This document shows, piece after piece, positions 1 to 64,000 of a stretch of DNA of 64,000 nucleotides. The notes under the pieces are model-generated. The model saw only the letters and a list, made by a program, of their open reading frames with translations. It was not told where the DNA came from and searched no databases. The translations under genes were made by a program, and so were the position numbers. The stretch's first letter is position 1. Each line of letters starts with the position of its first letter. The DNA is taken from the IMG/VR virus record IMGVR_UViG_3300024999_001770, positions 1 to 64,000 of that record. One strand, given 5' to 3'. Source of the DNA: a virus.

Positions 1-88
1 TGGGCTTCAGACTCCCGAGATTTACTTAGATACAAAATTTATTTTTCGAGGCGTTTCGTTTCGCCAAAAGTTAAGGAGGAGGGGTGGA

Positions 89-670
89 ATGTCAGATAAT
101 ACATTAGACGCCAAACTGATCAATAGTAATGCCCTCGCTGAGATTTTTGGGGTAACGACGCGCAGGATTCAGCAACTCACAAAAGAGGGAATTATTGATT
201 CCATTAAGATCAAGGGATCAAATCGCTATGAATCCACAGAAACAATAAAGCAGTACATCAAATATCTTAGCGATAAAGCTAACAACCGGGAGTCCAAAGA
301 CAGCGAAGCGGTTGATAGCGAGGCTCGTAAATCAAAGGCCGAGGCTGATCTGAAAGAAAGTAAAGCCGGAATGGCAGCTCTTGAGTTGAACGAACTAGAA
401 GGGAAGATGCACCGAAGCGAAGATGTAGAGGCGATGACAACAGACTTAGTCTTTGCGATCCGAAGCATGATAATGGCCCTACCCGGTAGATTAGCCATTG
501 ATTTGGCAAATATTAATACCGCAGCCGAAGCGTCAGAAATAATCAAAAAAGAGTGTCATGGAATCCTCAGTGATCTCGCTAATTATAAATACGATCCAGA
601 GGAATATAAACGGCGGGTAAGAGAGCGTAAGGGTTGGAGAGAAGCAGAGGAAGATGGCTCGGAAGAATAA
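89..670 (+). CDS. Terminase small subunit (Nu1-like)
   Basis: 193 aa. It probably recognises the packaging site and recruits the large terminase. Residues about 10-60 form a winged-helix/excisionase-like fold (LAEIFGVTTRRIQQLTKEG), as in phage lambda Nu1-type DNA-packaging proteins. A charged, Lys/Glu-rich helical middle (about 65-115) would serve for oligomerisation. A strong site (AAGGAGGAGG) precedes the ATG. The last codons overlap the start of the large terminase gene by 17 nt, indicating translational coupling. As the first gene of the late head operon, its position agrees with the assignment. Confidence 0.85.
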   Translation: MSDNTLDAKLINSNALAEIFGVTTRRIQQLTKEGIIDSIKIKGSNRYESTETIKQYIKYLSDKANNRESKDSEAVDSEARKSKAEADLKESKAGMAALELNELEGKMHRSEDVEAMTTDLVFAIRSMIMALPGRLAIDLANINTAAEASEIIKKECHGILSDLANYKYDPEEYKRRVRERKGWREAEEDGSEE

Positions 671-2576
671 TCTAGCAACTGATAGGCTGAATTCAGCTGT
701 TTCGAGTTCGCTTAAGAACTTCAAACCGCCCGATGATATAACCGTGGCAGAATGGGCAGACAGGAACCGCCGCCTATCTCCTGAAACCTCTGCAGAGGCA
801 GGACCGTGGAGAACATCGAGGACTCCGTATCTAAAAGCTCCTATGGAGACATTCTCCGACCATCACATTCACAAAATTGTAATGGTGGCAGCATCACAAG
901 TAGGAAAGTCTGAGTTTATACTCAATGTAATAGGCTACATCATCGATCAAGATCCAGGCTCGATTCTATTCGTTCAGCCATCTCTCGACGACGCTAGGAA
1001 GTTTTCTCGCCTTCGCGTTGCCCCGATGATCAGGGATAGCAAGGTTCTAAGGGCCAAAGTATCCGATGTCAAGACGCGCGACAGCGGCAATACAATACTA
1101 CAAAAATCATTTCCTGGTGGAATGCTAACAATAACGGGGTCGAATAGCTCGTCTGCCCTTTCTTCCACACCAGCCAGATATATACTTGGAGATGAACGCG
1201 ACAGATGGGCCTTAAGCGCCGGCACAGAAGGAGACCCGTGGGCTCTAGCCGAAGCAAGGCAAGCGACGTTTTACAATGCGAAAGCTATTGAGGTGTCGAC
1301 ACCGACTATCAAGGGTAGAAGCAATATTGAATCGTCATTTTATCAAGGAACTCAAGAGTATTGGTGTCACCAATGCCCTGAATGTGGCGAATGGCATAGT
1401 ATTGTATTTGGTGACGTGAAATACGATCACGAAGTAGTTAAATTAAATGGAAAAAATACCTACTATGTTACAATTAACGGTTGGGCATGCCCTTCGTGTG
1501 GCTGTATATCCGCCGAAGAAGTCATGCGAAAACAACCAGCAAAATGGATAGCAGATAATCCAGAGGCCTATAGTAATGGAGTTCGTTCATTCTGGCTCAA
1601 TGCCTTTGCTTCTCCATGGACTCCGTGGGGTAAGATAGCTAGAAAGTTTCTAGAAGCTGGGCGCAATACAACAAAACTAAAGGTTGTAGTTAATACTTTG
1701 CTTGGAGAACTTTGGGAAGAGCAAGGTGAAGGAGTCGAATCAGAAGACCTAATTAAACGTCGAGAACGCTATGATTGCGAGGTGCCTAAAGATGTACTAG
1801 TGCTAACCTGTGGAGTTGACGTACAGGATAACCGGCTTGAATACGAGATCGTCGGCTGGGGGATAGAGTGTGAATCATGGGGAATACAGTACGGTGTAAT
1901 CATGGGTGATCCTGGGCAATTAACCACAATTACTAGTCCAAGTGGCGTAAAGATTCAGTCGGTATGGGAGTTACTTGACGCTGTTCTGACTAAGTCTTAT
2001 CAGCGTGCCGATGGACAGACACTACAAATCATGACAACCTGCGTCGACACTGGTTATCACACCAAAGCTGTTTATAAGTTTTGCAAACCCAGAGAGATTA
2101 GAAGAGTATGGTCTATTAAAGGCAGCAGTGTAAGTAGTGCATCATTTATTAATCGTCCTAAAAAGAGAAATAGTGATGGCGTATGGCTATTTAGCATAGG
2201 AGTTGACACGGGCAAAGACTCCCTTACCTCTGATTTAAAGATAGAATTTGAAGGTCCTAGATATTGCCACTTTCCTATTGACGCAGTGAAGGGTTACGAT
2301 AGGGCCTATTTTGATGGCCTAACGTCAGAGCATCGAGTTGCGCGATGGGTCAAGGGAAAAGAGAAGCTTAACTGGGAAAAACGAACATCTAGCGCAAGGA
2401 ATGAACCATTTGACCTTCGAAATTATGCTACAGCAGCCTTCGAGATACTCAATCCACCACTGGAAAAGATAAAAATGTTGCAGGAAACAGGGAGTAATAA
2501 GCCGAAAACAGTAACGCAAGGGACAAAAACAACGCAGAGAAGGTCAGGATTAGCCAGTAAAGGAGTTCAATTATGA
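654..2576 (+). CDS. Terminase large subunit (GpA family)
   Basis: 640 aa, the usual size for lambda gpA-type large terminases. It is the ATP-driven DNA-packaging motor and the nuclease that cuts concatemers at the procapsid portal. The N-terminal ATPase has a deviant Walker A (AASQVGKSEF, about residue 82) and an acidic strand (YILGDERD, about 177). A four-Cys zinc-like cluster (CPECGEW ... CPSCGC) lies about residues 240-285. The C-terminal nuclease region contains conserved acidic residues in LTCGVDVQDNRLEYEIVGWG. Its frame overlaps both neighbours (17 nt upstream, 4 nt downstream). Confidence 0.92.
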   Translation: MARKNNLATDRLNSAVSSSLKNFKPPDDITVAEWADRNRRLSPETSAEAGPWRTSRTPYLKAPMETFSDHHIHKIVMVAASQVGKSEFILNVIGYIIDQDPGSILFVQPSLDDARKFSRLRVAPMIRDSKVLRAKVSDVKTRDSGNTILQKSFPGGMLTITGSNSSSALSSTPARYILGDERDRWALSAGTEGDPWALAEARQATFYNAKAIEVSTPTIKGRSNIESSFYQGTQEYWCHQCPECGEWHSIVFGDVKYDHEVVKLNGKNTYYVTINGWACPSCGCISAEEVMRKQPAKWIADNPEAYSNGVRSFWLNAFASPWTPWGKIARKFLEAGRNTTKLKVVVNTLLGELWEEQGEGVESEDLIKRRERYDCEVPKDVLVLTCGVDVQDNRLEYEIVGWGIECESWGIQYGVIMGDPGQLTTITSPSGVKIQSVWELLDAVLTKSYQRADGQTLQIMTTCVDTGYHTKAVYKFCKPREIRRVWSIKGSSVSSASFINRPKKRNSDGVWLFSIGVDTGKDSLTSDLKIEFEGPRYCHFPIDAVKGYDRAYFDGLTSEHRVARWVKGKEKLNWEKRTSSARNEPFDLRNYATAAFEILNPPLEKIKMLQETGSNKPKTVTQGTKTTQRRSGLASKGVQL

Positions 2577-2806
2577 GCCGATTAACAGATCTACAGGCCC
2601 GTCTAGACCAATATACCAAGTGCGAGATAGCTATTTTGGACGGTGCACAAAGCTATGGCATCGGATCTCGCAACTTAACAAGGGCAAATCTCAAAGATAT
2701 ATCCGATATGATCAAATATTTAGAACAAGAACTAACCGCAGAACAAGCCAAAGCGTCTGGCAAACGACGTAACTGGTCGGGCGGTATCATCCCCAGGGAT
2801 TTTTAG
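2573..2806 (+). CDS. Small head-tail joining protein (gpW-like position)
   Basis: 77 aa, helical, and situated between large terminase and portal exactly where lambda-type heads carry gpW. The sequence (QSYGIGSRNLTRANLKDISDMI, quoted in part) resembles the small phage family usually labelled DUF6148, thought to be a neck or connector component. The ATG overlaps the terminase stop by 4 nt (ATGA). The start is supported by an AAAGGAG motif just upstream. The functional assignment comes mainly from position and size. Confidence 0.65.
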   Translation: MSRLTDLQARLDQYTKCEIAILDGAQSYGIGSRNLTRANLKDISDMIKYLEQELTAEQAKASGKRRNWSGGIIPRDF

Positions 2807-2815
2807 GAGGTCGCC

Positions 2816-4408
2816 ATGAACATCTTCGACCGTGCAATATCAGCAGTCGCTCCCGTCACAGCACTCAAGCGAATGGCCGCGAGAAAAACAATCGAGATAC
2901 TAAACTACGGTTACAGCGAGGGCGGTGCATCCGGTCAAAAGAAGTCCATGCGTGGATGGAGGGCCAATGCGACAAGTCCAAAGGATGACATCGACTCAAA
3001 CCTTAATACCCTTAGAGCAAGATCACGTGATCTCTTCATGAATTCCCCCCTTGCTAACGCCGCCTTGAAAACAATCAAGACAAACGTTGTTGGTCCTGGT
3101 TTGAAGCTGAAGTGTCATATAGACGCGGATAAATTAGGAATAACAGAAGACCATGCGAGTGCTATGGGGCAAGAAATCGAGAGAGAGTTCTCGCTTTGGG
3201 CAGAGAGTAAACACTGCGACGCTTTGAAGATGAACGACTTTAACGATCTACAAGGTCTCGCATTTCTTGGAGCAATTATGAATGGTGATTCCTTTACCCT
3301 TTTTAAATATGCCAAGCCAACAACTTGGATGCCGTACGGCCTACGGCTACATGTCATCGAAGGAGACCGGGTTTCAACTCCTTACTCTTCAATCATGCTA
3401 TCCGGTAATGTCGATGGGATAAACCCAACGAACCAAAACAGAATCATCTCTGGTATTGAATTGGATTCTGATGGAGCGGTAATTGCTTATCACGTTTCTA
3501 ACCAATACCCAATTGCGACTGGCCTAGACTCTGGAACAATAAGACAGTGGCAAAGGATCGAGGCATTTGGCAGAAACACAGGTCGACCGAACGTGCTACA
3601 GCTCATGGAAACTGAACGAGCAGAACAACGGCGTGGTGTTCCGGTGCTTGCGCCGGTTATAGAAACCTTGAAACAACTCACTAGATACACGGAGGCAGAA
3701 CTCATGGCCTCTGTTGTTGCGGGAATGTTCACAGTTTTTATTACAACGGATGGACCGACAAGCGAAATGCCATTCGGTAGCATGGTTCCAGTGGAAGATC
3801 AAGTTGCCCCATCAGACCCAGCAGTCTACGAGATGGGAAATGCAGGGATAAATGTATTGGGCCCGGGAGAGTCGATTGAGACCGCTAATCCCGGAAGACC
3901 AAACAGCCAGTTTGATGCATTTGTAACATCTTTAACAACTCAAATTGGAGCATCGCTTGAAATACCGCGTGAGTTATTACTCAAAGCATTTACGTCTAGT
4001 TACAGCGCAAGCCGAGCAGCCTTGCTTGAGGCCTATAAGATGTTCAGGACTAGGCGCACATGGACAGCTAAAGAGTTTAATCAACCGGTTTACGAAGAAT
4101 GGATGGATGAAGCGGTTGGGAGTGGGCGCATCAAAGCCCCTGGATATTTCAATGACCCTGCAATTCGGAGGGCTTATCTACGGTCAGAGTGGACAGGCCT
4201 TGCTCCCGGTATGCTCAACCCGGCTGTCGAGGTTGCAGCGGCCGGCAAACGCATTGCATTAGGTCTCGCAACCCGCGAAAAAGAAACAATCGAGCTCACG
4301 GGCGGTGATTTCAGCCGCAACTTAAAACAACTTGCCCGAGAAGCTAGGCAAATGAGGGAGGCGGGACTTATGGAGGAACTAGTTCCGGTTGTTCCCGTAA
4401 CGGAGTAA
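2816..4408 (+). CDS. Portal protein (lambda family)
   Basis: 530 aa. It forms the dodecameric portal ring at the unique capsid vertex through which DNA enters and to which the tail attaches. Typical lambda-portal features are the N-terminal RARSRDLFMNSPLANAALKT segment, a central GDSFTLFKY motif, and the C-terminal QIGASLEIPRELLLKAF and SSYSASRAALLEA helices. The AGGAGG site lies 5 nt before the ATG. It is followed at once by two small genes that interrupt the normal portal-protease junction. Confidence 0.92.
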   Translation: MNIFDRAISAVAPVTALKRMAARKTIEILNYGYSEGGASGQKKSMRGWRANATSPKDDIDSNLNTLRARSRDLFMNSPLANAALKTIKTNVVGPGLKLKCHIDADKLGITEDHASAMGQEIEREFSLWAESKHCDALKMNDFNDLQGLAFLGAIMNGDSFTLFKYAKPTTWMPYGLRLHVIEGDRVSTPYSSIMLSGNVDGINPTNQNRIISGIELDSDGAVIAYHVSNQYPIATGLDSGTIRQWQRIEAFGRNTGRPNVLQLMETERAEQRRGVPVLAPVIETLKQLTRYTEAELMASVVAGMFTVFITTDGPTSEMPFGSMVPVEDQVAPSDPAVYEMGNAGINVLGPGESIETANPGRPNSQFDAFVTSLTTQIGASLEIPRELLLKAFTSSYSASRAALLEAYKMFRTRRTWTAKEFNQPVYEEWMDEAVGSGRIKAPGYFNDPAIRRAYLRSEWTGLAPGMLNPAVEVAAAGKRIALGLATREKETIELTGGDFSRNLKQLAREARQMREAGLMEELVPVVPVTE

Positions 4409-4454
4409 TCTGATTCGTGCAACTAAAAGGTTCGACAAGAGGAGGCTAAGATAT

Positions 4455-4685
4455 ATGGAATTAGAAAAAATGAGCGAGTTAGAGTTCGTGGTAAAAACTG
4501 CAATCAAAACCAAGCAGTCCCTTGGGCTACTGATTGAAATGCCAGGGTTTGAGTTTCCGGAGATGATTGTCAATCCTGTCGAAAACTTAGAAAAGAAACT
4601 TGAGTATTACAAAAATACTTATGGTGAAGATTTGGAGCATAAGCACGCAAAGGGTATCAAGATCATAGCCTATACTTTTTGCTAA
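4455..4685 (+). CDS. Hypothetical small protein between portal and protease
   Basis: 76 aa, acidic/helical, no family recognised. The central stretch (LLIEMPGFEFPEMIVNP) followed by a helical tail resembles many small phage-borne orphan proteins. AGGAGG stands upstream of the ATG at a good distance. It and the next gene interrupt the otherwise tight head operon, so it is probably accessory cargo and not a structural component. Confidence 0.6.
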   Translation: MELEKMSELEFVVKTAIKTKQSLGLLIEMPGFEFPEMIVNPVENLEKKLEYYKNTYGEDLEHKHAKGIKIIAYTFC

Positions 4686-4762
4686 TCATTTATTAAAATT
4701 GAAAAAGCTGTGTTAAGGAGCAAAAGGGTAATGATATAATAGGCTGATAGGGGGATGAGTAA

Positions 4763-4948
4763 ATGCATGAATGCGACAAGAAACCAAAAGACGATGCGCA
4801 ATTTATTAATTTTTATCACGACAGCAAATTAGGAGATAATGTCTATTATTGTGATTACTGCGGTGAACGATTGGACGTAACTAAAGAAACGGCGATAAAA
4901 TATGGTCATCCAAAACGCCGTAAATTCTCTGATGAGATTCCAGAATGA
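4763..4948 (+). CDS. Small CxxC protein, probable accessory gene
   Basis: 61 aa with an N-terminal HEC and a central CDYCGERL (CxxC), giving a possible zinc ribbon of His/Cys ligands. The function is unknown. A GGGGG-type ribosome site precedes the ATG, and a TATAAT-like hexamer lies about 25 nt upstream. A hairpin terminator follows within 40 bp. Together these suggest a separately transcribed unit inside the head operon. Confidence 0.55.
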   Translation: MHECDKKPKDDAQFINFYHDSKLGDNVYYCDYCGERLDVTKETAIKYGHPKRRKFSDEIPE

Positions 4949-4985
4949 ATACCTTGTTTGTTAAAATTGAAAAAACTATCGATTT

Positions 4986-5010
4986 AACACCCTTACATTA
5001 GGGGTGTTTT
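4986..5010 (+). terminator. Rho-independent terminator after the small-gene insertion
   Basis: The hairpin AACACCC-TTACATTA-GGGGTGTT is followed by TTTTCTT. It closes the two-gene insertion between portal and protease. Late operon transcripts must read through it or be antiterminated. Confidence 0.6.
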
Positions 5011-5033
5011 TCTTATGTTGAGAGGGGCTGATA

Positions 5034-6224
5034 ATGTTGGAGTTCTGGAACTTTGTAAATAATCCGGAAAATGAAAATGAAGTCGAACTTCGCATCGAAG
5101 GAGACATTGTTTGTGGCGATAATGCGTGGTTATATGAGTGGTTTGGAATACCTGTAGCCTCAAAAAATGCATTTAGGCTTGAATTAGCTAAACACAAGGG
5201 TAAGGACATAGTCCTCTGGATTGACTCTAATGGCGGGGATGTTTTTGCTGCAACCGGAATGTATAACGCACTAATGGAGCATAAAAAGGATGGCGCAAAA
5301 ATAACCTCAAAGACTGAAAAGGCCATGAGTGCTGCAACTATTCCACCCATGGCCGCAGATGAAAGATTGGTAAGCCCTGGATCTATGACCATGGTGCACA
5401 ACCCTCTTACGGGGATCCGCGGATATGCCTCTGATCTAAGAAAAACGGCAGATGTACTTGATGAAGTTAAAGAGGCCATCATCAATGCTTATCAGCTCGG
5501 GACAGGCAGATCGAGGGAAGATATCTCTCTGATGATGGACAACGAGACATACATGAGCGCAAGCACAGCGATCAAGGAAGGCTTTGCAACTGGAATACTA
5601 TACACAGACAAGCAATCCGTGGAGCCTATCGAAAATACGTTCATGTTTAGTCGCCAATTGTCCATACAAAACAGTGTCACGGATTCAATGAAGCTGTTTT
5701 TTGAGCAACATGGCAAAGATCAAGTAGTTCCACCTATTACCGCCGTAGTAACGGATCCAAATCAAAAGGAGAGTGGGAACACAGTGGATATTAAAGACAT
5801 TAAAAACATCGAAGAACTTCGTCAACACCTTCCGGAGTTTTGCAACCAACTAGAAGCGTCGGCACAAGCAACAGCACAGGCCGCACATGTTACTGCTCAA
5901 GCCGCAGCTCAAACTGCAGAGCGTGATCGCTTAAAAGGTATTGATGAAATTTCAGCTCTGATTGATCCCGCATTGGTCGCCAAGGCAAAATATGAGGAAC
6001 CAATCACAGCAGAGGCCCTTGCTTTCCAAGCCTTCAAAGCAAATGCGGCCAAGGGAGAAACTTATGTGGCAACACGCGCAGCAGAGGTGCAAAACTCTGG
6101 TTCAAGCGGAGTAGGTGCTGGTGCGGGTCAAACTCAAGATGAAATTGATTCTGCGCTAGAGGCTGCAATCGTTAACCGAGTTGCAGCATCAGCCAACCAA
6201 AAAAGAAAGGTGGAAGCTAACTAA
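5034..6224 (+). CDS. Head maturation protease (ClpP-like, gpC type) with scaffold domain
   Basis: 396 aa. It is the serine protease that processes scaffold and possibly portal during procapsid maturation. Residues about 1-200 form a ClpP/SppA fold: IDSNGGDVFAATGMYNAL, the nucleophile region KAMSAATIPPMAAD (Ser), and the MVHNPLTG histidine motif. Residues after about 245 are Ala/Gln-rich and helical, typical of a fused scaffolding domain. The start is preceded by GAGAGGGG. The 3' end overlaps the next ATG (TAATG). Confidence 0.88.
   Translation: MLEFWNFVNNPENENEVELRIEGDIVCGDNAWLYEWFGIPVASKNAFRLELAKHKGKDIVLWIDSNGGDVFAATGMYNALMEHKKDGAKITSKTEKAMSAATIPPMAADERLVSPGSMTMVHNPLTGIRGYASDLRKTADVLDEVKEAIINAYQLGTGRSREDISLMMDNETYMSASTAIKEGFATGILYTDKQSVEPIENTFMFSRQLSIQNSVTDSMKLFFEQHGKDQVVPPITAVVTDPNQKESGNTVDIKDIKNIEELRQHLPEFCNQLEASAQATAQAAHVTAQAAAQTAERDRLKGIDEISALIDPALVAKAKYEEPITAEALAFQAFKANAAKGETYVATRAAEVQNSGSSGVGAGAGQTQDEIDSALEAAIVNRVAASANQKRKVEAN
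5784..6224 (+). CDS. Nested scaffolding protein (Nu3-like), in-frame internal start
   Basis: A GTG codon, in frame with the protease and 10 nt after an AAAAGGAGAG motif, would give a 146-aa protein equal to the protease C-terminus (residues 251-396). It is Ala/Gln-rich and helical, ending in a basic KRK segment suitable for capsid contacts. Lambda makes its scaffold Nu3 from the 3' end of gene C in the same manner. The internal ribosome site is seen directly. Its use is inferred. Confidence 0.55.
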   Translation: MDIKDIKNIEELRQHLPEFCNQLEASAQATAQAAHVTAQAAAQTAERDRLKGIDEISALIDPALVAKAKYEEPITAEALAFQAFKANAAKGETYVATRAAEVQNSGSSGVGAGAGQTQDEIDSALEAAIVNRVAASANQKRKVEAN

Positions 6225-7210
6225 TGGCAAAGCAACTTTACGAAGTCGATGCGACTCCAGCCACGTACGACAATCTATTTGCCGACCTTGCTATTACTAT
6301 TTTAACCAAGGGGATTACCCTTAAAGCTGCACAAGGGATCATTAAGAGAGGGTCCGTCCTTGGTTTAATCGCCCTTGCTGTAGGGACCATCGTTGTAGGT
6401 GATAACACAGGTGACGCAACAATTGCGCCGGCCACTCTTGCTACAAACGCACAATTGGGAAATTACAAAGTCATTTGCAATAAGGCACCCAATAAACCTC
6501 TTGCGGTCGGCGCGATAACTCCAAGCGCTACTAATACCGGTGATGCTGCGATTGCTACCGCTGTTTTGGCGACTAATGCTCAGTTGGGAACCTACAAAAT
6601 AAACTGCATTACAACTGTTAGTCAGGCCGGTGCTGATGATGCAGTATTCTCAGTATTTGCTCCCGACGGTTCCCGTCTTGCAGATGCCACCCAAGGCGTA
6701 GAGTACGCTGGTGGACACCTGGAATTCACTATCAGTGATGCAACTGCTGTAGACAGTGTGGTTGGTGATACTTATATCATTGCCGTAGCTGTGGGTGCCA
6801 GTGCAAATGACGCTGTTTTCTCAGTATTTGCTCCCGACGGAAGACGTCTAGTAGATGCTATTCAACACGTAGCCTATGCTGGGGGACATGTAGTCTTTAC
6901 GATTTCAAACGCAACGGCAGTTGATAGCATAGTCGGCGACTCGTATACCATCCCAGTGATTGCAGGTTCCGGCCTTGCTGTTTTAGTCAACAGCGTCAAT
7001 AAAGATGGGAGTAACTTAGCTGACTCCGTTTTATCCGACGATGTTGACACCGGAGCTGCTGGAGCGACCACTAACATCACATATGCCGCGTATATTCAGG
7101 GTCACTTCAACCGCAAAGCTCTAATCTTTGGCGGCGCAGATACCGCCGCAGTCCACGAAGATCGATTACGTGACGTTGGTATTGTCCTTAAAGACAATAT
7201 CGCGTACTAA
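6224..7210 (+). CDS. Head decoration protein (gpD-like) with inserted repeat module
   Basis: 328 aa. The N- and C-terminal parts (RGSVLGLIAL near residue 42; FNRKALIFGG near residue 293) match the head decoration family that stabilises expanded capsids. Between them is a large insertion containing an internal duplication: DDAVFSVFAPDGSRLADA (about residue 138) recurs as NDAVFSVFAPDGRRLVDA (about 192), and NTGDATIAPATLATNAQLG recurs as NTGDAAIATAVLATNAQLG. The repeats look like beta-rich surface domains. The ATG overlaps the protease stop. Confidence 0.75.
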   Translation: MAKQLYEVDATPATYDNLFADLAITILTKGITLKAAQGIIKRGSVLGLIALAVGTIVVGDNTGDATIAPATLATNAQLGNYKVICNKAPNKPLAVGAITPSATNTGDAAIATAVLATNAQLGTYKINCITTVSQAGADDAVFSVFAPDGSRLADATQGVEYAGGHLEFTISDATAVDSVVGDTYIIAVAVGASANDAVFSVFAPDGRRLVDAIQHVAYAGGHVVFTISNATAVDSIVGDSYTIPVIAGSGLAVLVNSVNKDGSNLADSVLSDDVDTGAAGATTNITYAAYIQGHFNRKALIFGGADTAAVHEDRLRDVGIVLKDNIAY

Positions 7211-7229
7211 AAAGAGGAGGTAAAACACT

Positions 7230-8273
7230 TTGGATTTAAATATTTATCGCACACAGACACTCTTAAAGGTCGTTAGAATCATGCTCCCATCCCACTCATT
7301 TCTGCGTTCGACGTTCTTCCCTGGACAAACAACCTTTATTACAGAGGATGTCCTAATTGATTACAAGAAGAGCAAGCGCAAAATGGCTCCCTTCGTTGCA
7401 CCGAGAGCTGGCGGCATCACGATGGAACGCCAAGGGTATACAGTCCAGCGATATACCGCTCCACGGATCGCGCCACAGCGAATGATCACAATCGATGACA
7501 TCATGATCCGGGGCATGGGTGAAAATATGTTCAGCCAACAAACCCCAGCCAACCGCCAAGCTGATCTTCTTGGTCAAGATCTTTTCGAACTGGATGAAAT
7601 GATCGCCCGTCGTGAAGAATGGATGATTCGCGAAATCCTTTTCGGTGGAAAAATCACCATGAAAGGGTTCGTTGACAAAACTCTCACGCAGACAGTTGAC
7701 CAAGAATTGGATTATCAGTTCGGAAACAGCATTATCCTAGAGACTGGTGATCTCTGGAGCGCAGATACATCTACGAAATATGAAGATCTCAAAGCATGGC
7801 GGTTACAGGTCATTCAAAAGTCTGGGTTCTCTCCAAAGATTGTAATATTCGGGCAGGATGCCAGCACGGAGTTTGTTAATGACGCTGAAATCCAGAAAAA
7901 ACTTAATCAATTCAATGGGACCCTTGCCATAATGAAGCCGTCGGTTATTGATGACGCAGTAACTTATATCGGCGTTCTGCCTGAGCTTGGCCTAGAGCTT
8001 TATACCTATAATGAATGGTACATTGACGACGCAGGAGTAGAACAACCCATGATTCCAACCGACCACGTCCTAATGGGTCGCAAAAACATGGGAGAATTGC
8101 TCTATGGAGCCGTCACCCAGCTTGAGGGCGGCCAGTTCGTGACGATCGAGGGAACACGTATACCAAAATCATGGGCCAATGAGAATGACGACCAGCGCTT
8201 AATCCGTTTGATCTCTAGTCCCGTTCCTCGTCCGGACGATATCGACGCATGGCTTGTCGCAAAAGTTCTGTAG
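7230..8273 (+). CDS. Major capsid protein (lambda gpE family)
   Basis: 347 aa, the normal size for the family. It forms the icosahedral shell. Diagnostic stretches are LPSHSFLRSTFFP near the N-terminus, VLIDYKKSKRKMAPFVAPRAG, and the C-terminal PMIPTDHVLMG. The start codon is TTG at 7230, chosen because AGAGGAGG lies 10 nt upstream and no ATG offers the conserved N-terminus. It follows the decoration gene as in lambda-type heads. Confidence 0.9.
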   Translation: MDLNIYRTQTLLKVVRIMLPSHSFLRSTFFPGQTTFITEDVLIDYKKSKRKMAPFVAPRAGGITMERQGYTVQRYTAPRIAPQRMITIDDIMIRGMGENMFSQQTPANRQADLLGQDLFELDEMIARREEWMIREILFGGKITMKGFVDKTLTQTVDQELDYQFGNSIILETGDLWSADTSTKYEDLKAWRLQVIQKSGFSPKIVIFGQDASTEFVNDAEIQKKLNQFNGTLAIMKPSVIDDAVTYIGVLPELGLELYTYNEWYIDDAGVEQPMIPTDHVLMGRKNMGELLYGAVTQLEGGQFVTIEGTRIPKSWANENDDQRLIRLISSPVPRPDDIDAWLVAKVL

Positions 8274-8284
8274 GGGGAATAAGC

Positions 8285-8632
8285 ATGATCGTAGTAGTGA
8301 GTAAAAAAGGGGTCAGAGTCAAGGCTCATGGAAAATATCACGGCCTTGGCGAGACCATAAACGAGTTAACAGAAGCAGAAGCGAAACGACTAGTTGATGG
8401 AGGGACATGTGAATATGCTCCCTCCTCTTTTGTTCCTCGTGATTCTGTTTCAGACGCTCAGACACCTGATGAGGTCGATAAGGCTGAGGAAGTTAAGGTT
8501 GATGAGCAACAAAAAGTACCGGAAGCTGGCGCGAAGATTAAGCTATCGACAGGCAAAAAAGCAAAGGTAGATACCGAAACGTCCGAGGAGAGTAACGAGG
8601 TGGGTCCGGACACATCCCATCCTTTGGTGTAG
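8285..8632 (+). CDS. Hypothetical neck-region protein
   Basis: 115 aa. The first 50 residues form a compact domain (GVRVKAHGKYHGLGETINEL). The rest is acidic, Lys/Glu-rich and probably disordered. The ATG at 8285 is chosen because AGGGGGAA precedes it. Proteins of this sort often sit directly after the major capsid gene in Firmicute phages; their role is not established. Confidence 0.6.
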   Translation: MIVVVSKKGVRVKAHGKYHGLGETINELTEAEAKRLVDGGTCEYAPSSFVPRDSVSDAQTPDEVDKAEEVKVDEQQKVPEAGAKIKLSTGKKAKVDTETSEESNEVGPDTSHPLV

Positions 8633-8635
8633 CTT

Positions 8636-8944
8636 ATGGGATTCAAGAATTGTATCGATACCGACCTAAAAGTATTCTTAAATATTGACGAATTTTCTGA
8701 GCTGCACACCGTTGATGGCGTGCAGCTTTCAATTGTTGTTGACAATGAAAAGTTGAAGGAACGTCAGGCAAAAGCAGAATACGGATATAAGGGAGATATC
8801 CTTTTCTATATCCAAAAAACTGTATATGGCGATGCTCCAGCAATAGGCCAAATCGTGAACTTTGATGGTGAGGTATGTAGGGTATCTGACTTCCAGGATG
8901 ATAATGGTATGTACTCAATTACACTGGAGTCGAACATGTCATGA
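8636..8944 (+). CDS. Head-tail attachment protein (FII-like), tentative
   Basis: 102 aa. Its beta-rich pattern, with GDILFYIQKTVYGDAPAIGQ and a C-terminal VNFDGEVCRVSDFQDDNGMY, fits small head-tail attachment (gpFII-like) proteins. Its position after the capsid gene and before the gpZ-like gene agrees. The ribosome site is weak, so it may be coupled to the preceding gene, whose stop is 3 nt upstream. The stop overlaps the next start by 4 nt. Confidence 0.55.
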   Translation: MGFKNCIDTDLKVFLNIDEFSELHTVDGVQLSIVVDNEKLKERQAKAEYGYKGDILFYIQKTVYGDAPAIGQIVNFDGEVCRVSDFQDDNGMYSITLESNMS

Positions 8945-9519
8945 TCTACATCAGCAATGAGGACGTACGGGCCGTTGGACGCCGCCTTGGAGAGTACAAC
9001 AAAAAAGCTCCTGCCGTTATTATGAGGGCCTTAAACAGGGCTGCCGATTCTGCAAAGACTGAAGTTGCTAGACAGGCCACTGAAAACTACTGGGTAAAAT
9101 CTACTGAAGTTAAAAAGACTATGACAATTACAAAAGCATCAAAAGGTACGCTACAGGCGGTTGTCACTTCGAAAGCAACTAGAAGAGAATTGATAGCGTT
9201 TAAGGTGAGCCCTAAAAAACCAACTCCCAAAAAACCACCTAAAATGGTAAAAGTGGCGGTTAAAAAAGAAGGTGGATTAAGAGAGTTGCTGGGGACTTTT
9301 GTGCAGGCGGGGACATCTAGCGGCAAGCCACATGTTTTACAGAGAGCAACATCAAAGAGATACCCTATTCATATCAAGTATGGTCCGTCGGTGCCAGAGA
9401 TGATTGGAGCAAATTTAAGTAAACGGCAATTCAAGCGGTTCGTGGAAGATAAAGTTAAAGAAACATACGAACGGCGCTTAGATCATGAAATCGCTCGGAT
9501 TATTGAGGGGGGAAGGTAA
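8941..9519 (+). CDS. Minor tail protein Z-like (tail completion)
   Basis: 192 aa, very basic. The start (VIMRALNRAADSAKTEVAR) and the following AFKVSPKKPTP linker are typical of the prophage minor tail protein Z family, which closes or connects the tail end that docks to the head. It overlaps both neighbours (ATGA and TAATG junctions), giving a tightly coupled neck cassette. Confidence 0.7.
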   Translation: MIYISNEDVRAVGRRLGEYNKKAPAVIMRALNRAADSAKTEVARQATENYWVKSTEVKKTMTITKASKGTLQAVVTSKATRRELIAFKVSPKKPTPKKPPKMVKVAVKKEGGLRELLGTFVQAGTSSGKPHVLQRATSKRYPIHIKYGPSVPEMIGANLSKRQFKRFVEDKVKETYERRLDHEIARIIEGGR

Positions 9520-9986
9520 TGATTCCGGTACTCTTGCAGGACTTTCTTGTCAAAGAAGCCAAAAAACTGTTTGACGGATTTACCTTGAAGAATGCCAAAG
9601 GCGAAGAAGTCCCCCTTAACGTGTGCCCTCAGCGTCTACCAGCCCGAAAGGGCCAAAAAGACACGGCGCACTACCCTTTCCTCGTTATACAGTTGCTTGA
9701 TGGCAAAGACCCGACAGAGCTAGGCCCTAATCAATGCAGGGTTCTTTTTTATTGCGGTGTATATGATGACACGGACGATTACCAGGGATATCGTGATTCT
9801 CTTAATATGATTCAAAAGCTTTATGATCATTTAATGCGAAAACGCGTATTCGATAAAAAATATAGGGTCGAATACCCTATTGAATGGTCTGTTACTGAGG
9901 AAGATTATTATCCCTATTACTATGCTGGCTTAGAGACTACTTGGACAGTAGGAAAAATCTCTATGGAAGATGACGAATTAACTTAA
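9519..9986 (+). CDS. Tail terminator-like neck protein
   Basis: 155 aa. The sequence FLVIQLLDGKDPTELG, then a beta-strand VLFYCGVYDDTDDYQGYRD and a helical region, is the usual pattern of phage tail-terminator proteins, which cap the tail tube and set its length together with the tape measure. Placement just before the sheath gene supports this. The family was inferred from pattern and order, not from a search. Confidence 0.55.
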   Translation: MIPVLLQDFLVKEAKKLFDGFTLKNAKGEEVPLNVCPQRLPARKGQKDTAHYPFLVIQLLDGKDPTELGPNQCRVLFYCGVYDDTDDYQGYRDSLNMIQKLYDHLMRKRVFDKKYRVEYPIEWSVTEEDYYPYYYAGLETTWTVGKISMEDDELT

Positions 9987-9999
9987 AGGAGTTGATAAA

Positions 10000-11460
10000 A
10001 TGCCTTATAACCACGGCGTGTATGTGCAGGAGAATCCTACTTCGGTAGTCGCTCCCCTAACCGCAGACAGTGCAGTACAGGTAATTATAGGCACTGCACC
10101 GGTTAACCTGCTTGATGACCCAGCAAGCGCTTTCAATAAGCCACTTTTGGCTAATACCTTCGCAGAAGCATCGGCAAAGGTAGGTTACTCTGATACATTT
10201 GCTGATTATACCCTGTGCCAAGCTATTGATGCCAGTTTTCGGGTATTCAACGTGGCGCCCCTGGTACTAATAAACGTGCTAGATCCGGCAACCCACAAAG
10301 AATCCATCGCGGCATCCCTGAAAGCTATCACAAATAATCAGGTGCTGATTCCTGAAGAGGGAATCTTGAAGGCGGGTCTTGTTGTTAAAAATGAAGAAAC
10401 CCTTGTTACGTATGACCTTACCGACGATTATACCCTTGAGTTTGACACTAGCGGCTATCTGCTTTTGAAAGTTGTCACTGGTGGCCAAATTGCTATTGAT
10501 GCAGAAACCAAGCTAAGTATTGCATATGACAAGCTCAAGCCTAGCCTTGTTGATAAAGATGACATCATAGGCAGCTATACTGCCGCCACTGGTGTATATG
10601 CGGGACTTGAATGTGTGTCGCAGGTTTATCCCCGGCTGGGGCTAGTCCCCTGCTTGCTGTTAGCGCCAGGCTGGAGTCATATCCCGGAGGTTGGAACTGC
10701 TCTGAGCGCTAAGTGTGAGAGCATCAACGGCGTATTTAAGGCTAATTGCCTAAAGGACATTGACTCTACCGCAAATGGTGTAGTTGAATACTCCAGTGCT
10801 AAAGCCTGGAAAGATACAAATTCCTACACCGGCAAGCATGATATTGTTTGCTGGCCAATGTGCAAGATCGGGACCAGGAAGTACCACATGAGCGCGTTAA
10901 TGGCGGCCCTGATCGCTTACACTGACGCTAGTAATGGCGGGGTGCCTTACGTATCGCCATCAAACAAGAGCATGGGGATATCAGGTGCAATTCTTGATAG
11001 CGGTACAGAGGTATTTCTTGACCAGCTTCAAGCCAACCTCCTCAACGGCGGCGGGATTTGCACCGTGATTAATCTCAATGGCTGGCGTTCTTGGGGAAAT
11101 AATACCGGCATTTACCCGACTTCAACAGACGTAAAGGATCGCTTTATCCCAGTCCGACGTATGTTTGATTGGTGGGGGAATAGCTTTATCCTCACATATT
11201 TTCAAAAGGTAGATAGTCCGTTAAATAAAAGGCTCATAGAGGCGGTTGTCGATAGCGAAAATATTCGAGCCAACGGCTATAAGGCACGGTTCCAGATTGC
11301 CGATGCGCATATTGAATACAGTGTGGCAGAGAACCCGGTCACGGACCTGCTAAACGGAAAGATCACATTCCACCAGTATCTAACCCCGTTCCCCCCAGCA
11401 GAAACTATTGTGAATGTGCTTGAGTTCGACCCGACTGCTTTAACTGCAGCTCTAGAATAA
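10000..11460 (+). CDS. Tail sheath protein
   Basis: 486 aa. This is the contractile sheath subunit; it identifies the virion as a myovirus. The N-terminus (NHGVYVQENPTSVVAP) and the middle domain (YPRLGLVPCLLLAPGWS) are typical. The conserved C-terminal assembly region includes GWRSWGNNTGIYP and FIPVRRMFDWWGN. Start ATG with AAAGGAG upstream. Confidence 0.93.
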   Translation: MPYNHGVYVQENPTSVVAPLTADSAVQVIIGTAPVNLLDDPASAFNKPLLANTFAEASAKVGYSDTFADYTLCQAIDASFRVFNVAPLVLINVLDPATHKESIAASLKAITNNQVLIPEEGILKAGLVVKNEETLVTYDLTDDYTLEFDTSGYLLLKVVTGGQIAIDAETKLSIAYDKLKPSLVDKDDIIGSYTAATGVYAGLECVSQVYPRLGLVPCLLLAPGWSHIPEVGTALSAKCESINGVFKANCLKDIDSTANGVVEYSSAKAWKDTNSYTGKHDIVCWPMCKIGTRKYHMSALMAALIAYTDASNGGVPYVSPSNKSMGISGAILDSGTEVFLDQLQANLLNGGGICTVINLNGWRSWGNNTGIYPTSTDVKDRFIPVRRMFDWWGNSFILTYFQKVDSPLNKRLIEAVVDSENIRANGYKARFQIADAHIEYSVAENPVTDLLNGKITFHQYLTPFPPAETIVNVLEFDPTALTAALE

Positions 11461-11477
11461 AGGAGGCGTAACCAGTT

Positions 11478-12002
11478 ATGAGTGAAGTAAACCCTATTCC
11501 CGAAAAAGTTGTTAATTTCAATGTCTATGACGAAGGCGAAAAGCTAGTTGGAGTGTCTGGCGAAGTCACGCTCCCTAACCTAGAGGCCATGACGGAAACT
11601 ATCTCTGGTGCAGGGATAGCGGGTGAATACGAAAGCCCTACTCCCGGCCATTTTGGCAGCATCACGACAGAGATTCCCTTTAGGACTCTCTATGACAGTT
11701 CCTTTAAGCTTATGGTACCTGGCGGCAGAACGATCACCCTGCGAGCATCCCAGCAGTCCTACGATGTAGCAGGTGGGGAAATCAAGCATCGGGGACTAAA
11801 GATTGTACTAAAAGTTATGCCGAAAGGACTAGATCTTGGCAAGCTTGCGGTGGGAAGCCCAACAGACACAAAAAACAGTCTCGAAGTCTTGTATATCAAG
11901 ATCGTTGAAAACGGAAAGACTTTACTTGAACTGGATAAGCAGAATTTCGTCTTCATCGTCAACGGTACTGATGTCCTGGCAGATGTCAGGGACCAAATTT
12001 AG
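11478..12002 (+). CDS. Major tail tube protein (P2 FII family)
   Basis: 174 aa, matching the P2 FII tube protein in size and in order after the sheath. Recognisable elements are VNFNVYDEGEKLVGVSGEV at the N-terminus, the AGIAGEYESPTPGHFGS loop, and the LRASQQSYDVAGGE segment. It polymerises into the inner tail tube. AAAGGAGG precedes the ATG. Confidence 0.88.
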   Translation: MSEVNPIPEKVVNFNVYDEGEKLVGVSGEVTLPNLEAMTETISGAGIAGEYESPTPGHFGSITTEIPFRTLYDSSFKLMVPGGRTITLRASQQSYDVAGGEIKHRGLKIVLKVMPKGLDLGKLAVGSPTDTKNSLEVLYIKIVENGKTLLELDKQNFVFIVNGTDVLADVRDQI

Positions 12003-12012
12003 GAGGGCAACC

Positions 12013-12306
12013 ATGAATAATAAAACAATAACCCTGTCTAAACCGTACGAGTTTGAAGGTGAAACCTATACGGAAATCGATCTACAGGGACTGGACGACC
12101 TCAAGGCAAAAGACCTTTCGGTGGTCGACAAGATTCATATTTCAAAGGGATGTAACCCTGCGATGAGCGGCCTGACAGTTGACTATGCCATGATTACTGC
12201 GAGCATGGTTACAAAAAAGCCGCTTGAATTTTTTGAGAATCTACCCGCCAAGGACGCTATGGCCATAAAAAATGTGGTAATGCGTTTTTTTTACAAAGAG
12301 GGCTAA
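12013..12306 (+). CDS. Tail assembly chaperone, short form (gpE-like)
   Basis: 97 aa zero-frame product. The N-terminal TITLSKPYEFEGETYTEIDL is typical of the tail assembly chaperones that bind the tape measure before tube polymerisation. It ends eleven nucleotides after an eight-T run, the site of a likely -1 frameshift that makes the longer partner. AGGAGGG precedes the ATG. Confidence 0.8.
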   Translation: MNNKTITLSKPYEFEGETYTEIDLQGLDDLKAKDLSVVDKIHISKGCNPAMSGLTVDYAMITASMVTKKPLEFFENLPAKDAMAIKNVVMRFFYKEG

Positions 12307-12440
12307 ACCCCGGAGACGGGAAAGGGCTCATAAGAATAGCAATAAAGGCAGCAATGGCTACCTTTACTAGTGCTGAATTCTTTTTGGATTTGTCGTTAGA
12401 TGATTTTTTTGAGGTGATTTCAGATATAACTAAAAAATAA
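12013..12440 (+). CDS. Tail assembly chaperone, long form by programmed -1 frameshift
   Basis: The run T(8) at 12285-12292 contains a T-TTT-TTT slippery heptamer in the correct phase. Slipping back one base after codon 93 continues translation through 49 further codons to the TAA at 12438-12440, giving about 142 aa. The extension ends in an acidic helical segment (AEFFLDLSLDDFFEVI) like known gpE' extensions. A small CCCG-GAGA-CGGG stem (12309-12320) lies about 17 nt downstream and could stimulate slipping. Frameshifted chaperones just before the tape measure are near-universal in tailed phages with long tails. Confidence 0.72.
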
Positions 12441-12465
12441 AAGCGCTCTGAAATAGGGCGCTTTT
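12439..12465 (+). terminator. Hairpin terminator/attenuator before tape measure
   Basis: Perfect arms AAAAGCGC and GCGCTTTT enclose an 11-nt loop. The right arm ends in four T, and the left arm overlaps the frameshift stop codon. In the middle of a late operon it may act as an attenuator that lowers downstream expression, or it may be ignored by antiterminated polymerase. Confidence 0.5.
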
Positions 12466-12487
12466 ATACCGGAAACGAGGTGATACC

Positions 12488-14632
12488 ATGGCTGGCAGAG
12501 TGTACGAAACTATGTTTGAGTTAGGCGCCAGAATAAACAGCTCTTTCGGAAGTGCCTTTACGAACGCTCAAAATCAACTCGAAGCTACTAGTGGGCAGAC
12601 TGAAAAAGCTAATACAATGTTTGGCAAGTTGGGCGCTGGGTTAGGCGTGGCGGCGGTAGGAATAGGCGCAGCGGCTTTAGCCGCCGGAGGATTAGCGGTT
12701 AGCGTCAGCGATGATTTGCAGAAGTCTCTCAACGGAGTGCAATCCGCAAGCGGTATAGCAGATGACGCCATGGCAGGCATGAAAGAAACCATGATTGCGA
12801 TCTACAATGACAATTTTGGCGAGAACTTTGAAGAAATTGGCGCGGCCATGACTACAGTTAGCCAACAAACGGGATTAGCCGGAGACGCTTTAAAAGAAAC
12901 TACTGAAAGTGCCTTACTACTAAAGGATACTTTTGAATTAGAGGTTGCGGATAGCGTCAAAGGTGCCAATCAACTTATGAAGCAATTCGGGGATGATAGC
13001 ACGGAAGCCTATAACCTCATAGCTCAAGGTGCTCAAAGTGGACTAAATGCTAATGGTGATTTGCTGGACACGTTGAATGAGTATGGCGGAACGTTTGCCG
13101 CACAAGGGTTTTCGAGTGTAGAAATGTTCAATATGCTTTCCAATGCCTCAAAGTCAGGTATCCGAGACGTAGATTTAGCCGCGGACGCAATAAAAGAATT
13201 CGGGATTAGGTCCAAGGATGGAAGTACGACTTCAGCGGCAGGATTCGATGCATTAGGACTGAACGCCGCATCGATGACTAAGGCCTTTGCCACTGGCGGT
13301 GATACCGCAAAAGTAGCCTTTAGTAAGACAACCGCAGCCCTACTCGCGATGAAAGACCCTGTAGCGCAAAATGCCGCAGGAGTAGCCTTGTTTGGTGCTC
13401 AATTTGAGGATATGGGGATTAAGGGAATTACGGCCTTGGTCAATACACAGGGTAGTATTAGTAAGACAACGGATGCTTTGGGTAAAATTAACGCTGTAAA
13501 ATACAATACTTTCGGCGAGGCAATGGAGGGCATAAAACGTAATTTACAGACAGGATTATTGCTTCCACTTGGCGAGAAGATACTACCAAAACTCAATGAA
13601 TTTGCAGGATGGATTACTGCTAATATGCCAGCGATCCAGAATGAAATTGAGTACGCGTTTAATGAAGCTGGAAAAGCCGTTACTTTTCTATCTGACAACA
13701 TGGATATTATCATCCCTGTACTTGCTGGAGTTGTAGGCGGCATAGTTGCCTTTGAAGTAATAACTACGGTAGTAGGTCTAATCAAATCCTTTCAACTCGC
13801 CACAGAGGGAGTGACTATCGCACAATGGTTATTTAACGCAGCTATGACTGCTAATCCTATTGGTATAGCTGTGGTAGCAATAGCGGCGTTAATAGCTGCA
13901 GGGGTCGCGCTGTGGATGAACTGGGACACCGTAAAGGCAAAAGCATTAGAGCTATGGGAAGGAGTCAAGAGTACTTTTGTTGGCGTAGGAGAATGGTTCA
14001 GCAGTAATGTAGTAGAGCCTATAAAAAGCGTCTTCTCCGATATCGGCGACTGGTTTGACAATAATGTAATTCAACCGATCTTAGGGTTAGTCCCTAATTG
14101 GTTAAAGAAAATATTCTCAGGTGGTAGTGCATCCGCAAGCTTAACTGTAACATCAGATACAGGAGATATCCCCGGTAATGCAGAGGGAACAGATAACTGG
14201 CGTGGCGGCCTTACCTGGGTAGGGGAACAGGGTCCTGAGCTAGTGAATCTTCCGAGTGGCGCACAGGTTTTTTCAAACCCAAAATCATTAGCTATGGTTC
14301 GGAACGTAAACCAAAATGTTATACCGGCTAAAGCGAGCGCAATAGCCGGTATGGTTCAGGACGTAAACCAAAACGTTATACCTAACGCTAATAGTGAGGA
14401 TAAGAATCAGGCTAGACTCACGCTATCTGATTTGGAGGGCAAGCTCCAACGATCTAGTATAACAAACAATGATACTTCTTTCGCCCCAGTATTTTCCCCT
14501 CAAATAACTATTGAGGGCAATGCAGACGAAGCAACAGTAACAAAGGTTATAAAAATGTCCTTCGATGAATTCAAGAGGTTTATGAAGCAATATGAAAACG
14601 ATAAACACAGACTCCAATTCTCCCCCAGTTAG
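12488..14632 (+). CDS. Tail tape measure protein
   Basis: 714 aa. It sets tail length and is probably ejected with DNA. The N-terminus (MFELGARINSSFGSAF) followed by Gly/Ala-rich hydrophobic segments (about 50-80) and the TP901-type core is typical. Hydrophobic segments at about 398-425 and 460-480 are possible membrane-insertion helices. A conserved GLTWVGEQGPELVNLPSGAQ motif lies at about 575. An internal repeat (RNVNQNVIPAKASAIAGM, then QDVNQNVIPNANS) follows it. At about 2.1 kb it implies a fairly short tail. Confidence 0.9.
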   Translation: MAGRVYETMFELGARINSSFGSAFTNAQNQLEATSGQTEKANTMFGKLGAGLGVAAVGIGAAALAAGGLAVSVSDDLQKSLNGVQSASGIADDAMAGMKETMIAIYNDNFGENFEEIGAAMTTVSQQTGLAGDALKETTESALLLKDTFELEVADSVKGANQLMKQFGDDSTEAYNLIAQGAQSGLNANGDLLDTLNEYGGTFAAQGFSSVEMFNMLSNASKSGIRDVDLAADAIKEFGIRSKDGSTTSAAGFDALGLNAASMTKAFATGGDTAKVAFSKTTAALLAMKDPVAQNAAGVALFGAQFEDMGIKGITALVNTQGSISKTTDALGKINAVKYNTFGEAMEGIKRNLQTGLLLPLGEKILPKLNEFAGWITANMPAIQNEIEYAFNEAGKAVTFLSDNMDIIIPVLAGVVGGIVAFEVITTVVGLIKSFQLATEGVTIAQWLFNAAMTANPIGIAVVAIAALIAAGVALWMNWDTVKAKALELWEGVKSTFVGVGEWFSSNVVEPIKSVFSDIGDWFDNNVIQPILGLVPNWLKKIFSGGSASASLTVTSDTGDIPGNAEGTDNWRGGLTWVGEQGPELVNLPSGAQVFSNPKSLAMVRNVNQNVIPAKASAIAGMVQDVNQNVIPNANSEDKNQARLTLSDLEGKLQRSSITNNDTSFAPVFSPQITIEGNADEATVTKVIKMSFDEFKRFMKQYENDKHRLQFSPS

Positions 14633-14645
14633 AGGAGGGACATGA

Positions 14646-14852
14646 ATGTCATACACAACTAAACAGGGTGATATGTGGGACTCGATGGCAAAGAGTCTTT
14701 ATGGAAGCGAGAAATACACAGAGCAATTAATGCAAGCCAATACCTCTAATATCTCGACCGTAGTTTTCCCTGCAGGGGTAGTATTAACAGTGCCCGAGGT
14801 GAATGCAGGGGCCAACACCAACACGTCATCCCTGCCGCCATGGAGGACTTGA
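14646..14852 (+). CDS. Tail protein X (P2 gpX-like, LysM-type)
   Basis: 68 aa with a LysM-like fold (TTKQGDMWDSMAKSLYGSE; FPAGVVLTVPEV). gpX-like proteins sit between tape measure and gpD and connect the tube tip and hub. The ATG at 14646 is used because GAGGAGGG lies upstream. The stop is adjacent to the gpD start at 14854. Confidence 0.82.
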   Translation: MSYTTKQGDMWDSMAKSLYGSEKYTEQLMQANTSNISTVVFPAGVVLTVPEVNAGANTNTSSLPPWRT

Positions 14853-14853
14853 T

Positions 14854-15867
14854 ATGTTAGCACGTAGAGTAAGTATCGACATTGTTTACCAGGGCGTTAA
14901 TATTTCGGGCAGCATTGCAAATGATTTGGAATCTTTTAGCTATACGGACAATGCAAGAGAGACAGCAGATTCTATATCTATTACGCTTAAGGACGATGCT
15001 GGCAAGTGGATCTCTACCTGGGCTCCGGAACAGGGCGACAAAATAAAAGCTTCTATCCTTACAACAAACTGGCGAAAAGAGGGGGACACTCAGAAGCTAG
15101 ATTGCGGCGCATTCATGGTTGACGAGCCAGAATATGCAGGCCGACCCAGAACATTATCGCTTAATGCGGCAGCCCTTCCATCGGATAATAATTTCAGGGA
15201 CACGACAAAAAGCCGGACGTGGGAAAATGTAACGACAAAGAACCTTGCAAATGATATTGCGTCTAATGCTGGGCTTTCTCTTTATTATGATACGGCAAAA
15301 ATTTTTACGATCTCATATCTCGAGCAGAGTGAGCAGGCAGATAGTGCTTTCCTTGCAGATGTTTGTTCTAGATATGGACTAAGCCTCAAAATATACAATG
15401 ATAGAATAGTGATGTTCTCTGAACAGGAATACGAGGCCAGAGAGCCTATTGCATCAGTTACCGAAGAAATGACCGAAGGTAATTGGTCAGCAAAGAAGTC
15501 GCTTACTGGGACCGGGTATGATGCTTGTGTATTAACTTATACCCCGCCTGATTCTGGTCAGAAGTTACAATATACATTCGAACTTAATTCATCCCCAAAA
15601 AAGATCCTTAGGATCAACCAGGATGTAACAAGTGTGGCAGAAGCAGAGATTGTTGCGAAGGCTGAACTAAGAAAAGCGAATACCAAACAGTATACAATGA
15701 CTTTTACTGTACCTGGTAATGTTGATTTTATCGCAAGTTCAATAATCAGGGTTACAGGGTTCGGAGTATTTGATAGCAAATACTATATCGATAAGGTTGA
15801 TCATAGCATTGGGAGTAAGTTTACTTCATCGTTAGAGCTTCACCGAGTGCTGGAAGGAGGATATTAA
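14854..15867 (+). CDS. Baseplate hub / late control protein D-like (gpD)
   Basis: 337 aa from the ATG at 14854. The pattern ARRVSIDIVYQGVNIS, LESFSYTDNARETADSISI and WENVTTKNLANDIASNAGL is characteristic of the P2 gpD / phage hub family that forms the trimeric central hub. An upstream frame (from 14803) overlaps gpX and lacks a ribosome site. The stop overlaps the gpV ATG (TAATG). Confidence 0.86.
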   Translation: MLARRVSIDIVYQGVNISGSIANDLESFSYTDNARETADSISITLKDDAGKWISTWAPEQGDKIKASILTTNWRKEGDTQKLDCGAFMVDEPEYAGRPRTLSLNAAALPSDNNFRDTTKSRTWENVTTKNLANDIASNAGLSLYYDTAKIFTISYLEQSEQADSAFLADVCSRYGLSLKIYNDRIVMFSEQEYEAREPIASVTEEMTEGNWSAKKSLTGTGYDACVLTYTPPDSGQKLQYTFELNSSPKKILRINQDVTSVAEAEIVAKAELRKANTKQYTMTFTVPGNVDFIASSIIRVTGFGVFDSKYYIDKVDHSIGSKFTSSLELHRVLEGGY

Positions 15868-16295
15868 TGCTAAAAAACATGATTCGAATAGGAAAAATAT
15901 CCTCGGTTAATGCAACCAAGGGTACGGTGAGAGTGGTAATAGATGACCAACAGGATATAGTGACCAATGAGCTGCCATTGCTGGCGGGCGAATATAACAT
16001 GCCTGAGGCGGGGGACCTGGTTCTTTGCCTATTTTTAGGTAACGGAATATCAAGCGGGTTTTGCCTCGGGAAGTATTTTTCGACTGTGAGCCCCCCACCA
16101 GTGACAGATTCGCAGATAATTTATAAGGATTTTGGAGACGGATCTTATATCAAGTACGACAAAGGCTCTAAAACATTAACTATTAAGACTGATAACGTGG
16201 CTATTGAAGGCAATCTTAGCGTAACCGGCAATATATCAGCAACAGGAACTATTCTCGATGTAGGTGGTAACACGAACAACCACTCTCACTCGTAG
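15867..16295 (+). CDS. Baseplate spike protein V-like (gpV) with C-terminal HxH
   Basis: 142 aa. The OB-fold part covers about residues 1-85 (IRIGKISSVNATKGTVRVV). A beta-helix follows (KTLTIKTDNVAIEGNLSVTG) and the protein ends NNHSHS. P2-type spikes coordinate an iron ion at the tip through an HxH motif, and the HSH at the very end fits this. It would pierce the outer layer of the cell envelope on contraction. Confidence 0.85.
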   Translation: MLKNMIRIGKISSVNATKGTVRVVIDDQQDIVTNELPLLAGEYNMPEAGDLVLCLFLGNGISSGFCLGKYFSTVSPPPVTDSQIIYKDFGDGSYIKYDKGSKTLTIKTDNVAIEGNLSVTGNISATGTILDVGGNTNNHSHS

Positions 16296-16310
16296 CGGGA
16301 TGGTGATTAT

Positions 16311-16712
16311 ATGATTGGGTACTTTGGCAAGGACATTATTTTTGAAACCAGCGATCAGCGCATCCTTACCTTTTCCGGACTTAAGCAGGAGATCGCAAGC
16401 CGTTGGGGTAGTCATGAGCTCATCGGCGCAAAACCTAGGACTGAGTACATAGGTCCTGGACTTGATACGATTTCTTTTACCGTAGATTTAAACGGCAATA
16501 ATGGAGTGAAGCCACGTACCGAAATGGACCTATGGTTAGTTAAAGCAAGGGACGGAGTAGCGGAAACCTTTGTTATTGGTGATAAGCCCTTGGGTGCAGA
16601 CAAATGGATAGTTAAGTCGGTAAGTCAAGCATGGAACACGGTATTTAACCACGGTGAGATTTTCTCTGGCAAGGTAGACGTTACACTTGAAGAATATATT
16701 TCAGTGCTGTAG
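16311..16712 (+). CDS. P2 gpU-like tail protein
   Basis: 133 aa. The segment IGYFGKDIIFETSDQRILTF and the middle RWGSHELIGAKPRTEYIGPG are signatures of the P2 GpU family, a tail component carried here within the baseplate cluster. The ATG is preceded by GGGATGGTG. Its position between spike and gpW/gp25 matches many Firmicute P2-like cassettes. Confidence 0.8.
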   Translation: MIGYFGKDIIFETSDQRILTFSGLKQEIASRWGSHELIGAKPRTEYIGPGLDTISFTVDLNGNNGVKPRTEMDLWLVKARDGVAETFVIGDKPLGADKWIVKSVSQAWNTVFNHGEIFSGKVDVTLEEYISVL

Positions 16713-16724
16713 GGAGGAGATCTT

Positions 16725-17033
16725 GTGATGATAGAGTTAAGCGATGTCGTCCTGCAGATTGATTTCTCTGCAACCGGCACGGATGAAGTAATTCAGAATG
16801 TAAAAACGATCATAACTACCCCGGCCGGCACGGTCCCCTTTGATCGCGACTTCGGGATTGACTGGAGTCTGCTTGACCTGCCGATCGGAGAATCCATGGC
16901 TAAGCTGACGGTGGAATATATCGAAAAAATTAAAAAATACGAACCTAGGGCTAGTGTAAATAGCATATCTTTTACAGCAAATGACTCTGGCCAGCTCATA
17001 CCAAAGGTGGTGATTAACATTGTCAACGCTTAG
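16725..17033 (+). CDS. Baseplate wedge protein (gpW/gp25-like)
   Basis: 102 aa with the gp25/lysozyme-like fold pattern: TTPAGTVPFDRDFGIDWSLLDLP, quoted in part, then LTVEYIEKIKKYEPRASV. It joins wedge to inner baseplate and sheath. The start is GTG at 16725 (or ATG at 16728) after GGGAGGAG. The last 14 nt overlap the gpJ gene. Confidence 0.85.
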   Translation: MMIELSDVVLQIDFSATGTDEVIQNVKTIITTPAGTVPFDRDFGIDWSLLDLPIGESMAKLTVEYIEKIKKYEPRASVNSISFTANDSGQLIPKVVINIVNA

Positions 17034-18165
17034 CAATCTTCCGGACATCAACTTTGTAGACACCAATGTTGAAACCTTACTGACTAGCATGATAGCTGAA
17101 TACGAAGCGGCGTATCTGGCTCAGACAGGAACGGCCAAAACGCTCCAGCCAGGGGATCCGGTGCGGATATGGATCTACACACAGGCGCTCCGAGTTTATC
17201 AAGCCCTTTTACTCATTGACTCAACAGCAAAGCGCAATCTTTTAAGGTATGCGAACAGCAACTACCTCGATAATCTGGGGGCGCGATATGGGACAAGAGG
17301 AACGAGGCTTGCAGCAGACAAGGCCGTTGTCATAGTTAGGTACACTTTATCGGCAGTACAAGCAGGAGATATTACGATTCCGGCGGGTAATAGAACAAGT
17401 CCAGGGGCTAATGTGTTTTTTGCCACTTCAGCGGCAGCGGTAATTCCTGCTGGAAGCACAACTCTTGACGTTGCCTCGGAATGCACAGCAGCAGGGGTAG
17501 CAGGGAACGGCTACACGGCAGGACAGGTAAACATATTGGTAGACCCTATTGCTTATGTTGCAAGCGCTAGTAATATTAACACTAGCCAGGGTGGCGCTGA
17601 TATTGAGACAGACGATGCTTACAGAGAGCGTCTTTTTTTATTGCCTGAATCATTCAGTGTAGCAGGACCTTCGGAGGCTTATGAATATTTTACCAAGCAG
17701 TACAGCTCATCAATTGCCGACGTTAAGGTGACCTCGCCCACTGCTGGGGAGGTTGACGTTAGGTTTATCTTAGAGAATGGAGTAGTACCAGGGGAAACGA
17801 TAATCGCTGGGGTTTTGGCTTATCTAGGCGATACGAGTCGAAGACCTTTAACTGACAGCGTGACCGTGCAGGAACCAACTGCCGTGAATTATAATATTAC
17901 CTTAACCTATTATATTAAGGCTAGCGACACAACCAATGCGACGATTATTCAGGCAGCAGTTACCACTGCTATAGCTAATTACGTTATATGGCAGAAGAGT
18001 AAAATCGGGCGCAGTATTAATCCGTCAGAATTGATTTCCAGAGTAGTTGGGGCGGGGGCAAAGAGAGTTGTTTTAACTTTACCAATCTATGAGGCCATTA
18101 CAGAAACTGAGCTTGCTGTCGCCGATGCTATAACGGTTACCTATGGGGGGCTAGAAGATGAGTAG
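17020..18165 (+). CDS. Baseplate protein J-like (gpJ)
   Basis: 381 aa. Motifs YLDNLGARYGTRGTRLAADK and ETDDAYRERLFLLPESFSVAG are typical of gpJ, the wedge protein that links the gpW ring to gpI and the fibres. The TTG start is used with AAGGTGG upstream and overlaps gpW. The 3' end overlaps gpI by 8 nt. Confidence 0.88.
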   Translation: MSTLSNLPDINFVDTNVETLLTSMIAEYEAAYLAQTGTAKTLQPGDPVRIWIYTQALRVYQALLLIDSTAKRNLLRYANSNYLDNLGARYGTRGTRLAADKAVVIVRYTLSAVQAGDITIPAGNRTSPGANVFFATSAAAVIPAGSTTLDVASECTAAGVAGNGYTAGQVNILVDPIAYVASASNINTSQGGADIETDDAYRERLFLLPESFSVAGPSEAYEYFTKQYSSSIADVKVTSPTAGEVDVRFILENGVVPGETIIAGVLAYLGDTSRRPLTDSVTVQEPTAVNYNITLTYYIKASDTTNATIIQAAVTTAIANYVIWQKSKIGRSINPSELISRVVGAGAKRVVLTLPIYEAITETELAVADAITVTYGGLEDE

Positions 18166-18727
18166 CATTTCTAGTGCTAAGCTGATAGATCTTCTCCCGC
18201 CTAACCTGCGAAGTGATCCGGATATAATCGCTGCAAGCCAAGCGTTAGATAAAGAATTTTTCATATTGGCGGGAAAAATCAAGAATGTATTAACATTCGC
18301 TGATATCGATAACGCCAGCTCTGATGTGCTGGACAATTTAGCCTGGGAACTCAACACGGATTTTTATGATTCTACATTATCTATAGCCAAAAAGAGATCC
18401 TTGGTTAAGAACGCCTTGGTATATCACTTTACCAAAGGGACTCCTTACGCTATAGAACAATTGTTGGCAGATGCCTTTGATGATGCGGAGGTACTGGAAT
18501 GGTTTGACTATAGTGGAACCCCATTCTATTTCAAGATTGTGACATCAGATTCGATAACAACTGCTGCGAAGCTGACTGACCTGAAAAGAGCTATTGATTC
18601 AGTCAAACGGGAAAGTACCAGATTGGAACGGATTACTGTAGCCAGAGATACTCCGTTTAATACCTTTTTCGCAGCGGTGGTTTCAACTAACGATACAATT
18701 GTTGTGAATACAAATATACCCGAATAG
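18158..18727 (+). CDS. Tail protein I-like (gpI)
   Basis: 189 aa. The motifs KLIDLLPPNLRSDPDIIAAS, LDNLAWELNTDFYDSTL and VYHFTKGTPYAIEQLL are hallmarks of the P2 gpI family. It sits at the wedge tip and serves as attachment point for the tail fibre. It starts 8 nt inside gpJ. Confidence 0.88.
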   Translation: MSSISSAKLIDLLPPNLRSDPDIIAASQALDKEFFILAGKIKNVLTFADIDNASSDVLDNLAWELNTDFYDSTLSIAKKRSLVKNALVYHFTKGTPYAIEQLLADAFDDAEVLEWFDYSGTPFYFKIVTSDSITTAAKLTDLKRAIDSVKRESTRLERITVARDTPFNTFFAAVVSTNDTIVVNTNIPE

Positions 18728-18738
18728 GGGGGATTAAG

Positions 18739-19995
18739 TTGGCTGATTTTGGAATCATGACAATTACAAATCTGGGGCTAACGTTATACGCAAAGGCGCA
18801 GACAGGGACAGCAATTGTCTTCACGAAGATGCAGGTAGGCTCGGGGGATCTATCGGTTGGTCAAGCTATCGCAACCCTGACAGCCTTGATTGATTCAGAA
18901 TTTGATGTGGCCATATCAGGCATTACCGTTGATACTGCAAACCATGTAGCTCGGGTTAAAGGAACGAAGGATAATACCGGGATGCTGGCGGGGCTGATAA
19001 CAAAAGAATTAGGCTTGTTTGCCACCGATCCGGATGATGGTGAAATATTATATGCCTATACCAACGCTGGCGACTTGGGCGATTATATCCCACCAGCAGC
19101 CGACGGTTTATTTACCCGGACTTATAAAATCAATGCTGCGATCGGCAATGCTACAAATGTTACTATAGTAGTGCCACAGGATGTATATGCAACCCTGGAA
19201 GATCTTGAGGACCTGCAAAGTGAGACAGGTGTTTTATTAGCAACAAAGGAAACGCCTGCCGGAGCACAGGCCAAAGCTGATGCTGCAGCTGCAATTGGAG
19301 TTGCAGCTGCGGGAGCGGTACAGGAAGAGCTTGCTATACATCAGGCGGATTATGCGCACAATTACAAAAAAGATGCTGGTAGTACAGACGCTTATGTTGT
19401 TGCTCTTGATCCTGCCATAACCTCATATACAGAAGGAATGACGTTAGACATATTTTGCAAAACCGCTAACACAGGAGCAGCAACATTAGATGCTGGTGGA
19501 GGAGCAAAAGACCTTCGGAAATATTACAATGATGCTTTAGAAACTGGGGATATTGAGGCAGGTGCTATTATCACCGTCAAATGGGACTCCGCTAATGATT
19601 GGTGGCAAGTAACAAGCGGAATAAAAGTTACGGTTGTTGATGGAACTACAGCAGTAAAAGGTATAGTGCAATTATCGACTTCTACTTCAAGCACAAGTAC
19701 CACTTTAGCAGCAACTCCTAGTGCAGTAAAAGCAGCTTATGACTTAGCCAATTCTGGCGCTAGGATACTAACTGGCGAATATACTGGAGATGGGAGTTAC
19801 GGTAGGACAATATCCATAGGAGTTACACCAAAGATGGTTATTGTGCAACAATCAAATTATGGTGATGGGGGCGCAATATCTAAAACAAATACTTCTTACG
19901 ACAATTCTATAGTGTCCGGAGGTTTTAAGGTTGGGGACGCATCACCAGCTCTAAACACTAATGGTATAACCTATCATTGGGCAGCGGCCTATTAG
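18739..19995 (+). CDS. Tail fibre protein (gpH-like)
   Basis: 418 aa. The N-terminal GLTLYAKAQTGTAIVFTKMQ and the KELGLFATDPDDGEILYAYT motif are the conserved baseplate-binding part of collar/fibre proteins. Residues about 175-215 are Ala-rich coiled coil. The C-terminal third (ILTGEYTGDGSYGRTISIGV onward) is likely the receptor-facing tip and host-range determinant. The TTG start lies after GGGGGGA. Confidence 0.85.
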   Translation: MADFGIMTITNLGLTLYAKAQTGTAIVFTKMQVGSGDLSVGQAIATLTALIDSEFDVAISGITVDTANHVARVKGTKDNTGMLAGLITKELGLFATDPDDGEILYAYTNAGDLGDYIPPAADGLFTRTYKINAAIGNATNVTIVVPQDVYATLEDLEDLQSETGVLLATKETPAGAQAKADAAAAIGVAAAGAVQEELAIHQADYAHNYKKDAGSTDAYVVALDPAITSYTEGMTLDIFCKTANTGAATLDAGGGAKDLRKYYNDALETGDIEAGAIITVKWDSANDWWQVTSGIKVTVVDGTTAVKGIVQLSTSTSSTSTTLAATPSAVKAAYDLANSGARILTGEYTGDGSYGRTISIGVTPKMVIVQQSNYGDGGAISKTNTSYDNSIVSGGFKVGDASPALNTNGITYHWAAAY

Positions 19996-20005
19996 GAGGG
20001 AAAGC

Positions 20006-20614
20006 GTGGTAATTATTGTAGATTTAATAACCAAACAAGTTAAACGGAACATAGGAACCAACAGCATGTTTCCAGATGGAAATATACCCAATGTAGAGCT
20101 TCAACCAAATGAACAGGCGGTCAAAATACATGATAATTCCCCATTAGCTCAGATAATATCTCTTGCAATGCCGGGGTATTATGACTTGGTTTTTAACGAA
20201 TTGGGCGAGGCGATTGACGTTGTTGTCACAAAGACTATAGCTGAGTACCAAACTCCTTCCCTCTCAGAAACACAACAACAAAAAATCCTAGAACTAAACA
20301 TAGCTTGCAACCAAGAGATTCTAAATGGCTTTTCAAGTTCTTGTACAGGATTATCACATCAATACAAATTTGATATGGAATATCAAGGTAACTTCTCTAA
20401 AAAAATGGGTCTACTTGCGCTAGTTCCTACTATCCAGTCAGTAGATTGGCCTACGAAGGATATGGGCGTAGTTGAGCATACAAGAGAACAATTTATTCAA
20501 CTCATCATAGATGGTCAAACGCATATGGAAACGAAGATATTTCGGTATTTCGGGATGAAGGCACAAATTGAAGCATGTGAAACCGTTGAAGCAGTTAATG
20601 AATTTGTTTGGTAG
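20006..20614 (+). CDS. Tail fibre-associated protein (DUF4376-like C-terminus)
   Basis: 202 aa from a GTG preceded by AGGAGGGAAAGC. The N-terminal part may be a small fibre domain. Residues about 90-202 (ILELNIACNQEILNGFSS; HTREQFIQLIIDGQTHMETK) resemble the DUF4376 domain found in fibre assembly or fibre-tip proteins. Directly following the fibre gene, it probably works as its chaperone or distal component. Confidence 0.6.
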   Translation: MVIIVDLITKQVKRNIGTNSMFPDGNIPNVELQPNEQAVKIHDNSPLAQIISLAMPGYYDLVFNELGEAIDVVVTKTIAEYQTPSLSETQQQKILELNIACNQEILNGFSSSCTGLSHQYKFDMEYQGNFSKKMGLLALVPTIQSVDWPTKDMGVVEHTREQFIQLIIDGQTHMETKIFRYFGMKAQIEACETVEAVNEFVW

Positions 20615-20623
20615 GTGCAATTA

Positions 20624-20839
20624 ATGAAAAGGTATCTATGGAATTTACTAATCTCAATTGATCAATTATGCAATGCAATTCTCGGAGGATTCCCCGATGA
20701 AACAATGAGTTCGCGGATGGGGAAGCGCGTAGCAAAAAAAGATAGCCCTCTTTGCAATTTTATTTGCAAGTTGCTGAACAAAATTGACAAAGATCACTGT
20801 ATCAAATCAATTGAGAAGGACGAAGGATTACAGATGTAG
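20624..20839 (+). CDS. Small conserved phage protein, unknown function
   Basis: 71 aa, MKRYLWNLLISIDQ start, then GGFPDETMSSRMGKRVAKK and two Cys (PLCNFICKLLNKIDKDHC). It has the look of a conserved protein often placed after fibre genes in Firmicute phages. The ATG at 20624 is preferred over the GTG at 20615. The N-terminus is amphipathic. No function can be given. Confidence 0.6.
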   Translation: MKRYLWNLLISIDQLCNAILGGFPDETMSSRMGKRVAKKDSPLCNFICKLLNKIDKDHCIKSIEKDEGLQM

Positions 20840-20861
20840 TTATGTCGCAGTAGACGCATTA

Positions 20862-20877
20862 TGCGCATTAATGCGCA
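20862..20877. promoter_or_regulatory. 16-bp perfect palindrome, possible operator
   Basis: TGCGCATTAATGCGCA is fully palindromic and lies upstream of the small gene at 20975. A second, non-identical inverted repeat (TGATAA...TTATCA) follows about 30 bp later. The gap probably holds a regulated promoter that separates this small-gene group from the tail operon. Confidence 0.45.
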
Positions 20878-20974
20878 CGAATTTAATATTTGTTTTTCGT
20901 GGTGATAACATATAAAATTATCATACGGGGTAAATCTTGAATTGCATTCCTGTAACCAGAGAGGAGTAAATAAA

Positions 20975-21202
20975 GTGGAGATAAAGCACGTAACGCCCCA
21001 AGAAGCCACTGATATTATTAATACAAAGCAACCGATTGGACTATTTCGCACGACCGGCGTTTTGAACACGGGATCAGCCGTAGATGGTATATATCTCGCT
21101 ATTAATAATAGCGATGGCAATGCGCTGGTAAAGCAATTTATACACATAGGAGATTGTATGCAATGGCTTAGGTCAATACAAAAAAGACAATTACCAAATT
21201 GA
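20975..21202 (+). CDS. Hypothetical protein, 75 aa
   Basis: It starts with GTG at 20975 after AGAGGAG. The sequence (HVTPQEATDIINTKQPIGLF; AVDGIYLAINNSDGNALVKQF) looks like a compact alpha/beta protein. No family recognised. It is followed by a strong hairpin, so it is likely a one-gene unit. Confidence 0.55.
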   Translation: MEIKHVTPQEATDIINTKQPIGLFRTTGVLNTGSAVDGIYLAINNSDGNALVKQFIHIGDCMQWLRSIQKRQLPN

Positions 21203-21219
21203 CTCATTATGCGCAGCAA

Positions 21220-21250
21220 AAGGTCCCTAGTCGAAATGGCTAGGGACCTT
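21220..21250 (+). terminator. Strong hairpin after 75-aa gene
   Basis: Arms AAGGTCCCTAG and CTAGGGACCTT are perfect 11-mers around a 9-nt loop. No T-run follows on the plus strand, so termination may be imperfect. It marks the end of the small gene at 20975. Confidence 0.5.
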
Positions 21251-21280
21251 AAAAATTGAAATTAAGAGAGGGATGAAATC

Positions 21281-21550
21281 GTGAAAGAGCAACCAGAATT
21301 GACCATTAAACTTACCATAGACGCAAGCGAAGCACTGGAAACCTTAGCAAACGTGAAAGAAAATCTTGAACAAATCGTGGGACTGCAGGGAAAAATAGCC
21401 GAACAGAAAGTGCAAGTTTCCGTCCGGCAAGTGACAATAAATCCTATAAGAATTGAGTTACCTAAAGAATTTAGTGTGGATGAATTTATTGCGAAACTAG
21501 AGAAAAACCTATTATCTGGTCTACAAACAGGATCAATTCAGGGAAATTAA
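21281..21550 (+). CDS. Hypothetical coiled-coil protein, 89 aa
   Basis: GTG start after GAGAGGG. The sequence ELTIKLTIDASEALETLANV followed by a helical KENLEQIVGLQGK suggests a beta-hairpin plus coiled coil. No function is known. Its 3' end overlaps the convergent gene on the minus strand by 65 bp. Confidence 0.55.
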   Translation: MKEQPELTIKLTIDASEALETLANVKENLEQIVGLQGKIAEQKVQVSVRQVTINPIRIELPKEFSVDEFIAKLEKNLLSGLQTGSIQGN

Positions 21551-21926
21551 CATGGGTATTAGGATTGACCAGTGGAAGCAGTTCGGCGTCTATTAGTCTT
21601 ATTACGGATCCATTATCAATAATATCTGGTTCACCATTTTCCTCAGCATACTTATCTACGATTTTCTTGCGCTGTTGAAAGACGATAGTTTGATCAATCC
21701 GGAAGACCTTTCCCTCAGGGGAAGTTCCTGCCTCTTTCACGAAACTTTCTTCTTCTTGTTCAAGATTGAATTCAACTAATTTACCCTTAAAAGTCCCAGC
21801 AGCTGTTAGAATAACAACGTTCATTGGGAAAGTATTTTTATCCAACGAATCTTGTAAGTTTCCAAGGATTGAAAGGGTTAATTTCTTTAGTGAAATACGA
21901 TTGGGCGTTGATACTTTATCTTCCAT
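21486..21926 (-). CDS. Hypothetical protein, 146 aa, convergent overlap
   Basis: The ATG at 21926 has a perfect GGAGGTG site upstream on the minus strand, so the gene is probably real. The N-terminus (ISLKKLTLSILGNLQDSL) and middle (MNVVILTAAGTFKGKLVEF) suggest an Sm-like or barrel-type fold, but no family is recognised. It is tail-to-tail with the 89-aa gene, sharing 65 bp. Confidence 0.55.
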   Translation of the reverse strand: MEDKVSTPNRISLKKLTLSILGNLQDSLDKNTFPMNVVILTAAGTFKGKLVEFNLEQEEESFVKEAGTSPEGKVFRIDQTIVFQQRKKIVDKYAEENGEPDIIDNGSVIRLIDAELLPLVNPNTHVNFPELILFVDQIIGFSLVSQ

Positions 21927-22032
21927 TTATTTTCACCTCCTCCCTGAAACAGATTGGTTAGCCGTGATAACTACCAAATTCGACACAAAGGAGGAAAACC
22001 CTGTAAATAATAAAGAAACGCCCTGAAAGGCG

Positions 22033-22197
22033 CTATTGAACTAAGTATTGCTTATGTGACTGTTTTCTTTTTTCATCGGACAGGACAGAGTAAATCAAGG
22101 TTGTTGCAGGATCTACGTGCCCGAGAAGTCCCTGCACGGCTACCAGATCAGCACCGTTGTTTAACATTAATGTTGCGAAAGTGTGCCTGAGCAAATC
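22033..22197 (-). pseudogene. Tyrosine recombinase, separated C-terminal part
   Basis: In the minus-strand frame this stretch encodes 54 residues beginning [18 protein letters not shown] and continuing [15 protein letters not shown] to a TAG. These contain the second catalytic Arg, the LGH motif and the active-site Tyr of a XerC/XerD-type recombinase. It lacks a start and is the remainder of the gene whose N-terminal part ends at HPH near 25682. The two parts were parted by the RIT element. Confidence 0.85.
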
Positions 22198-22217
22198 CAA
22201 ACTTTTGGATTTTCTCC

Positions 22218-22246
22218 GAAATCAAAACTATAATAAAATCCAAACT
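22218..22246. repeat. RIT left terminal inverted repeat (29 bp)
   Basis: Begins GAAATCAAAACTATAATA and ends AAATCCAAACT; an exact reverse complement stands at 25646-25674. A further inverted copy of the last 15 bases occurs 44 bp further inside (22291-22305). The element's left edge carries one more AAATCCAAACTTTTGGATTT palindromic block (22193-22212). Confidence 0.85.
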
Positions 22247-22316
22247 TACCAACCAAAAGTAAGGGAAATCAATATCTTTAGTAGTAGAAAAGTTTGGATT
22301 TTATTTATAGACGGGA

Positions 22317-23357
22317 TCATTTCTTAAAGCCGCAGAAGTCTATCAATGATCCATTTGGGTTCTTCCATTTCTTAGTGATTTTTTTATCGTTCTCATTTTC
22401 AAGCGTTGCCAGTGCTTTCGCTTTATCCTCTGTCGTTATATCAAGGTAGATCATGGTGGTCTCCAAGTGCTTATGTCCAAGAAGGAAACTGACTTGCAAG
22501 ACGTTAAGCCCATCTTCAATCCAGTGAGAGGCTTTTCCATGGCGAAATTGATGGGCATGTATGGTTAATGGCACATCCACGCATATTTCGTGTGCTTTCT
22601 TACCATACATCTTCAATCTTTTGTCTATTGCAGGTTCCGTCATCTTCACATATTTTCCACCCACTCTGGAATAAAAAAGGTAGGCATCCGGATCCGCCGG
22701 ATTTCCATGGACTTCATACACATATTTTTTGATATGTGAGACTGCTCTTGGTAGAAGATAAAGCGTCCTTGTCTTCTGGCCCTTGCCGACAATGGTGACA
22801 TACGGCTTCTTCTGATCCATGTGCAATTGTTTGATCCTTACTGACAGGATCTCGTCCAGTCTTGCTGCAGTCGCATACAAAAGGATCATGAAAACAAGAT
22901 CCCTTTTCCCAATGCTTGTAGCCGGATCCGGTAATGACAGCATGGCGTTAACGGCATCCCGTGTCAGTCCACTGACTTTCTTAGGGACGCATTTCTGCCT
23001 TTTAATTGACCTTGCATCCTGATACAGGTACATGAATCTGACATCCCGGCTGCCAACATACTCAAGAAAGACGCGGATAGAAGCAAGACGTACATTACAT
23101 GTGTCCGGACAGCAGTTGCGGCTTTCTTTAAGCCATCGGATCCATTTCTCGATATACAGCTTTTCGAAGCATGCCTTTGTGAAATCAGAGGGCGTTATAC
23201 CTTCGGATTCGAGGAACAGCACATAAAGAGTTAATGCATCCTTATAAGATTTCAGTGTACGTTCACTATTTGTCAGGCTACCTGGAGCATAATCATAAAG
23301 GAAAGTCGCTATGTATCGTGAGAATGTCACAGCTTCATTATTATTCTTCATCATCAA
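22317..23357 (-). CDS. ritC: RIT recombinase C (tyrosine recombinase)
   Basis: 346 aa, third gene of the trio. The catalytic domain shows ATAARLDEILSVRIKQL (first Arg), HAHQFRHGKASHW (His-x-x-Arg), LLGHKHLETTMIYLDIT (His and Tyr). The N-terminal SAM-like core-binding domain covers about 1-115. It starts 17 nt inside the preceding gene, consistent with coupled translation. It would act jointly with the other two recombinases on the element ends. Confidence 0.85.
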   Translation of the reverse strand: MMMKNNNEAVTFSRYIATFLYDYAPGSLTNSERTLKSYKDALTLYVLFLESEGITPSDFTKACFEKLYIEKWIRWLKESRNCCPDTCNVRLASIRVFLEYVGSRDVRFMYLYQDARSIKRQKCVPKKVSGLTRDAVNAMLSLPDPATSIGKRDLVFMILLYATAARLDEILSVRIKQLHMDQKKPYVTIVGKGQKTRTLYLLPRAVSHIKKYVYEVHGNPADPDAYLFYSRVGGKYVKMTEPAIDKRLKMYGKKAHEICVDVPLTIHAHQFRHGKASHWIEDGLNVLQVSFLLGHKHLETTMIYLDITTEDKAKALATLENENDKKITKKWKNPNGSLIDFCGFKK

Positions 23358-24312
23358 CCACCTCTGGTACTATGGCATTGAAATCCAACTCCGTCTTGTC
23401 GATCAGAATATCAGCAAGACGGGGAACGATTGAATAATAATAACGTGTCGCCTCTATAGAACGATGCCCCATGGATTTTGAAAGATAATGCAGCTTATCG
23501 CTGAATTCATAACCATCATCACTCCAACTATTGATGTTTACGATTGCATAATGATGGCGGACATCATATGCGACAGGCGAAGCCACAGAACCATTCGCCT
23601 TGTTCCACAGCGCACGAAAGTTATCCTGTACCCAATCCCTGGAATAGTGGGGGCCTTTGCTGGACTGGAAGAAATATGCCCTGGACGGCTGCAGTTCAGA
23701 AATCGCCTGATTGTATTTCGTCATAAGGTTGGTCATCGTATCATGCATCGCGATATAATGCTGGTCATATCCTTTCGATCTCTGGATATCAATGACACCA
23801 CGTTCAAGGTCGACGTTCTCTGTCCTGAGCAGCCTCGCCTCAGTTGTACGCATACCAGTGCTGTATAATAAACGGAAAAAGACTGGAACCGTGAACTTCC
23901 TTATGACCGATGCCCGCCTTCCGAGATATGGCTGAATACTATCACAGACATGGAAGAAACGTTTCAGTTCATCCTCCTCAAATGCATATGGAATGTATGT
24001 TTGGGGTTCTGGTCTGAGGACAGCAGGAGGAAGGACATCCGTAAGCTCCCTGCATCGTAGGTAATCAATGAACGTCCTTATGACCCTAGTCCTAGTTTCA
24101 TATGAGCGGTTTGTTTCGGTATCCCTTTTGGCACACCAAACATCAACCATCTCCTGTGTTAGTACCGTACTCGACTGATAGTTGTCAGCACAGAAATGGT
24201 CGAAAAGCTTGATGTTCAGCCCATAACACGGTTCGTTCCATGAACCGGATGCCTTACGGTATTCAATAAAGCGTTCTATTAGCTTTGAAAAACCAGATCT
24301 GAACTGGCTCAT
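23341..24312 (-). CDS. ritB: RIT recombinase B (tyrosine recombinase)
   Basis: 323 aa, middle gene. Catalytic residues are visible in YSTGMRTTEARLLRTENVDL (Arg), AYDVRHHYAIVNINSW (Arg within an atypical VRHH) and MGHRSIEATRYYYSIV (His, Tyr). The box-II H-x-x-R is altered: a Tyr replaces the usual His position in YDVRHH. The ATG overlaps the stop of recombinase A by 4 nt (ATGA). Confidence 0.85.
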   Translation of the reverse strand: MSQFRSGFSKLIERFIEYRKASGSWNEPCYGLNIKLFDHFCADNYQSSTVLTQEMVDVWCAKRDTETNRSYETRTRVIRTFIDYLRCRELTDVLPPAVLRPEPQTYIPYAFEEDELKRFFHVCDSIQPYLGRRASVIRKFTVPVFFRLLYSTGMRTTEARLLRTENVDLERGVIDIQRSKGYDQHYIAMHDTMTNLMTKYNQAISELQPSRAYFFQSSKGPHYSRDWVQDNFRALWNKANGSVASPVAYDVRHHYAIVNINSWSDDGYEFSDKLHYLSKSMGHRSIEATRYYYSIVPRLADILIDKTELDFNAIVPEVVDDEE

Positions 24313-25568
24313 GGACAGAACACCCCCTCACTTACCGGGAATGCCTCTATACTTAAAGTGCATTCTTTCAGGTGCACAAGGTCAGCATGGAGGTATGGAT
24401 CCAATGAATGGGGGTTTGAATGCCCCAGCGTCTGACTGATAACCGGCCGAGGGATTCCGCTGCCCAGGAAAGATGTCGCGACATTGTGCCTGAAAAGATG
24501 CGTTCCACGACGGTCGCCTTTTTTCTGCCGCAAAGAAGCGGCTTTATAAATTTTGGCTGCCTGATGCCAGACAGCACTAGCTTTAAACGGATAATGAGGA
24601 TAAACCTCGCTAAGAAACAAGTGAGTATCGTTGCTTTTGGGCCGTTCATTTACAAGATAATCATAAATGGAATTTCCAATAGTTGCTGTAAGAGGAAGAA
24701 CTAGCGGTTGTCCAGTCTTCTGTTGCAGAAAATGTATTTCGTCAGCATCCCAGTCAATGGAACTGAGTTCCATCTCAGCGATATCGCACGCTCTTATCCC
24801 TGTAAAGAACAGTAGTTTACCAACCGCCCTGTCTCGTAATGATAAGCCAGAATTTCTGTCATCAAGCAAGGCATGGATGGATTCAACTTCTTCAGATGTG
24901 AGAAACTGGATATTTTTTCTTTTGGGGCGTATCGGAGGAAGGTATGCAAGGAGAATCTGACATTCTTTTTCTTTCCAGCCAATCCCAGCTTTAAAAACAG
25001 CCGCTAGCTGTTTTTTGTAGCTACTACACTTAGAAACCTTGCCCTCGCTGTCAAGAAAAAAGGAGAGCACATCTTCTTCATTGATACAGTCAAGACTTTG
25101 TAAGCCTTTCTTTTGCATGGCACAGAGGAAAGTTGATGCGGCAGACGCATTCCCATAAATTGTCCGTTCTTTCAGACCGCGGAGTTTATCTGATGCCATG
25201 TAAAAATCTATAAATTCCTTGAATTCTGGGATAAGTTGATAATAAGTGCCTCGTTTTATGAAACAGTTTTTGATTCTTCTGTTCGGATATTCTCCATAAA
25301 GATCGAATTGCTGTATGGCTCCAAATGCTATCCTTTGGTTCTTCTTATACAGTTTCGATTCTGATTTATGTACCCGGTCATTGTAGACATCAATATAAGA
25401 TTGCCATGATCTATACTTTTCATTTTTCAGTATCCATTTGATATCCTCATGAACAAGCCGGATATAGCTTTCTGTGTATTCCTCCTTTTCAATGTAATCC
25501 AATAGTTCACGATAATGCTGTTGCAAATGTGTAAAATCCATATATGAACACCTCCTTGGTTTTATCAT
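24309..25568 (-). CDS. ritA: RIT recombinase A (tyrosine recombinase)
   Basis: 419 aa, the longest and first translated of the trio. Catalytic signatures are LLFFTGIRACDIAEMEL (Arg), THLFRHNVATSFLGSG (His-x-x-Arg) and TLGHSNPHSLDPYLHAD (His, Tyr). An extra N-terminal region of about 90 residues precedes the core-binding domain. AGGAGGTG precedes its start, and the promoter should lie within the right terminal repeat region. Confidence 0.87.
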   Translation of the reverse strand: MIKPRRCSYMDFTHLQQHYRELLDYIEKEEYTESYIRLVHEDIKWILKNEKYRSWQSYIDVYNDRVHKSESKLYKKNQRIAFGAIQQFDLYGEYPNRRIKNCFIKRGTYYQLIPEFKEFIDFYMASDKLRGLKERTIYGNASAASTFLCAMQKKGLQSLDCINEEDVLSFFLDSEGKVSKCSSYKKQLAAVFKAGIGWKEKECQILLAYLPPIRPKRKNIQFLTSEEVESIHALLDDRNSGLSLRDRAVGKLLFFTGIRACDIAEMELSSIDWDADEIHFLQQKTGQPLVLPLTATIGNSIYDYLVNERPKSNDTHLFLSEVYPHYPFKASAVWHQAAKIYKAASLRQKKGDRRGTHLFRHNVATSFLGSGIPRPVISQTLGHSNPHSLDPYLHADLVHLKECTLSIEAFPVSEGVFCP

Positions 25569-25645
25569 ATATGAGTCTTACCTTCAAAATAAAATCCAAA
25601 CTTTATAGAAGCCAAAGCCTATGGTTTATTTGATTTTTGGCAGAT

Positions 25646-25674
25646 AGTTTGGATTTTATTATAGTTTTGATTTC
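25646..25674. repeat. RIT right terminal inverted repeat (29 bp)
   Basis: Exact reverse complement of 22218-22246. The internal inverted copy of its final 15 bases is at 25587-25601, again separated by 44 bp, so both ends have the same symmetrical two-site layout. Confidence 0.85.
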
Positions 25675-25681
25675 TGAAAAT

Positions 25682-26521
25682 ATGAGGATGCACGTTTTTG
25701 GTGACCTCTGATCGACCGGCTATGACCTTAACCTCTCGCTGGATGCCCTTTGCCGAAAGCCTTCGGTAAGGCCGGCGCTCCGTTACAAACAGTGCGTCCA
25801 CGGTGTCGGAACGCTTCTTTAGGTATTTTTGCAAGTGATACATGGCTTTAAAGCTAAAATAAACGGGACGCTGTTTATTTCCTTTTCCAACAACAACCAC
25901 TGACATTGCTTGATAGTCGATATCTCCCCGGTTCAATTGTTGTACTTCGGTGAGACGCGCCCCAGTGGCATAGTATACCTCAATGAGTGCTCGTTCTCGG
26001 GGTGTGACACAGGCCTCGCGGATCATCTCAAGTTCTTCTATCGTGAGTGCCTTTGGTGCTCTTTGTTCTTTCTTTGGTGGCTTGATTTGCTTAGTTGCGT
26101 CGTTGGGAATTATTTTCTCTGCCGTCAGCCAGCCGAACATAGATTTTAGAACAGACAATTTCTTGGATATTGAAGAAGTTTTGAGGTGATCGAATTCGCT
26201 AAGGAAGATCCTGATGTCTGCAGTGGTGATCTCATCAGTAGCTTTGTGGATGTGTTCAGAAAAGATCCGAAGTTCAAGAGTGTAACTTTCTAGCGTTGAA
26301 ATAGCGAGGCCCTCGAGCTTTTTACCGGCCAAGAACAGTTTGATTTTGGCTGCTAGATCGGGATGGCCGTTGGGTACCAGCGCTGGCTTGATGTCGTATT
26401 GGGAAAGGATGACGGAAAGTGTTTTCTGTAATTCAAGCTTGTCCAGATTTGGGCAAAAAATGGCGCCCACCACCTGCTCGAGCAGAATTTCAGCGGTTGA
26501 GCTAAGTATTTGTTGAGACAT
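25682..26521 (-). pseudogene. Tyrosine recombinase, interrupted N-terminal part
   Basis: About 280 residues of a XerC/XerD-type recombinase: a core-binding domain (about 60-150), YYATGARLTEVQQLNRGDID (first catalytic Arg) and the strand VGKGNKQRPVYF with its Lys, ending at KNVHPH. Translation then runs into RIT sequence ([13 protein letters not shown]...) and stops at 25619. The catalytic Arg, His and Tyr of the C-terminus lie 3.5 kb away at 22033-22197, so the enzyme should be inactive. It may once have served as phage integrase or as multimer resolvase. Confidence 0.85.
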
Positions 26522-26620
26522 ATCTCTTTTCGCTCCTCTTGTTTAACCCGGAGCGATCACCTACAATATAAATGTAAGGCGCTCCGGTGTCTTCTATAAG
26601 CACTCGTCTAGGCCGGCAAG

Positions 26621-26935
26621 CTAGGGACGGGTGCTTTCTTGTTGGGTAACTAATTCAATTGCGGAATCAACTTCCTTAATACATCTCTCGTAATTAGCCT
26701 TACGAGCCTTAAGGAGCTTCACGAGGGCATTCCGTGCACGTTTTTTAACCACCATAAACTGCTCGCCATACGATTCGGTATTAACTTTGACCATAAGCGC
26801 GTCCGGGAATTGCTCTTTTATAAACGGAAATATGTCGTCTGCGAGTTCTTCGTTGGCCAGATAGTGGGGAGTTCCTTTTCTCTTGCTAATTTCCTTTACT
26901 GTCCATTCAGCGTGGTCTCTGTTAAATTCTTTCAC
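26621..26935 (-). CDS. Hypothetical protein, 104 aa
   Basis: GTG start after AAAGGAGG on the minus strand. The sequence EWTVKEISKRKGTPHYLANE, then a strongly basic helix (VVKKRARNALVKLLKARK), suggests a nucleic-acid contact, but no family is recognised. It is directly downstream of a 49-aa zinc-ribbon gene, 3 nt apart, so the two form an operon. Confidence 0.55.
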   Translation of the reverse strand: MKEFNRDHAEWTVKEISKRKGTPHYLANEELADDIFPFIKEQFPDALMVKVNTESYGEQFMVVKKRARNALVKLLKARKANYERCIKEVDSAIELVTQQESTRP

Positions 26936-26938
26936 AGA

Positions 26939-27088
26939 TTATCCCTCCTTTACGCTATGAACTCTGTGGGTAAACAACCATTTTCCCAGAGGTTTTGAGT
27001 AGTAGTATTCTTTGCCGCATTTGCAGGTACAGTTTGAGTTTTTGGCTGCTTTGGTAGTAGCTCCGCAAGTGCAGGTTAGCCTTTTCAT
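26939..27088 (-). CDS. Small zinc-ribbon protein, 49 aa
   Basis: Reads MKRLTCTCGATTKAAKNSNC then TCKCGKEYYYSKPLG. The Cys pairs CTCG and CTCKCG can hold one zinc ion. GAGGAGG stands 8 nt before the ATG. Function unknown; such mini zinc proteins in phages are often regulatory. It is co-directional with, and 3 nt from, the following 104-aa gene. Confidence 0.6.
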   Translation of the reverse strand: MKRLTCTCGATTKAAKNSNCTCKCGKEYYYSKPLGKWLFTHRVHSVKEG

Positions 27089-27244
27089 TATTGTTTCCTC
27101 CTCTGTTTTTGATCAACTCTCTAATGCTTTTGATCAACCTTATGATTATATTATACAGAAAATACATCAACCTGTCAACTATTATAATCAGAGTATTGAT
27201 GTTTTTTATTAAATATGTTATCATCTTTTTAAAGAGGTGTTAAC
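27089..27244. promoter_or_regulatory. Divergent control region with direct and inverted repeats
   Basis: This AT-rich gap separates the minus-strand zinc-ribbon gene from a plus-strand XRE gene. It carries two direct TTTTGATCAAC copies about 20 bp apart and a longer inverted pair ACATCAA ... TTGATGT. The repeats are probable binding sites for the adjacent XRE regulator. Confidence 0.5.
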
Positions 27245-27457
27245 ATGATCGAAAATAAGCTAAGTGAAGTCATGGGTCGAAAACGCTTGAAGATATCCGA
27301 CGTGATCGAGGGTACTGGATTAGCTCGTAATACTGTGGCGGAGATGTACCACGGGAGGTCGAAGGCAACTAATTTCGAGACACTCGATAAGCTCTGCACC
27401 TTCTTGGATGTCGGAGTGGGGGAGTTATTAGAACACAAAAAAGACGCTGAAGTTTAA
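27245..27457 (+). CDS. XRE-family helix-turn-helix regulator
   Basis: 70 aa, essentially one HTH domain: KISDVIEGTGLARNTVAEMY, then SKATNFETLDKLCTFLDVGV. It is of the short Cro-like sort common in phages. AAAGAGGTG precedes the ATG. The repeats just upstream suggest autoregulation and control of the divergent genes. The 3' end overlaps a terminator. Confidence 0.8.
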   Translation: MIENKLSEVMGRKRLKISDVIEGTGLARNTVAEMYHGRSKATNFETLDKLCTFLDVGVGELLEHKKDAEV

Positions 27458-27474
27458 TCTTTAGCGTCTTTTGT
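27437..27474 (+). terminator. Terminator overlapping end of XRE gene
   Basis: AAAAGACGCTGAAG pairs imperfectly with CTTTAGCGTCTTTT and is followed by a T-rich stretch. A second hairpin (AATCGCC-AACGAT-GGCGGTT, then ATTTTT, 27490-27515) follows at once, so transcription from the regulator is well separated from the lysis genes. Confidence 0.7.
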
Positions 27475-27544
27475 ATTACGAGTTATTTTTAATCGCCAAC
27501 GATGGCGGTTATTTTTATGGGTAGCAACGAAAGGATGGCGAAAA

Positions 27545-27946
27545 ATGAACGTAAAAGAGTTTAGCTTTAGTACCATGATAGCTGCAGTAGGGACGGTCGT
27601 GAGCGCATGCCTGGGAGGGTGGGATAGGGGATTACAAGCGCTCATATACTGCATGGCCCTAGATTACGCATTTGGGCTATTGGGAGCCATCAAAAACAAG
27701 CAAGTAAACAGCGAGACCATGTTTTGGGGCGGCATCCGGAAAGGGTCCATCCTTGCAGTCTTGTCCATTGCTGTCGTGTTGGATGGCCTAGTAGGAAATC
27801 ACGAACCAATTTTTCGCACGATGGCTGTCTATTTTTACGTAGGGAGAGAAGGGTGGTCTATAGCAGAAAACTTGGGCATCCTTGGGGTGCCATTGCCAGG
27901 AGGGCTTAAAAAAATATTGACTCAACTACAGGAGAAGGGGGATTAA
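27545..27946 (+). CDS. Holin (phage holin / toxin secretion family)
   Basis: 133 aa. It forms membrane lesions that time lysis. Hydrophobic segments at about 8-25, 32-50, 65-85 and 88-105 fit the holin type with the ALIYCMALDYAFGLLGAIKN and GGIRKGSILAVLSIAVVLD motifs seen in that family. AAAGGATGG precedes the ATG. The gene ends 1 nt before the endolysin start. Confidence 0.85.
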   Translation: MNVKEFSFSTMIAAVGTVVSACLGGWDRGLQALIYCMALDYAFGLLGAIKNKQVNSETMFWGGIRKGSILAVLSIAVVLDGLVGNHEPIFRTMAVYFYVGREGWSIAENLGILGVPLPGGLKKILTQLQEKGD

Positions 27947-27947
27947 C

Positions 27948-28787
27948 GTGAGTGACATAATTTATGATCTGGTATTCGACCCGGGACACGGGGGATCTGA
28001 TCCGGGAGCATTAGGACCAACGACCAGGGAGAAAAATAATGTGCTGATACTGGCCAAAAAAACAGCGACATACCTAGAACAAACTGGGCGCTTTAGGGTG
28101 AAGTTCACCAGGACTACTGACATAGATTTCTGTGGTGGAGCGCACTACAGTGAAGATCTGGATCTTAAGAATCGGGTTAATGTGGCCAATGCTCTGGGTG
28201 GAAAAGCATTCGTTTCATTCCATAATAACTCAGCTGCAGCAAAAGCATACGGAAATGAAGTATACGCTGCAGCTGCAGGAGGCGAAGGGGAGAAACTGGC
28301 CAAGGCTATACGCGCTCGGATGGCCGCGCAGCTTGACATGGTAGACCGCGGTGTTAAGTTCGCAGGGTGGTATGTATGCAAATGGACCGATATGCCGGCC
28401 GTGCTCATTGAGTACGGCTTTATTAATTCCGAGGAAGCTGTAATCTTGGACAAGATGGACCAGGCGGCCCTAACGATTGCCCAAGGAATCGGTGACCATT
28501 TTGGCGTAAGTGTCAATGCACCAAGAAAGGAGGCATACGACGTGAAAGAAGCTGTTTTGGCTTATGGAATCGAAGATTACCTGGTACCCGCACGCAGAGA
28601 ATCAATTAAGCTCGGTAACTGTGCTGTATTTACTAGGCTCGATGACAAAAAACCACCGGCAGACGTTTTCAAGGCAGAGCACTTGACCATTGTCGGTGGC
28701 GGATCCGTCGGTCATCCAAATGAAACAATTCTATCAGGGGAAACGTGGGGAGATACCGCAGCTGCTGTAAGCGCAACCGGCGCGTAA
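27948..28787 (+). CDS. Endolysin: N-acetylmuramoyl-L-alanine amidase
   Basis: 279 aa. Residues about 5-185 are an Amidase_3 zinc amidase: VFDPGHGGSDPGALG (zinc His), SFHNNSAAAKAYG (zinc His) and MPAVLIEYGFINSEEA (catalytic Glu). The remaining 90 residues (ESIKLGNCAVFTRLD; HLTIVGGGSVGH; LSGETWGDTAAA) resemble half of a cell-wall-binding repeat 2 unit and probably anchor it to the wall. GTG start after AGAAGGGGG. No signal peptide, so export depends on the holin. Confidence 0.88.
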   Translation: MSDIIYDLVFDPGHGGSDPGALGPTTREKNNVLILAKKTATYLEQTGRFRVKFTRTTDIDFCGGAHYSEDLDLKNRVNVANALGGKAFVSFHNNSAAAKAYGNEVYAAAAGGEGEKLAKAIRARMAAQLDMVDRGVKFAGWYVCKWTDMPAVLIEYGFINSEEAVILDKMDQAALTIAQGIGDHFGVSVNAPRKEAYDVKEAVLAYGIEDYLVPARRESIKLGNCAVFTRLDDKKPPADVFKAEHLTIVGGGSVGHPNETILSGETWGDTAAAVSATGA

Positions 28788-28846
28788 TACCCCCAAGCAT
28801 AATCGCAAGCGCTTGCCAATTTGAAAATATAAAAGGGGGAAATAGA

Positions 28847-29347
28847 ATGTCAGTTCAAAACGTAACCTTGTTGATTGCTATCCTATCCTTGGTATGTTTC
28901 TTCGGAACGATGTACGGGATCCAGGTGCTAGTTAAGCAGGGTAAAGACCCGGGTAAACAACTGCAGGTAGCTGATGCTATCGTGGATACGGTGGCATCGG
29001 CCCACACAGCTTTGGAGACTTTTATCCCAGATCCCGTAGATAATATTATTGATACGGTCCTTAAGATAACACAGGTAGGTGTGCATTCAGCGCAGCAACT
29101 TTATAATAGTGGACAACTTCCTCCTGATCTGCGGAAAGACCAGGCGACGGATTATGCAGTCAATATGATCAAGCTAACTGGGCGTGAGATTACGCCGGAA
29201 TTAGAACAGACGATTAGAAATACTGCGGAGGCAGCCGTATTCGTGATGAAGCAAAAGGATCAGAAGTTGGATTCCGTGGTACCAATAAAGGATCAACAGC
29301 TAACAACTTTTCAACCAGCGATTGAACAAATTCCGCAATCAACATAA
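28847..29347 (+). CDS. Membrane-anchored lysis-cassette protein (LL-H holin-like)
   Basis: 166 aa with one N-terminal membrane helix (TLLIAILSLVCFFGTMYGIQ) and a long helical exterior domain. This architecture, DKxxYA-type helices near residue 100 (RKDQATDYAVNMIKL), is like the LL-H type phage holin family. It follows the amidase after about 60 nt with its own AAAGGGGG site. It may be a second holin or a regulator of lysis. Confidence 0.6.
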   Translation: MSVQNVTLLIAILSLVCFFGTMYGIQVLVKQGKDPGKQLQVADAIVDTVASAHTALETFIPDPVDNIIDTVLKITQVGVHSAQQLYNSGQLPPDLRKDQATDYAVNMIKLTGREITPELEQTIRNTAEAAVFVMKQKDQKLDSVVPIKDQQLTTFQPAIEQIPQST

Positions 29348-29362
29348 TAACGATAGATCACG

Positions 29363-29392
29363 AGCCCCCACTGAAAGGTGGGGGCTATTTTT
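29363..29392 (+). terminator. Terminator of the lysis/late operon
   Basis: AGCCCCCA and TGGGGGCT form a perfect 8-bp stem with an 8-nt loop, followed by ATTTTTATG. It ends late transcription after the lysis genes and separates the following cargo units. Confidence 0.85.
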
Positions 29393-29461
29393 ATGTCTTT
29401 CTTCTCATAATAATGTCTAAGACGCGTAGTATCATAATAAATGAAATGGGGGATTAGTTTA

Positions 29462-29683
29462 ATGGTGCTTTATCAAGTCTCTTACGAAGAAAACGATATG
29501 TGGTACACCGCAGGGTATACCTTTGCTCATGATGGATTTCAGGCAATTGATCTTGTTCGCATAAAGCGTTTGGGCGACATTTGTAAGAAAACTGGAATGA
29601 ATCGTGATGAGGTTATGAATGAAATGAACTTTGACTTTATGGAAGTTACTACCATAGATCAAGAAAATATTTATAAAAGTTAA
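29462..29683 (+). CDS. Hypothetical small protein, 73 aa
   Basis: Starts at the ATG at 29462 after a GGGGGATT motif. The sequence (VLYQVSYEENDMWYTAGYTF, then acidic helices) shows no known family. It is the first gene after the late terminator and precedes the NdpA-like gene by 79 bp. Confidence 0.5.
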   Translation: MVLYQVSYEENDMWYTAGYTFAHDGFQAIDLVRIKRLGDICKKTGMNRDEVMNEMNFDFMEVTTIDQENIYKS

Positions 29684-29727
29684 ATTATATTTGAATTTTA
29701 GGCAGGAAAATACAAAGAAAAGTGGAA

Positions 29728-29762
29728 AAGGTTCCCTTTAGGAACATTTAGGAGGGAACCTT
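29728..29762 (+). promoter_or_regulatory. Start-site hairpin hiding the ribosome site of the NdpA-like gene
   Basis: AAGGTTCCC (29728-29736) and GGGAACCTT (29754-29762) are perfect 9-bp arms; the right arm ends at the base before the ATG and includes the GGG of AGGAGGG. If it folds in the mRNA, ribosome loading should be reduced. An internal TTTAGGAACATTTAGGA repeat lies in the loop. Confidence 0.6.
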
Positions 29763-30821
29763 ATGCGTACAGTTAAAGAGGTAACTATCAAAAATGCCAT
29801 AGCCCACTCTTTGGACAATAGCATTGATTCATCGAGATTAAGTGATTACGAATTAGATCTAGACGAAAAAGTAGTTAGCTTCATTAGAACCCATGTTCTA
29901 AAATCCCTGGAGGATGAAAAAATAAGGGCTGCAAAGTATGAAGCTGGTCGAAACATTGTGAAAGAAAGTGCAGATAGTATATTTGATTTCCCAGAGAAAT
30001 TTTTAGAGGAATCTAAAGAAATTGCGAGGCAGCTATTTCTGGCAATGCAATCTAACAAAAACATAACTTCTGCAGATTTGATTGTTTCCCTTTATGAAGG
30101 AAACGGTCAGAACTATCTTGCAGTTCTAAAAATGGATTATCAGAGTACATACATTACTGAAAGTAAAGTCATTAGCGGAAAAACTAAAATAGTATTAACT
30201 GATAAGGGAATCAGCTTGCCGAATATCCGTCAGAAATTACAAAAATGCGTTTTTTTTAAAAGAAGTATCACAGAAGATGCGGATGTAGAAACTGCAAATA
30301 ACACTTACGATATGCTTTTAATAGATAGGCAGGCAAGGCAAGAGTCAGAAAGAGATATCGCTCAGTATTTTGCAACAACATTTTTAAAGTGTAAGTTAGT
30401 GTTGAACGATAAGGATAGAACCAAGAAATTCCACTTGAAAGTCAAAAAATATGTAAATGAATTTTTGGCCGATCAACCAGAAGAACAAAAAAGGGTTTTG
30501 GATAGTTTGGAAGTTACTTTGAGAAACCAACAACATGTTAGTGCTGTTGAATTTTCAAATAACCATTTCTCAGAAGAGCAAAGGCAATTATTCTTGGATT
30601 TCTTAGTTAATGAAGGCCTTTCTGATTTTGAATTTGTGCCGGACAAAGAGTATGTGCAGGCAAAGTATAAAATCAGGAAGATAAGAACTAACGAAAAAAT
30701 TGAAGTTTCTTTACTAGATGATGATTACAAGAATCCAGAAAAATTTAGTTACGAGCCCGTTGAGGGCGGCAGGTATAATCTTACTATAAAGAGTGTAAAA
30801 GTAACTGACTGGGGCGGATGA
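29763..30821 (+). CDS. Nucleoid-associated protein NdpA/YejK-like
   Basis: 352 aa. The opening (IKNAIAHSLDNSIDSSRLSD ... ELDLDEKVVSFIRTHVLKSL) and the middle (LFLAMQSNKNITSADLIVSL; NYLAVLKMDYQSTYI) follow the pattern of the 37-kDa nucleoid-associated protein family. Such proteins bind DNA; in several genomes they lie in defence or mobile islands with unknown role. Start ATG with an AGGAGGG that lies inside a hairpin. It ends 4 nt before a gene for a membrane protein. Not an essential phage gene, so it is likely cargo. Confidence 0.7.
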   Translation: MRTVKEVTIKNAIAHSLDNSIDSSRLSDYELDLDEKVVSFIRTHVLKSLEDEKIRAAKYEAGRNIVKESADSIFDFPEKFLEESKEIARQLFLAMQSNKNITSADLIVSLYEGNGQNYLAVLKMDYQSTYITESKVISGKTKIVLTDKGISLPNIRQKLQKCVFFKRSITEDADVETANNTYDMLLIDRQARQESERDIAQYFATTFLKCKLVLNDKDRTKKFHLKVKKYVNEFLADQPEEQKRVLDSLEVTLRNQQHVSAVEFSNNHFSEEQRQLFLDFLVNEGLSDFEFVPDKEYVQAKYKIRKIRTNEKIEVSLLDDDYKNPEKFSYEPVEGGRYNLTIKSVKVTDWGG

Positions 30822-30825
30822 TTTT

Positions 30826-32346
30826 ATGAATGCCTTATTTAGTAAAATTGATAACTTAGTGGCTAAAATACATACCGAACATATAAAAGATGAACCGGGG
30901 ATATTTGAGGCGCACGGCACCATAGATATCGGCGGATTAAATATCGAGGAATTGATCGCCTTGGTTGAAGCATTCGGTATCGCTTTGTACATAAAACTTA
31001 TTCAGAAATCAGGTAGCGACATGGTGATCAGCCTGAATACTACGGAATCTCAAATTGTTGAGTATATTGATGAATCTAAGGATTGTGGTGAAAGTTCCTT
31101 CAACGTAGTTATATCGCTTGCTAAAGTAAATTTACTTGATCATATTCTAGAGGAAAAACCAAATAGTATTCAACCGATTGTTTTTATATATTACGATAAG
31201 TTTTTTGATTGGGTCACGAAAGTAAGTTTCGAAGAACTAGAAAAAACGTTTTCGCCGGATTGTTTAAATGTAATCTTTATAATGGAAAAGGAAATAATGC
31301 TTTCCAATGACCATTTGTTGGTAATTGGTGGGAATTTAGATGGGGCTATTAACTCTATTAACAATTGCGTTAACCCTGATAGTACGTACCAGTTAGGCAA
31401 AGAAACAATTGTATTGCGAAATAACAACTGTAGTTGGTTGCATGGTACTAATTATTTAACTCCACAGTATTTTTACTTTAAGCCAGATCAATTGGCCACT
31501 TTCGAAGGACTTGGTAAAGCCTTTTCATTAAAAATCCTTAATTTAGTCGTACCATTTTTAGCTTCTTCAACAACGACCGAAGAGTCAGGGTACTGCATAG
31601 CAACGATTCTCGGTTATAAAGCTGTTAAATTAAACTTAGGTACATGCTGTAATGTTGACCAAGAACAAGTACTTAAGGCGTATGAGTTATTTAACTGGAT
31701 ATATAGAGAGTCAAATACAACAGACAAATTGGGGATATTTAGAAATATAGTTAGTCTATATTTAACGAAAGATACTGACTTAAATATAGACTCGTTTTTA
31801 GAACATATAAACGATATTTCATATTCAACTAGGTCAAGTTTTGATGTTTATTTAAAGGAGAATGTGAAACTATATTTTGAGCAAAGGAAAAAGATTGAGG
31901 ACTTTATTCAAGGAAAAATCAAGGAGATAACTGACCAAATTTCGGCAGTTGTTGGACTAATGAGCAAGAATTTAATAACTACAATTGGCGCAATTCTTGC
32001 GGCAATCTTGACCCAAGTCAATAAACCTAGTAGTAATCTGGCTAATATAGCAATCCTATCGTACATGGTATTTGTAGCTTTGAGCACGGCCTATTATTCT
32101 TCATTTACGATGATTAGTGTTTGTCAATCCATAGCTTCATATGACCATAACATTAAATACGCCAGGAAAACCCTAAATGATGATGATGTTACGGACTTAG
32201 CTGGAAACTTTGTTCGGAATAAGAAAATTGTGTTTTATTGTTTTTGGGGGGTTACATTGTTCATAAGCCTTGCGTTGATAGGTATTGGAGTATTTCTTTT
32301 GGCATATCCAGGAGTTTTACTTCAGTTACAGACACCGATAAAATAA
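30826..32346 (+). CDS. Membrane-anchored partner protein, 506 aa
   Basis: A soluble N-terminal part of about 375 residues without a recognised domain is followed by three hydrophobic segments: about 383-398 (NLITTIGAILAAILTQ), 404-428 and 471-499 (VTLFISLALIGIGVFLLAYP). The protein is encoded 4 nt downstream of the NdpA-like gene and ends before a terminator, so the two are one transcript. A cytoplasmic sensor and a membrane effector, as in abortive-infection pairs, is a reasonable model but is inference only. Confidence 0.7.
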   Translation: MNALFSKIDNLVAKIHTEHIKDEPGIFEAHGTIDIGGLNIEELIALVEAFGIALYIKLIQKSGSDMVISLNTTESQIVEYIDESKDCGESSFNVVISLAKVNLLDHILEEKPNSIQPIVFIYYDKFFDWVTKVSFEELEKTFSPDCLNVIFIMEKEIMLSNDHLLVIGGNLDGAINSINNCVNPDSTYQLGKETIVLRNNNCSWLHGTNYLTPQYFYFKPDQLATFEGLGKAFSLKILNLVVPFLASSTTTEESGYCIATILGYKAVKLNLGTCCNVDQEQVLKAYELFNWIYRESNTTDKLGIFRNIVSLYLTKDTDLNIDSFLEHINDISYSTRSSFDVYLKENVKLYFEQRKKIEDFIQGKIKEITDQISAVVGLMSKNLITTIGAILAAILTQVNKPSSNLANIAILSYMVFVALSTAYYSSFTMISVCQSIASYDHNIKYARKTLNDDDVTDLAGNFVRNKKIVFYCFWGVTLFISLALIGIGVFLLAYPGVLLQLQTPIK

Positions 32347-32403
32347 TTAAAGATGATCTCTAGTGGATTGGGGGTGCTGATCGAGGAGTTGTGTGGAGAG
32401 CGT

Positions 32404-32434
32404 TAAAGTCCTTACTATTGTGGTAGGGGCTTTT
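32404..32434 (+). terminator. Terminator after the NdpA/membrane-protein pair
   Basis: AGTCCTTAC-TATTGT-GGTAGGGGCT forms an imperfect stem followed by TTTTTATATTTTT. The remaining bases to 32624 contain only small inverted repeats (for instance CTCG ... CGAG) and presumably the promoter of the next gene. Confidence 0.65.
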
Positions 32435-32624
32435 TATATTTTTGTGAGACAGGTTTCTCGTAATTTCGCGAGGAAGTTGTGAGATGATTATATCGTCTCG
32501 AGTTAATCGGGTATTTCAATAAGTATATTATACGGGCGCGTGATTGTTTGGTTGTAAGTAATCTGGATTTTGGAATAAACCGAGGCTTGATGTAACTAAA
32601 ATTATAATACTGAGGAGCATTTAT

Positions 32625-33449
32625 ATGGATATTTCGAGAGAGAAAATAGAAGAATCAGGCAATAATATTACATATGCATATTTTCGTTTTTCAAGTACAA
32701 GAAGTAGGGTTAATCTTCTGCTTGATGCAAGCAGGCACGGATTAGATGATAAATTAAGCAAAATAAATAGCATTTTAGATAAACTCAACGATCCAGAGGG
32801 GACCATCGGTATATGTGAAAAGGCTGAAAAATTTCAAATACTTAAAAGAGAAGACGGAATGTTCGAATTCAACTTAGGCGAAAGTGAATTGGAGATAATG
32901 AAATGCGCAATGGAACATTCCCGCAAAGAACATTCCGAAGTAGATACATACCTATACTCTGTACTTCTGGTTTTTATTTGGGGAGCTTTTGAAGCGTACT
33001 GTACTATGCTTTTTGGTGAATTATTTATAAAGCAACCCTTAATGTTAAAAACTAATGATAAAATTTCCTATTGTGAAATTATTGAAAATATAAGCAATCC
33101 ACTAGAATTACTGATTGAGAAGGAGTTGAATAAAATAGGCCATTTTAAAATTAAAGAAATGGTTCTATATTTTAAAGAAAAGGTTAAATTTTCCTTTACT
33201 CCTGACGAAGAGAGTAAAATGAAAGAGATATATAACATAAGAAATATTATTGCTCATGCTACTGGGATTGTGCGTTCCGATGCTGCCAATGAGTTACCAA
33301 AAAGTATATCTATCAAAGAAAATGAGATTTTACTGTCTAAGGAATACCTAGATGAAGCGGTTGAAGCTATATTTGGTGTTGTAGAACGAATACAAAAACA
33401 TATCGAATTAAAATTTTCAAAAAACAAAGTGGAATTTGATACTTTATGA
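32625..33449 (+). CDS. HEPN-type protein (possible RNase), 274 aa
   Basis: The C-terminal half shows a HEPN hallmark: an all-helical domain with IYNIRNIIAHATGIV, that is R-x4-H (about residues 206-211), preceded by FIWGAFEAYCTMLFGELF, a typical first helix of these domains. In toxins and defence proteins the R-x4-H pair forms an RNase site. No antitoxin gene is adjacent, so it may be self-controlled, or not toxic. AGGAG precedes the ATG. Low GC compared with the structural genes supports cargo status. Confidence 0.65.
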   Translation: MDISREKIEESGNNITYAYFRFSSTRSRVNLLLDASRHGLDDKLSKINSILDKLNDPEGTIGICEKAEKFQILKREDGMFEFNLGESELEIMKCAMEHSRKEHSEVDTYLYSVLLVFIWGAFEAYCTMLFGELFIKQPLMLKTNDKISYCEIIENISNPLELLIEKELNKIGHFKIKEMVLYFKEKVKFSFTPDEESKMKEIYNIRNIIAHATGIVRSDAANELPKSISIKENEILLSKEYLDEAVEAIFGVVERIQKHIELKFSKNKVEFDTL

Positions 33450-33510
33450 ATATTTATTCATAGCTTTCTCTAGCCAAGCAGGGCCATCACTTCATAATAA
33501 CAGAATGCTT

Positions 33511-33527
33511 GAACGTTAGTAACGTTC
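33511..33527. promoter_or_regulatory. Inverted repeat GAACGTT-AGT-AACGTTC
   Basis: 7-bp perfect arms around three bases, lying 22 bp before the ATG of the next gene and 60 bp after the HEPN gene. It could be an operator for the downstream small gene. No T-run follows, so a terminator is less likely. Confidence 0.45.
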
Positions 33528-33549
33528 AGAATGCAAGAGGAGAACCCTT

Positions 33550-33798
33550 ATGAAAATCCTCTCAACCCCCATCGAAGTCCTAGCCCACTTCGAAGAAAAC
33601 GGCACACCCCACCCACTCCGCCTCAAGCTTAACGGCGAAACAATCAAGATAGAACAGGTAGTATCAGTAACCGAAGAGAAGCTGGCCGGCAATCGAATAC
33701 TCATTTTTAGGTGCCAGAGTGAGATTAAGGGGGAGCTAAAGCCATTCGAGATTAAGTATGAGTTGGGTACCTGTAAGTGGTTTTTGTGGAAGATGTAG
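33550..33798 (+). CDS. Hypothetical small protein, 82 aa
   Basis: AGAGGAG precedes the ATG. The sequence MKILSTPIEVLAHFEENGTP, then LRLKLNGETIKIEQVVSVTE and a final CKWFLWKM, predicts a small beta-barrel. Comparable small proteins are frequent in Firmicute mobile elements; their role is unknown. Followed by its own terminator. Confidence 0.6.
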   Translation: MKILSTPIEVLAHFEENGTPHPLRLKLNGETIKIEQVVSVTEEKLAGNRILIFRCQSEIKGELKPFEIKYELGTCKWFLWKM

Positions 33799-33854
33799 CA
33801 TAATAACAGTGGTCCACAGGCATACTAACCCTCGTATTGTCACACGTCCTACTT

Positions 33855-33885
33855 GCCCTCATCGGAAACGGTGGGGGCTTTTTTA
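33855..33885 (+). terminator. Terminator after 82-aa gene
   Basis: GCCCTCATC-GGAAAC-GGTGGGGGC pairs with some mismatches and is followed by TTTTTTATTT. The GGTGGGGGCTT tail resembles those at 29378 and 34249, hinting that cargo units share a terminator type. Confidence 0.6.
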
Positions 33886-34020
33886 TTTGTAGAGACTTTA
33901 GTCATGGCGTAGTAGGGCTTTAGCATCATTTTATATCTACTTCGACTATATCCGGCAGGGAAATGAAAATACGAGGAGGAATATACTGTAAAACATGCAT
34001 GGCGGGAGGCGATAATTAAA

Positions 34021-34230
34021 TTGATCATAATTGACAAAACCGTCTGCAAACAAATCGCCTACTACAGACAAAAACGTAATTTAACCAGGGAAGAGTTAGC
34101 TTCTAATGTCGGTATCCGCCTTAATCACCTTATTAAGATTGAAGCCGGATTAAGAATTCCCCGTATTAACGAGCTCGTACAATTAGCGGCGGGGCTAAGT
34201 ATCTCGATCGATGAATTGGTTAATAGTTAA
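34021..34230 (+). CDS. XRE-family regulator, 69 aa
   Basis: TTG start after GGGAGGCG. An HTH is clear: IAYYRQKRNLTREELASNVG, IRLNHLIKIEAGLRIPRI, followed by ELVQLAAGLSISIDELV. A single-domain regulator at the edge of the cargo region; its targets are not evident. Confidence 0.75.
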   Translation: MIIIDKTVCKQIAYYRQKRNLTREELASNVGIRLNHLIKIEAGLRIPRINELVQLAAGLSISIDELVNS

Positions 34231-34289
34231 GTAAGGCTCTTGCTAAACGGTGGGGGCTTCTTCATTTTTCAGGAACGGGTAAAAATAAT

Positions 34290-34318
34290 AAAAACAGCCC
34301 CCGGCTTTCGCCAGGGAC
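34290..34318 (-). terminator. Terminator for the minus-strand coiled-coil gene
   Basis: On the minus strand CCCTGGC-GAAA-GCCGGGG is followed by GCTGTTTTTATTATTT. It lies 10 bp past the stop of the gene at 34327 and separates it from the convergent cargo units. Confidence 0.7.
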
Positions 34319-34326
34319 CAATAATC

Positions 34327-35190
34327 TCACACCTTCGTTCGTGTTTGACCGAGTTCGAACTCGTGAACCTGTGCGATCAAGGTCTGAATCTTATCTTGGA
34401 AGGCGTCAACCTTGATCGCATATTCATCCTTGAGTTTAGTGGTCGCCTCCAGAACCCGGTTACTTGCCTCAACTCCGGCCGCATGAATCTGCAGGTCAGC
34501 CATTTTTTGTGCGGCGGCAATGGCTTTTTCATGTTCCTTTTCAGCATTAGCCAAGCGCTCTTTTGTGAGTTCGAGGATTTGGCCGTTTTGAACAGCTTCG
34601 GACCGCAGTCTTTCGATTAGACGCTGGCTATCGTCATGCTGTGCCCGCAGCTGCTGAACTTCGGCTTCCATCTCGGCCACGGTCCCGATCTGGGCCTCCA
34701 TAGTTTCGTTTTTCCCGGTTAGCAGATCAATGGTAATTCGATTCGATTTGTTAACGGCTTCAAGTTCGCCGTTTCGCTCAGAAAGCTCCTTGAGTTGATC
34801 TTGGATTTCGGACAGATCCAGCCGGGCCTTGTCGCGTTCGGCTTCAGCCTGTAGTCTACTCTTATCCACCTGGTCAACAATGCCTTGATGCACTCGTTTT
34901 TCTTGATCGATACTTTCTGCGAAATTTTCCTTAAGATCGTGCAGCTTTTGAACCATGTTGGTAAAGATTGATTCGGCATGAGAGAGATGATAGCGGAGTT
35001 GTTGCATATCTTCGGTTTGCTCGGTGTCGCTGCTGGCTAATAAATTAGTTTTGAATTGTGCCACCATGGCCGAGAAAAGATCCTTTTGGCTAAGTCCTGT
35101 GCGCTCGACCAATACTGATACGTCAGACATGACCTCATCGTTGGTGCGGACAGAGTAAAGTGGTGGCTTGTTTTTTGCTTCATCGGACAA
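34327..35190 (-). CDS. RHH/coiled-coil DNA-binding protein (KfrA/partition-like)
   Basis: 287 aa. Residues about 11-47 (LYSVRTNDEVMSDVSVLVER; TGLSQKDLFSAMVAQFK) match the strand-helix-helix of a ribbon-helix-helix domain. Almost all the rest is coiled coil (residues 60-270). DNA-binding domain plus long coiled coil is the plan of plasmid KfrA and some partition adaptors. TTG start with AAGGAGG upstream. Several GTTTAC palindromes lie just upstream and are probably its own operator or a centromere-like site. Confidence 0.6.
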   Translation of the reverse strand: MSDEAKNKPPLYSVRTNDEVMSDVSVLVERTGLSQKDLFSAMVAQFKTNLLASSDTEQTEDMQQLRYHLSHAESIFTNMVQKLHDLKENFAESIDQEKRVHQGIVDQVDKSRLQAEAERDKARLDLSEIQDQLKELSERNGELEAVNKSNRITIDLLTGKNETMEAQIGTVAEMEAEVQQLRAQHDDSQRLIERLRSEAVQNGQILELTKERLANAEKEHEKAIAAAQKMADLQIHAAGVEASNRVLEATTKLKDEYAIKVDAFQDKIQTLIAQVHEFELGQTRTKV

Positions 35191-35212
35191 ATCAATGACC
35201 TCCTTAAATAAT

Positions 35213-35269
35213 ATGTAAACATTTAACCCCCTATATAAGCCGTGTTTACCTATGTAAACATGTTTACAT
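35213..35269. promoter_or_regulatory. Cluster of GTTTAC palindromes (operator or parS-like)
   Basis: ATGTAAACAT (35213-35222), TGTTTAC-CTAT-GTAAACA (35243-35260) and the perfect 18-bp ATGTAAACATGTTTACAT (35252-35269) contain four half-sites upstream of the coiled-coil gene. AT-rich promoter-like sequence (TATAAT on the minus strand near 35285) lies just outside. Confidence 0.6.
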
Positions 35270-35338
35270 TATGTATACTATTATTATAGCACCAATATTT
35301 GTTAGTTGCAAGAATTTAGAAAGTTACTGAAGCATAAA

Positions 35339-35374
35339 AGATAGCCCTTCGGTTGTTGTACCGGAGGGCTATCT
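35339..35374. terminator. Strong bidirectional hairpin
   Basis: AGATAGCCCTTCGG and CCGGAGGGCTATCT, 14-bp arms with one G-T pair and an 8-nt loop, followed by TTTGTTATT on the plus strand. It insulates the coiled-coil gene promoter from the operon ending at 35663. Confidence 0.65.
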
Positions 35375-35424
35375 TTGTTATTCCTTTGACTTTTTTAGTT
35401 CGTAAACATGTTTCTCGATCTCCC

Positions 35425-35568
35425 TCATCGACTCGACCAGCCTCGAATTCGCTGCTCTATACCATTCCGGACAGCTACTTTGATTATGTAGTAGAGGAGA
35501 ACGAGAGATAGGAACCAGAGGCAGAGGAAGAGAATCGTGTTGGGGGGGAGGAATGAGTTAGGGATCAT
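35425..35568 (-). CDS. Possible single-TM small protein, 47 aa
   Basis: Read from the ATG at 35568, the peptide MIPNSFLPPNTILFLCLWFL continues as a membrane helix and ends with a basic tail (RIRGWSSR). A longer version from 35610 would begin within a GC-rich hairpin and is less likely. The ribosome site is poor. A small membrane protein fits the adjacent module, but coding is uncertain. Confidence 0.3.
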   Translation of the reverse strand: MIPNSFLPPNTILFLCLWFLSLVLLYYIIKVAVRNGIEQRIRGWSSR

Positions 35569-35580
35569 CCTTTCATAAGA

Positions 35581-35612
35581 GTATGCCCGCGGCTGGAGTG
35601 CCGCGGGCATAC
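35581..35612. terminator. 13-bp GC-rich perfect hairpin
   Basis: GTATGCCCGCGGC and GCCGCGGGCATAC enclose TGGAGT. It follows the minus-strand operon 39349-35663 and should halt that transcript, although the T-tract is weak. Confidence 0.6.
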
Positions 35613-35662
35613 ATAATCTTTAGTTACTCTTTACCCTAAAACTGCCTTAATTAAACAGTCAC

Positions 35663-36475
35663 CTATTTGCCATCGTTTACATCACTCGCTCCAAACCAAA
35701 TACCAAGGGTCTTTGAACTCTGTAAGTGGTACTTAACGTTACCCCTTACAGTAGATTTGTCAGCTTCTGCAAGATTCGCGTTGTCCCCCATGGCTCCCAC
35801 ATCCCTGAGGATGTTGCCACGTTCAGAAGCCGAAAGGTCTTGGTTGGTTGTATGGATAAGCAATCCCCAAGAAAGGATTACATTCGATGCGGTCTTAGGA
35901 TTAGACAACCCTTGCCCGGCCGCTATTATCATAACATCTCGAATTGATCCATCTGCTTTATTAACAGTCCCCAGTAAGCCGTGGCTATCGTTAAATTGGT
36001 ATCGAAACGTATCCTGCGCTGGCCCGTTCTCGACATTGATTTTCGATATTTTGAAATCAGACATATTTAGCGACGTGGCGCTTGAATTCCATTTGTCTTT
36101 AAACTCATTAGGCTTCAATCCAATCGTTCCGGGTATTTTTTTGGCATTAGCTTCAGCCGCAGCTTTTTCCGCAGCCGCCTTAGCTTCAGCCTCCTGTTTG
36201 GTTTTCAGTTCAGCATCAGTCTTTTCTTTAGCTAACTGCTCAGGAGTCTTTGCAACGGTTGCCACAGTTGGGACGGAGGTTGGTGGGGTCGGAGTGGTAG
36301 TGGTATTGGGTGAATTGATTGCAAAAACACAGAATAACACAAACATAACCAAGGCAGCCAATAAAGTTTGTTTTCGCGTATACTTCTTTTCGCCTTTTGA
36401 AATCCATTTGGGATTGATAGTAACTACCAGCATTAATAGAAAAAGTAGAAAACTCACGATACCGAGAAACTTCAT
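35663..36475 (-). CDS. Two-TM protein with coiled-coil linker, 270 aa
   Basis: Two N-terminal membrane helices (KFLGIVSFLLFLLMLVVTI; QTLLAALVMFVLFCVFAI) are followed by a Thr/Pro stretch and a Lys/Ala/Glu coiled coil (about 75-120). The C-terminal domain (about 125-265) contains GTIGLKPNEFKDKWN and WGLLIHTTNQDLSASERGN. No family recognised. It lies 310 bp downstream of the M23 gene in the same direction, separated by the iteron-bearing gap. AAAGGAG precedes the ATG. Confidence 0.6.
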   Translation of the reverse strand: MKFLGIVSFLLFLLMLVVTINPKWISKGEKKYTRKQTLLAALVMFVLFCVFAINSPNTTTTPTPPTSVPTVATVAKTPEQLAKEKTDAELKTKQEAEAKAAAEKAAAEANAKKIPGTIGLKPNEFKDKWNSSATSLNMSDFKISKINVENGPAQDTFRYQFNDSHGLLGTVNKADGSIRDVMIIAAGQGLSNPKTASNVILSWGLLIHTTNQDLSASERGNILRDVGAMGDNANLAEADKSTVRGNVKYHLQSSKTLGIWFGASDVNDGK

Positions 36476-36590
36476 TCGAGATCAGCTCCTTTTAATTTGA
36501 TTCAATGAAAACCTTTAAAACCTTCTGCGTGGTATAGTCTTTTCCTGCAACTCGACAGGATTAATGGTTTTGCGCTAAAATTTGCAATGG

Positions 36591-36638
36591 TCGTTACCTT
36601 AGTCGCTTACTTGATCGTTAACTTAGTCGCTAATACGA
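36591..36638. repeat. Four tandem 12-bp iterons (TCGYTA type)
   Basis: TCGTTACCTTAG, TCGCTTACTTGA, TCGTTAACTTAG and TCGCTAATACGA follow each other without spacers, each beginning TCGYTA. They lie within the 309-bp gap between two membrane-protein genes. The rest of the gap (36639-36784) is purine-rich and shows no gene. Tandem repeats at about one helical turn are typical of plasmid origins, partition sites or multi-site operators. Confidence 0.7.
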
Positions 36639-36784
36639 CCAATGTACAAGCTAAAACCCGCATAAATCAAGCAAATATTTTCTGAAAAAGAGGGTTAAAG
36701 GGAGGAAGATAGGGGTCCAGGGGGAAGCGGAGGGAACAGGGAAAAGAAATTTTAGCTTTCGCGGAATCAGAGTGGGGGAGGGGC

Positions 36785-37366
36785 CTACCTAAGATACCCC
36801 ATCGGATCGACTGTCTTCCCATTCCTCCGTATCTCAAAATGTAAGTGTGGTCCGGTTGAATTGCCTGTATTTCCGCATGTCCCTATTTTCGCCTTTGCAA
36901 TGATAGACCATCCCGCCTTAACACTTATCCCATTTAGATGAGCATATAGAGATTCTACGCCACGGCCATGGTCCAATACGACGAAGTTGCCATATACCTG
37001 ATTATACTCTACGCGCGTCACAGTGCCTCCTTTGGATGCCCATACGGTTGTTCCAGCTTGACCAGCTATGTCAATTCCGTGGTTGGTGGGGTTATAACCT
37101 TGAGTAATATTCCCAGCCATGGGCATTTCCCAATCTCCCTTTCCTATCCCGCTTAATTTATCGGCTGTATCTTGGAGGTCTTCAGCTCGGGCAGACCATT
37201 TTTCGATTACTGGGGTTAGATCCTGCATGGTGCTTAGTAAGCCGATCATAATCGCAACCATAAATACTAGGTTGGCGAGTTGTTTTCTATTAACCCCAAT
37301 AAGGATTGTATAAGCAATGAATGATCCTATCGAAACGAGAAGTAAATGAAAAATCCATATAGACAC
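36785..37366 (-). CDS. M23-type peptidase with two TM helices, 193 aa
   Basis: Two membrane helices (about 5-25 and 30-48), a linker, then an M23/LytM fold: GYNPTNHGIDIAG, VLDHGRGVESLYAHL (His143) and TGPHLHFEIR (H174-x-H176). The first zinc motif is unusual: H and D are three apart (HGID) where H-x3-D is normal, so activity is uncertain. In conjugative elements such enzymes open peptidoglycan for a transport machine. GTG start; 1 nt separates it from the 78-aa gene. Confidence 0.75.
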   Translation of the reverse strand: MSIWIFHLLLVSIGSFIAYTILIGVNRKQLANLVFMVAIMIGLLSTMQDLTPVIEKWSARAEDLQDTADKLSGIGKGDWEMPMAGNITQGYNPTNHGIDIAGQAGTTVWASKGGTVTRVEYNQVYGNFVVLDHGRGVESLYAHLNGISVKAGWSIIAKAKIGTCGNTGNSTGPHLHFEIRRNGKTVDPMGYLR

Positions 37367-37367
37367 T

Positions 37368-37604
37368 TCACATCACACCTGTTGTAAATTCAAAAAACTT
37401 CTTGAGTAGCTGCCATGCGACAGTTACGACCGAAAGGATAGCGACAATCGTTGTTGCCGTTCTGAGCATGTTTGCGACCTGACCCTTATTAACTGCTCCT
37501 AAAATCAATTCGCCCAACCAAGATCCTACGCCAAGCATAACTAAAACAATGATCACGAAGCCAGGTCTACCGAATCCGAACACTTGAACTGCTGCTTCTG
37601 CCAT
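37368..37604 (-). CDS. Small two-TM membrane protein, 78 aa
   Basis: Two hydrophobic helices (PGFVIIVLVMLGVGSWLGEL; TATTIVAILSVVTVAWQLL) with little else. Size and layout recall small membrane subunits (pilin- or VirB3-like) of conjugation clusters, but no homology is claimed. AGGAGG precedes the ATG, which lies inside the preceding replication-relaxation gene. Confidence 0.6.
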   Translation of the reverse strand: MAEAAVQVFGFGRPGFVIIVLVMLGVGSWLGELILGAVNKGQVANMLRTATTIVAILSVVTVAWQLLKKFFEFTTGVM

Positions 37605-38250
37605 TTAAGCATTCCTCCTTCACGTAATCTAGTGAATAAACCTTGAATTCCAAGTTGTGAACGTTTTCCTTTTGGATCTTCTCATTAAGCTTCTTTACCC
37701 GGCCGGTAGTCACGACGATGATGGGCGGGAAACGTTTAGAGAGAGGAACCCACCACATTTTAATATAAGATTCTGAGGCATAAAGATCATTGTAGCGTCT
37801 AACCTTAACCCCGAAATCGTTCCCACTTTCATCAATGTCTAATTCAACAAATAGGAAGGTAAGTGAATCTTTCCATAAGTTTTTAATTCCAACAAATGCA
37901 TCTGGCCGAACTAGTTTATAATCCTTAACCTCACGATTGAAAGAGTGTAAGCGTTCCATGGAATTGAGCGTTGATGTGATCCATACGTAAATCCAAGATA
38001 CTCCTAGAACGTGCTCCAATTGGCCTGGCTTACTGTCCGTGTAATAATAATTTGGTTCATCCAAAGATATTCTTGCTCGCTTGATTGCCTTGCGATCAGT
38101 AAGCTTCTTAAGTCTGCGCTGAACGATTCGGAGGACATTATCCGGGAAAAGTAGAAGCTTTATTTGATCCGTATTTAGGGCACCGTGAGTTTCCAAGAGT
38201 CGGAATAACTCCTTATCGCGGTGGGAGCATTTTGCGTGGTTGCTCAACAA
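37567..38250 (-). CDS. Replication-relaxation family protein
   Basis: 227 aa. N-terminal winged helix (FRLLETHGALNTDQIKLLLF; NVLRIVQRRLKKLTDRKAIK), then a domain with RPDAFVGIKN and LFVELDIDESG, resembling a restriction-endonuclease-like core. This is the arrangement of the replication-relaxation proteins found on many Gram-positive plasmids and ICEs, always with an FtsK-like partner. TTG start, overlapping the FtsK gene by 38 nt and the 78-aa gene by 38 nt. Confidence 0.75.
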   Translation of the reverse strand: MLSNHAKCSHRDKELFRLLETHGALNTDQIKLLLFPDNVLRIVQRRLKKLTDRKAIKRARISLDEPNYYYTDSKPGQLEHVLGVSWIYVWITSTLNSMERLHSFNREVKDYKLVRPDAFVGIKNLWKDSLTFLFVELDIDESGNDFGVKVRRYNDLYASESYIKMWWVPLSKRFPPIIVVTTGRVKKLNEKIQKENVHNLEFKVYSLDYVKEECLNGRSSSSSVRIR

Positions 38251-39349
38251 AGTTCATCACCTCAACTCGATCAACATCTCTGAGTAATTTCCTAGCCTGT
38301 TTAATAGGTAGGTACATCCCCTGTGTCTCTAGCTCGTTATCCCATTGGTATATTCCCCGTCCGGGAATCGAGGGGATGAGCGCAGCATTCTCGTTGTCTA
38401 GGAGCATCCTAGAGTTAATGCCATCCCGGACGTGGAAACACATCGTCCCCGCGAACATCGCCTTGGAGTCACCGAATGCCTTCATCATTGTGCTGGATGG
38501 CCTTTGAGTAGCGCATACCACACAGATCCCGGCAGCCCTGCCGAGGCGTAGGATGCGATTCAGAGACGTTTGGCATTCCTCATCGTGCATTTCTGCTAGT
38601 TCATCAATTACGATCACTAGAAAGGGCATTTCGTGGCCCTGCTCGATATAATCTTGGATCTTTACACATCCGGCAGACTCAAGGGTGGTTAGTCTCTCAT
38701 CTAGGTTTTTATTGATTGCGTTGAATACGATGGGGGCCTTATCTTGATCCGTTACGAGTAAAACGTGTTCCTTGAGGTAGGAATATTCCAGTCGTTTAAA
38801 GTCTAAGGCAACGGTTCGGATGTCTGTTTTTTTGTTAAGCAACAAACCCATGATAAGTCCGTGGATAAAGTTTGATTTACCTGCTCCCGGGTGTCCGGCG
38901 ATAATGAGGTTCGGCATATCGGCAAGATCCTTAACGACTTCACCGATGGCGGAGTGACCGAAGTGGATCGGGAGATAACCCTTGTACTGAGACGGATCGA
39001 AGGAGTATGGGTATTCGCGCTTGATCTCCGTTGTTGACGCTTGCATAGTGATCACCTTTCCTCTCTTCTCAACCTGGACAGTTCCGCCCATGGCATCGGC
39101 AAAGAGTTGTTCCTTGGCCTTAAATTCCTTGTAGCCGAGACCGGGATCGAGTGAGAGAATGAACCGGTAGGCTTCGCCCGTTAGCTTGATTTTCTTCAGG
39201 ATCTTTGGCTTGGGGTCTTTCGGCCATATTGCGTCGATCACGTCCTGCACGGCTGCGTGGGCATCGTTGCCTTTTCTGTGCAGGAAAAGGTACTTAAGTT
39301 GGTCGCGGACTTCTTCGATGACGTTTTGTTGCTTTGCCAAAGCTGACAC
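38213..39349 (-). CDS. FtsK/SpoIIIE-like DNA translocase (TcpA-like)
   Basis: 378 aa. The ATPase core shows Walker A GHPGAGKSN (about 152-160), Walker B LVIVIDELAEM (about 249) and ICVVCATQRPSSTMM. It lacks N-terminal membrane helices and the C-terminal gamma domain of chromosomal FtsK. Small enzymes of this type act as DNA pumps or coupling proteins on plasmids and ICEs. GTG start. It heads the minus-strand operon with replication-relaxation, small membrane and M23 genes. Confidence 0.85.
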   Translation of the reverse strand: MSALAKQQNVIEEVRDQLKYLFLHRKGNDAHAAVQDVIDAIWPKDPKPKILKKIKLTGEAYRFILSLDPGLGYKEFKAKEQLFADAMGGTVQVEKRGKVITMQASTTEIKREYPYSFDPSQYKGYLPIHFGHSAIGEVVKDLADMPNLIIAGHPGAGKSNFIHGLIMGLLLNKKTDIRTVALDFKRLEYSYLKEHVLLVTDQDKAPIVFNAINKNLDERLTTLESAGCVKIQDYIEQGHEMPFLVIVIDELAEMHDEECQTSLNRILRLGRAAGICVVCATQRPSSTMMKAFGDSKAMFAGTMCFHVRDGINSRMLLDNENAALIPSIPGRGIYQWDNELETQGMYLPIKQARKLLRDVDRVEVMNFVEQPRKMLPPR

Positions 39350-39455
39350 TCCTCCCTTAATTTCTTAATCGTTTCTTTGTTTTTACCAACATTTTCTTAA
39401 ATAAATGGTGTATATTAATACTAAATGGTAAATGAATCTGAGGTGATTTAAGAAG

Positions 39456-40406
39456 ATGAGTAAGTATGATTTAACAATTGCATATGACGGAGTTGCGCTC
39501 CAAGACGGGATCATGGACGTAAGGGAACTGGCTCCAGCTCTTCTTGCCTTCGGTAATTTGCTAGAAGAGGCAAATAAAGAACTTAATGGGCCAAACTCTA
39601 AGATGCAAGTATTAGTTAAATCTGACTTTAAAACAGGCTCCTTTCATGTAGATTTTGAAATAGTAAGAACAATAGCTGAACAGATCGGCTTTTTGTTTAA
39701 TAGTGTTCATTCTCATTCGATTGAAGAGATACTAAACCAATTAGGACTTATCGCAACTCTTACCGGGTTAAATCCAATTACCCTATTTGGCTTATTCAAG
39801 GCCATTAAGGGTAGAAAGATTAAAAGGGGAACTGTTGTTGAAAATAATAACGTAAGGCTTGATTTCGATGATAATTCAGAACCAATTGTTGTTGAAAGAC
39901 CTGTTTATCAGCTATTCGTCAATATTAAGGTACAGAATTCAATACAAAGCATCCTTAAGCCATTGGAGAAGGAAGGCATTGATCGGTTCTTTACTCAGAA
40001 AAACGGGACTACCGAAAAGGTAGTTACTAAATCTGAAGTTCCTTATTACCGCATCCCGGAAATATCCAAGAACTCAGAAGAAGAAAAAATTCTAGAATCC
40101 ACTTCAAAGGCGGCCTTTAAGATAGTGACAGCTTCATTTGAAGAAGGTTATAAATGGCGGCTCACTAATAATGGACAGGATAAAATTACTGCGACATTAA
40201 GGGACCCGGCATTTATAAACATGATAGATAATAATGAAGTTTCTCTTTCGAAAGAGGACTTGCTAATTGTTGAAATGAAAACCACTCAATGGCATGGGCA
40301 TGACGGGAGCATAAAAACCGAGAATGAGATTTTACAAGTAATAGAGCATAAGAAGATGGGTAAGCAATTGGCGATACCATTTTTTGACGATAATAAGCGA
40401 AGTTAA
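39456..40406 (+). CDS. Conserved unknown protein, 316 aa
   Basis: Begins SKYDLTIAYDGVALQDGIMD VRELAPALLAFGNLLEEANK (quoted in two parts). Proteins starting with this pattern are scattered in bacterial genomes and mobile regions, with unknown role. The middle has a short hydrophobic stretch (ILNQLGLIATLTGLNPITLF), the C-terminus a beta-rich domain (YKWRLTNNGQDKITATLRD). Gene is divergent from the FtsK operon with its own AGGTGATTT site, and has its own terminator. Likely cargo. Confidence 0.6.
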   Translation: MSKYDLTIAYDGVALQDGIMDVRELAPALLAFGNLLEEANKELNGPNSKMQVLVKSDFKTGSFHVDFEIVRTIAEQIGFLFNSVHSHSIEEILNQLGLIATLTGLNPITLFGLFKAIKGRKIKRGTVVENNNVRLDFDDNSEPIVVERPVYQLFVNIKVQNSIQSILKPLEKEGIDRFFTQKNGTTEKVVTKSEVPYYRIPEISKNSEEEKILESTSKAAFKIVTASFEEGYKWRLTNNGQDKITATLRDPAFINMIDNNEVSLSKEDLLIVEMKTTQWHGHDGSIKTENEILQVIEHKKMGKQLAIPFFDDNKRS

Positions 40407-40420
40407 TACTTGGTTGTCAT

Positions 40421-40450
40421 GGAATAGTCCGGCTTAGGCTGGGCTATTTT
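40421..40450 (+). terminator. Terminator after 316-aa gene
   Basis: AATAGTCC ... GGGCTATT pairs with one mismatch and is followed by TTGTTTTT. It closes the one-gene unit. Confidence 0.6.
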
Positions 40451-40474
40451 GTTTTTCTCATTTCTTTTTTCAGG

Positions 40475-40500
40475 CCATATCGTTGACGTCAACGATATGG
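40475..40500. repeat. 26-bp perfect palindrome
   Basis: CCATATCGTTGAC followed directly by its reverse complement (GTCAACGATATGG), without spacer. It overlaps the last codons and stop of the minus-strand gene at 40489. No T-tract lies on either side. A dimeric protein or recombinase binding site is as likely as a terminator. Confidence 0.75.
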
Positions 40501-40734
40501 TTCTTTCTCAGATTTCAGATTAAACATAAGTGCCTTGGCTATGAGTTGGGCCGCGTCGGGGGTAATAGGCTCCACCGATACCCGTAGCGCACCCATCTCC
40601 GTCAACATCCTCCGAAATCCATCCCGGACCATATCGGCCATTTCTCCTTCCTCTAGGTTTAAGCGCTTAACCGCCTGCTGAATGTCCTTGTCTCTCCTTC
40701 GGAGTCTTGCGCGTAGGATTGTTATGTCGCTCAT
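40489..40734 (-). CDS. Hypothetical helical protein, 81 aa
   Basis: The ATG at 40734 is used because CAGGAGG stands just upstream on the minus strand; a longer frame to 40797 lacks one. The sequence is helical and basic in the first 30 residues (DITILRARLRRRDKDIQQAV). Perhaps a small DNA-binding or copy-control protein; no family recognised. Its stop lies within the 26-bp palindrome. Confidence 0.5.
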   Translation of the reverse strand: MSDITILRARLRRRDKDIQQAVKRLNLEEGEMADMVRDGFRRMLTEMGALRVSVEPITPDAAQLIAKALMFNLKSEKEPYR

Positions 40735-40877
40735 TTGTGTACCTCCTGTGCTACGAGTGTGATCTGTTGTGACCCAAGAGGGTTCCGTCTGTGTCACAAA
40801 TTACCTGTTAAAGATATATGCCTTGCGGGGTATAATATTACTCATAAGGACTATTTCGAAATAAAAAAATTCCCTGT

Positions 40878-41075
40878 TCATTCAGGGAAAAGATATTCGA
40901 TGGGCTTATTTAACGCTTTTGAGAATTTTCTAGCTGTTTCAAGAGAAACGCTTGTCTTTACTTTTCCATTTATGATGCGACTTATTACATTTTGGCGGAT
41001 ACCCGTTAGTTCTTGAAGTTCTTTTTGGGTCATGTCTAACTCTTTCATTGCTTCTCTAATACGATTCAATCTCAT
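40878..41075 (-). CDS. XRE-family regulator, about 65 aa
   Basis: One HTH: RIREAMKELDMTQKELQELT, GIRQNVISRIINGKVKTS, ARKFSKALNKPIEYLF. The ribosome site is weak and the start could be at 41099. It is a paralogue of the next minus-strand gene (both end in x-EYxFP), pointing to local duplication. Confidence 0.7.
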   Translation of the reverse strand: MRLNRIREAMKELDMTQKELQELTGIRQNVISRIINGKVKTSVSLETARKFSKALNKPIEYLFPE

Positions 41076-41131
41076 CACCACAGGAAATATATTCCGCACA
41101 AATGGACAAGTTCCTGCTAGGCTAATGCAAT

Positions 41132-41323
41132 TTAGTAATCCGGAAAAACATACTCTACCGAGCGTCCAAGGCCCCGCGCAATTTTAACTCCTGTTTCTAA
41201 TTCGATTTTTCTTTTCTTGTTATTAGCTATTCGACTAATTTCCGGTTGCGGAACTCCTGAAATGAGCGAGAGCTCCTCTTGTGTCATACCTAGCTCTTTT
41301 AAAATCTCTTTGATTCGATTCAT
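41132..41323 (-). CDS. XRE-family regulator, 63 aa
   Basis: NRIKEILKELGMTQEELSLI and SGVPQPEISRIANNKKRKIE form the HTH; the protein ends GRSVEYVFPDY. Clearly related to its downstream neighbour. The 230-bp region upstream (41324-41553) contains an inverted repeat and the start of a divergent XRE gene. Confidence 0.72.
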   Translation of the reverse strand: MNRIKEILKELGMTQEELSLISGVPQPEISRIANNKKRKIELETGVKIARGLGRSVEYVFPDY

Positions 41324-41419
41324 GTACTAACCCACTTGCAGCATTATTTCGGTATTTTATTAATGCATTTTGCAGAAATAATTACCAAATTAATAATGTC
41401 ACAATTAGGGTTATAATCA

Positions 41420-41435
41420 ATGTACGCACGTACAT
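41420..41435. promoter_or_regulatory. Inverted repeat ATGTACG-CA-CGTACAT, operator candidate
   Basis: 7-bp arms around two bases, in the divergent region between two XRE genes. TTATAAT-like and TATAAT-like hexamers lie nearby (about 41410 and 41452). It is a plausible site for one of the neighbouring regulators. Confidence 0.5.
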
Positions 41436-41553
41436 AAAAGTAATTTGGATATAATTGTCTAAAAGTGTCGCAGAATAGCGCGAAATGAATAGTCGGACAT
41501 GAAGTAATTTTGACCAAAAACTGGTGTATCATTATAGATAGGACTTTGACAGC

Positions 41554-41763
41554 ATGGAGATGGGCAGAAAGATAGCTGAGTTACGTTTATTAAACGGATG
41601 GACCCAGAAAGAGTTAGCTAGGAGGGTGTTAATAAGCCCTAGTTACATCAGTAGGATAGAGGAGGGGAACATACCGAGACCGAGAGCTAAGACACTTGCG
41701 CGGATTGCGGATGCGCTAGGAGTTAAGGTAGGGGAGCTTTATGAAGAGGATCAAGATAAATAA
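41554..41763 (+). CDS. XRE-family regulator, 69 aa
   Basis: Classic HTH_3: AELRLLNGWTQKELARRVLI, SPSYISRIEEGNIPRPRAKT, ADALGVKVGELYEED. It is divergent from the two XRE genes on the minus strand. A repressor for a small regulatory circuit separate from the main repressor at 44.2 kb. Confidence 0.78.
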   Translation: MEMGRKIAELRLLNGWTQKELARRVLISPSYISRIEEGNIPRPRAKTLARIADALGVKVGELYEEDQDK

Positions 41764-41907
41764 AATTGTCTTGGCGTAGGATTATAATTACTCTTGGAAG
41801 GATCAGTAGAAGTAATATAATTTGCATTCGACAAAATACCCCTTGATGAATACACGGAACATGTGTTCTAATAAATGGAGATTAAACGTTCTTAAGGGGG
41901 ATGTATT

Positions 41908-42186
41908 TTGGGAACAAAAACTAAGGTTAACGAGGATCAGTTCGAGAATGAATTTCTCGATGAGGCCAACGTGCAGGTCGAAGTTAAGGTCAGCGATGAC
42001 GAGGGCGAGACATGGCACAGACGCAAAATCAGTATGATCCTAGGCTTGGGCGAATCCGGACTTAATGAAGGAGAGCTATTCCAATTCAATGGGGAGAAAT
42101 ATAGAGTTTTAACCGGGGAGGATGGATTGATAGCTGAGCCCCTAAAAAAGCCAGTCGGTGAGAAGAAGTCAGCAAAACGAAAGTAG
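41908..42186 (+). CDS. Hypothetical protein, 92 aa
   Basis: TTG start after AAGGGGG. Acidic N-terminal half (FENEFLDEANVQVEVKVSDD), a GLGESGLNEGELFQFNGEKY segment, and a basic tail (KKPVGEKKSAKRK). A small beta domain is probable. No family recognised. Confidence 0.5.
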   Translation: MGTKTKVNEDQFENEFLDEANVQVEVKVSDDEGETWHRRKISMILGLGESGLNEGELFQFNGEKYRVLTGEDGLIAEPLKKPVGEKKSAKRK

Positions 42187-42331
42187 GAAATAGACAAGGA
42201 AGCCCGATCTAACCCCAGCAAGAGTTCTCGGACTTCCTTACTAAAAACACACTTCCGAAGAAGGGTTCTTACGCTTTGATTATATCCATTATTAACCTTC
42301 TTTGACAAGTGGTATTTTGAGGGGGAAAATA

Positions 42332-42574
42332 ATGACTACAGAAGAAGATCAAATTCTTATTGACTTATATGAGGACATCAAGGATGATCAAGAATTTGCA
42401 ATTATAATGAAGGAAGTAGTTAAATTAGGAAAGATCATGATTGATAAATTAGGCACTGATTATCTTTTGTTCCTTAAATATGAAGAGTTAATTTGTCATG
42501 CAGAGGGGATAAAGCTTAAAAAGGCACTTGGATTTATGAATATAGATTCTAAAGTTAATACAGATAACATGTAG
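42332..42574 (+). CDS. Hypothetical acidic protein, 80 aa
   Basis: Starts at the ATG at 42332, 8 nt after GAGGGGG. All helical (EEDQILIDLYEDIKDDQEFA; GKIMIDKLGTDYLLFLKYEE). Its final codons form the left arm of a 20-bp inverted repeat. Unknown function; location beside the integrase suggests an accessory to recombination or simply cargo. Confidence 0.5.
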   Translation: MTTEEDQILIDLYEDIKDDQEFAIIMKEVVKLGKIMIDKLGTDYLLFLKYEELICHAEGIKLKKALGFMNIDSKVNTDNM

Positions 42575-42609
42575 AAGGCAATGAATTAACTTCTACATGT
42601 TATCTGTAT
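42558..42609. repeat. 20-bp perfect inverted repeat beside integrase
   Basis: Arms at 42558-42577 and 42590-42609 (ATACAGATAACATGTAGAAG and its complement) around a 12-nt spacer. It overlaps the stop codon of the 80-aa gene. Its length is more than a terminator needs, and it lies in the only gap next to the serine integrase, where attP of such phages is usually found. Confidence 0.6.
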
Positions 42610-42621
42610 ATGGCTTAAAGC

Positions 42622-42650
42622 AGCACCCAGTATGGAACTGGGTGCTTTTA
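42622..42650. terminator. Strong terminator between 80-aa gene and integrase
   Basis: AGCACCCAGT-ATGGA-ACTGGGTGCT, perfect 10-bp stem followed by TTTATT on the plus strand. On the minus strand it is followed by TTAAGCC, so it mainly stops plus-strand transcripts. It abuts the integrase stop codon. Confidence 0.75.
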
Positions 42651-44252
42651 TTGCGCTTCGTTCTGTGGAATCTCGGATAATTTAGGATGAATTACTAAGG
42701 TAAAATCGTCATCTTTTTGGCGTTTTTCTTTTTTGTATTCAGCATAATTAAGAACCGATTTTAAAAGAGCATTTTTCTTTGCAGGATCATCTGTCTTGTA
42801 ATACAGGCTGATGGCGTTTTCAATTTTAGGAATAACCTCATTGTTAGCAGTTTTTCGGAGTTGTTCCTGTTCTATCGTTTGACCCAATTCCTTTATGGTA
42901 TTTGTAATTGTGTCTGAACGCTCAGCCAAAACTCGAGAACGTTCTAGATAAGTTTGAATATCGTAAGCTCCTTGCTCAAGTAAATCGTGTAACCGACCTT
43001 TTTGTTCAGAAATTTCTAATAGATCTTTTTCAAGTTTTTGTTTATTTTTTTCATGGAATACAATGGAATCATTCTTATCTTGTTGATTAGGTTTATCACT
43101 CCAATCAAGTTGGTAGTTTTTCAACCATTGGGAAAGTCCTTCAATTATACGATTTTCAACATAATCTAAACGAGAACTTTTGTTCGGGCAATTGGAACTG
43201 ATGCAGATTAAATGCGGATATTGTTGATGAGAATATGGGCGCCTAACCATCATGGAACCACACATTCCACAGTGTATTAAGCCGGACAAAGGGTTAACGA
43301 TTCCACTGTAAAGTTGATAAGGTACATGATATTTACCCTTGAGAATTTCTTCTGCTTTTTTAAATACTTCCATGGATATTAAAGGTTCATGTTTACCCAT
43401 TACGTCTATCCACTCATCCTTTGGTCTTGTTTTAATATCCTTCTTTTTTCCAGGCGTAATAGATTTTTTGATTTCTTTCTTTCGCCATTGGATACGGCCG
43501 GCATAGACTGCATTCTTTAGCATAAATATGATAGAAGATCTTTCCCATAATCTTCCCGTTGAAGAACGATAGCCAAGCCGATTTAACTCAGCGGCTATTT
43601 TATTTGCGCCAATGGATTTGTTGGGATCGTCATTAGTGTATAAAGTAAAAACCATCTGAACAATGGGCGCTTGTTCGGGATCGGGAACAAGAAATCTATT
43701 ACCCTTACCTTCAGACTTAATTGAATAGCCAAATGGTGCACGAGTACCGATATAGTTACCTGCTTCGACTGAGCTTACGCGGCCACGTTGAAGACGTCGA
43801 TTAATATATCGTAGTTCTTTGTGTGCCATAAATTGTTCAAAATCAACGTATTCTTCGTCCCATTCGTCGCTTAGATCATAGGTTTTTCGCGGAGTAATAA
43901 TCTTTGTGCTAGATCCTTTGAATGTTTCTAAAATTATTCCCTGGTCCTGTTTCTTTCCGCGACCCAAGCGGTCAATATCCATACAAAGCACCGCATCATA
44001 CATACCTTGTTCAATTTCCTTTAGCGTCAACAGCATTTCTGGTCTGTGTACAAGGAATTCACCGGATTCAAGTTCTTTTCTAATTTGGATGATGTTAATA
44101 TTATTTTCTTTGGCAAATTTCAATAAATAAGACTCATGCTTAGCTAGCGTTTCACCTTCCCCCCTCGCCTCTGCCTCAAGATCGGTTCTCGATTTACGAA
44201 GGTGCAAAAGTGTTCTATTAAATTTTTGCTTCAAGATCAATACCACCTTCAC
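42648..44252 (-). CDS. Large serine recombinase (phage integrase)
   Basis: 534 aa. The catalytic N-terminal domain shows HLRKSRTDLEAEA (active Ser in RKSR), MDIDRLGRGKKQDQG and the FEQFMAHKELRYINRRLQRG helix. The recombinase domain follows (TRAPFGYSIKSEGKG), then the zinc ribbon LSGLIHCGMCGSMMVRR with its later CISSNCPNK, and a coiled coil (about 400-470). It would catalyse attP x attB integration. Its ATG overlaps the repressor stop by 4 nt, coupling integrase to the lysogeny repressor. Confidence 0.92.
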   Translation of the reverse strand: MKVVLILKQKFNRTLLHLRKSRTDLEAEARGEGETLAKHESYLLKFAKENNINIIQIRKELESGEFLVHRPEMLLTLKEIEQGMYDAVLCMDIDRLGRGKKQDQGIILETFKGSSTKIITPRKTYDLSDEWDEEYVDFEQFMAHKELRYINRRLQRGRVSSVEAGNYIGTRAPFGYSIKSEGKGNRFLVPDPEQAPIVQMVFTLYTNDDPNKSIGANKIAAELNRLGYRSSTGRLWERSSIIFMLKNAVYAGRIQWRKKEIKKSITPGKKKDIKTRPKDEWIDVMGKHEPLISMEVFKKAEEILKGKYHVPYQLYSGIVNPLSGLIHCGMCGSMMVRRPYSHQQYPHLICISSNCPNKSSRLDYVENRIIEGLSQWLKNYQLDWSDKPNQQDKNDSIVFHEKNKQKLEKDLLEISEQKGRLHDLLEQGAYDIQTYLERSRVLAERSDTITNTIKELGQTIEQEQLRKTANNEVIPKIENAISLYYKTDDPAKKNALLKSVLNYAEYKKEKRQKDDDFTLVIHPKLSEIPQNEAQ

Positions 44253-44593
44253 TTTTCTTTCAAAGCTTTGATTATTTTTATGGTATTTTCAATATCTTTT
44301 TTAGTAGCATCCTTCACAATTTCGAGTAGGTCCTTGATTTCTGGACGATCTAAATATGTTTCATTAGCCGCTTCCACATTAAGCGGTATATTTTCATGTC
44401 CAAGAAGATAATCAATAGAGACAGAAAAATGATTAGCGAGTTTGGTCGCCAATTCAGTACTTAAATTTCTCTTACCCTTTTCAAGGTCATAATAGTATTG
44501 TGGCGATATGCCGAGTATCTGAGCGATCAAAATACCACTGTCTCTTCTATTTTCGCGAATTTCTCTTATCCTTAAGCCTGAGCCTGAATCCAT
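44249..44593 (-). CDS. CI-like repressor (XRE family), 114 aa
   Basis: ATG at 44593 after GGAGGG. N-terminal HTH (RIREIRENRRDSGILIAQIL; GISPQYYYDLEKGKRNLS; ANHFSVSIDYLLG), then a helical acidic tail for oligomerisation. It is divergent from the Cro-like gene across an operator-rich region and translationally coupled to the integrase. It is short and lacks a LexA-like protease domain, so induction probably uses the antirepressor. Confidence 0.82.
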   Translation of the reverse strand: MDSGSGLRIREIRENRRDSGILIAQILGISPQYYYDLEKGKRNLSTELATKLANHFSVSIDYLLGHENIPLNVEAANETYLDRPEIKDLLEIVKDATKKDIENTIKIIKALKEK

Positions 44594-44612
44594 TAATAGC
44601 CCTCCATTTATC

Positions 44613-44790
44613 AGCAATTAGCTTACTTGTTATATATTATCAACAATTAGCTGATATTTCAAACAACAAATAGCTTAAAATTGAGTAAAATTAAGCAAAT
44701 AGCAGATATTACGTGCTATTTGCTTTACAACGCCTTGAATGACAGCTATTTGCTTAAAAATACGATTGGCAAATTTAAGCTAATAGCTTA
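44613..44790. promoter_or_regulatory. Operator region with seven AGCAAATAGC-like sites
   Basis: Sites near 44613, 44643, 44667, 44694, 44714 (inverted), 44744 (inverted) and 44776 share the core (A/T)AGC-AA-TAGCTTA. The pair TAAGCAAATAGCA and TGCTATTTGCTTTA forms one large inverted repeat. The region covers both divergent starts and is the lysis/lysogeny switch. Confidence 0.75.
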
Positions 44791-44813
44791 ATATTATTAA
44801 TAAGGAGGAGGTG

Positions 44814-45050
44814 ATGGTTTTGAATTTCTCGGAAAAAATTAAAGAAGCTTTATCTAAGGGCCCATTAACCTCTGCTGAACTTGCAAAGAGGATGGGATAC
44901 ACGCCCCAATATGTGTCTGATCTGCTATTAAGTAAACGGCGTTGGAATGAGACAACTATGTCAAAAGCCTGTGAAGCATTAGGGCTAAAGTTAAGCTTAA
45001 GCAACATTATTGATGAACATAATCCCGCGCTAAAACAAAAGATAGGGTAG
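44814..45050 (+). CDS. Cro-like HTH protein, 78 aa
   Basis: FSEKIKEALSKGPLTSAELA, KRMGYTPQYVSDLLLSKRRW, TMSKACEALGLKLSLSNII: an XRE-type domain in which the recognition helix reads YTPQYVSDLLLSK. First gene of the rightward early operon, after AAGGAGGAGG. It should compete with the repressor for the seven-site region. Confidence 0.75.
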   Translation: MVLNFSEKIKEALSKGPLTSAELAKRMGYTPQYVSDLLLSKRRWNETTMSKACEALGLKLSLSNIIDEHNPALKQKIG

Positions 45051-45067
45051 AAAATGGGGGAAATAAT

Positions 45068-45328
45068 TTGCAAAATGTTAGCTTGACCAACAGGGTAGTC
45101 CCCCAGCCACTGCAGCATAAGATTAACCAGCAATGGTATGGGAGTGATGCTGCAGTGGATTGTACCCAAAATCTAATGATAATAGGTAGAACGAAAATCA
45201 TTATAGTTGCCCCACCTCCTAAAACAAAAGAGGAGACTGCGTGTATACTTTCAGACCTAAAAAACGCTTGTTGGGCAATTATTAAGGAAGGTCAGGAAGT
45301 GCGGAGTAAGCCAGGCTTAGTTTTATAG
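45068..45328 (+). CDS. Hypothetical early protein, 86 aa
   Basis: TTG start after GGGGGAAAT. The sequence (VVPQPLQHKINQQWYGSDAA; IIIVAPPPKTKEETACILSD) has no recognised family. It is followed by a weak GGGG-TTAAAAG-CCCC hairpin and T-run near 45329-45354. Confidence 0.5.
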   Translation: MQNVSLTNRVVPQPLQHKINQQWYGSDAAVDCTQNLMIIGRTKIIIVAPPPKTKEETACILSDLKNACWAIIKEGQEVRSKPGLVL

Positions 45329-45361
45329 GGGTTAAAAGCCCCGCATTTTTTTAAAGCTTGA

Positions 45362-45386
45362 TGGGACAAGTATATAGATTGTCCCA
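45362..45386. promoter_or_regulatory. Inverted repeat TGGGACA...TGTCCCA before antirepressor
   Basis: 7-bp arms separated by 11 bp of AT-rich sequence, 73 bp upstream of the antirepressor start. Spacing suits a dimeric regulator; the antirepressor is probably under separate control here. Confidence 0.5.
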
Positions 45387-45459
45387 GTTTATATTACTCA
45401 AGTACCTACGAAATAGACCTAATAGTGAAAAAGCGGGCTAATTAATTTAGGAGGTAACC

Positions 45460-46302
45460 ATGAGCGATTTAATTACAGTATCCGGAGTTAATGGGTACAT
45501 CGATGAAGACGGAACAGCATGGTTAAACACGGAGGCAGTTTCAAGAGGATTGGGATTTGTGCAATTAAAAGATGGTAAGGAATACGTAAGATGGGATCGC
45601 GTGGGCGGTTATTTATCCGATATGGGTTTTCCCCATCTGGTGGGGAAAGAGTTTATCCCTGAAAATGCCTTCTATCGTCTTTCAATGAAGGGTGAAACGG
45701 AAAGTGCAAAAGCCTTCCAGGCATTGGTGGCTGATGAAATACTACCATCTATTCGTAAAACTGGTTCTTACACAGCCTCAAGGTCAAACTATTCCCAATC
45801 CATCTCACCCTGGCACAGCGCAGCCATCGGCGAGATCCGTTTCGCCAAAGAGTTTGCCATAGCAGCCGGCATTCGGACCGAACGAGTATTGGCAGTTGCA
45901 TTGGCTCGTATCGAAAAGGAAACAGGCAAGCAACTAGGCGATTACCGCAAAACACTCCCCGCTCCCAAAGAGGAAGACGCTGAAATACTTAACTCCGGTC
46001 AAATCGGTGAAAGGCTAATTCCGCCACTCAAAGCAAGTAACGTTAACCTAACACTCGAAAAGATGGGATTCCAACAAGGCCTACGCGAACCAGGTAAAGT
46101 TCCGGGCACTGAACGACTGATCAAACATAATCCTTGGAGGCTAACGGACAGGGGTAAAGAGTTCGGTATGATGCAGGACTCAGCTAAGCAGCAGGGCGCG
46201 AACAAGTGGGAAGGATTTCAGATCATGTGGTCGTCCAAGACGGTGGATGCTGTTCGGGATTTCTTGGATCGGAAGAGTCCATTAGAAGAAGGGGAGGATT
46301 AA
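45460..46302 (+). CDS. Antirepressor (Bro-N type), 280 aa
   Basis: N-terminal Bro-N-like domain (EDGTAWLNTEAVSRGLGFVQ; FYRLSMKGETESAKAFQALV; DEILPSIRKTGSYT), linker, then a C-terminal domain (LIPPLKASNVNLTLEKMGFQ; NPWRLTDRGKEFGMM; FQIMWSSKTVDAVRDFL) that resembles KilA-C-like ends. Antirepressors inactivate phage repressors upon induction. AGGAGGT precedes the ATG. It is tightly followed by a zinc-finger mini gene. Confidence 0.8.
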   Translation: MSDLITVSGVNGYIDEDGTAWLNTEAVSRGLGFVQLKDGKEYVRWDRVGGYLSDMGFPHLVGKEFIPENAFYRLSMKGETESAKAFQALVADEILPSIRKTGSYTASRSNYSQSISPWHSAAIGEIRFAKEFAIAAGIRTERVLAVALARIEKETGKQLGDYRKTLPAPKEEDAEILNSGQIGERLIPPLKASNVNLTLEKMGFQQGLREPGKVPGTERLIKHNPWRLTDRGKEFGMMQDSAKQQGANKWEGFQIMWSSKTVDAVRDFLDRKSPLEEGED

Positions 46303-46461
46303 GTGGGCACACCAAAATGTAAAACCTGCAACTGGCTCCTACGCTCCGGTCGAAAAAGCTTTTGCAATCACAATCAGGCATGGACAAAGCGTTATGCAAG
46401 ACCTATTCCATCGAAGGAGGCTAGACCATCTCCTAGTTGGTGCCCGTCGAGGATTGTGTAG
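46303..46461 (+). CDS. Small zinc-finger protein, 52 aa
   Basis: GTG directly after the antirepressor stop, with GGGGAGG at the right distance. CKTCNWLLRS and FCNHNQAW give CxxC and CxH ligands. Function unknown. Confidence 0.5.
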   Translation: MGTPKCKTCNWLLRSGRKSFCNHNQAWTKRYARPIPSKEARPSPSWCPSRIV

Positions 46462-46475
46462 GGGGTGAATCGCAA

Positions 46476-46541
46476 GTGTTGATACCAACATTAATCCTAC
46501 TCCTTGACGTGTATGTACTACTTTGGATTTTAACGAGGTAG
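46476..46541 (+). CDS. Possible 21-aa membrane peptide
   Basis: GTG preceded by GGGGGTGA reads MLIPTLILLLDVYVLLWILTR up to the last residue, i.e. nearly all hydrophobic. Such tiny TM peptides occur in phage early operons. Coding is uncertain because there is no comparative support. Confidence 0.28.
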   Translation: MLIPTLILLLDVYVLLWILTR

Positions 46542-46556
46542 AGAGGAGGTATAACC

Positions 46557-46925
46557 ATGCAGATAGCAACATTCCAAGCCCAATATGACGTGCAACTAGG
46601 CGACAAAGTATTATTCGCCAATATTCCTACCGAGATCGTGGACATCCGATGCAGCCATTACCTTGCATGTGGAAAAGTCGAGTTTGAGTTCAAGCTTGAT
46701 CTTTTGAACGAGTTGTGGTGCGAACGTAAGGACTTTGTTTATCCGGTCCCTGTTAAAACTGAAGCGAATAACCTTGGAAAGATCACGGAGGAACACCCAG
46801 ACGGCCCAACTTGCTCGCCAGAGATTATGGCATTGATCCAAGACGGAACACTCTGCGAACAGTGCGGAGAATACATCGGAGAACCGGTTGGGTATCCGAG
46901 GGAGTGCGAAGGCTGCAAAGACTAA
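46557..46925 (+). CDS. Hypothetical protein with C-terminal zinc ribbon, 122 aa
   Basis: AGAGGAGG precedes the ATG. The first 70 residues are beta-rich (VQLGDKVLFANIPTEIVDIR). The end carries LCEQCGEYIGEPVGYPRECE-GC, two CxxC pairs for one zinc. No function known. Confidence 0.55.
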   Translation: MQIATFQAQYDVQLGDKVLFANIPTEIVDIRCSHYLACGKVEFEFKLDLLNELWCERKDFVYPVPVKTEANNLGKITEEHPDGPTCSPEIMALIQDGTLCEQCGEYIGEPVGYPRECEGCKD

Positions 46926-46963
46926 CCCAATAACCTCATCGGCGAGAGGAGGTGAAAACCCAA

Positions 46964-47131
46964 TTGGCAAAATTCAAACTCGACTACGGCCTACAGGCTG
47001 AACACTTACACCCGCGCCAAGTCGCTGTAGCGCTGCAGACTCGACGTAACCAACGCAGAGCAGCAACTCAGAAGCGCACGCCTAAATGCTTCAGAAGTGT
47101 TCATTCCAGAGCAGTACGTTATTCGGCTTAA
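46964..47131 (+). CDS. Small basic protein, 55 aa
   Basis: TTG start, GAGAGGAGG upstream. The sequence AKFKLDYGLQAEHLHPRQVA followed by QTRRNQRRAATQKRTPKC is Arg-rich. It overlaps nothing upstream and ends 38 nt before the next start. Possibly nucleic-acid binding; unknown. Confidence 0.5.
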   Translation: MAKFKLDYGLQAEHLHPRQVAVALQTRRNQRRAATQKRTPKCFRSVHSRAVRYSA

Positions 47132-47168
47132 ACCTAACGTGGACAAGCTTGACGCAGGGGAGGTACGA

Positions 47169-47600
47169 ATGAACTACCTTAAAAAAGGCCTAGTCGTAAT
47201 CGCAGGATCGTTTGCGTTCAACGTCTTAGAAACTTGGCATTTTGGTTGGAACTTATACCCACAAAGCACTTTAGAAGGATTCGCTAGCATGGCTACAGGA
47301 GTTGGCCTATCAATTGGATTTGCTCTTATGTCTGGTCACGTAATCGCTTCAGTACTTGATCTAACCATTCAAAAAAGGGAATCCATGAAGCAATTAGTAG
47401 CTCTTGTGAAAATTTCTTACTATTACCGTCAGTCAGGAAAGGCACTTGACAAGGCCCTGGAGGCTCTTAACAAGGAGGCTCTTAACCAGGAAGATGTTAA
47501 CCAGGAAGATATTGACGAGGCCGAGAGGTATGAGGCGGTTTATCACGAGTACGAGAAGAAGGCCTCGGCTTGCGACTGGCGGAAAGAGGAATCCCTATGA
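47169..47600 (+). CDS. Early membrane protein, 143 aa
   Basis: Start at the ATG at 47169 after AGGGGAGG. Two TM segments (GLVVIAGSFAFNVLETWHF; FASMATGVGLSIGFALMSGH) are followed by a cytoplasmic helical tail with a short internal repeat (ALNKEALNQEDVNQEDIDEA). Could be a superinfection-exclusion-type protein; this is only a guess from topology and early position. Confidence 0.5.
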   Translation: MNYLKKGLVVIAGSFAFNVLETWHFGWNLYPQSTLEGFASMATGVGLSIGFALMSGHVIASVLDLTIQKRESMKQLVALVKISYYYRQSGKALDKALEALNKEALNQEDVNQEDIDEAERYEAVYHEYEKKASACDWRKEESL

Positions 47601-47776
47601 ACCACACTCAAGCCGTACTTCTAGGCCACGTAATCCCGATGCTCACAGCCTTTCAGCTTTGGTGCTGGTATCAATCAGGCAAACGCAAAAAAGTCCGTCA
47701 ACGGGCCAACGTCAACGGACTCAAGGGAAAATCAATCATCATTAGTATACCACAACTCAGGAAGGGGATGAAATGA
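47597..47776 (+). CDS. Small protein with one TM helix, 59 aa
   Basis: The ATG overlaps the preceding stop (ATGA). An N-terminal hydrophobic stretch (AVLLGHVIPMLTAFQLWCWY) is followed by a basic region (SGKRKKVRQR). Coupled to the 143-aa membrane protein, so the two probably work together. Confidence 0.5.
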   Translation: MNHTQAVLLGHVIPMLTAFQLWCWYQSGKRKKVRQRANVNGLKGKSIIISIPQLRKGMK

Positions 47777-47777
47777 G

Positions 47778-48059
47778 TTGTTAGCGCTTTCCTATACGGA
47801 AGCCGTAAGACTTAACTATTACGCCCTGGTGATTTCAATCCTCGGCGAGTGTCTCCCTGAGATGGCCTTTGAGAAATTGCAGAGCGATAAGCCAGGAAAT
47901 GTTAAAAACCAGTTAACGTCCGAGGACTGGGACGACATGGCGAAACTGCGTGAACAAGGTGTTTATTATAAGGACCTTGAGGCGATTTACGGCTTAAACA
48001 TGGGTCATATTTGCCGGAATCTAAAGAGTCTTAAAGCTAAAAAAGAAATTGGAGGATGA
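47778..48059 (+). CDS. HTH-containing hypothetical protein, 93 aa
   Basis: TTG start after AAGGGGATG. The C-terminal half (DDMAKLREQGVYYKDLEAIY; GLNMGHICRNLKSLKAKK) is a probable sigma-70 region-4 or resolvase-like HTH. A small early transcription factor is likely. Confidence 0.55.
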   Translation: MLALSYTEAVRLNYYALVISILGECLPEMAFEKLQSDKPGNVKNQLTSEDWDDMAKLREQGVYYKDLEAIYGLNMGHICRNLKSLKAKKEIGG

Positions 48060-48062
48060 ATT

Positions 48063-48701
48063 ATGTTTATAACCCTAGGATTTCTCAAGGAAAAATCAGC
48101 TTGCGGTGCAGGACAAAGATATTTCGCGGATCATTTCCCTGAAGGTGCAGAGTACCAAGCCGTATTGGATGTCTTGGCGAAGGAGAATCAAGACGGTTAC
48201 GCAGATTGGTTAATGGAGGCCGTTGGAAAAACTGATGCTGTTATGGAGATCGACGGAGATTTAGAGATTGAGGGAAACATTTTCTTCGCGGGATTAATTA
48301 AAGTGAGCGGATTTATAAAAGCAAGTTTACGCATCAAGGCAGGCAGTGGCATCAAGGCAGGCAGTGGCATCAAGGCAGGCAGTGGCATCAAGGCAGGCAG
48401 TGGCATCGAGGCAGGCTGGGGCATCAAGGCAGGCAGTGGCATCGAGGCAGGCAGTGGCATCGAGGCAGGCTGGGGCATCAAGGCAGGCAGTGGCATCAAG
48501 GCAGGCAGTGGCATCGAGGCAGGCAGTGGCATCGAGGCAGGCTGGGGCATCAAGGCAGGCAGTGGCATCGAGGCAGGCGATGATTACGGAATTTACGCAG
48601 GACTGAGAGTCCGAATTTCATTGAAAGCGCAATACGCGGTAGTAGTTGCAAAAGAAGCGCCTAAAAACTTATTGCTCGGTATTTTCAAGGCCAAGGAATA
48701 A
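48063..48701 (+). CDS. Hexapeptide-repeat beta-solenoid protein, 212 aa
   Basis: Residues 1-60 are a conventional domain (AGQRYFADHFPEGAEYQAVL). From about residue 61 there are hexads beginning with an aliphatic residue: MEIDGD, LEIEGN, IFFAGL, IKVSGF, IKASLR, then 14 near-identical I(K/E)AG(S/W)G units. That hexad pattern predicts a left-handed or bactofilin-like beta-helix. A short basic C-terminus caps it. Its role is unknown; DNA mimicry or scaffold-like assembly are possible. Confidence 0.65.
   Translation: MFITLGFLKEKSACGAGQRYFADHFPEGAEYQAVLDVLAKENQDGYADWLMEAVGKTDAVMEIDGDLEIEGNIFFAGLIKVSGFIKASLRIKAGSGIKAGSGIKAGSGIKAGSGIEAGWGIKAGSGIEAGSGIEAGWGIKAGSGIKAGSGIEAGSGIEAGWGIKAGSGIEAGDDYGIYAGLRVRISLKAQYAVVVAKEAPKNLLLGIFKAKE
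48333..48584 (+). repeat. Fourteen tandem 18-bp repeats within a gene
   Basis: Unit ATCAAGGCAGGCAGTGGC, varying mainly at AAG/GAG (Lys/Glu) and AGT/TGG (Ser/Trp). Order by variant: KS KS KS KS EW KS ES EW KS KS ES EW KS, and a last diverged ES-type unit. Because the unit is a multiple of three, copy number can change without breaking the frame. Not CRISPR: there are no spacers. Confidence 0.9.
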
Positions 48702-48723
48702 CCAATCGTAGGAGGTGGACTCC

Positions 48724-48990
48724 ATGGTACTTAAACAAGAGTTATCCGTAAAATGCCAGTGTGGACAAGTTATGGAGTTCCCGGGAGGCCAAGTCAAATC
48801 GGTATGCAGCTGTGGTGCCGTATGGGAACTCGGCACTGAAGGTTTTTGGTCTATTACCTCGTTTGTGCTGATCTTAGCAAAGCCTGTAGCGGAGCCCCCA
48901 GTAGTTGAGACCGAGGTAAGGCTAAGGGCAGATGAATATCCGCGTTATCCAAGATCCAAGAAACGCAGAAAGGCGGGTAAAGGATGCTGA
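48724..48990 (+). CDS. Zinc-ribbon hypothetical protein, 88 aa
   Basis: ATG at 48724, AGGAGG 8 nt upstream. Two pairs (VKCQCGQVMEF; KSVCSCGAVWEL) suit a zinc ribbon. Very basic C-terminus (RYPRSKKRRKAGKGC). Overlaps the next gene by 7 nt. Confidence 0.6.
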   Translation: MVLKQELSVKCQCGQVMEFPGGQVKSVCSCGAVWELGTEGFWSITSFVLILAKPVAEPPVVETEVRLRADEYPRYPRSKKRRKAGKGC

Positions 48991-49253
48991 AAAAGGTCGG
49001 GAAGGTTGTTCGTAAGGTATTGCGTGATCTTAAAGCCGAATCGCTCAAGCGTGAAGACGAGGCTCATAAGATCGAGCAAGAGACGCGCCGGATTGAGAAG
49101 AAACTCGATAGTCAGGAGTCTGATCACAAGACTATTGCTACTGTTAGTGATGATGGCGTAATCGTGGATTACATGGACGGCAGGAATATTAGTCAGAGGG
49201 GCGTTACTCCGATGTTTATTAGACCGTTCGGGATGCGGGAAAAGAAATGGTAA
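48984..49253 (+). CDS. Hypothetical coiled-coil protein, 89 aa
   Basis: Strongly charged coiled coil (VVRKVLRDLKAESLKREDEA; HKIEQETRRIEKKLDSQE) followed by ATVSDDGVIVDYMDGRNISQ. Starts within the preceding gene and ends within the next (7-nt overlaps). Unknown function. Confidence 0.5.
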   Translation: MLKKVGKVVRKVLRDLKAESLKREDEAHKIEQETRRIEKKLDSQESDHKTIATVSDDGVIVDYMDGRNISQRGVTPMFIRPFGMREKKW

Positions 49254-49438
49254 CTCACGCGTCCAGGGACAGGTATAGCGATGGTAAAAATCTTTCCAAG
49301 GCCGTACAGGTTGCAAAATGCGGAAACTCAGTGCCTCCAGTGTGGCCTGATGCGCTTGTTAGGTCTAATTTGCCAGATCTTTGTAGCGGAACAAAACCAA
49401 TTGAGGAAGGAGAATTCATTTGGACCAATTCGAATTAG
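49247..49438 (+). CDS. Small protein like the C-terminus of a DNA methyltransferase, 63 aa
   Basis: Contains NLSKAVQVAKCGNSVPPVWP DALVRSNLPDLC (given in two parts). GNSVPP with a preceding Gln is the final conserved motif of many C5-cytosine methyltransferases and related phage methylases. No catalytic part is present upstream, so this is either a remnant or a split regulatory piece. Overlaps the upstream stop. Confidence 0.5.
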   Translation: MVTHASRDRYSDGKNLSKAVQVAKCGNSVPPVWPDALVRSNLPDLCSGTKPIEEGEFIWTNSN

Positions 49439-49755
49439 AAGTCTCAACCGCACTCAACGAGCTAGGCATCAAGCCCAATCTTCACGGCCATAAGTGCATA
49501 AAGGTGGCACTGAACATCCTGCACGAAACCCCATCGGCAATCCTTCAAATCGGCAAGTTCTACTCAGCAATAGGGAACACCGTTGGAGTATCACCCAGTA
49601 AGGTTGTTAAGAACATTACATTCGCCTTGGAAAATGTAAGCTCTGATTTTAATGCTCAAAAGAAAGTTCTGGGTACTGCGAGGGAAATGAGCACTACGGA
49701 GTTTGTCGCGACGCTTAGCGAGGCGATAAAGCTTAGGTTGGCGGATAAGGAGTAA
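49420..49755 (+). CDS. Stand-alone Spo0A C-terminal (effector) domain homologue
   Basis: 111 aa. Its order of motifs follows the Spo0A DNA-binding domain along its whole length: STALNELGIKPNLHGHKCIK (Spo0A: IHEIGVPAHIKGYLYLRE), KFYSAIGNTVGVSPSKVVKN (Spo0A: LYPDIAKKFNTTASRVERA), TTEFVATLSEAIKLRL (Spo0A: NSEFIAMVADKLRL). The receiver domain is absent. The recognition helix differs in several contact residues, so binding specificity may differ. It could alter host sporulation or act on phage promoters. TTG start, AAGGAG upstream. Confidence 0.75.
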   Translation: MDQFELEVSTALNELGIKPNLHGHKCIKVALNILHETPSAILQIGKFYSAIGNTVGVSPSKVVKNITFALENVSSDFNAQKKVLGTAREMSTTEFVATLSEAIKLRLADKE

Positions 49756-49779
49756 GCAGTCGTGGAGGTGAACTAGGTA

Positions 49780-51021
49780 TTGAAAAAACAAAGCATATTT
49801 AAATATGCCGAGTTACAGGAAATGCAATCATGGGAACTCGATAAAAAGATTGAAGCAGCCAAGGAAGTAATTCGTGAAACATTTAAACAGGGTAAAAAAA
49901 TCGCTCTTGCCTTTTCTGGCGGCAAAGACTCAACTGCGCTATGGCATTTAATCCTTACGACATGTCCAGAGCAAGCCAAGGATATGGTTGTTATTTTCGG
50001 CAATACGGGTGTTGAGTATCCAGAAAGCCTCAATTTCGCTAGGAAGCTCGGTAGGGATTGGGGTGGAGAGAACTTCCATGAAACAAAGCTAGATCGACTG
50101 AAAGTACCACGTCTGAGATATGAAGCACAAAAAGAAGTATTGTCACTGATCGAAGAGCTCGGAGAAATCGGAAAATACCTAAACAAGAAAGGCCGTTTAC
50201 TTTCTACAGACAAGCTGAATGAAGCTGTGACTCCCGAGATGTGGGAAGACTTTCGTCAACGCAAGCTTGTTTGGGAGAAAGGAACACTCGTCAGCTTTTG
50301 GTTCATCGCAGAACAGTACGGCTTTCCTATCTTAGGCAAAGACGCCACAAAACTTGATGCTCCCCGGATTAACATTAACGTGTTCCTGAAGTACAGCCCG
50401 GAACAGTCGAAGGGTAACGACAGATATTACGAAATGCTGAGAAAGTTCCCAGATATGAGAATATCTCATAGTTGTTGTAACTTCATCAAGGAACGACCTT
50501 CGCAAAAGCTCCAAAAGAAACTTGGATGTGACACGCTCTTTCGAGGTCTGTTGGCAAGTGAATCGAGGCGCAGGACTTTTACCTTTCTCGACTATGGATT
50601 TCTATACAATACGGCTGACAATTATTTGTATTCCAACCCTTTGTCAATTTGGAATGATGTTGATGTTTGGGATTATATACACAAATTTGATGTGCCTTAT
50701 GCACCGTTGTATGACCTGATAGATGAGGGCGGGAAAAAACTGTTTGAACGTAATGGCTGCTACACTTGTGGTACTGGCCTTGCTTACGAGAGAAATAACA
50801 TTGAAATCCTACGCAAATATTACCAGCAAAAATGGGAGGCTTTAATGAGATATGGCATGGCAAAGGAGATGAAAACATTTGCCTGTGCTATCAGTGACGA
50901 CATAAGGTTGAACGCCCTAGAGCATGACTGGCTATTAGATATGAGGCCGTGCGCATTCGATAGGTTGACACCGAGGAAAAACATACTCGAAGACCTACAA
51001 TACGGAACATTATTATTTTAA
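49780..51021 (+). CDS. PP-loop (PAPS-reductase-like) enzyme with Fe-S motif
   Basis: 413 aa. N-terminal PP-loop ATP-binding motif LAFSGGKDSTALW (residues 44-56). A Cys pair (SHSCCNF, 232-233) and RNGCYTCGTG (327-330) give the CC...CxxC spacing of [4Fe-4S] APS reductases and related sulfur-inserting enzymes such as DndC. It would activate a substrate with ATP and use sulfur or reducing chemistry on it. Target unknown; phage DNA or tRNA modification are possible. TTG start after GGAGGTG. Confidence 0.72.
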   Translation: MKKQSIFKYAELQEMQSWELDKKIEAAKEVIRETFKQGKKIALAFSGGKDSTALWHLILTTCPEQAKDMVVIFGNTGVEYPESLNFARKLGRDWGGENFHETKLDRLKVPRLRYEAQKEVLSLIEELGEIGKYLNKKGRLLSTDKLNEAVTPEMWEDFRQRKLVWEKGTLVSFWFIAEQYGFPILGKDATKLDAPRININVFLKYSPEQSKGNDRYYEMLRKFPDMRISHSCCNFIKERPSQKLQKKLGCDTLFRGLLASESRRRTFTFLDYGFLYNTADNYLYSNPLSIWNDVDVWDYIHKFDVPYAPLYDLIDEGGKKLFERNGCYTCGTGLAYERNNIEILRKYYQQKWEALMRYGMAKEMKTFACAISDDIRLNALEHDWLLDMRPCAFDRLTPRKNILEDLQYGTLLF

Positions 51022-51033
51022 GGGGCTGGCATA

Positions 51034-51166
51034 ATGCCAAACTTCACAAGTAACTGGCAAGGATTATGGCTTAGGGAAAGGCGAAAACACCGATTGCATG
51101 GAGTGCGGTGCAAGCTTTGAGGCATATATTCACTCAACTAATTTAGAGGGGGAAGATGATGAGTAA
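51034..51166 (+). pseudogene. Frame-broken small zinc-ribbon gene (possible)
   Basis: The frame ending TAA at 51164-51166 reads QVTGKDYGLGKGENTDCMEC then GASFEAYIHSTNLEGEDDE, but lacks a start upstream. The ATG at 51034 (AGGGGC upstream) opens another frame and ends at 51120. A one-base indel near 51040 would join them. Alternatively only the ATG at 51098 is used, giving 22 aa. The TAATG overlap with the next gene argues that the second frame is, or was, translated. Confidence 0.4.
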
Positions 51167-52437
51167 TGAGTATTAAGATCAACAAACTGGAAATAGAAAA
51201 CGTCAAGCGCGTAAAGGCTGTCAAAATCGAGTTTACTGCAAATGGCCTGACCGTGATTGGCGGTAAAAACAATCAAGGCAAAACGTCTGTACTGGACGCT
51301 ATAGCGTGGGTCTTAGGAGGAAACTCATATAAGCCTTCCGATGCACAGCGGACTGGATCAGTCATTCCACCTAACCTTCATATGGTCATGTCTAATGGGT
51401 TGGTCGTAGAAAGGAAGGGTAAAAATAGCGATCTAAAAGTCATTGATCCGAACGGTCAAAAAGGCGGGCAAAAGCTTCTTGACGAGTTTGTCGGGCAGTT
51501 AGCCCTTGATCTACCTAAGTTTATGCAAGCGACTAGCAAAGAAAAGGCCAATACCTTGCTTCAGATCATCGGCGTGGGGGACAAGTTGTATGAGCTAGGG
51601 AAGCAGGAGCAGGAAACATACAACAAGCGCAAAACTATTGGTCAGATCAAAGATCAGAAAAGCAAGTTTGCAAAGGAAATGACCTATCACCCTGATGCGC
51701 CGAAAGAGCCAATTTCAGCCGGTGATCTAATCAAGCAGCAGCAAGAAATACTCGCTCGTAACGGAGCTAATCAGTCAAAACGCCAAAGACTTCGGGAGAT
51801 CTCGACAACCGTTAATAATTTATCAAACCAAATGGCTGAATTGCAAAGGAGATTGGACGCTGCACTTGCCGATCAAGAAGTTGCAAGCAAGCCAGCTCTT
51901 GATCTTCACGACGAAAGCACTGAAGAGCTGGAAAACAATATTACCAACATTGAGTCCATCAACATTAAGGTAAGAGCCAATCTTGACAAAGACAAGGCCG
52001 AACAGGATGCCCTTGAATACAGCAACCAGTATGCTGCCCTTACGGCGCAAGTAGAGGGCATCAGGAAAGAGAAGGTTGACCTACTTACCAATGCAGACCT
52101 ACCTCTCCCTAACCTATCAGTCGTAGATGGTGAATTGACCTACAACGGTAGAAAATGGGATGGCATGAGTGGATCTGATCAGCTAAAAGTGTCGGTGGCC
52201 ATCGTGAGAAAGCTTAATCCTAATTGTGGTTTTGTTCTTATGGATAAGCTGGAGCAGATGGACATGGATACCATGAACGAGTTCGGACAGTGGCTGGAAG
52301 CTGAGGGATTGCAAGCTATAGCCACCAGGGTGTCAACTGGTGATGAGTGCTCGATCATTATTGAAGACGGTTATGTCAAGGGAGCAGATGAATCGGTTCA
52401 GGAAGTAGCTCCGACATGGAAGGCTGGTGAGTTTTGA
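51166..52437 (+). CDS. RecF/SbcC-like AAA ATPase, 423 aa
   Basis: Walker A GGKNNQGKTSVLDAIAW (about residue 31), an internal coiled coil (about 150-290), a signature-like GMSGSDQLKVS (about 330) and Walker B FVLMDKLEQMD (about 362) where a Lys takes the usual catalytic Glu position. Such phage proteins are thought to act in recombination with an annealing or nuclease partner. It overlaps the HD gene (TGATG). Confidence 0.78.
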   Translation: MSIKINKLEIENVKRVKAVKIEFTANGLTVIGGKNNQGKTSVLDAIAWVLGGNSYKPSDAQRTGSVIPPNLHMVMSNGLVVERKGKNSDLKVIDPNGQKGGQKLLDEFVGQLALDLPKFMQATSKEKANTLLQIIGVGDKLYELGKQEQETYNKRKTIGQIKDQKSKFAKEMTYHPDAPKEPISAGDLIKQQQEILARNGANQSKRQRLREISTTVNNLSNQMAELQRRLDAALADQEVASKPALDLHDESTEELENNITNIESINIKVRANLDKDKAEQDALEYSNQYAALTAQVEGIRKEKVDLLTNADLPLPNLSVVDGELTYNGRKWDGMSGSDQLKVSVAIVRKLNPNCGFVLMDKLEQMDMDTMNEFGQWLEAEGLQAIATRVSTGDECSIIIEDGYVKGADESVQEVAPTWKAGEF

Positions 52438-53186
52438 TGCCAGAACGTAAAGATCTTATTCTTCATCTGTGGAATCGTGTTAATCGATCTGGAATAAAGG
52501 AGCTTATTGACTTTTTGAATGAGTCTGACTTTTTCCAAGCCCCATGCTCAGTGAAATACCATTTAGCAAAACAGGGAGGTTTGGCAGAACACAGTTTGAA
52601 TGTCTATGGCCTACTGGATGAAAAAGTAAATCGGTTTAAAATTGATGTTCCAGAAGAATCAGTGATTATTTGTGGCCTTGGTCACGATCTCTGCAAGATT
52701 AACTTTTACCAAGAAGGAGGGGATCCGTGCAGTGATTCCCAATACAGTTACCTTTGTAGTCTTTGGGCACAAAAACAGGGGATATTTTTAGGTACGAATG
52801 TAAAACCAGACCTATTTATAAAACTATTAGGGGAAGATGGTCAGTTTCTACGATCAATTCCTTCTGCAAGTGCAACGATCTTGATCGATTGGCTTAAGAA
52901 TCGACATCGAGATCCATTCCCAGAATTACCAGTTGTGTATTCGATTAAGGATCAGCTCCCCTTGGGCCACGGCGAGAAGTCATTAAGCGTTCTTCAAGGC
53001 TTTATTAAACTTACTGAGTTTGAGAAGCTTGCAATTCGCTGGCATATGGGGGCCTGGGACTTGAGTGACTATTCCGGTAGGTGGGCCTTTAATAACGCCA
53101 ACAAAATGACGCCCCTTGTGGCATTACTTTCAACAGCAGACTTTGAAGCGGGGAATATTTTGGAAAGAGAAGAGGTTGAATTTTAA
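52437..53186 (+). CDS. HD-domain phosphohydrolase, 249 aa
   Basis: QGGLAEHSLNVYGLLDEK (His) and IICGLGHDLCKINFYQ (HD) are the metal-binding HD signature; a later WHMGAWDLSDYSGR supplies another His/Asp. Probably a nucleotidase or phosphodiesterase; substrates unknown. Located within the recombination/replication operon, it may alter nucleotide pools or remove signalling nucleotides. ATG within the previous stop. Confidence 0.75.
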   Translation: MPERKDLILHLWNRVNRSGIKELIDFLNESDFFQAPCSVKYHLAKQGGLAEHSLNVYGLLDEKVNRFKIDVPEESVIICGLGHDLCKINFYQEGGDPCSDSQYSYLCSLWAQKQGIFLGTNVKPDLFIKLLGEDGQFLRSIPSASATILIDWLKNRHRDPFPELPVVYSIKDQLPLGHGEKSLSVLQGFIKLTEFEKLAIRWHMGAWDLSDYSGRWAFNNANKMTPLVALLSTADFEAGNILEREEVEF

Positions 53187-53188
53187 TT

Positions 53189-54304
53189 ATGCAAATATCA
53201 CGCGGTAAAATCGCAAGTGCTCAAAAGTGCGTAATTTATGGACCGGAAGGCATTGGCAAATCAACCTTCTTGTCAAAATTCCCTAATATCATTTTTGCAG
53301 ACGTAGAGGGAAGTACCAAAAAGCTAGATGTTGCCAGAACCCCTAAGCCAAGTAGCTGGACTATGCTCCTTGAGCAAGTTAGATATTTTATCAAAAACCC
53401 TCACAAATTAAACACTTTTGGCTTAGATACTGCAGATTGGGCAGAAAAATTATGTGCTGTAGAATTATGTGCAAAATCCAACAAGGATGGAATTGAAGGA
53501 TTTGGATATGGCAAGGGGTACACCTATCTTGCCGAGGAATTCGGAAAGCTACTAAATCTGTTGGAAGAACTCGTTGAGGCCGGAGTAAATGTTGTAATTG
53601 CCGCCCATGCTTTTACGAGAAAATTCGATCTTCCAGATGAAATGGGATCATACGATAGGTGGGAATTAAAACTTACTAAGTATGTAGCTCCCATGGTTCG
53701 AGAATGGGCAGATATGGTTTTATTTATAAACTATAAGACCTATGTTGTTGATGTAGATGGTCAGGGCTTGCAAAAGGGCAAAAATAAGGCCCAAGGCGGG
53801 AAGCGTGTCATGTATACTACGCACCACATATGCTGGGATGCCAAGAACCGCCATGATCTAAAGGAAGAATTGCCTTTTGATTTTAAGGAAATTGCTCATT
53901 GTATACCAGTTAAGGGAAGCGCAACTACTCCACTGGTCACCAAAGATCCGGAGCAAAAGCCAGTGGATAAACCTTCTAATCCAGAAGTAAAAATAAACGA
54001 GCCAGCTAAGACGGAACAAACCACAATTACAGAACCACAAAAAAAAGAAATCAAAGAGCCATTGACCCAGCAGAATCCGCCTAAGCAAGACCTAACTGGT
54101 GTTCCTAAGCCACTGGCAGACCTGATGGCTGCAAACAGCGTAACAGTTGAGGAAATCCAACAGGCTGTAGCCAGCAAAGGATATTACCCATTAAACGCAC
54201 CAATATCAAATTATGATCCTAACTTTGTTTCTGGTGTTCTCGTTGCAGCATGGACCCAGGTGTTCCAGATGATCAAAGATTTTAGGGATGATATACCTTA
54301 CTGA
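53189..54304 (+). CDS. Sak4-like RecA-fold ATPase (AAA_24), 371 aa
   Basis: Walker A IYGPEGIGKSTFLSKF (about 14-29), FADVEGSTKKLDV, and Walker B-like VNVVIAAHAFTRKF (about 132). The N-terminal 240 residues are the ATPase. The C-terminal part is a Pro/Lys-rich linker and a small helical domain (DLMAANSVTVEEIQQAVASK). Sak4 proteins are single-strand annealing recombinases working with a DUF669/SSB-like partner, the next gene here. Confidence 0.78.
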   Translation: MQISRGKIASAQKCVIYGPEGIGKSTFLSKFPNIIFADVEGSTKKLDVARTPKPSSWTMLLEQVRYFIKNPHKLNTFGLDTADWAEKLCAVELCAKSNKDGIEGFGYGKGYTYLAEEFGKLLNLLEELVEAGVNVVIAAHAFTRKFDLPDEMGSYDRWELKLTKYVAPMVREWADMVLFINYKTYVVDVDGQGLQKGKNKAQGGKRVMYTTHHICWDAKNRHDLKEELPFDFKEIAHCIPVKGSATTPLVTKDPEQKPVDKPSNPEVKINEPAKTEQTTITEPQKKEIKEPLTQQNPPKQDLTGVPKPLADLMAANSVTVEEIQQAVASKGYYPLNAPISNYDPNFVSGVLVAAWTQVFQMIKDFRDDIPY

Positions 54305-54363
54305 TACAACATTGTAAACTAACCACGGCCGAGAAAAGTTGACAATAGAGGAGGAAACAATCA

Positions 54364-54822
54364 ATGAGTGACGAAGGACGCGAGTTTAGTTGGGACGATC
54401 AAATCGAGAATGACGGACCAGATTTTGTGGTATTGCCAGAAGGTGACTATGACTTTGAGGTTGTGACCTTTGAGCGTGCCAGACACAACGGCAGCGATAA
54501 GCTTCCCCCATGCAATAAGGCGATTGTTCACATCAAGATACAAGGATCACAAGGCGAGACCACTATTAAACATAATCTGTTTTTACACTCGATAACCGAA
54601 GGTATGTTGTGTGCGTTCTTCACTGGCATCGGTCAACGCAAGAAAGGCGAAAAGGTTACGATGAACTGGAACGCTGTAGTCGGAGCAAAGGGCCGCTGTA
54701 GAGTCGGAGTCCGTAAGTGGACGAGTGATAAGGGTAATGAAATGACTAACAATGAAATCAAGAAATTCTATGATCCGGGAGAAGCAACGCCGGCCAAAAG
54801 TTTTGAGGCTGGGAGGTTTTAG
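54364..54822 (+). CDS. DUF669 protein (possible ssDNA-binding partner)
   Basis: 152 aa. GPDFVVLPEGDYDFEVVTFE, then RKGEKVTMNWNAVVGAKGRC, ending FYDPGEATPAKSFEAGRF, the usual pattern of DUF669. Members occur beside Sak4-like ATPases and may bind ssDNA. AGAGGAGG upstream. Confidence 0.82.
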   Translation: MSDEGREFSWDDQIENDGPDFVVLPEGDYDFEVVTFERARHNGSDKLPPCNKAIVHIKIQGSQGETTIKHNLFLHSITEGMLCAFFTGIGQRKKGEKVTMNWNAVVGAKGRCRVGVRKWTSDKGNEMTNNEIKKFYDPGEATPAKSFEAGRF

Positions 54823-54825
54823 TCA

Positions 54826-56445
54826 ATGCAGCTTAGGAAATATCAAGAGGAAGCAAAAGCAGCGGTTCTGGATCAATGGGCCAACAACATACTCAAAACC
54901 CTATTGGTGCTCGTAACTGGCGGAGGCAAGACCATAATATTTTCAAAGATCGCTGAGGAATGCGTTAAAGACGGTGAGCGAGTTTTAATACTTGCTCACC
55001 GAGGGGAACTACTTGATCAAGCAGCCGACAAAATGATGAAAGCGACTGGCCTTGGTTGTGCAGTAGAAAAGGCTGAGAGCTCATGTATGGATAGCTGGTA
55101 TCGTGTAGTCGTTGGATCAGTGCAAACGCTCATGAGGGAAAAGCGCCTCATGCAATTTCCACCTGATTATTTTAATACCATCATAGTCGATGAGGCCCAC
55201 CACTGCTTATCTGATAGCTACCAACGCGTTCTTGGTTATTTTGATAAGGCAAAGGTACTGGGTGTTACTGCTACGCCTGATCGTGGTGATATGAAGAATC
55301 TAGGCCAATATTTTGAAACCTTAGCCTACGAATACACGTTGCCCAAGGCTATCAAGGAAGGTTATTTGTGTAAGATAAAGGCTCAAACTATCCCGCTAAA
55401 ATTGGACTTAACAGGCGTAGGATCACAGGCCGGTGATTATAAGACTTCCGACTTAGGCAATGCCTTGGACCCTTATTTGCACCAAATTGCCGATGAGATG
55501 GCAAAGTACTGCATGGATCGCAAAACTGTTGTCTTCTTACCGCTAATTAAGACATCACAGAAGTTCCGCGATGTCTTAGAGTCTAAGGGATTCAGCGCAG
55601 CAGAAGTAAATGGTACTAGCGAGGATCGGGCGCAGATCCTTAAGGATTTTGAAACCGGCAAATATAACGTGCTTTGTAACTCCATGCTACTCACAGAAGG
55701 TTGGGATTGTCCTGCAGTGGACTGTATTGTCGTTCTTAGACCAACTAAAATCAGAAGTCTTTATGTACAGATGGTCGGGCGCGGTACCCGCTTATTTGAT
55801 GGTAAAGACTATTTATTACTCTTAGACTTTTTATGGCACACAGAAAAACACGAGCTTTGTCACCCGGCCCATTTGATCTGTTCTTCGCCAGAAGTAGCTC
55901 AAATCATGACTGAGAACATCGAAGAAGCTGGCTACCCAGTAGATATTCAAGAAGCTGAAGTCAAGGCCACAGAGGACGCAGTGGCCGCCCGGGAGGAAGC
56001 ACTAGCAAAACAACTCCAAGAAATGAAACATCGGAAGCGCAAGCTCGTGGATCCTCTCCAATTCGAAATGAGTATCCAAGCTGAAGACCTAGCCAGCTAT
56101 GTCCCAGCGTTTGGTTGGGAGATGGGGCCACCTTCAGATAAACAGGTCAAGACACTTGAGAAATTAGGAATATTCCCGGATCAGGTCGAGAGTGCTGGCA
56201 AGGCTGCCAAGCTTTTAGACAAGTTAGATATGCGTCGAACGGAAGGATTAACGACACCAAAGCAAATTCGATTTTTGGAGGGCCGTGGGTTTGAACACGT
56301 TGGAACATGGGAGTTTGAGGTAGCAAAAAAGCTCATTGACCGAGTTGCTGCCAATGGTTGGCGGGTACCTCATGACATCAACCCATCGGAGTATAAGCCA
56401 GTAATTAATAATCACGATTCGAGTATGGGAGGAATATGGCTATGA
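54826..56445 (+). CDS. DEAD/DEAH-box superfamily 2 helicase, 539 aa
   Basis: Motif I VTGGGKTIIF (about 31), motif II IIVDEAHHC (about 120), motif III GVTATPDRGD (about 145), motif VI YVQMVGRGTRLF (about 312). Residues after about 370 are a coiled coil and repeated KQVKTLEKLGIFPDQVESA / KQIRFLEGRG-type small domains. Probably a branch-migration or repair helicase of the UvsW-like kind used in phage replication. Confidence 0.87.
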   Translation: MQLRKYQEEAKAAVLDQWANNILKTLLVLVTGGGKTIIFSKIAEECVKDGERVLILAHRGELLDQAADKMMKATGLGCAVEKAESSCMDSWYRVVVGSVQTLMREKRLMQFPPDYFNTIIVDEAHHCLSDSYQRVLGYFDKAKVLGVTATPDRGDMKNLGQYFETLAYEYTLPKAIKEGYLCKIKAQTIPLKLDLTGVGSQAGDYKTSDLGNALDPYLHQIADEMAKYCMDRKTVVFLPLIKTSQKFRDVLESKGFSAAEVNGTSEDRAQILKDFETGKYNVLCNSMLLTEGWDCPAVDCIVVLRPTKIRSLYVQMVGRGTRLFDGKDYLLLLDFLWHTEKHELCHPAHLICSSPEVAQIMTENIEEAGYPVDIQEAEVKATEDAVAAREEALAKQLQEMKHRKRKLVDPLQFEMSIQAEDLASYVPAFGWEMGPPSDKQVKTLEKLGIFPDQVESAGKAAKLLDKLDMRRTEGLTTPKQIRFLEGRGFEHVGTWEFEVAKKLIDRVAANGWRVPHDINPSEYKPVINNHDSSMGGIWL

Positions 56446-57506
56446 GGTTTTCATGCCACAAATCAATCCTAAACGAAGGAATTGCAGCTGTACAAAAAGC
56501 TGTAGCAACTAAATCAATGCTTATCCTTCAAGGTGTCCTCGTTTCCCTCAAGGGAAGTGACCTCCAATTTACAGCAACAGACCTAGAAATGGGCATACAG
56601 CACACAATTCACATTATTGACGCGCAAAAGGAAGGATCTTGTGTTGTGCCAGCAAAACTATTTAGCGATATCATCAAGAAACTTCCGAACTCTCAAGTTG
56701 ATATTGAGGTAAAAGATGGTCAAATGTTTATTAACTACAAGGGATCATCTATAGAGTTACAAATCTTACCGGCCGATGAATTTCCGACACTTCCTGAAGG
56801 ATCAGATATGGAGATAATCATCCCATCCGATGTACTAAAAAAAGGCGTAACCAAAACGATTAAAGCCGTAGCAACCGAAACAAATCGACCAGTGTTTACC
56901 GGGATACTAATAGCCATAAAAGATGGTGGAATAGAGTTTGTCGCGACTGATACCCATCGACTGGCCATCTTGTCAAGCAGCATAGATTATTATGGAGAAT
57001 TCAAAGCCATTATCCCGGCTAAGGCATTATTGGAAGCTTTGAAATTCAGTGGAGATATAAAACTAAAGGTGTCTAGTGGCTCTCAAATCATTCTTGAATC
57101 TAACGCAACGAAGGTGTTCGCTCGAACGATTGATGGACAGTTTCCAAATTATAATCAAGTAATACCACAAGCCCATTTAACCTCCATAAAGTTATCGAAC
57201 GAGGAATTTAAAGGATCCATTAACCGAGCCATTTTGTTCACCGATAGCGATTCTAAGGTGATTAAATTAGATGGCTCGAAGAGGATTTCTATAGTGAGTG
57301 GAAGCCAGAAAGGAAAGATTAACGAGCATATTGATGTGGAGCATACTGGTGAACCTGTTGAGATCGCAGTTAATGCTCGGTTCATCTTGGACGCACTGGA
57401 CTCTGTTGGCGAAACGGTTGAAATGGAATTGAATGGAGCGTTTTCGCCGGTGATGCTTAGAGATGAGGGATATATCCATATCGTGTTACCGGTTAGGGTG
57501 TCTTAG
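56442..57506 (+). CDS. dnaN: DNA polymerase III beta sliding clamp
   Basis: 354 aa. Three-domain clamp: MRFSCHKSILNEGIAAVQKA, LQFTATDLEMGIQHTI, FVATDTHRLAILS (typical DxHRL), and the C-terminal GYIHIVLPVRVS, the pocket strand ending in VLPVR. It would tether a replicative polymerase. No polymerase gene is in the window, so it probably uses host PolC/DnaE. The ATG at 56442 is preferred (ATG at 56436 is too close to GGAGG). Confidence 0.93.
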   Translation: MRFSCHKSILNEGIAAVQKAVATKSMLILQGVLVSLKGSDLQFTATDLEMGIQHTIHIIDAQKEGSCVVPAKLFSDIIKKLPNSQVDIEVKDGQMFINYKGSSIELQILPADEFPTLPEGSDMEIIIPSDVLKKGVTKTIKAVATETNRPVFTGILIAIKDGGIEFVATDTHRLAILSSSIDYYGEFKAIIPAKALLEALKFSGDIKLKVSSGSQIILESNATKVFARTIDGQFPNYNQVIPQAHLTSIKLSNEEFKGSINRAILFTDSDSKVIKLDGSKRISIVSGSQKGKINEHIDVEHTGEPVEIAVNARFILDALDSVGETVEMELNGAFSPVMLRDEGYIHIVLPVRVS

Positions 57507-60002
57507 ATGGAGTATATCGATTTTTTGAAATCGAAGATAACTCTGGCAAAAGATACTGGATTTGTTATTTCTCCAGATGAAGTTAATCCGATTCTCAAAC
57601 CACACCAACGAGACGCAGTAATTTGGGCTATCAAGGGCGGCAGAAGGGCACTTTTCGAATCCTTTGGGCTAGGTAAAACGATTCAGGAATTAGAGTTTTG
57701 CCGCATTGTGACGGACCGCAAAGGTGGGTATGCTCTAATAGTTTTACCACTTGGAGTTAAACAAGAATTTACGAAAGATGCTGTCAATTTACTTAGAATG
57801 GAAGCGCCTGAGTATGTCCGGAATATGGTCGAAGTTAGGCAATCCAAGGGGCGAATCATGATAACAAATTATGAGCGTGTCAGAGATGGTGACATTGACC
57901 CTAAGTATTTCATTGCTACCTCATTGGATGAAGCATCTGTATTAAGAAGTTACGGTTCACTCACCTATCAGACGTTCTTAGGTAAATTTAAGGGCGTGCC
58001 ATTTAAGCTAGTAAGCACGGCTACGCCTTCGCCAAACAAGTACAAAGAGCTAATTCATTATGCTGGGTACCTCGAGGTAATGGACACCGGATTAGCGCTT
58101 ACAAAGTTCTTTCAAAGGGATTCAACCAAGGCAAATCAACTCACCCTATACCCTCATAAAGAGGTTGAATTTTGGCTATGGATGTCGAGCTGGGCGCTGT
58201 TTATCACTAAGCCATCAGACCTTGGATACTCGGACGATGGATACGATCTTCCTCCAATGGAAATCAGGTACCACGAAATCCCGACAGATCATTCAGGTGC
58301 AGGATCAGAAAGGGACGGACAAGGTAAAATTTTTAGGGACGCTGCACTTGGGCTGAAGGACGCGGCACGAGAGAAGAGAGAGAGTATCAATGAGCGCGTC
58401 AGGAAGATGACTGAGATAGTTCAGAATAATCCAGATGACCATTTCATACTTTGGCACGATTTAGAGGCAGAGAGACACGCTATAAAAAAAGCTTTGCCCG
58501 AATCGGTTGAAATTTATGGTAACCAAGACTACGAGATTAGGGAAAAACGAGTTATTGACTTTTCTGAGGGAAAAACTCGTTTGTTCGCTACGAAGAAAGA
58601 GCTCAGTGGAAGTGGTTGTAACTTCCAGTACCATTGCCACAGGGAAGTATTTCTAGGTATTGATTATCAATTTAATGATTTTTTTCAAGCTATTCACAGG
58701 GTTTACCGATTTCTCCAGAAGGAACCAGTTATTATTGACATCATCTACACCGAGTCAGAGCGGCAAATCCTGCAAGTTCTTCAAAAGAAATGGGAACAAC
58801 ATAATTACCTTGCGGAGAAAATGACGGAGATTATCAAGAGATACGGCCTATCTACCACTTCACTCATGGACAAGATGGCCAGAAGTATTGGAGTTGAGAG
58901 AGTGAAAATTGAATCAGAACACTTCACAGCTGTAAATAACGATTGCATTTTAGAAGTGGCAGGAATGGAAGAGAATAGCATGGATTTATGGTTCAGCTCA
59001 ATTCCTTTCTCCACTCACTATGAATATTCTCCGAGTTATAACGACTTTGGCCATAACGAGGACACAGACAAGTTCTTCGAGCAAATGGACTATTTAACGC
59101 CTGAAGTGCTAAGAACATTGAAGCCCGGCAGAGTATTCGTTTGCCATGTTAAGGATCGTGTACTTTTTGGCAATGCAACGGGTACCGGAATGCCGACGAT
59201 TGAGCCCTTTCACAGCCTTTGCATTCACCACTACATGAGGCATGGATTCCAGTATTTCGGCATGATCACAATTGTTACGGATGTTGTGCGGGAGAATAAC
59301 CAAACCTATCGTCTAGGATGGTCGGAGCAATGCAAGGATGGATCTAAGATGGGTGTTGGTTGCCCAGAGTACATCTTGTTATTCAGGAAGTTACCGAGCG
59401 ATACAAGCACAGCCTATGCAGATATTCCGGTTGTGAAAACCAAGGATGAATATACTCGAGCACAGTGGCAGATTGATGCGCATGGTTTTTGGAGATCATC
59501 CGGGGATAGATTTCTTTCCAAGGATGAGATCAAGTCCGTTGACGTTGGCAAGCTGCAGTCTGTTTATCGAAAATTTTCCCGTGAGTCAATCTATAGCTAC
59601 GAAGAACACGTGGAGATCGCAAAGAGGTTAGATGCCGATGGTCATCTTCCAGCATCGTTTATGGTTGTGGCTCCGGGATCATGGACTGATGAAGTTTGGG
59701 ACGACATTAACCGGATGAGGACGTTTAATTCAGATCAAAAGCGAAAGAATTTACAAATGCATGTTTGTCCCCTTCAGTTCGATACCGTTGAGCGAATCAT
59801 TAACCGCTATTCCAATCCCGGAGAATTAGTGGGTGACTTCTTCGGAGGACTAATGACGGTACCTGAAAGGGCAGTAAAACTAGGCCGTAGAGGTTATGGT
59901 ATTGAATTGAGTGTTGATTATTTCAGGGATGGAGTTAGCTATCTTAAGGCTGCTGAAGAAAAAGTAAGCATGCCATCGTTATTCGATTTCATGGAGGGAT
60001 AA
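57507..60002 (+). CDS. Helicase-DNA methyltransferase fusion, 831 aa
   Basis: Residues 1-450: SF2 helicase/SNF2-like, with FGLGKTIQELEF (motif I), ATSLDEASVLR (motif II), STATPSPNKYKEL (motif III). Residues about 480-831: beta-class N4/N6 methyltransferase, with catalytic SIPF (about 497-500) in place of (D/N/S)PP(Y/F) and SAM motif GDFFGGLMTVPERAVKLGRR (about 773) in place of DPFxGxGTT. A translocating methylase could modify phage DNA processively as anti-restriction. It follows the clamp gene directly. Confidence 0.82.
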   Translation: MEYIDFLKSKITLAKDTGFVISPDEVNPILKPHQRDAVIWAIKGGRRALFESFGLGKTIQELEFCRIVTDRKGGYALIVLPLGVKQEFTKDAVNLLRMEAPEYVRNMVEVRQSKGRIMITNYERVRDGDIDPKYFIATSLDEASVLRSYGSLTYQTFLGKFKGVPFKLVSTATPSPNKYKELIHYAGYLEVMDTGLALTKFFQRDSTKANQLTLYPHKEVEFWLWMSSWALFITKPSDLGYSDDGYDLPPMEIRYHEIPTDHSGAGSERDGQGKIFRDAALGLKDAAREKRESINERVRKMTEIVQNNPDDHFILWHDLEAERHAIKKALPESVEIYGNQDYEIREKRVIDFSEGKTRLFATKKELSGSGCNFQYHCHREVFLGIDYQFNDFFQAIHRVYRFLQKEPVIIDIIYTESERQILQVLQKKWEQHNYLAEKMTEIIKRYGLSTTSLMDKMARSIGVERVKIESEHFTAVNNDCILEVAGMEENSMDLWFSSIPFSTHYEYSPSYNDFGHNEDTDKFFEQMDYLTPEVLRTLKPGRVFVCHVKDRVLFGNATGTGMPTIEPFHSLCIHHYMRHGFQYFGMITIVTDVVRENNQTYRLGWSEQCKDGSKMGVGCPEYILLFRKLPSDTSTAYADIPVVKTKDEYTRAQWQIDAHGFWRSSGDRFLSKDEIKSVDVGKLQSVYRKFSRESIYSYEEHVEIAKRLDADGHLPASFMVVAPGSWTDEVWDDINRMRTFNSDQKRKNLQMHVCPLQFDTVERIINRYSNPGELVGDFFGGLMTVPERAVKLGRRGYGIELSVDYFRDGVSYLKAAEEKVSMPSLFDFMEG

Positions 60003-60009
60003 ATAATAG

Positions 60010-60046
60010 ACCGATAAGGCTACTTATTCAGCAGTCTTATCGGTCA
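60010..60046. terminator. Bidirectional hairpin between convergent genes
   Basis: GACCGATAAG and CTTATCGGTC, 10-bp perfect arms with a 17-nt loop, placed between the methyltransferase gene and the convergent minus-strand gene, whose stop lies in the loop. Confidence 0.6.
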
Positions 60047-60206
60047 CACTGGAAGGGTTTTCTTGATCCTTATCAATAATCCAACGGTTGTCAATCTTAA
60101 CAGCTATAACCTTCCCGGCGGCACAAAGGTTTTTGATATATCCGGGCTTTAATCCCCAAAGATTGGCGGCTTCGTTTACTCCCATGATGTTACTTAAAAC
60201 ACTCAT
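60024..60206 (-). CDS. Excisionase-like HTH protein, 60 aa
   Basis: VNEAANLWGLKPGYIKNLCA, AGKVIAVKIDNRWIIDKD: the winged-helix pattern of excisionases and MerR-like small regulators. On the minus strand within the early operon. It may control DNA methylation/replication genes or assist the integrase. Overlaps the next minus-strand gene by 4 nt. Confidence 0.7.
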   Translation of the reverse strand: MSVLSNIMGVNEAANLWGLKPGYIKNLCAAGKVIAVKIDNRWIIDKDQENPSSVTDKTAE

Positions 60207-60376
60207 TGTTTAACGATCACCCAATCACCGGATATTGCCCTAAACTCGATTTGTGCAACAGTATCCAGTTTACTACACTCCTCAGTCAACCATTCATCGT
60301 TATCGTTGTCTTCCAAAAACTGAGAAAGTGAACCGTTGAAAACCTCATTACCGTCGTTGTGTACCATAATTTCCAT
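60203..60376 (-). CDS. Small acidic protein, 57 aa
   Basis: Read from the ATG at 60376 (or 60385). Acidic: NGSLSQFLEDNDNDEWLTEE, then AQIEFRAISGDWVIVKQ. Upstream gene of a two-gene minus-strand operon with the HTH protein. The layout resembles a toxin-antitoxin or a regulator-and-partner, but no homology is seen. Confidence 0.5.
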   Translation of the reverse strand: MEIMVHNDGNEVFNGSLSQFLEDNDNDEWLTEECSKLDTVAQIEFRAISGDWVIVKQ

Positions 60377-60396
60377 GTCGATCATCCTTTCGATTA

Positions 60397-60443
60397 TGCG
60401 TTAACGCACTTAATACATTCAATATATCATATGCGTTAACGCA
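60397..60443. promoter_or_regulatory. Two TGCGTTAACGCA palindromes, operator pair
   Basis: Perfect 12-bp palindromes at 60397-60408 and 60432-60443, centres 35 bp apart, in the divergent space between the small minus-strand operon and the primase gene. Spacing of about three helical turns suggests cooperative binding by the HTH protein at 60024 or another regulator. Confidence 0.7.
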
Positions 60444-60506
60444 CTGTAAATGATATCTTAGTAGTTTGTGTAAGTAATTTATGGAGGGTTGATAGGGGGC
60501 ATAGAC

Positions 60507-62747
60507 TTGGAAAAACAAACCGATCTGCTCGAAATATTAGATCACATTGACCCTGCTCAGCTAAATTACCAAGACTGGGTAAACGTCGGCATGGGACTAA
60601 AGGAAGCAGGATTTACCGCGTCCGCATGGGATGAGTGGAGCCGTGGTGATTCACGTCGCTACCATGCTGGCGAGTGCTTTAAAAAATGGGATAGCTTCCA
60701 CGGAAACGCGAAACCAATCACAGCGGGAACAATCGTTCAGATGGCAATGGACCAAGGATGGCAGCCTGATAGATCAGAAAGCGCACACGAGCTGGATTGG
60801 GATTCTGTTATTGGTACCAAGGATGACTTGACGATCATTGACAAGAACTGGGTAGAGGGTAAAGAGGTAATAGAGCCGGTATCGTGGGACCATGTAGCAC
60901 AACTTGTGAAGTATCTCGAAACTCTTTTCGAAGCATCAGAGAATGTAGGCTATGTCACTGGTACTTATGAAATGAAAGACGATAAGACTGGAGAAATAGT
61001 CAACAAGCCTACTAAAGGAAACTGTGACCGTACAGCTGGTCAATTAATTGAACTGCTTAGCATATGCGATGGAGACATTGGGGCTGTTATTGGTGACTAC
61101 AAGCCCGAGGTTGGAGCATGGATTCGATTCAATCCATTGGACGGTAAAGGCGTTAAGAACGAAAATGTCACTGATTTCAGATTCTCCTTAGTTGAATCTG
61201 ATGAAATGGAAATTGACAAGCAAAATGCAATAATCCGTGAACTTGAGTTGCCTGTTGCATGTTTAGTTCACAGTGGCAAGAAAAGTTTGCACGCAATTGT
61301 AAGAATCGATGCTGATACTTATGAAGAATATCGCAAAAGAGTTGACTACTTATACAATGTTTGTGCTAAGAATGGCCTCAAGGTAGACACGCAAAACCGC
61401 AATCCATCAAGGCTTTCTCGAATGCCTGGAGTAATGCGTAACGGCCAGAAACAGTTTATTGTGGATACCAACATTGGCAAGGAATCATGGAAGGACTGGC
61501 AAGAATGGATCGAGGGTATTAACGACGATCTGCCTGAGCCAGAGAGCATGGCCACATATTGGGATAACTTGCCCGATCTGTCGCCACCTCTCATCCATAA
61601 TATACTCAGACAGGGCCATAAGATGATGTTAGCTGGGCCAAGTAAAGCCGGTAAGTCGTTTGCTCTCATCGAGCTATGTTGTGCCATTGCAGAGGGTAAA
61701 AAATGGATGGGTTGGGATTGCGCCCAAGGGAAGATCATGTACTTAAACCTTGAGCTTGATAGGGCTAGCTGCCTACATCGTTTCAAGGATGTATATCAAG
61801 ACTTAGGGTGGGAGCCGAGGAACTTGGGCAATATTGATGTTTGGAATCTAAGGGGAAAATCAGTCCCGATGGATAAGTTGGCACCTAAACTGATTAGAAG
61901 GGCACAAAAGAAAAACTACACAGCCATTATCATCGATCCCATTTACAAGGTCATTACCGGTGATGAAAATAGTGCCGACCAGATGGCTGCCTTTTGTAAT
62001 CAATTTGACCGAGTTTGCACCGAATTAGGGGTCGCCGTGATCTATTGCCATCATCATTCGAAGGGTAGCCAAGGCAATAAGCGGAGTATGGATAGGTCTT
62101 CGGGATCGGGTGTATTTGCCCGGGATCCGGATGCACTCTTGGATCTTATTGAACTTGATTTAACGGACTCACTCCTTAAGCAGGAAGAGAATAAAGCCGT
62201 CTGCAAGGTGTGCGAATCATGGCTACGAAAGCATGTTCAGCGTTGGGAAGATGAAGTATCTCAAGACGATTTATGCAGTGAAAAGCAAATGATATTGGCC
62301 TGTGACAAACTGCTAGGGCAAGAATTATATCGGGAAATGCTCAATGAAATCTATCCAGTTAGGCAGAAAGTACGGCAGAGGTCAGCGTGGAGAATCGAAG
62401 GAACGCTGAGAGAATTCCCTAAATTTAACCCTGTGAATATTTGGTTTGATTATCCTACGCACCAGGTGGACGAGGTAGGAAGCTTAAAAGACGTCGAGAC
62501 TGAAGGGGCAGCACCATCGTGGAAAAGTAATTTTGGTAAGAAAAAAGATCCTCAAGAACGCAAGAAGGAACGACTAGATTCACTAGAAACTGCTATCAAG
62601 GGATGCTCTTTTGATGGAAATATTACAGTTCAGGCGCTCTCGGAATACATGGGGACAGTGGATAAAACAGTACGAAATAGAATCAAGGAGCATCCAAAAT
62701 ATGAAATTGTCCAAAATGAAGTTAGGGAAATAATCGAGAAAAGGTAA
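60507..62747 (+). CDS. Primase-helicase replication protein, 746 aa
   Basis: TTG at 60507, 7 nt after GGGGG. Residues about 10-80 are a PriCT-type domain (DWVNVGMGLKEAGFTASAWD; EWSRGDSRRYHAGECFKKWD). Residues about 150-330 resemble a RepB-like/archaeo-eukaryotic primase (RFNPLDGKGVKNENVTDFRF; VHSGKKSLHAIVRID). A RecA-like helicase follows with LAGPSKAGKSFALIEL (about 375) and Walker B region YTAIIIDPIYKVI. C-terminal winged helix (ITVQALSEYMGTVDKTVRNR). Likely replication initiator. Confidence 0.85.
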   Translation: MEKQTDLLEILDHIDPAQLNYQDWVNVGMGLKEAGFTASAWDEWSRGDSRRYHAGECFKKWDSFHGNAKPITAGTIVQMAMDQGWQPDRSESAHELDWDSVIGTKDDLTIIDKNWVEGKEVIEPVSWDHVAQLVKYLETLFEASENVGYVTGTYEMKDDKTGEIVNKPTKGNCDRTAGQLIELLSICDGDIGAVIGDYKPEVGAWIRFNPLDGKGVKNENVTDFRFSLVESDEMEIDKQNAIIRELELPVACLVHSGKKSLHAIVRIDADTYEEYRKRVDYLYNVCAKNGLKVDTQNRNPSRLSRMPGVMRNGQKQFIVDTNIGKESWKDWQEWIEGINDDLPEPESMATYWDNLPDLSPPLIHNILRQGHKMMLAGPSKAGKSFALIELCCAIAEGKKWMGWDCAQGKIMYLNLELDRASCLHRFKDVYQDLGWEPRNLGNIDVWNLRGKSVPMDKLAPKLIRRAQKKNYTAIIIDPIYKVITGDENSADQMAAFCNQFDRVCTELGVAVIYCHHHSKGSQGNKRSMDRSSGSGVFARDPDALLDLIELDLTDSLLKQEENKAVCKVCESWLRKHVQRWEDEVSQDDLCSEKQMILACDKLLGQELYREMLNEIYPVRQKVRQRSAWRIEGTLREFPKFNPVNIWFDYPTHQVDEVGSLKDVETEGAAPSWKSNFGKKKDPQERKKERLDSLETAIKGCSFDGNITVQALSEYMGTVDKTVRNRIKEHPKYEIVQNEVREIIEKR

Positions 62748-62754
62748 CCTTTTT

Positions 62755-63008
62755 CCTTTAGGGAAAGTAGGAAAAAGATCGAGAATTACTTTCCCTAAAG
62801 GAAGAAAAAGTCGGTGTTTTATTATTTCCCTATTACTTTCCCTCAGGGAAGAAAAAGTCGGTGTTTTATCGAGATTTTCCCTCAGGGAAAGGGAAAGGGA
62901 AAATCTATACTACGTATAGGTGTTTTTCCCTTTCCCTAGCACGTGGGTTACGGGGGAAAGTAAGGAGGCGTCGGTGGCCCTCCTTACCTTCCTTCCCCTA
63001 TCCGTAAC
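62755..63008. other. Repeat-rich region, candidate replication origin
   Basis: The 318-bp gap has no gene. A 15-bp inverted repeat (62755-62769 and 62787-62801) contains TTAGGGAAA; further TTTCCCTNAGGGAA palindromes occur at about 62837 and 62876. A 22-bp direct repeat (62801-62822 and 62848-62869) contains AAAAAGTCGGTG. CTATAC-TAC-GTATAG lies at about 62904. A long imperfect hairpin with GTTACGG/CCGTAAC ends spans 62947-63008. Such a cluster next to the primase-helicase gene suits an origin. Confidence 0.55.
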
Positions 63009-63065
63009 TAGGAGAATTTTTCAGAGGGTTAAAAAAGGCGAATGTAAAATTAAGGAGGTAAAAAT

Positions 63066-63617
63066 ATGGAAGCTCAGAAATTGATTGCTGTTGAAGAATT
63101 TAATGGCAAGTACAAAATCAACGAAGATTATCGACCGGTCGCTGAAGCTCTAAAAACAAAATTCAAAGAGCTTGAATATGTGCCAGTTAAAAATATCCTG
63201 TTCATCGAAAACACTGAGGACAAGCGCAAGAAGAATAACTTAATTGTTTATGCTCAGATAAGCAAGATGCCGCCAAAGTTTGAGGAGATTATTTATCAAG
63301 TAACTAAAAAACGCTTTGAGTACATGCTGGAGATCTTCAAGGAAAACACAATGCAAATGAGCAGGTCGCAGATCATCGCGCTGATCTATCACGAGCTAAA
63401 ACATATTCAGTTGGTGCAGTCAAAGGATGGTCCCAAGATCGATCTCGTTGGCCATGACGTAGAAGACTGGCTAAACATGGTTGAGAAACTGGGGCTTAAC
63501 TGGGCTAGTACCAAAGGATCAATACCCAACCTCTTGGACGAAGATATTAACTGGGAGAGCATCGAAGGGCCACATAGTCTTTTCCCTGCTGAAATATCAC
63601 TAAAGCTGGTGAAATAA
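63066..63617 (+). CDS. Putative phage metallopeptidase, 183 aa
   Basis: Contains the zinc motif ALIYHELKHIQLVQ (HExxH; about residues 114-118) and a downstream LVGHDVEDWLNM (third ligand). It matches the phage metallopeptidase family placed with replication genes in Firmicute phages; substrate unknown. TAAGGAGG stands upstream of the ATG. Confidence 0.75.
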   Translation: MEAQKLIAVEEFNGKYKINEDYRPVAEALKTKFKELEYVPVKNILFIENTEDKRKKNNLIVYAQISKMPPKFEEIIYQVTKKRFEYMLEIFKENTMQMSRSQIIALIYHELKHIQLVQSKDGPKIDLVGHDVEDWLNMVEKLGLNWASTKGSIPNLLDEDINWESIEGPHSLFPAEISLKLVK

Positions 63618-64000
63618 ATGCGAATAGAGTTTTTTATGCCGATGGAACCACCAACGTCAACACACCAGATGAAAAAAGCTAGATGTGTAAAAGGCAAACC
63701 GCAGTTTTACGAACCAACTGAGCTACAAGTCGTAAGGGCTAAACTAAAGGCTCATTTAGCTGGGCATATCCCTAGCGAGAGATTGTATGGAGCATTAAGA
63801 CTTGTCACAAAGTGGTGTTTCCCAATTACCCATAAGCACAATCAAGACGGAGAATACAAGACTACCAGGCCAGATGCTGACAACATGATCAAGTTGCTTA
63901 AGGATGTTATGACGGATCTTGGCTACTGGTACGATGATGCACAAGTGGCATCGGAGATTACTGAAAAATTTTGGGCCAAGGTACCCGGTATTTATGTGGT
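63618..64000 (+). CDS. rusA: RusA-type Holliday junction resolvase (partial)
   Basis: 127 residues are seen before the window ends. The N-terminus IEFFMPMEPPTSTHQMKKAR and catalytic region TRPDADNMIKLLKDVMTDLG YWYDDAQV (given in two parts) show the Asp residues that bind Mg2+. It cleaves four-way junctions from recombination and replication. The ATG stands directly after the metallopeptidase stop. Confidence 0.88.
   Translation, partial: MRIEFFMPMEPPTSTHQMKKARCVKGKPQFYEPTELQVVRAKLKAHLAGHIPSERLYGALRLVTKWCFPITHKHNQDGEYKTTRPDADNMIKLLKDVMTDLGYWYDDAQVASEITEKFWAKVPGIYV

What the first reader, a model, noticed from the sequence alone, without database searches (positions are those of the whole stretch)
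34327..39349. Plasmid/ICE-like module inside a phage genome
On the minus strand: FtsK-like DNA pump, replication-relaxation protein, small two-TM protein, M23-like peptidase with TM helices, two-TM coiled-coil protein, then a separate RHH/coiled-coil protein with palindromic sites. FtsK + replication-relaxation pairs belong to Gram-positive plasmids and ICEs. A wall hydrolase and small membrane proteins add a conjugation-like look, although no relaxase or VirB4 gene is present. It could serve extrachromosomal maintenance, segregation or transfer of the phage genome.
Basis: partly seen in the sequence, partly recalled or inferred. Interest (0 to 1): 0.7.

Follow-up and report, generated by a model that had tools for sequence, protein, structure and literature searches.

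The report
Phage-borne DNA-export (mobilization-like) operon
A temperate phage, whose relatives live in spore-forming sulfate-reducing bacteria, carries a conserved set of genes that looks like a small machine for moving its DNA through the cell envelope: a DNA pump, a nickase-like protein, small membrane proteins, a cell-wall cutter and a matching repeat site on the DNA.

Summary
The block is real. On the minus strand, an FtsK-like pump (38213-39349), a Replic_Relax protein (37567-38250), a 2-TM protein (37368-37604) and a 2-TM protein fused to an M23 peptidase (36785-37366) form a tightly coupled operon. Its order is conserved in about 20 phage contigs and in prophages of Desulfosporosinus and more distant relatives. 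(1) Replic_Relax (PF13814) is the family of MOBC relaxases; the protein is predicted to be a winged helix plus a PD-(D/E)XK-like nuclease with a plausible active site, so a relaxase-type protein may be present. (2) Just after the operon lies a single-copy array of 12-bp repeats, found essentially only at this module; the MOBC plasmid pAM373 has 12-bp repeats near its relaxase gene. (3) Both 2-TM proteins are distant homologues of the sporulation channel protein SpoIIIAC. The motor is closest to TcpA-type coupling protein structures. Best reading: a mobilization-like DNA-export module in an integrating temperate phage. FtsK + Replic_Relax pairs in phages are already published; the SpoIIIAC-like subunits, repeat site and peptidase fusion are the new part. 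Function is inferred, not shown.

The parts
40489..40797 (-). Small RHH-like DNA-binding protein; first gene of the operon in kin
   Evidence: 46-72% identical copy lies upstream of ftsK in L003-L008, L065; RHH fold is by eye, no family hit
39456..40406 (+). Inserted gene (phrog_3243, unknown function) that splits the RHH gene from ftsK; not part of the module
   Evidence: absent between RHH and ftsK in L003 and L005
38213..39349 (-). FtsK/TcpA-like ATPase motor (start probably TTG at 39340), no TM segment
   Evidence: PF01580 2.1e-18; profile best hit in PDB is 6o1z 'DNA translocase coupling protein' 4.6e-48, ahead of FtsK 1.2e-39; Walker A GHPGAGKS and Walker B VIVIDELAE
37567..38250 (-). 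Replic_Relax (PF13814, MOBC-relaxase family) protein: winged helix + PD-(D/E)XK-like domain, pattern D117..E136-x-D138..K149..Y153
   Evidence: pLDDT 87.8; weak Foldseek hits to PD-(D/E)XK nucleases and wHTH proteins
37368..37604 (-). TM-A: 2-TM protein, distant SpoIIIAC homologue
   Evidence: (kin L009 to TIGR02848 SpoIIIAC 1.7e-4)
36785..37366 (-). TM-B (2-TM, SpoIIIAC-like, residues 1-68) fused to an M23 peptidase with intact HxxxD/HxH zinc site
   Evidence: PF01551 1.2e-31; TM-B exists alone in the same slot in L056, L064, L067, L134
36586..36646 (-). Repeat site: one inverted and four direct copies of RCGAYYA(A) at 12-bp spacing, candidate oriT/loading site
   Evidence: 0 such clusters in 50 shuffled windows
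35663..36475 (-). Membrane protein with two TM segments and Ala/Glu/Lys-rich stretch; accessory, slot varies in kin
35312..35401 (.). Inverted repeat, terminator-like, separating the operon from 34327-35190
34327..35190 (-). Separate coiled-coil protein (possible RHH N-terminus); 70% identical copy near the module in L101
42648..44252 (-). Large serine integrase of the phage
   Evidence: PF07508 1.5e-21; phrog_95 8.1e-96

Best explanation
The operon is a mobilization-like DNA-export module carried by an integrating temperate phage. The Replic_Relax protein, a MOBC-family relaxase relative, probably with the RHH-like protein, recognises the 12-bp repeat array and opens or nicks the DNA beside it. 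The TcpA/FtsK-like ATPase, which has no membrane anchor of its own, docks on the SpoIIIAC-like two-TM subunits TM-A and TM-B and pumps phage DNA through the membrane. The M23 domain, placed outside the cell by TM-B, opens the wall locally. The likely result is transfer of excised phage DNA to another cell, either alone, as with TraB/TdtA pumps, or through a co-resident conjugation system. Shown here: operon conservation, domain identities, the repeat site and its restriction to the module, homology of TM-A/TM-B to SpoIIIAC. Inferred: nicking, which protein binds the site, membrane docking, transfer.
For: Conserved, overlapping operon in about 20 phage contigs and several prophage genomes. Motor profile is closest to coupling protein structures 6o1w-z; TraB also scores 7e-15. 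PF13814 is listed as the MobC relaxase superfamily (PMC5357655), and MOBC relaxases have a PD-(D/E)XK-like nuclease domain (PMC5714925; PMC12857230). The Rel model is winged helix + nuclease-like alpha/beta domain, with a D..E-x-D..K pattern matched by D152/E170/E172 of the pAM373 protein. MOBC TraX binds five direct repeats at its oriT (PMC12857230); pAM373 has 12-bp repeats (79% identical at lag 12) near its PF13814 gene, and the phage array has the same 12-bp period, once per genome, at the module. In L004, L006 and L056 the array is followed by a hairpin, not a gene start. M23 relatives on plasmids lie beside FtsK, VirB4-like and TrbL genes. TM-A/TM-B profile: SpoIIIAC is the best non-module match among 4049 ORFs, 7e-6 to 4e-5 versus 0.19 for the next.
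Against: No VirB4, VirB6 or VirB8 gene was seen in the genes scanned, so a full mating channel is absent. PMC5357655 reports that TcpA proteins were never paired with PF13814 relaxases in streptococcal elements. Direct profile similarity between Rel and the pAM373 protein is weak (hhalign probability 0.4), so membership rests on Pfam. The M23 domain is missing in several kin modules, so it is not essential. Repeat arrays were not found by the same test near GBSV1, pBM400, Pookie and more distant modules. In this window a gene inserted between RHH and ftsK may change expression.
Confidence: 0.5

Rival explanations
1. Plasmid-prophage maintenance: the repeat array is a centromere, RHH and Rel bind it, and the FtsK-like motor helps segregate or resolve a circular phage genome. 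This is how phage papers and the first reader read such genes.
For: PMC9658697 describes FtsK, Replic_Relax, TrbC/VirB2 and ParG-like genes in phage Novomoskovsk as plasmid replication/segregation; Izhevsk and Kirov are read similarly; such pairs occur on circular phage-like plasmids.
Against: Serine integrase in this phage and a chromosomally integrated relative at tRNA-Pro; no ParA/ParM/TubZ among scanned genes of the window; a wall peptidase has no obvious role in partition.
Confidence: 0.2
2. Septal or forespore DNA delivery: a SpoIIIE-like motor with SpoIIIAC/AD-like membrane subunits and a SpoIIQ-like LytM domain moves phage DNA across a division or sporulation septum so that it enters the spore.
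For: TM-A and TM-B are SpoIIIAC homologues; a true SpoIIIAC-family gene (3.9e-13) sits by ftsK-rel on plasmid pMU3262, followed by a Spo0E gene; SpoIIQ is among the structural matches of the M23 domain; carriers found belong to lineages known for spore formation.
Against: An integrated prophage travels with the chromosome. SpoIIQ is far from the best M23 match. The spore-former test was uninformative: 7 of 7 module genomes have PF06686 but so do 247 of 299.
Confidence: 0.15
3. Lysogenic-conversion gene set that blocks or expels incoming DNA (superinfection exclusion) or alters the envelope; the array is an operator.
For: Location between lysis and lysogeny genes, typical of accessory genes; small membrane proteins.
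Against: A MOBC-family protein, coupling-type motor and single-copy repeat site are not needed for exclusion; array is followed by a hairpin in L004, L006, L056.
Confidence: 0.1
4. Degraded plasmid remnant without function.
For: Gene inserted between RHH and ftsK in this phage.
Against: Open frames, conserved catalytic motifs and order at 30-50% identity.
Confidence: 0.03

Closest known systems
FtsK + Replic_Relax (+TrbC/VirB2-like, ParG-like) gene set of Bacillus phages, e.g. Novomoskovsk, Pookie, GBSV1 (PMC9658697)
   Same: Same motor family and PF13814-type partner, adjacent, in phages; a small 2-TM gene also flanks or follows the pair in the nine reference loci inspected
   Different: Different 2-TM families in most of them, no TM-B, no M23, and no 12-bp array found by the same test
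MOBC relaxase/oriT systems (pAD1 TraX, pAM373, CloDF13 MobC)
   Same: PF13814 domain, PD-(D/E)XK-like fold and active-site pattern, 12-bp direct-repeat site near the gene
   Different: Partner motor is TcpA/FtsK-like and not VirD4-like; no mating-channel genes; sequence similarity to the pAM373 protein beyond Pfam is marginal
tcp conjugation locus of Clostridium perfringens pCW3 (TcpA motor, TcpK wHTH on tandem oriT repeats, TcpG wall hydrolase)
   Same: Motor closest to coupling protein structures of this type; wHTH protein; wall hydrolase; tandem repeats at oriT (PMC6137059)
   Different: No TcpC, TcpF, TcpH homologues seen; the relaxase-type protein is MOBC-like, not tyrosine-recombinase-like TcpM
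SpoIIIA-SpoIIQ channel with SpoIIIE
   Same: SpoIIIAC-like paralogous 2-TM pair, LytM/M23 domain, FtsK/SpoIIIE motor family
   Different: No SpoIIIAA, AB, AE, AF, AG, AH seen; motor is not SpoIIIE and lacks its TM and gamma domains
TraB/Spd plasmid transfer (Streptomyces) and TdtA transjugation (Thermus)
   Same: FtsK/HerA-type pump exporting DNA without a type IV mating channel (PMC5365140); TdtA also works with a nuclease in a small tRNA-integrated element
   Different: DNA recognition is in a separate protein here; TraB carries its own DNA-recognition domain; hosts unrelated

Membership tests
MOBC relaxase (PF13814) | Matches PF13814 above the curated cut-off | tested here: met
   41.6 bits vs 25.3; kin L006, L056, L067 also pass, L009 does not
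MOBC relaxase (PF13814) | PD-(D/E)XK-like nuclease fold with active-site residues | tested here: inconclusive
   Model and residue pattern agree but best Foldseek E is only 2.2e-3
MOBC relaxase (PF13814) | Direct-repeat bind site near the gene | tested here: met
   12-bp array at 36586-36646, as near the pAM373 gene; that Rel binds it is not shown
MOBC relaxase (PF13814) | Site-specific nicking at oriT | not testable with these tools
   needs biochemistry
TcpA-type coupling protein | FtsK-like ATPase closer to TcpA than to FtsK or VirD4 | tested here: met
   6o1z 4.6e-48 vs FtsK 1.2e-39; no VirD4/TrwB structure among hits
TcpA-type coupling protein | N-terminal transmembrane segments | tested here: not met
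   No hydrophobic TM stretch before the ATPase domain in the window protein or near kin (sequence)
Complete Gram-positive conjugation system | VirB4, VirB6, VirB8 homologues | tested here: not met
   None among the genes scanned in 34-44 kb and the main genes elsewhere; not every small ORF was scanned
SpoIIIAC/AD family (PF06686) | Curated cut-off match | tested here: not met
   Window proteins do not pass; homology is seen only with profiles of the group
Plasmid partition system | Motor ATPase ParA/ParM/TubZ with adapter and centromere | tested here: not met
   No such ATPase among scanned genes

The most novel reading that the evidence does not exclude
Temperate phages of spore-forming Clostridia carry a self-sufficient DNA-transfer apparatus, built from a TcpA-like pump, a MOBC-type nickase with its own repeat site, a pair of membrane subunits that share ancestry with SpoIIIAC, and a wall-cutting enzyme, and use it to pass phage DNA between cells without virions; the sporulation SpoIIIA channel and this apparatus would be related.
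Probability: 0.2. Interest if true: 0.88.

Novelty: new variant of a known kind. Interest (0 to 1): 0.62.

Why it matters
FtsK + Replic_Relax pairs are widespread on phages and plasmids of Firmicutes, and I found no report of a tested function for them in phages. Recognising the partner as a MOBC-family protein, the small flanking genes as SpoIIIAC-like membrane subunits, and a single-copy 12-bp repeat site turns an annotation puzzle into a testable machine: which protein binds the repeats, is DNA nicked there, and does the pump move phage DNA to other cells or across the septum. If it does, such phages would have a second, virion-free route of spread, and the sporulation channel would gain mobile-element relatives.

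Tried and rejected
Near-identity DNA search in phages: no match. Replic_Relax tblastn in phages: none with the window protein; with the GBSV1 protein 8 phages and 147 plasmids, the listed plasmids all in Bacillales. First genome scan with a single sequence found nothing; an alignment found four loci. VirB2/TrbC identity for TM-A rejected: the Novomoskovsk protein is not matched by the TM-A/TM-B profiles. M23-only loci L011-L020 are unrelated contexts. Spore-former association by co-occurrence was uninformative. A repeat array near other FtsK-Rel pairs was not found by autocorrelation; in the window that test alone is weak (2 of 60 shuffles reach it), so the motif-cluster test and conservation carry the claim. 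G039 has an orphan, diverged copy of the site without the operon nearby. pAD1 TraX paper could not be read.
Full report
WHAT THE WINDOW IS. The window is 64 kb of a 65,729-base IMG/VR virus record. It is a contractile-tailed temperate phage: terminase, portal, capsid, sheath, tape measure and baseplate genes at 0-20 kb, amidase near 28 kb, serine integrase at 42,648-44,252, anti-repressor, helicases, Sak4 and primase at 45-63 kb. The finding lies between the lysis and the lysogeny genes. The host of this record is not known; the nearest cellular relatives of the module are in Desulfosporosinus genomes.

OBSERVATION. The genes are as described. Domains are solid for FtsK_SpoIIIE, Replic_Relax and Peptidase_M23. 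FtsK overlaps Rel by 38 nt, Rel overlaps the 2-TM gene by 38 nt, and the M23 gene starts 1 nt after it. The module-type RHH-like gene is 40489-40797, which in kin directly precedes ftsK (e.g. L003, L005). In this phage a plus-strand gene of unknown function (39456-40406, phrog_3243) separates them. The 34327-35190 gene is a different transcription unit behind an inverted repeat at 35312-35401.

CONSERVATION. FtsK, Rel, TM-A and TM-B-M23 occur in the same order in L002-L008 and, by other queries, L027-L055. Contigs L009, L010, L038-L042 keep the order at 35% (FtsK), 30% (Rel) and about 40-50% (M23). L056-L063 have FtsK, Rel, an extra protein, TM-A and, where read, a 69-aa TM-B without M23. In Desulfosporosinus-type genomes, L064 and L067 also have TM-B alone, while L065 and L066 have the M23 fusion. 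A profile search of 46 genomes of the host family found Rel in 13, and 7 of 299 in a phylum-wide draw; contexts L099-L109 and L132-L138 show the same core in many cases, sometimes with TM-A and TM-B swapped. So the core is motor, Rel, two 2-TM proteins; M23 is an add-on.

INTEGRATION. In Desulfosporosinus UBA8487 the module lies just inside a prophage whose chromosomal edge is a tRNA-Pro gene; amidase, holin, tail and portal genes follow on the far side. The window phage has a serine integrase. An episome is therefore not required for carrying the module.

MOTOR. The profile of the FtsK proteins hits 6o1w-z, 'DNA translocase coupling protein', at 4.6e-48, ahead of FtsK at 1.2e-39 and EssC/EccC. 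A 2025 review cites the TcpA structure of pCW3 (code given as 6OZ1, presumably this series) and notes that TcpA resembles FtsK and may move double-stranded DNA (PMC12857230). In NCBIfam, EssC, FtsK and TraB score similarly. The protein has no TM segment and no gamma domain.

REL. PF13814 is listed as the relaxase superfamily MobC in streptococcal mobilizable elements (PMC5357655). MOBC relaxases have a PD-(D/E)XK-like nuclease domain (PMC5714925; PMC12857230). The AlphaFold model (mean pLDDT 87.8) shows a winged helix and an alpha/beta domain; Foldseek returns PD-(D/E)XK nucleases (Nt.BspD6I, Shedu, MunI, PaqCI) and wHTH proteins, all weakly (best E 2.2e-3). D117, E136, K149 and Y153 are invariant in 17 kin; the pattern corresponds to PD..ExQ..K in GBSV1 and pBM400 and to D152, E170-x-E172 in the pAM373 protein. 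PLSDB types pAM373 as relaxase MOBC, and the gene annotated as replication-relaxation there is 13007-13792 (27.1 bits vs cut-off 25.3). Direct profile similarity to it is marginal, so relaxase identity is a strong lead, not a proof.

REPEAT SITE. Downstream of TM-B/M23 lies an array: an inverted TTGGTCGT followed by four copies of RCGAYYA(A) at 12-bp spacing (36586-36646). A search for three or more such copies at 11-13 bp finds this one place in the window and the same place in kin, and none in 50 shuffled windows. A 20-base flanking pattern occurs in 4 viral contigs, each carrying the module, and in 5 of 46 genomes once each: four beside the module, one orphan diverged site in G039. L099 has a 12-bp array with another core. 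In L004, L006 and L056 the array is followed by a hairpin and not a gene start, which argues against a mere promoter/operator. TraX of pAD1 binds five direct repeats at its oriT; in pAM373 the gap 14522-14650, near the PF13814 gene, holds a clear 12-bp array (79% identity at lag 12, 0 of 60 shuffles).

MEMBRANE PARTS. TM-A of L009 hits TIGR02848 (SpoIIIAC) at 1.7e-4 over nearly its full length. hhalign of TM-A(far) and TM-B with SpoIIIAC gives 5e-4 and 7e-4 over about 50 columns; reversed and unrelated controls are at 0.008 or worse, apart from one short 14-column self-reversal match. A profile of TM-A and TM-B ranks SpoIIIAC and the pMU3262 SpoIIIAC-like protein directly after module members among 4049 ORFs (7e-6 to 4e-5; next 0.19). 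TM-A and TM-B hit each other's profiles, so they are probably paralogues. Window sequences alone do not pass PF06686. Plasmid pMU3262 has a true PF06686 gene (3.9e-13) before its FtsK-Rel pair and a Spo0E gene after it. In nine reference loci a small 2-TM gene flanks or follows the FtsK-Rel pair: a membrane subunit seems to be a general third part. The positive loop between the two helices would place the M23 domain outside (inference). The M23 model is a standard LytM fold with conserved zinc ligands. Plasmid relatives of this M23 sit beside FtsK, DUF87 and T4SS-type ATPase genes in Paenibacillus pY5S7-2 and beside TrbL in a Planococcus plasmid.

MECHANISM. The best-supported model is a mobilization-like DNA-export module: Rel/RHH at the repeat site, nick or opening, handover to the soluble TcpA-like ring docked on TM-A/TM-B, passage through membrane and, where M23 is present, wall. 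Destination is the weakest step: another cell is favoured because the parts match conjugative relaxosome/coupling systems; septal or forespore delivery is favoured by the SpoIIIAC link; segregation is the reading of published phage annotations (PMC9658697, PMC7685451, PMC10454425).

NOVELTY. FtsK-Replic_Relax pairs with a small TM protein and RHH gene in phages are published. What I did not find in the literature searched is the SpoIIIAC relationship, the TM-B-M23 fusion, the conserved 12-bp site, and the TcpA-like plus PF13814 pairing described as a transfer module; that pairing was reported absent in streptococcal mobilizable elements. Absence from an open-access library is not proof of novelty.

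Noticed in passing
window 22317-25568 (-): Three consecutive, overlapping tyrosine-recombinase-like genes on the minus strand between tail and lysis genes; first and third hit integrase families. Looks like a recombinase-in-trio element inserted in the phage.
   Followed up: no
window 39456-40406 (+): Unknown gene (phrog_3243, E=7e-58) inserted between the RHH-like gene and ftsK; a 26-bp perfect palindrome CCATATCGTTGACGTCAACGATATGG spans the RHH stop codon next to it.
   Followed up: partly
window 42558-42609: Near-perfect 25-bp inverted repeat (92%) just past the serine integrase stop; candidate att site or terminator.
   Followed up: no
L099 (G012:C1:3129000-3148900): The operon with M23 and a variant 12-bp array stands in a 4.3 Mb contig next to a ComM-like gene and surface-polysaccharide genes, with no obvious phage genes within 10 kb.
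   Followed up: partly
L055:4642-5229: A GIY-YIG-like (homing endonuclease-like, by eye) gene on the opposite strand is inserted between ftsK and rel.
   Followed up: no
L040, L042, L100, L101, L106, L107: A conserved exported-looking protein of 170-240 aa with N-terminal and C-terminal TM segments (M.LVLKKSSIKRTLALS...) follows the module in the more distant versions; unknown family.
   Followed up: no
window 49780-51021 (+): Phosphoadenosine phosphosulfate reductase-like gene in the early region, of note for a phage whose kin are in sulfate reducers.
   Followed up: no
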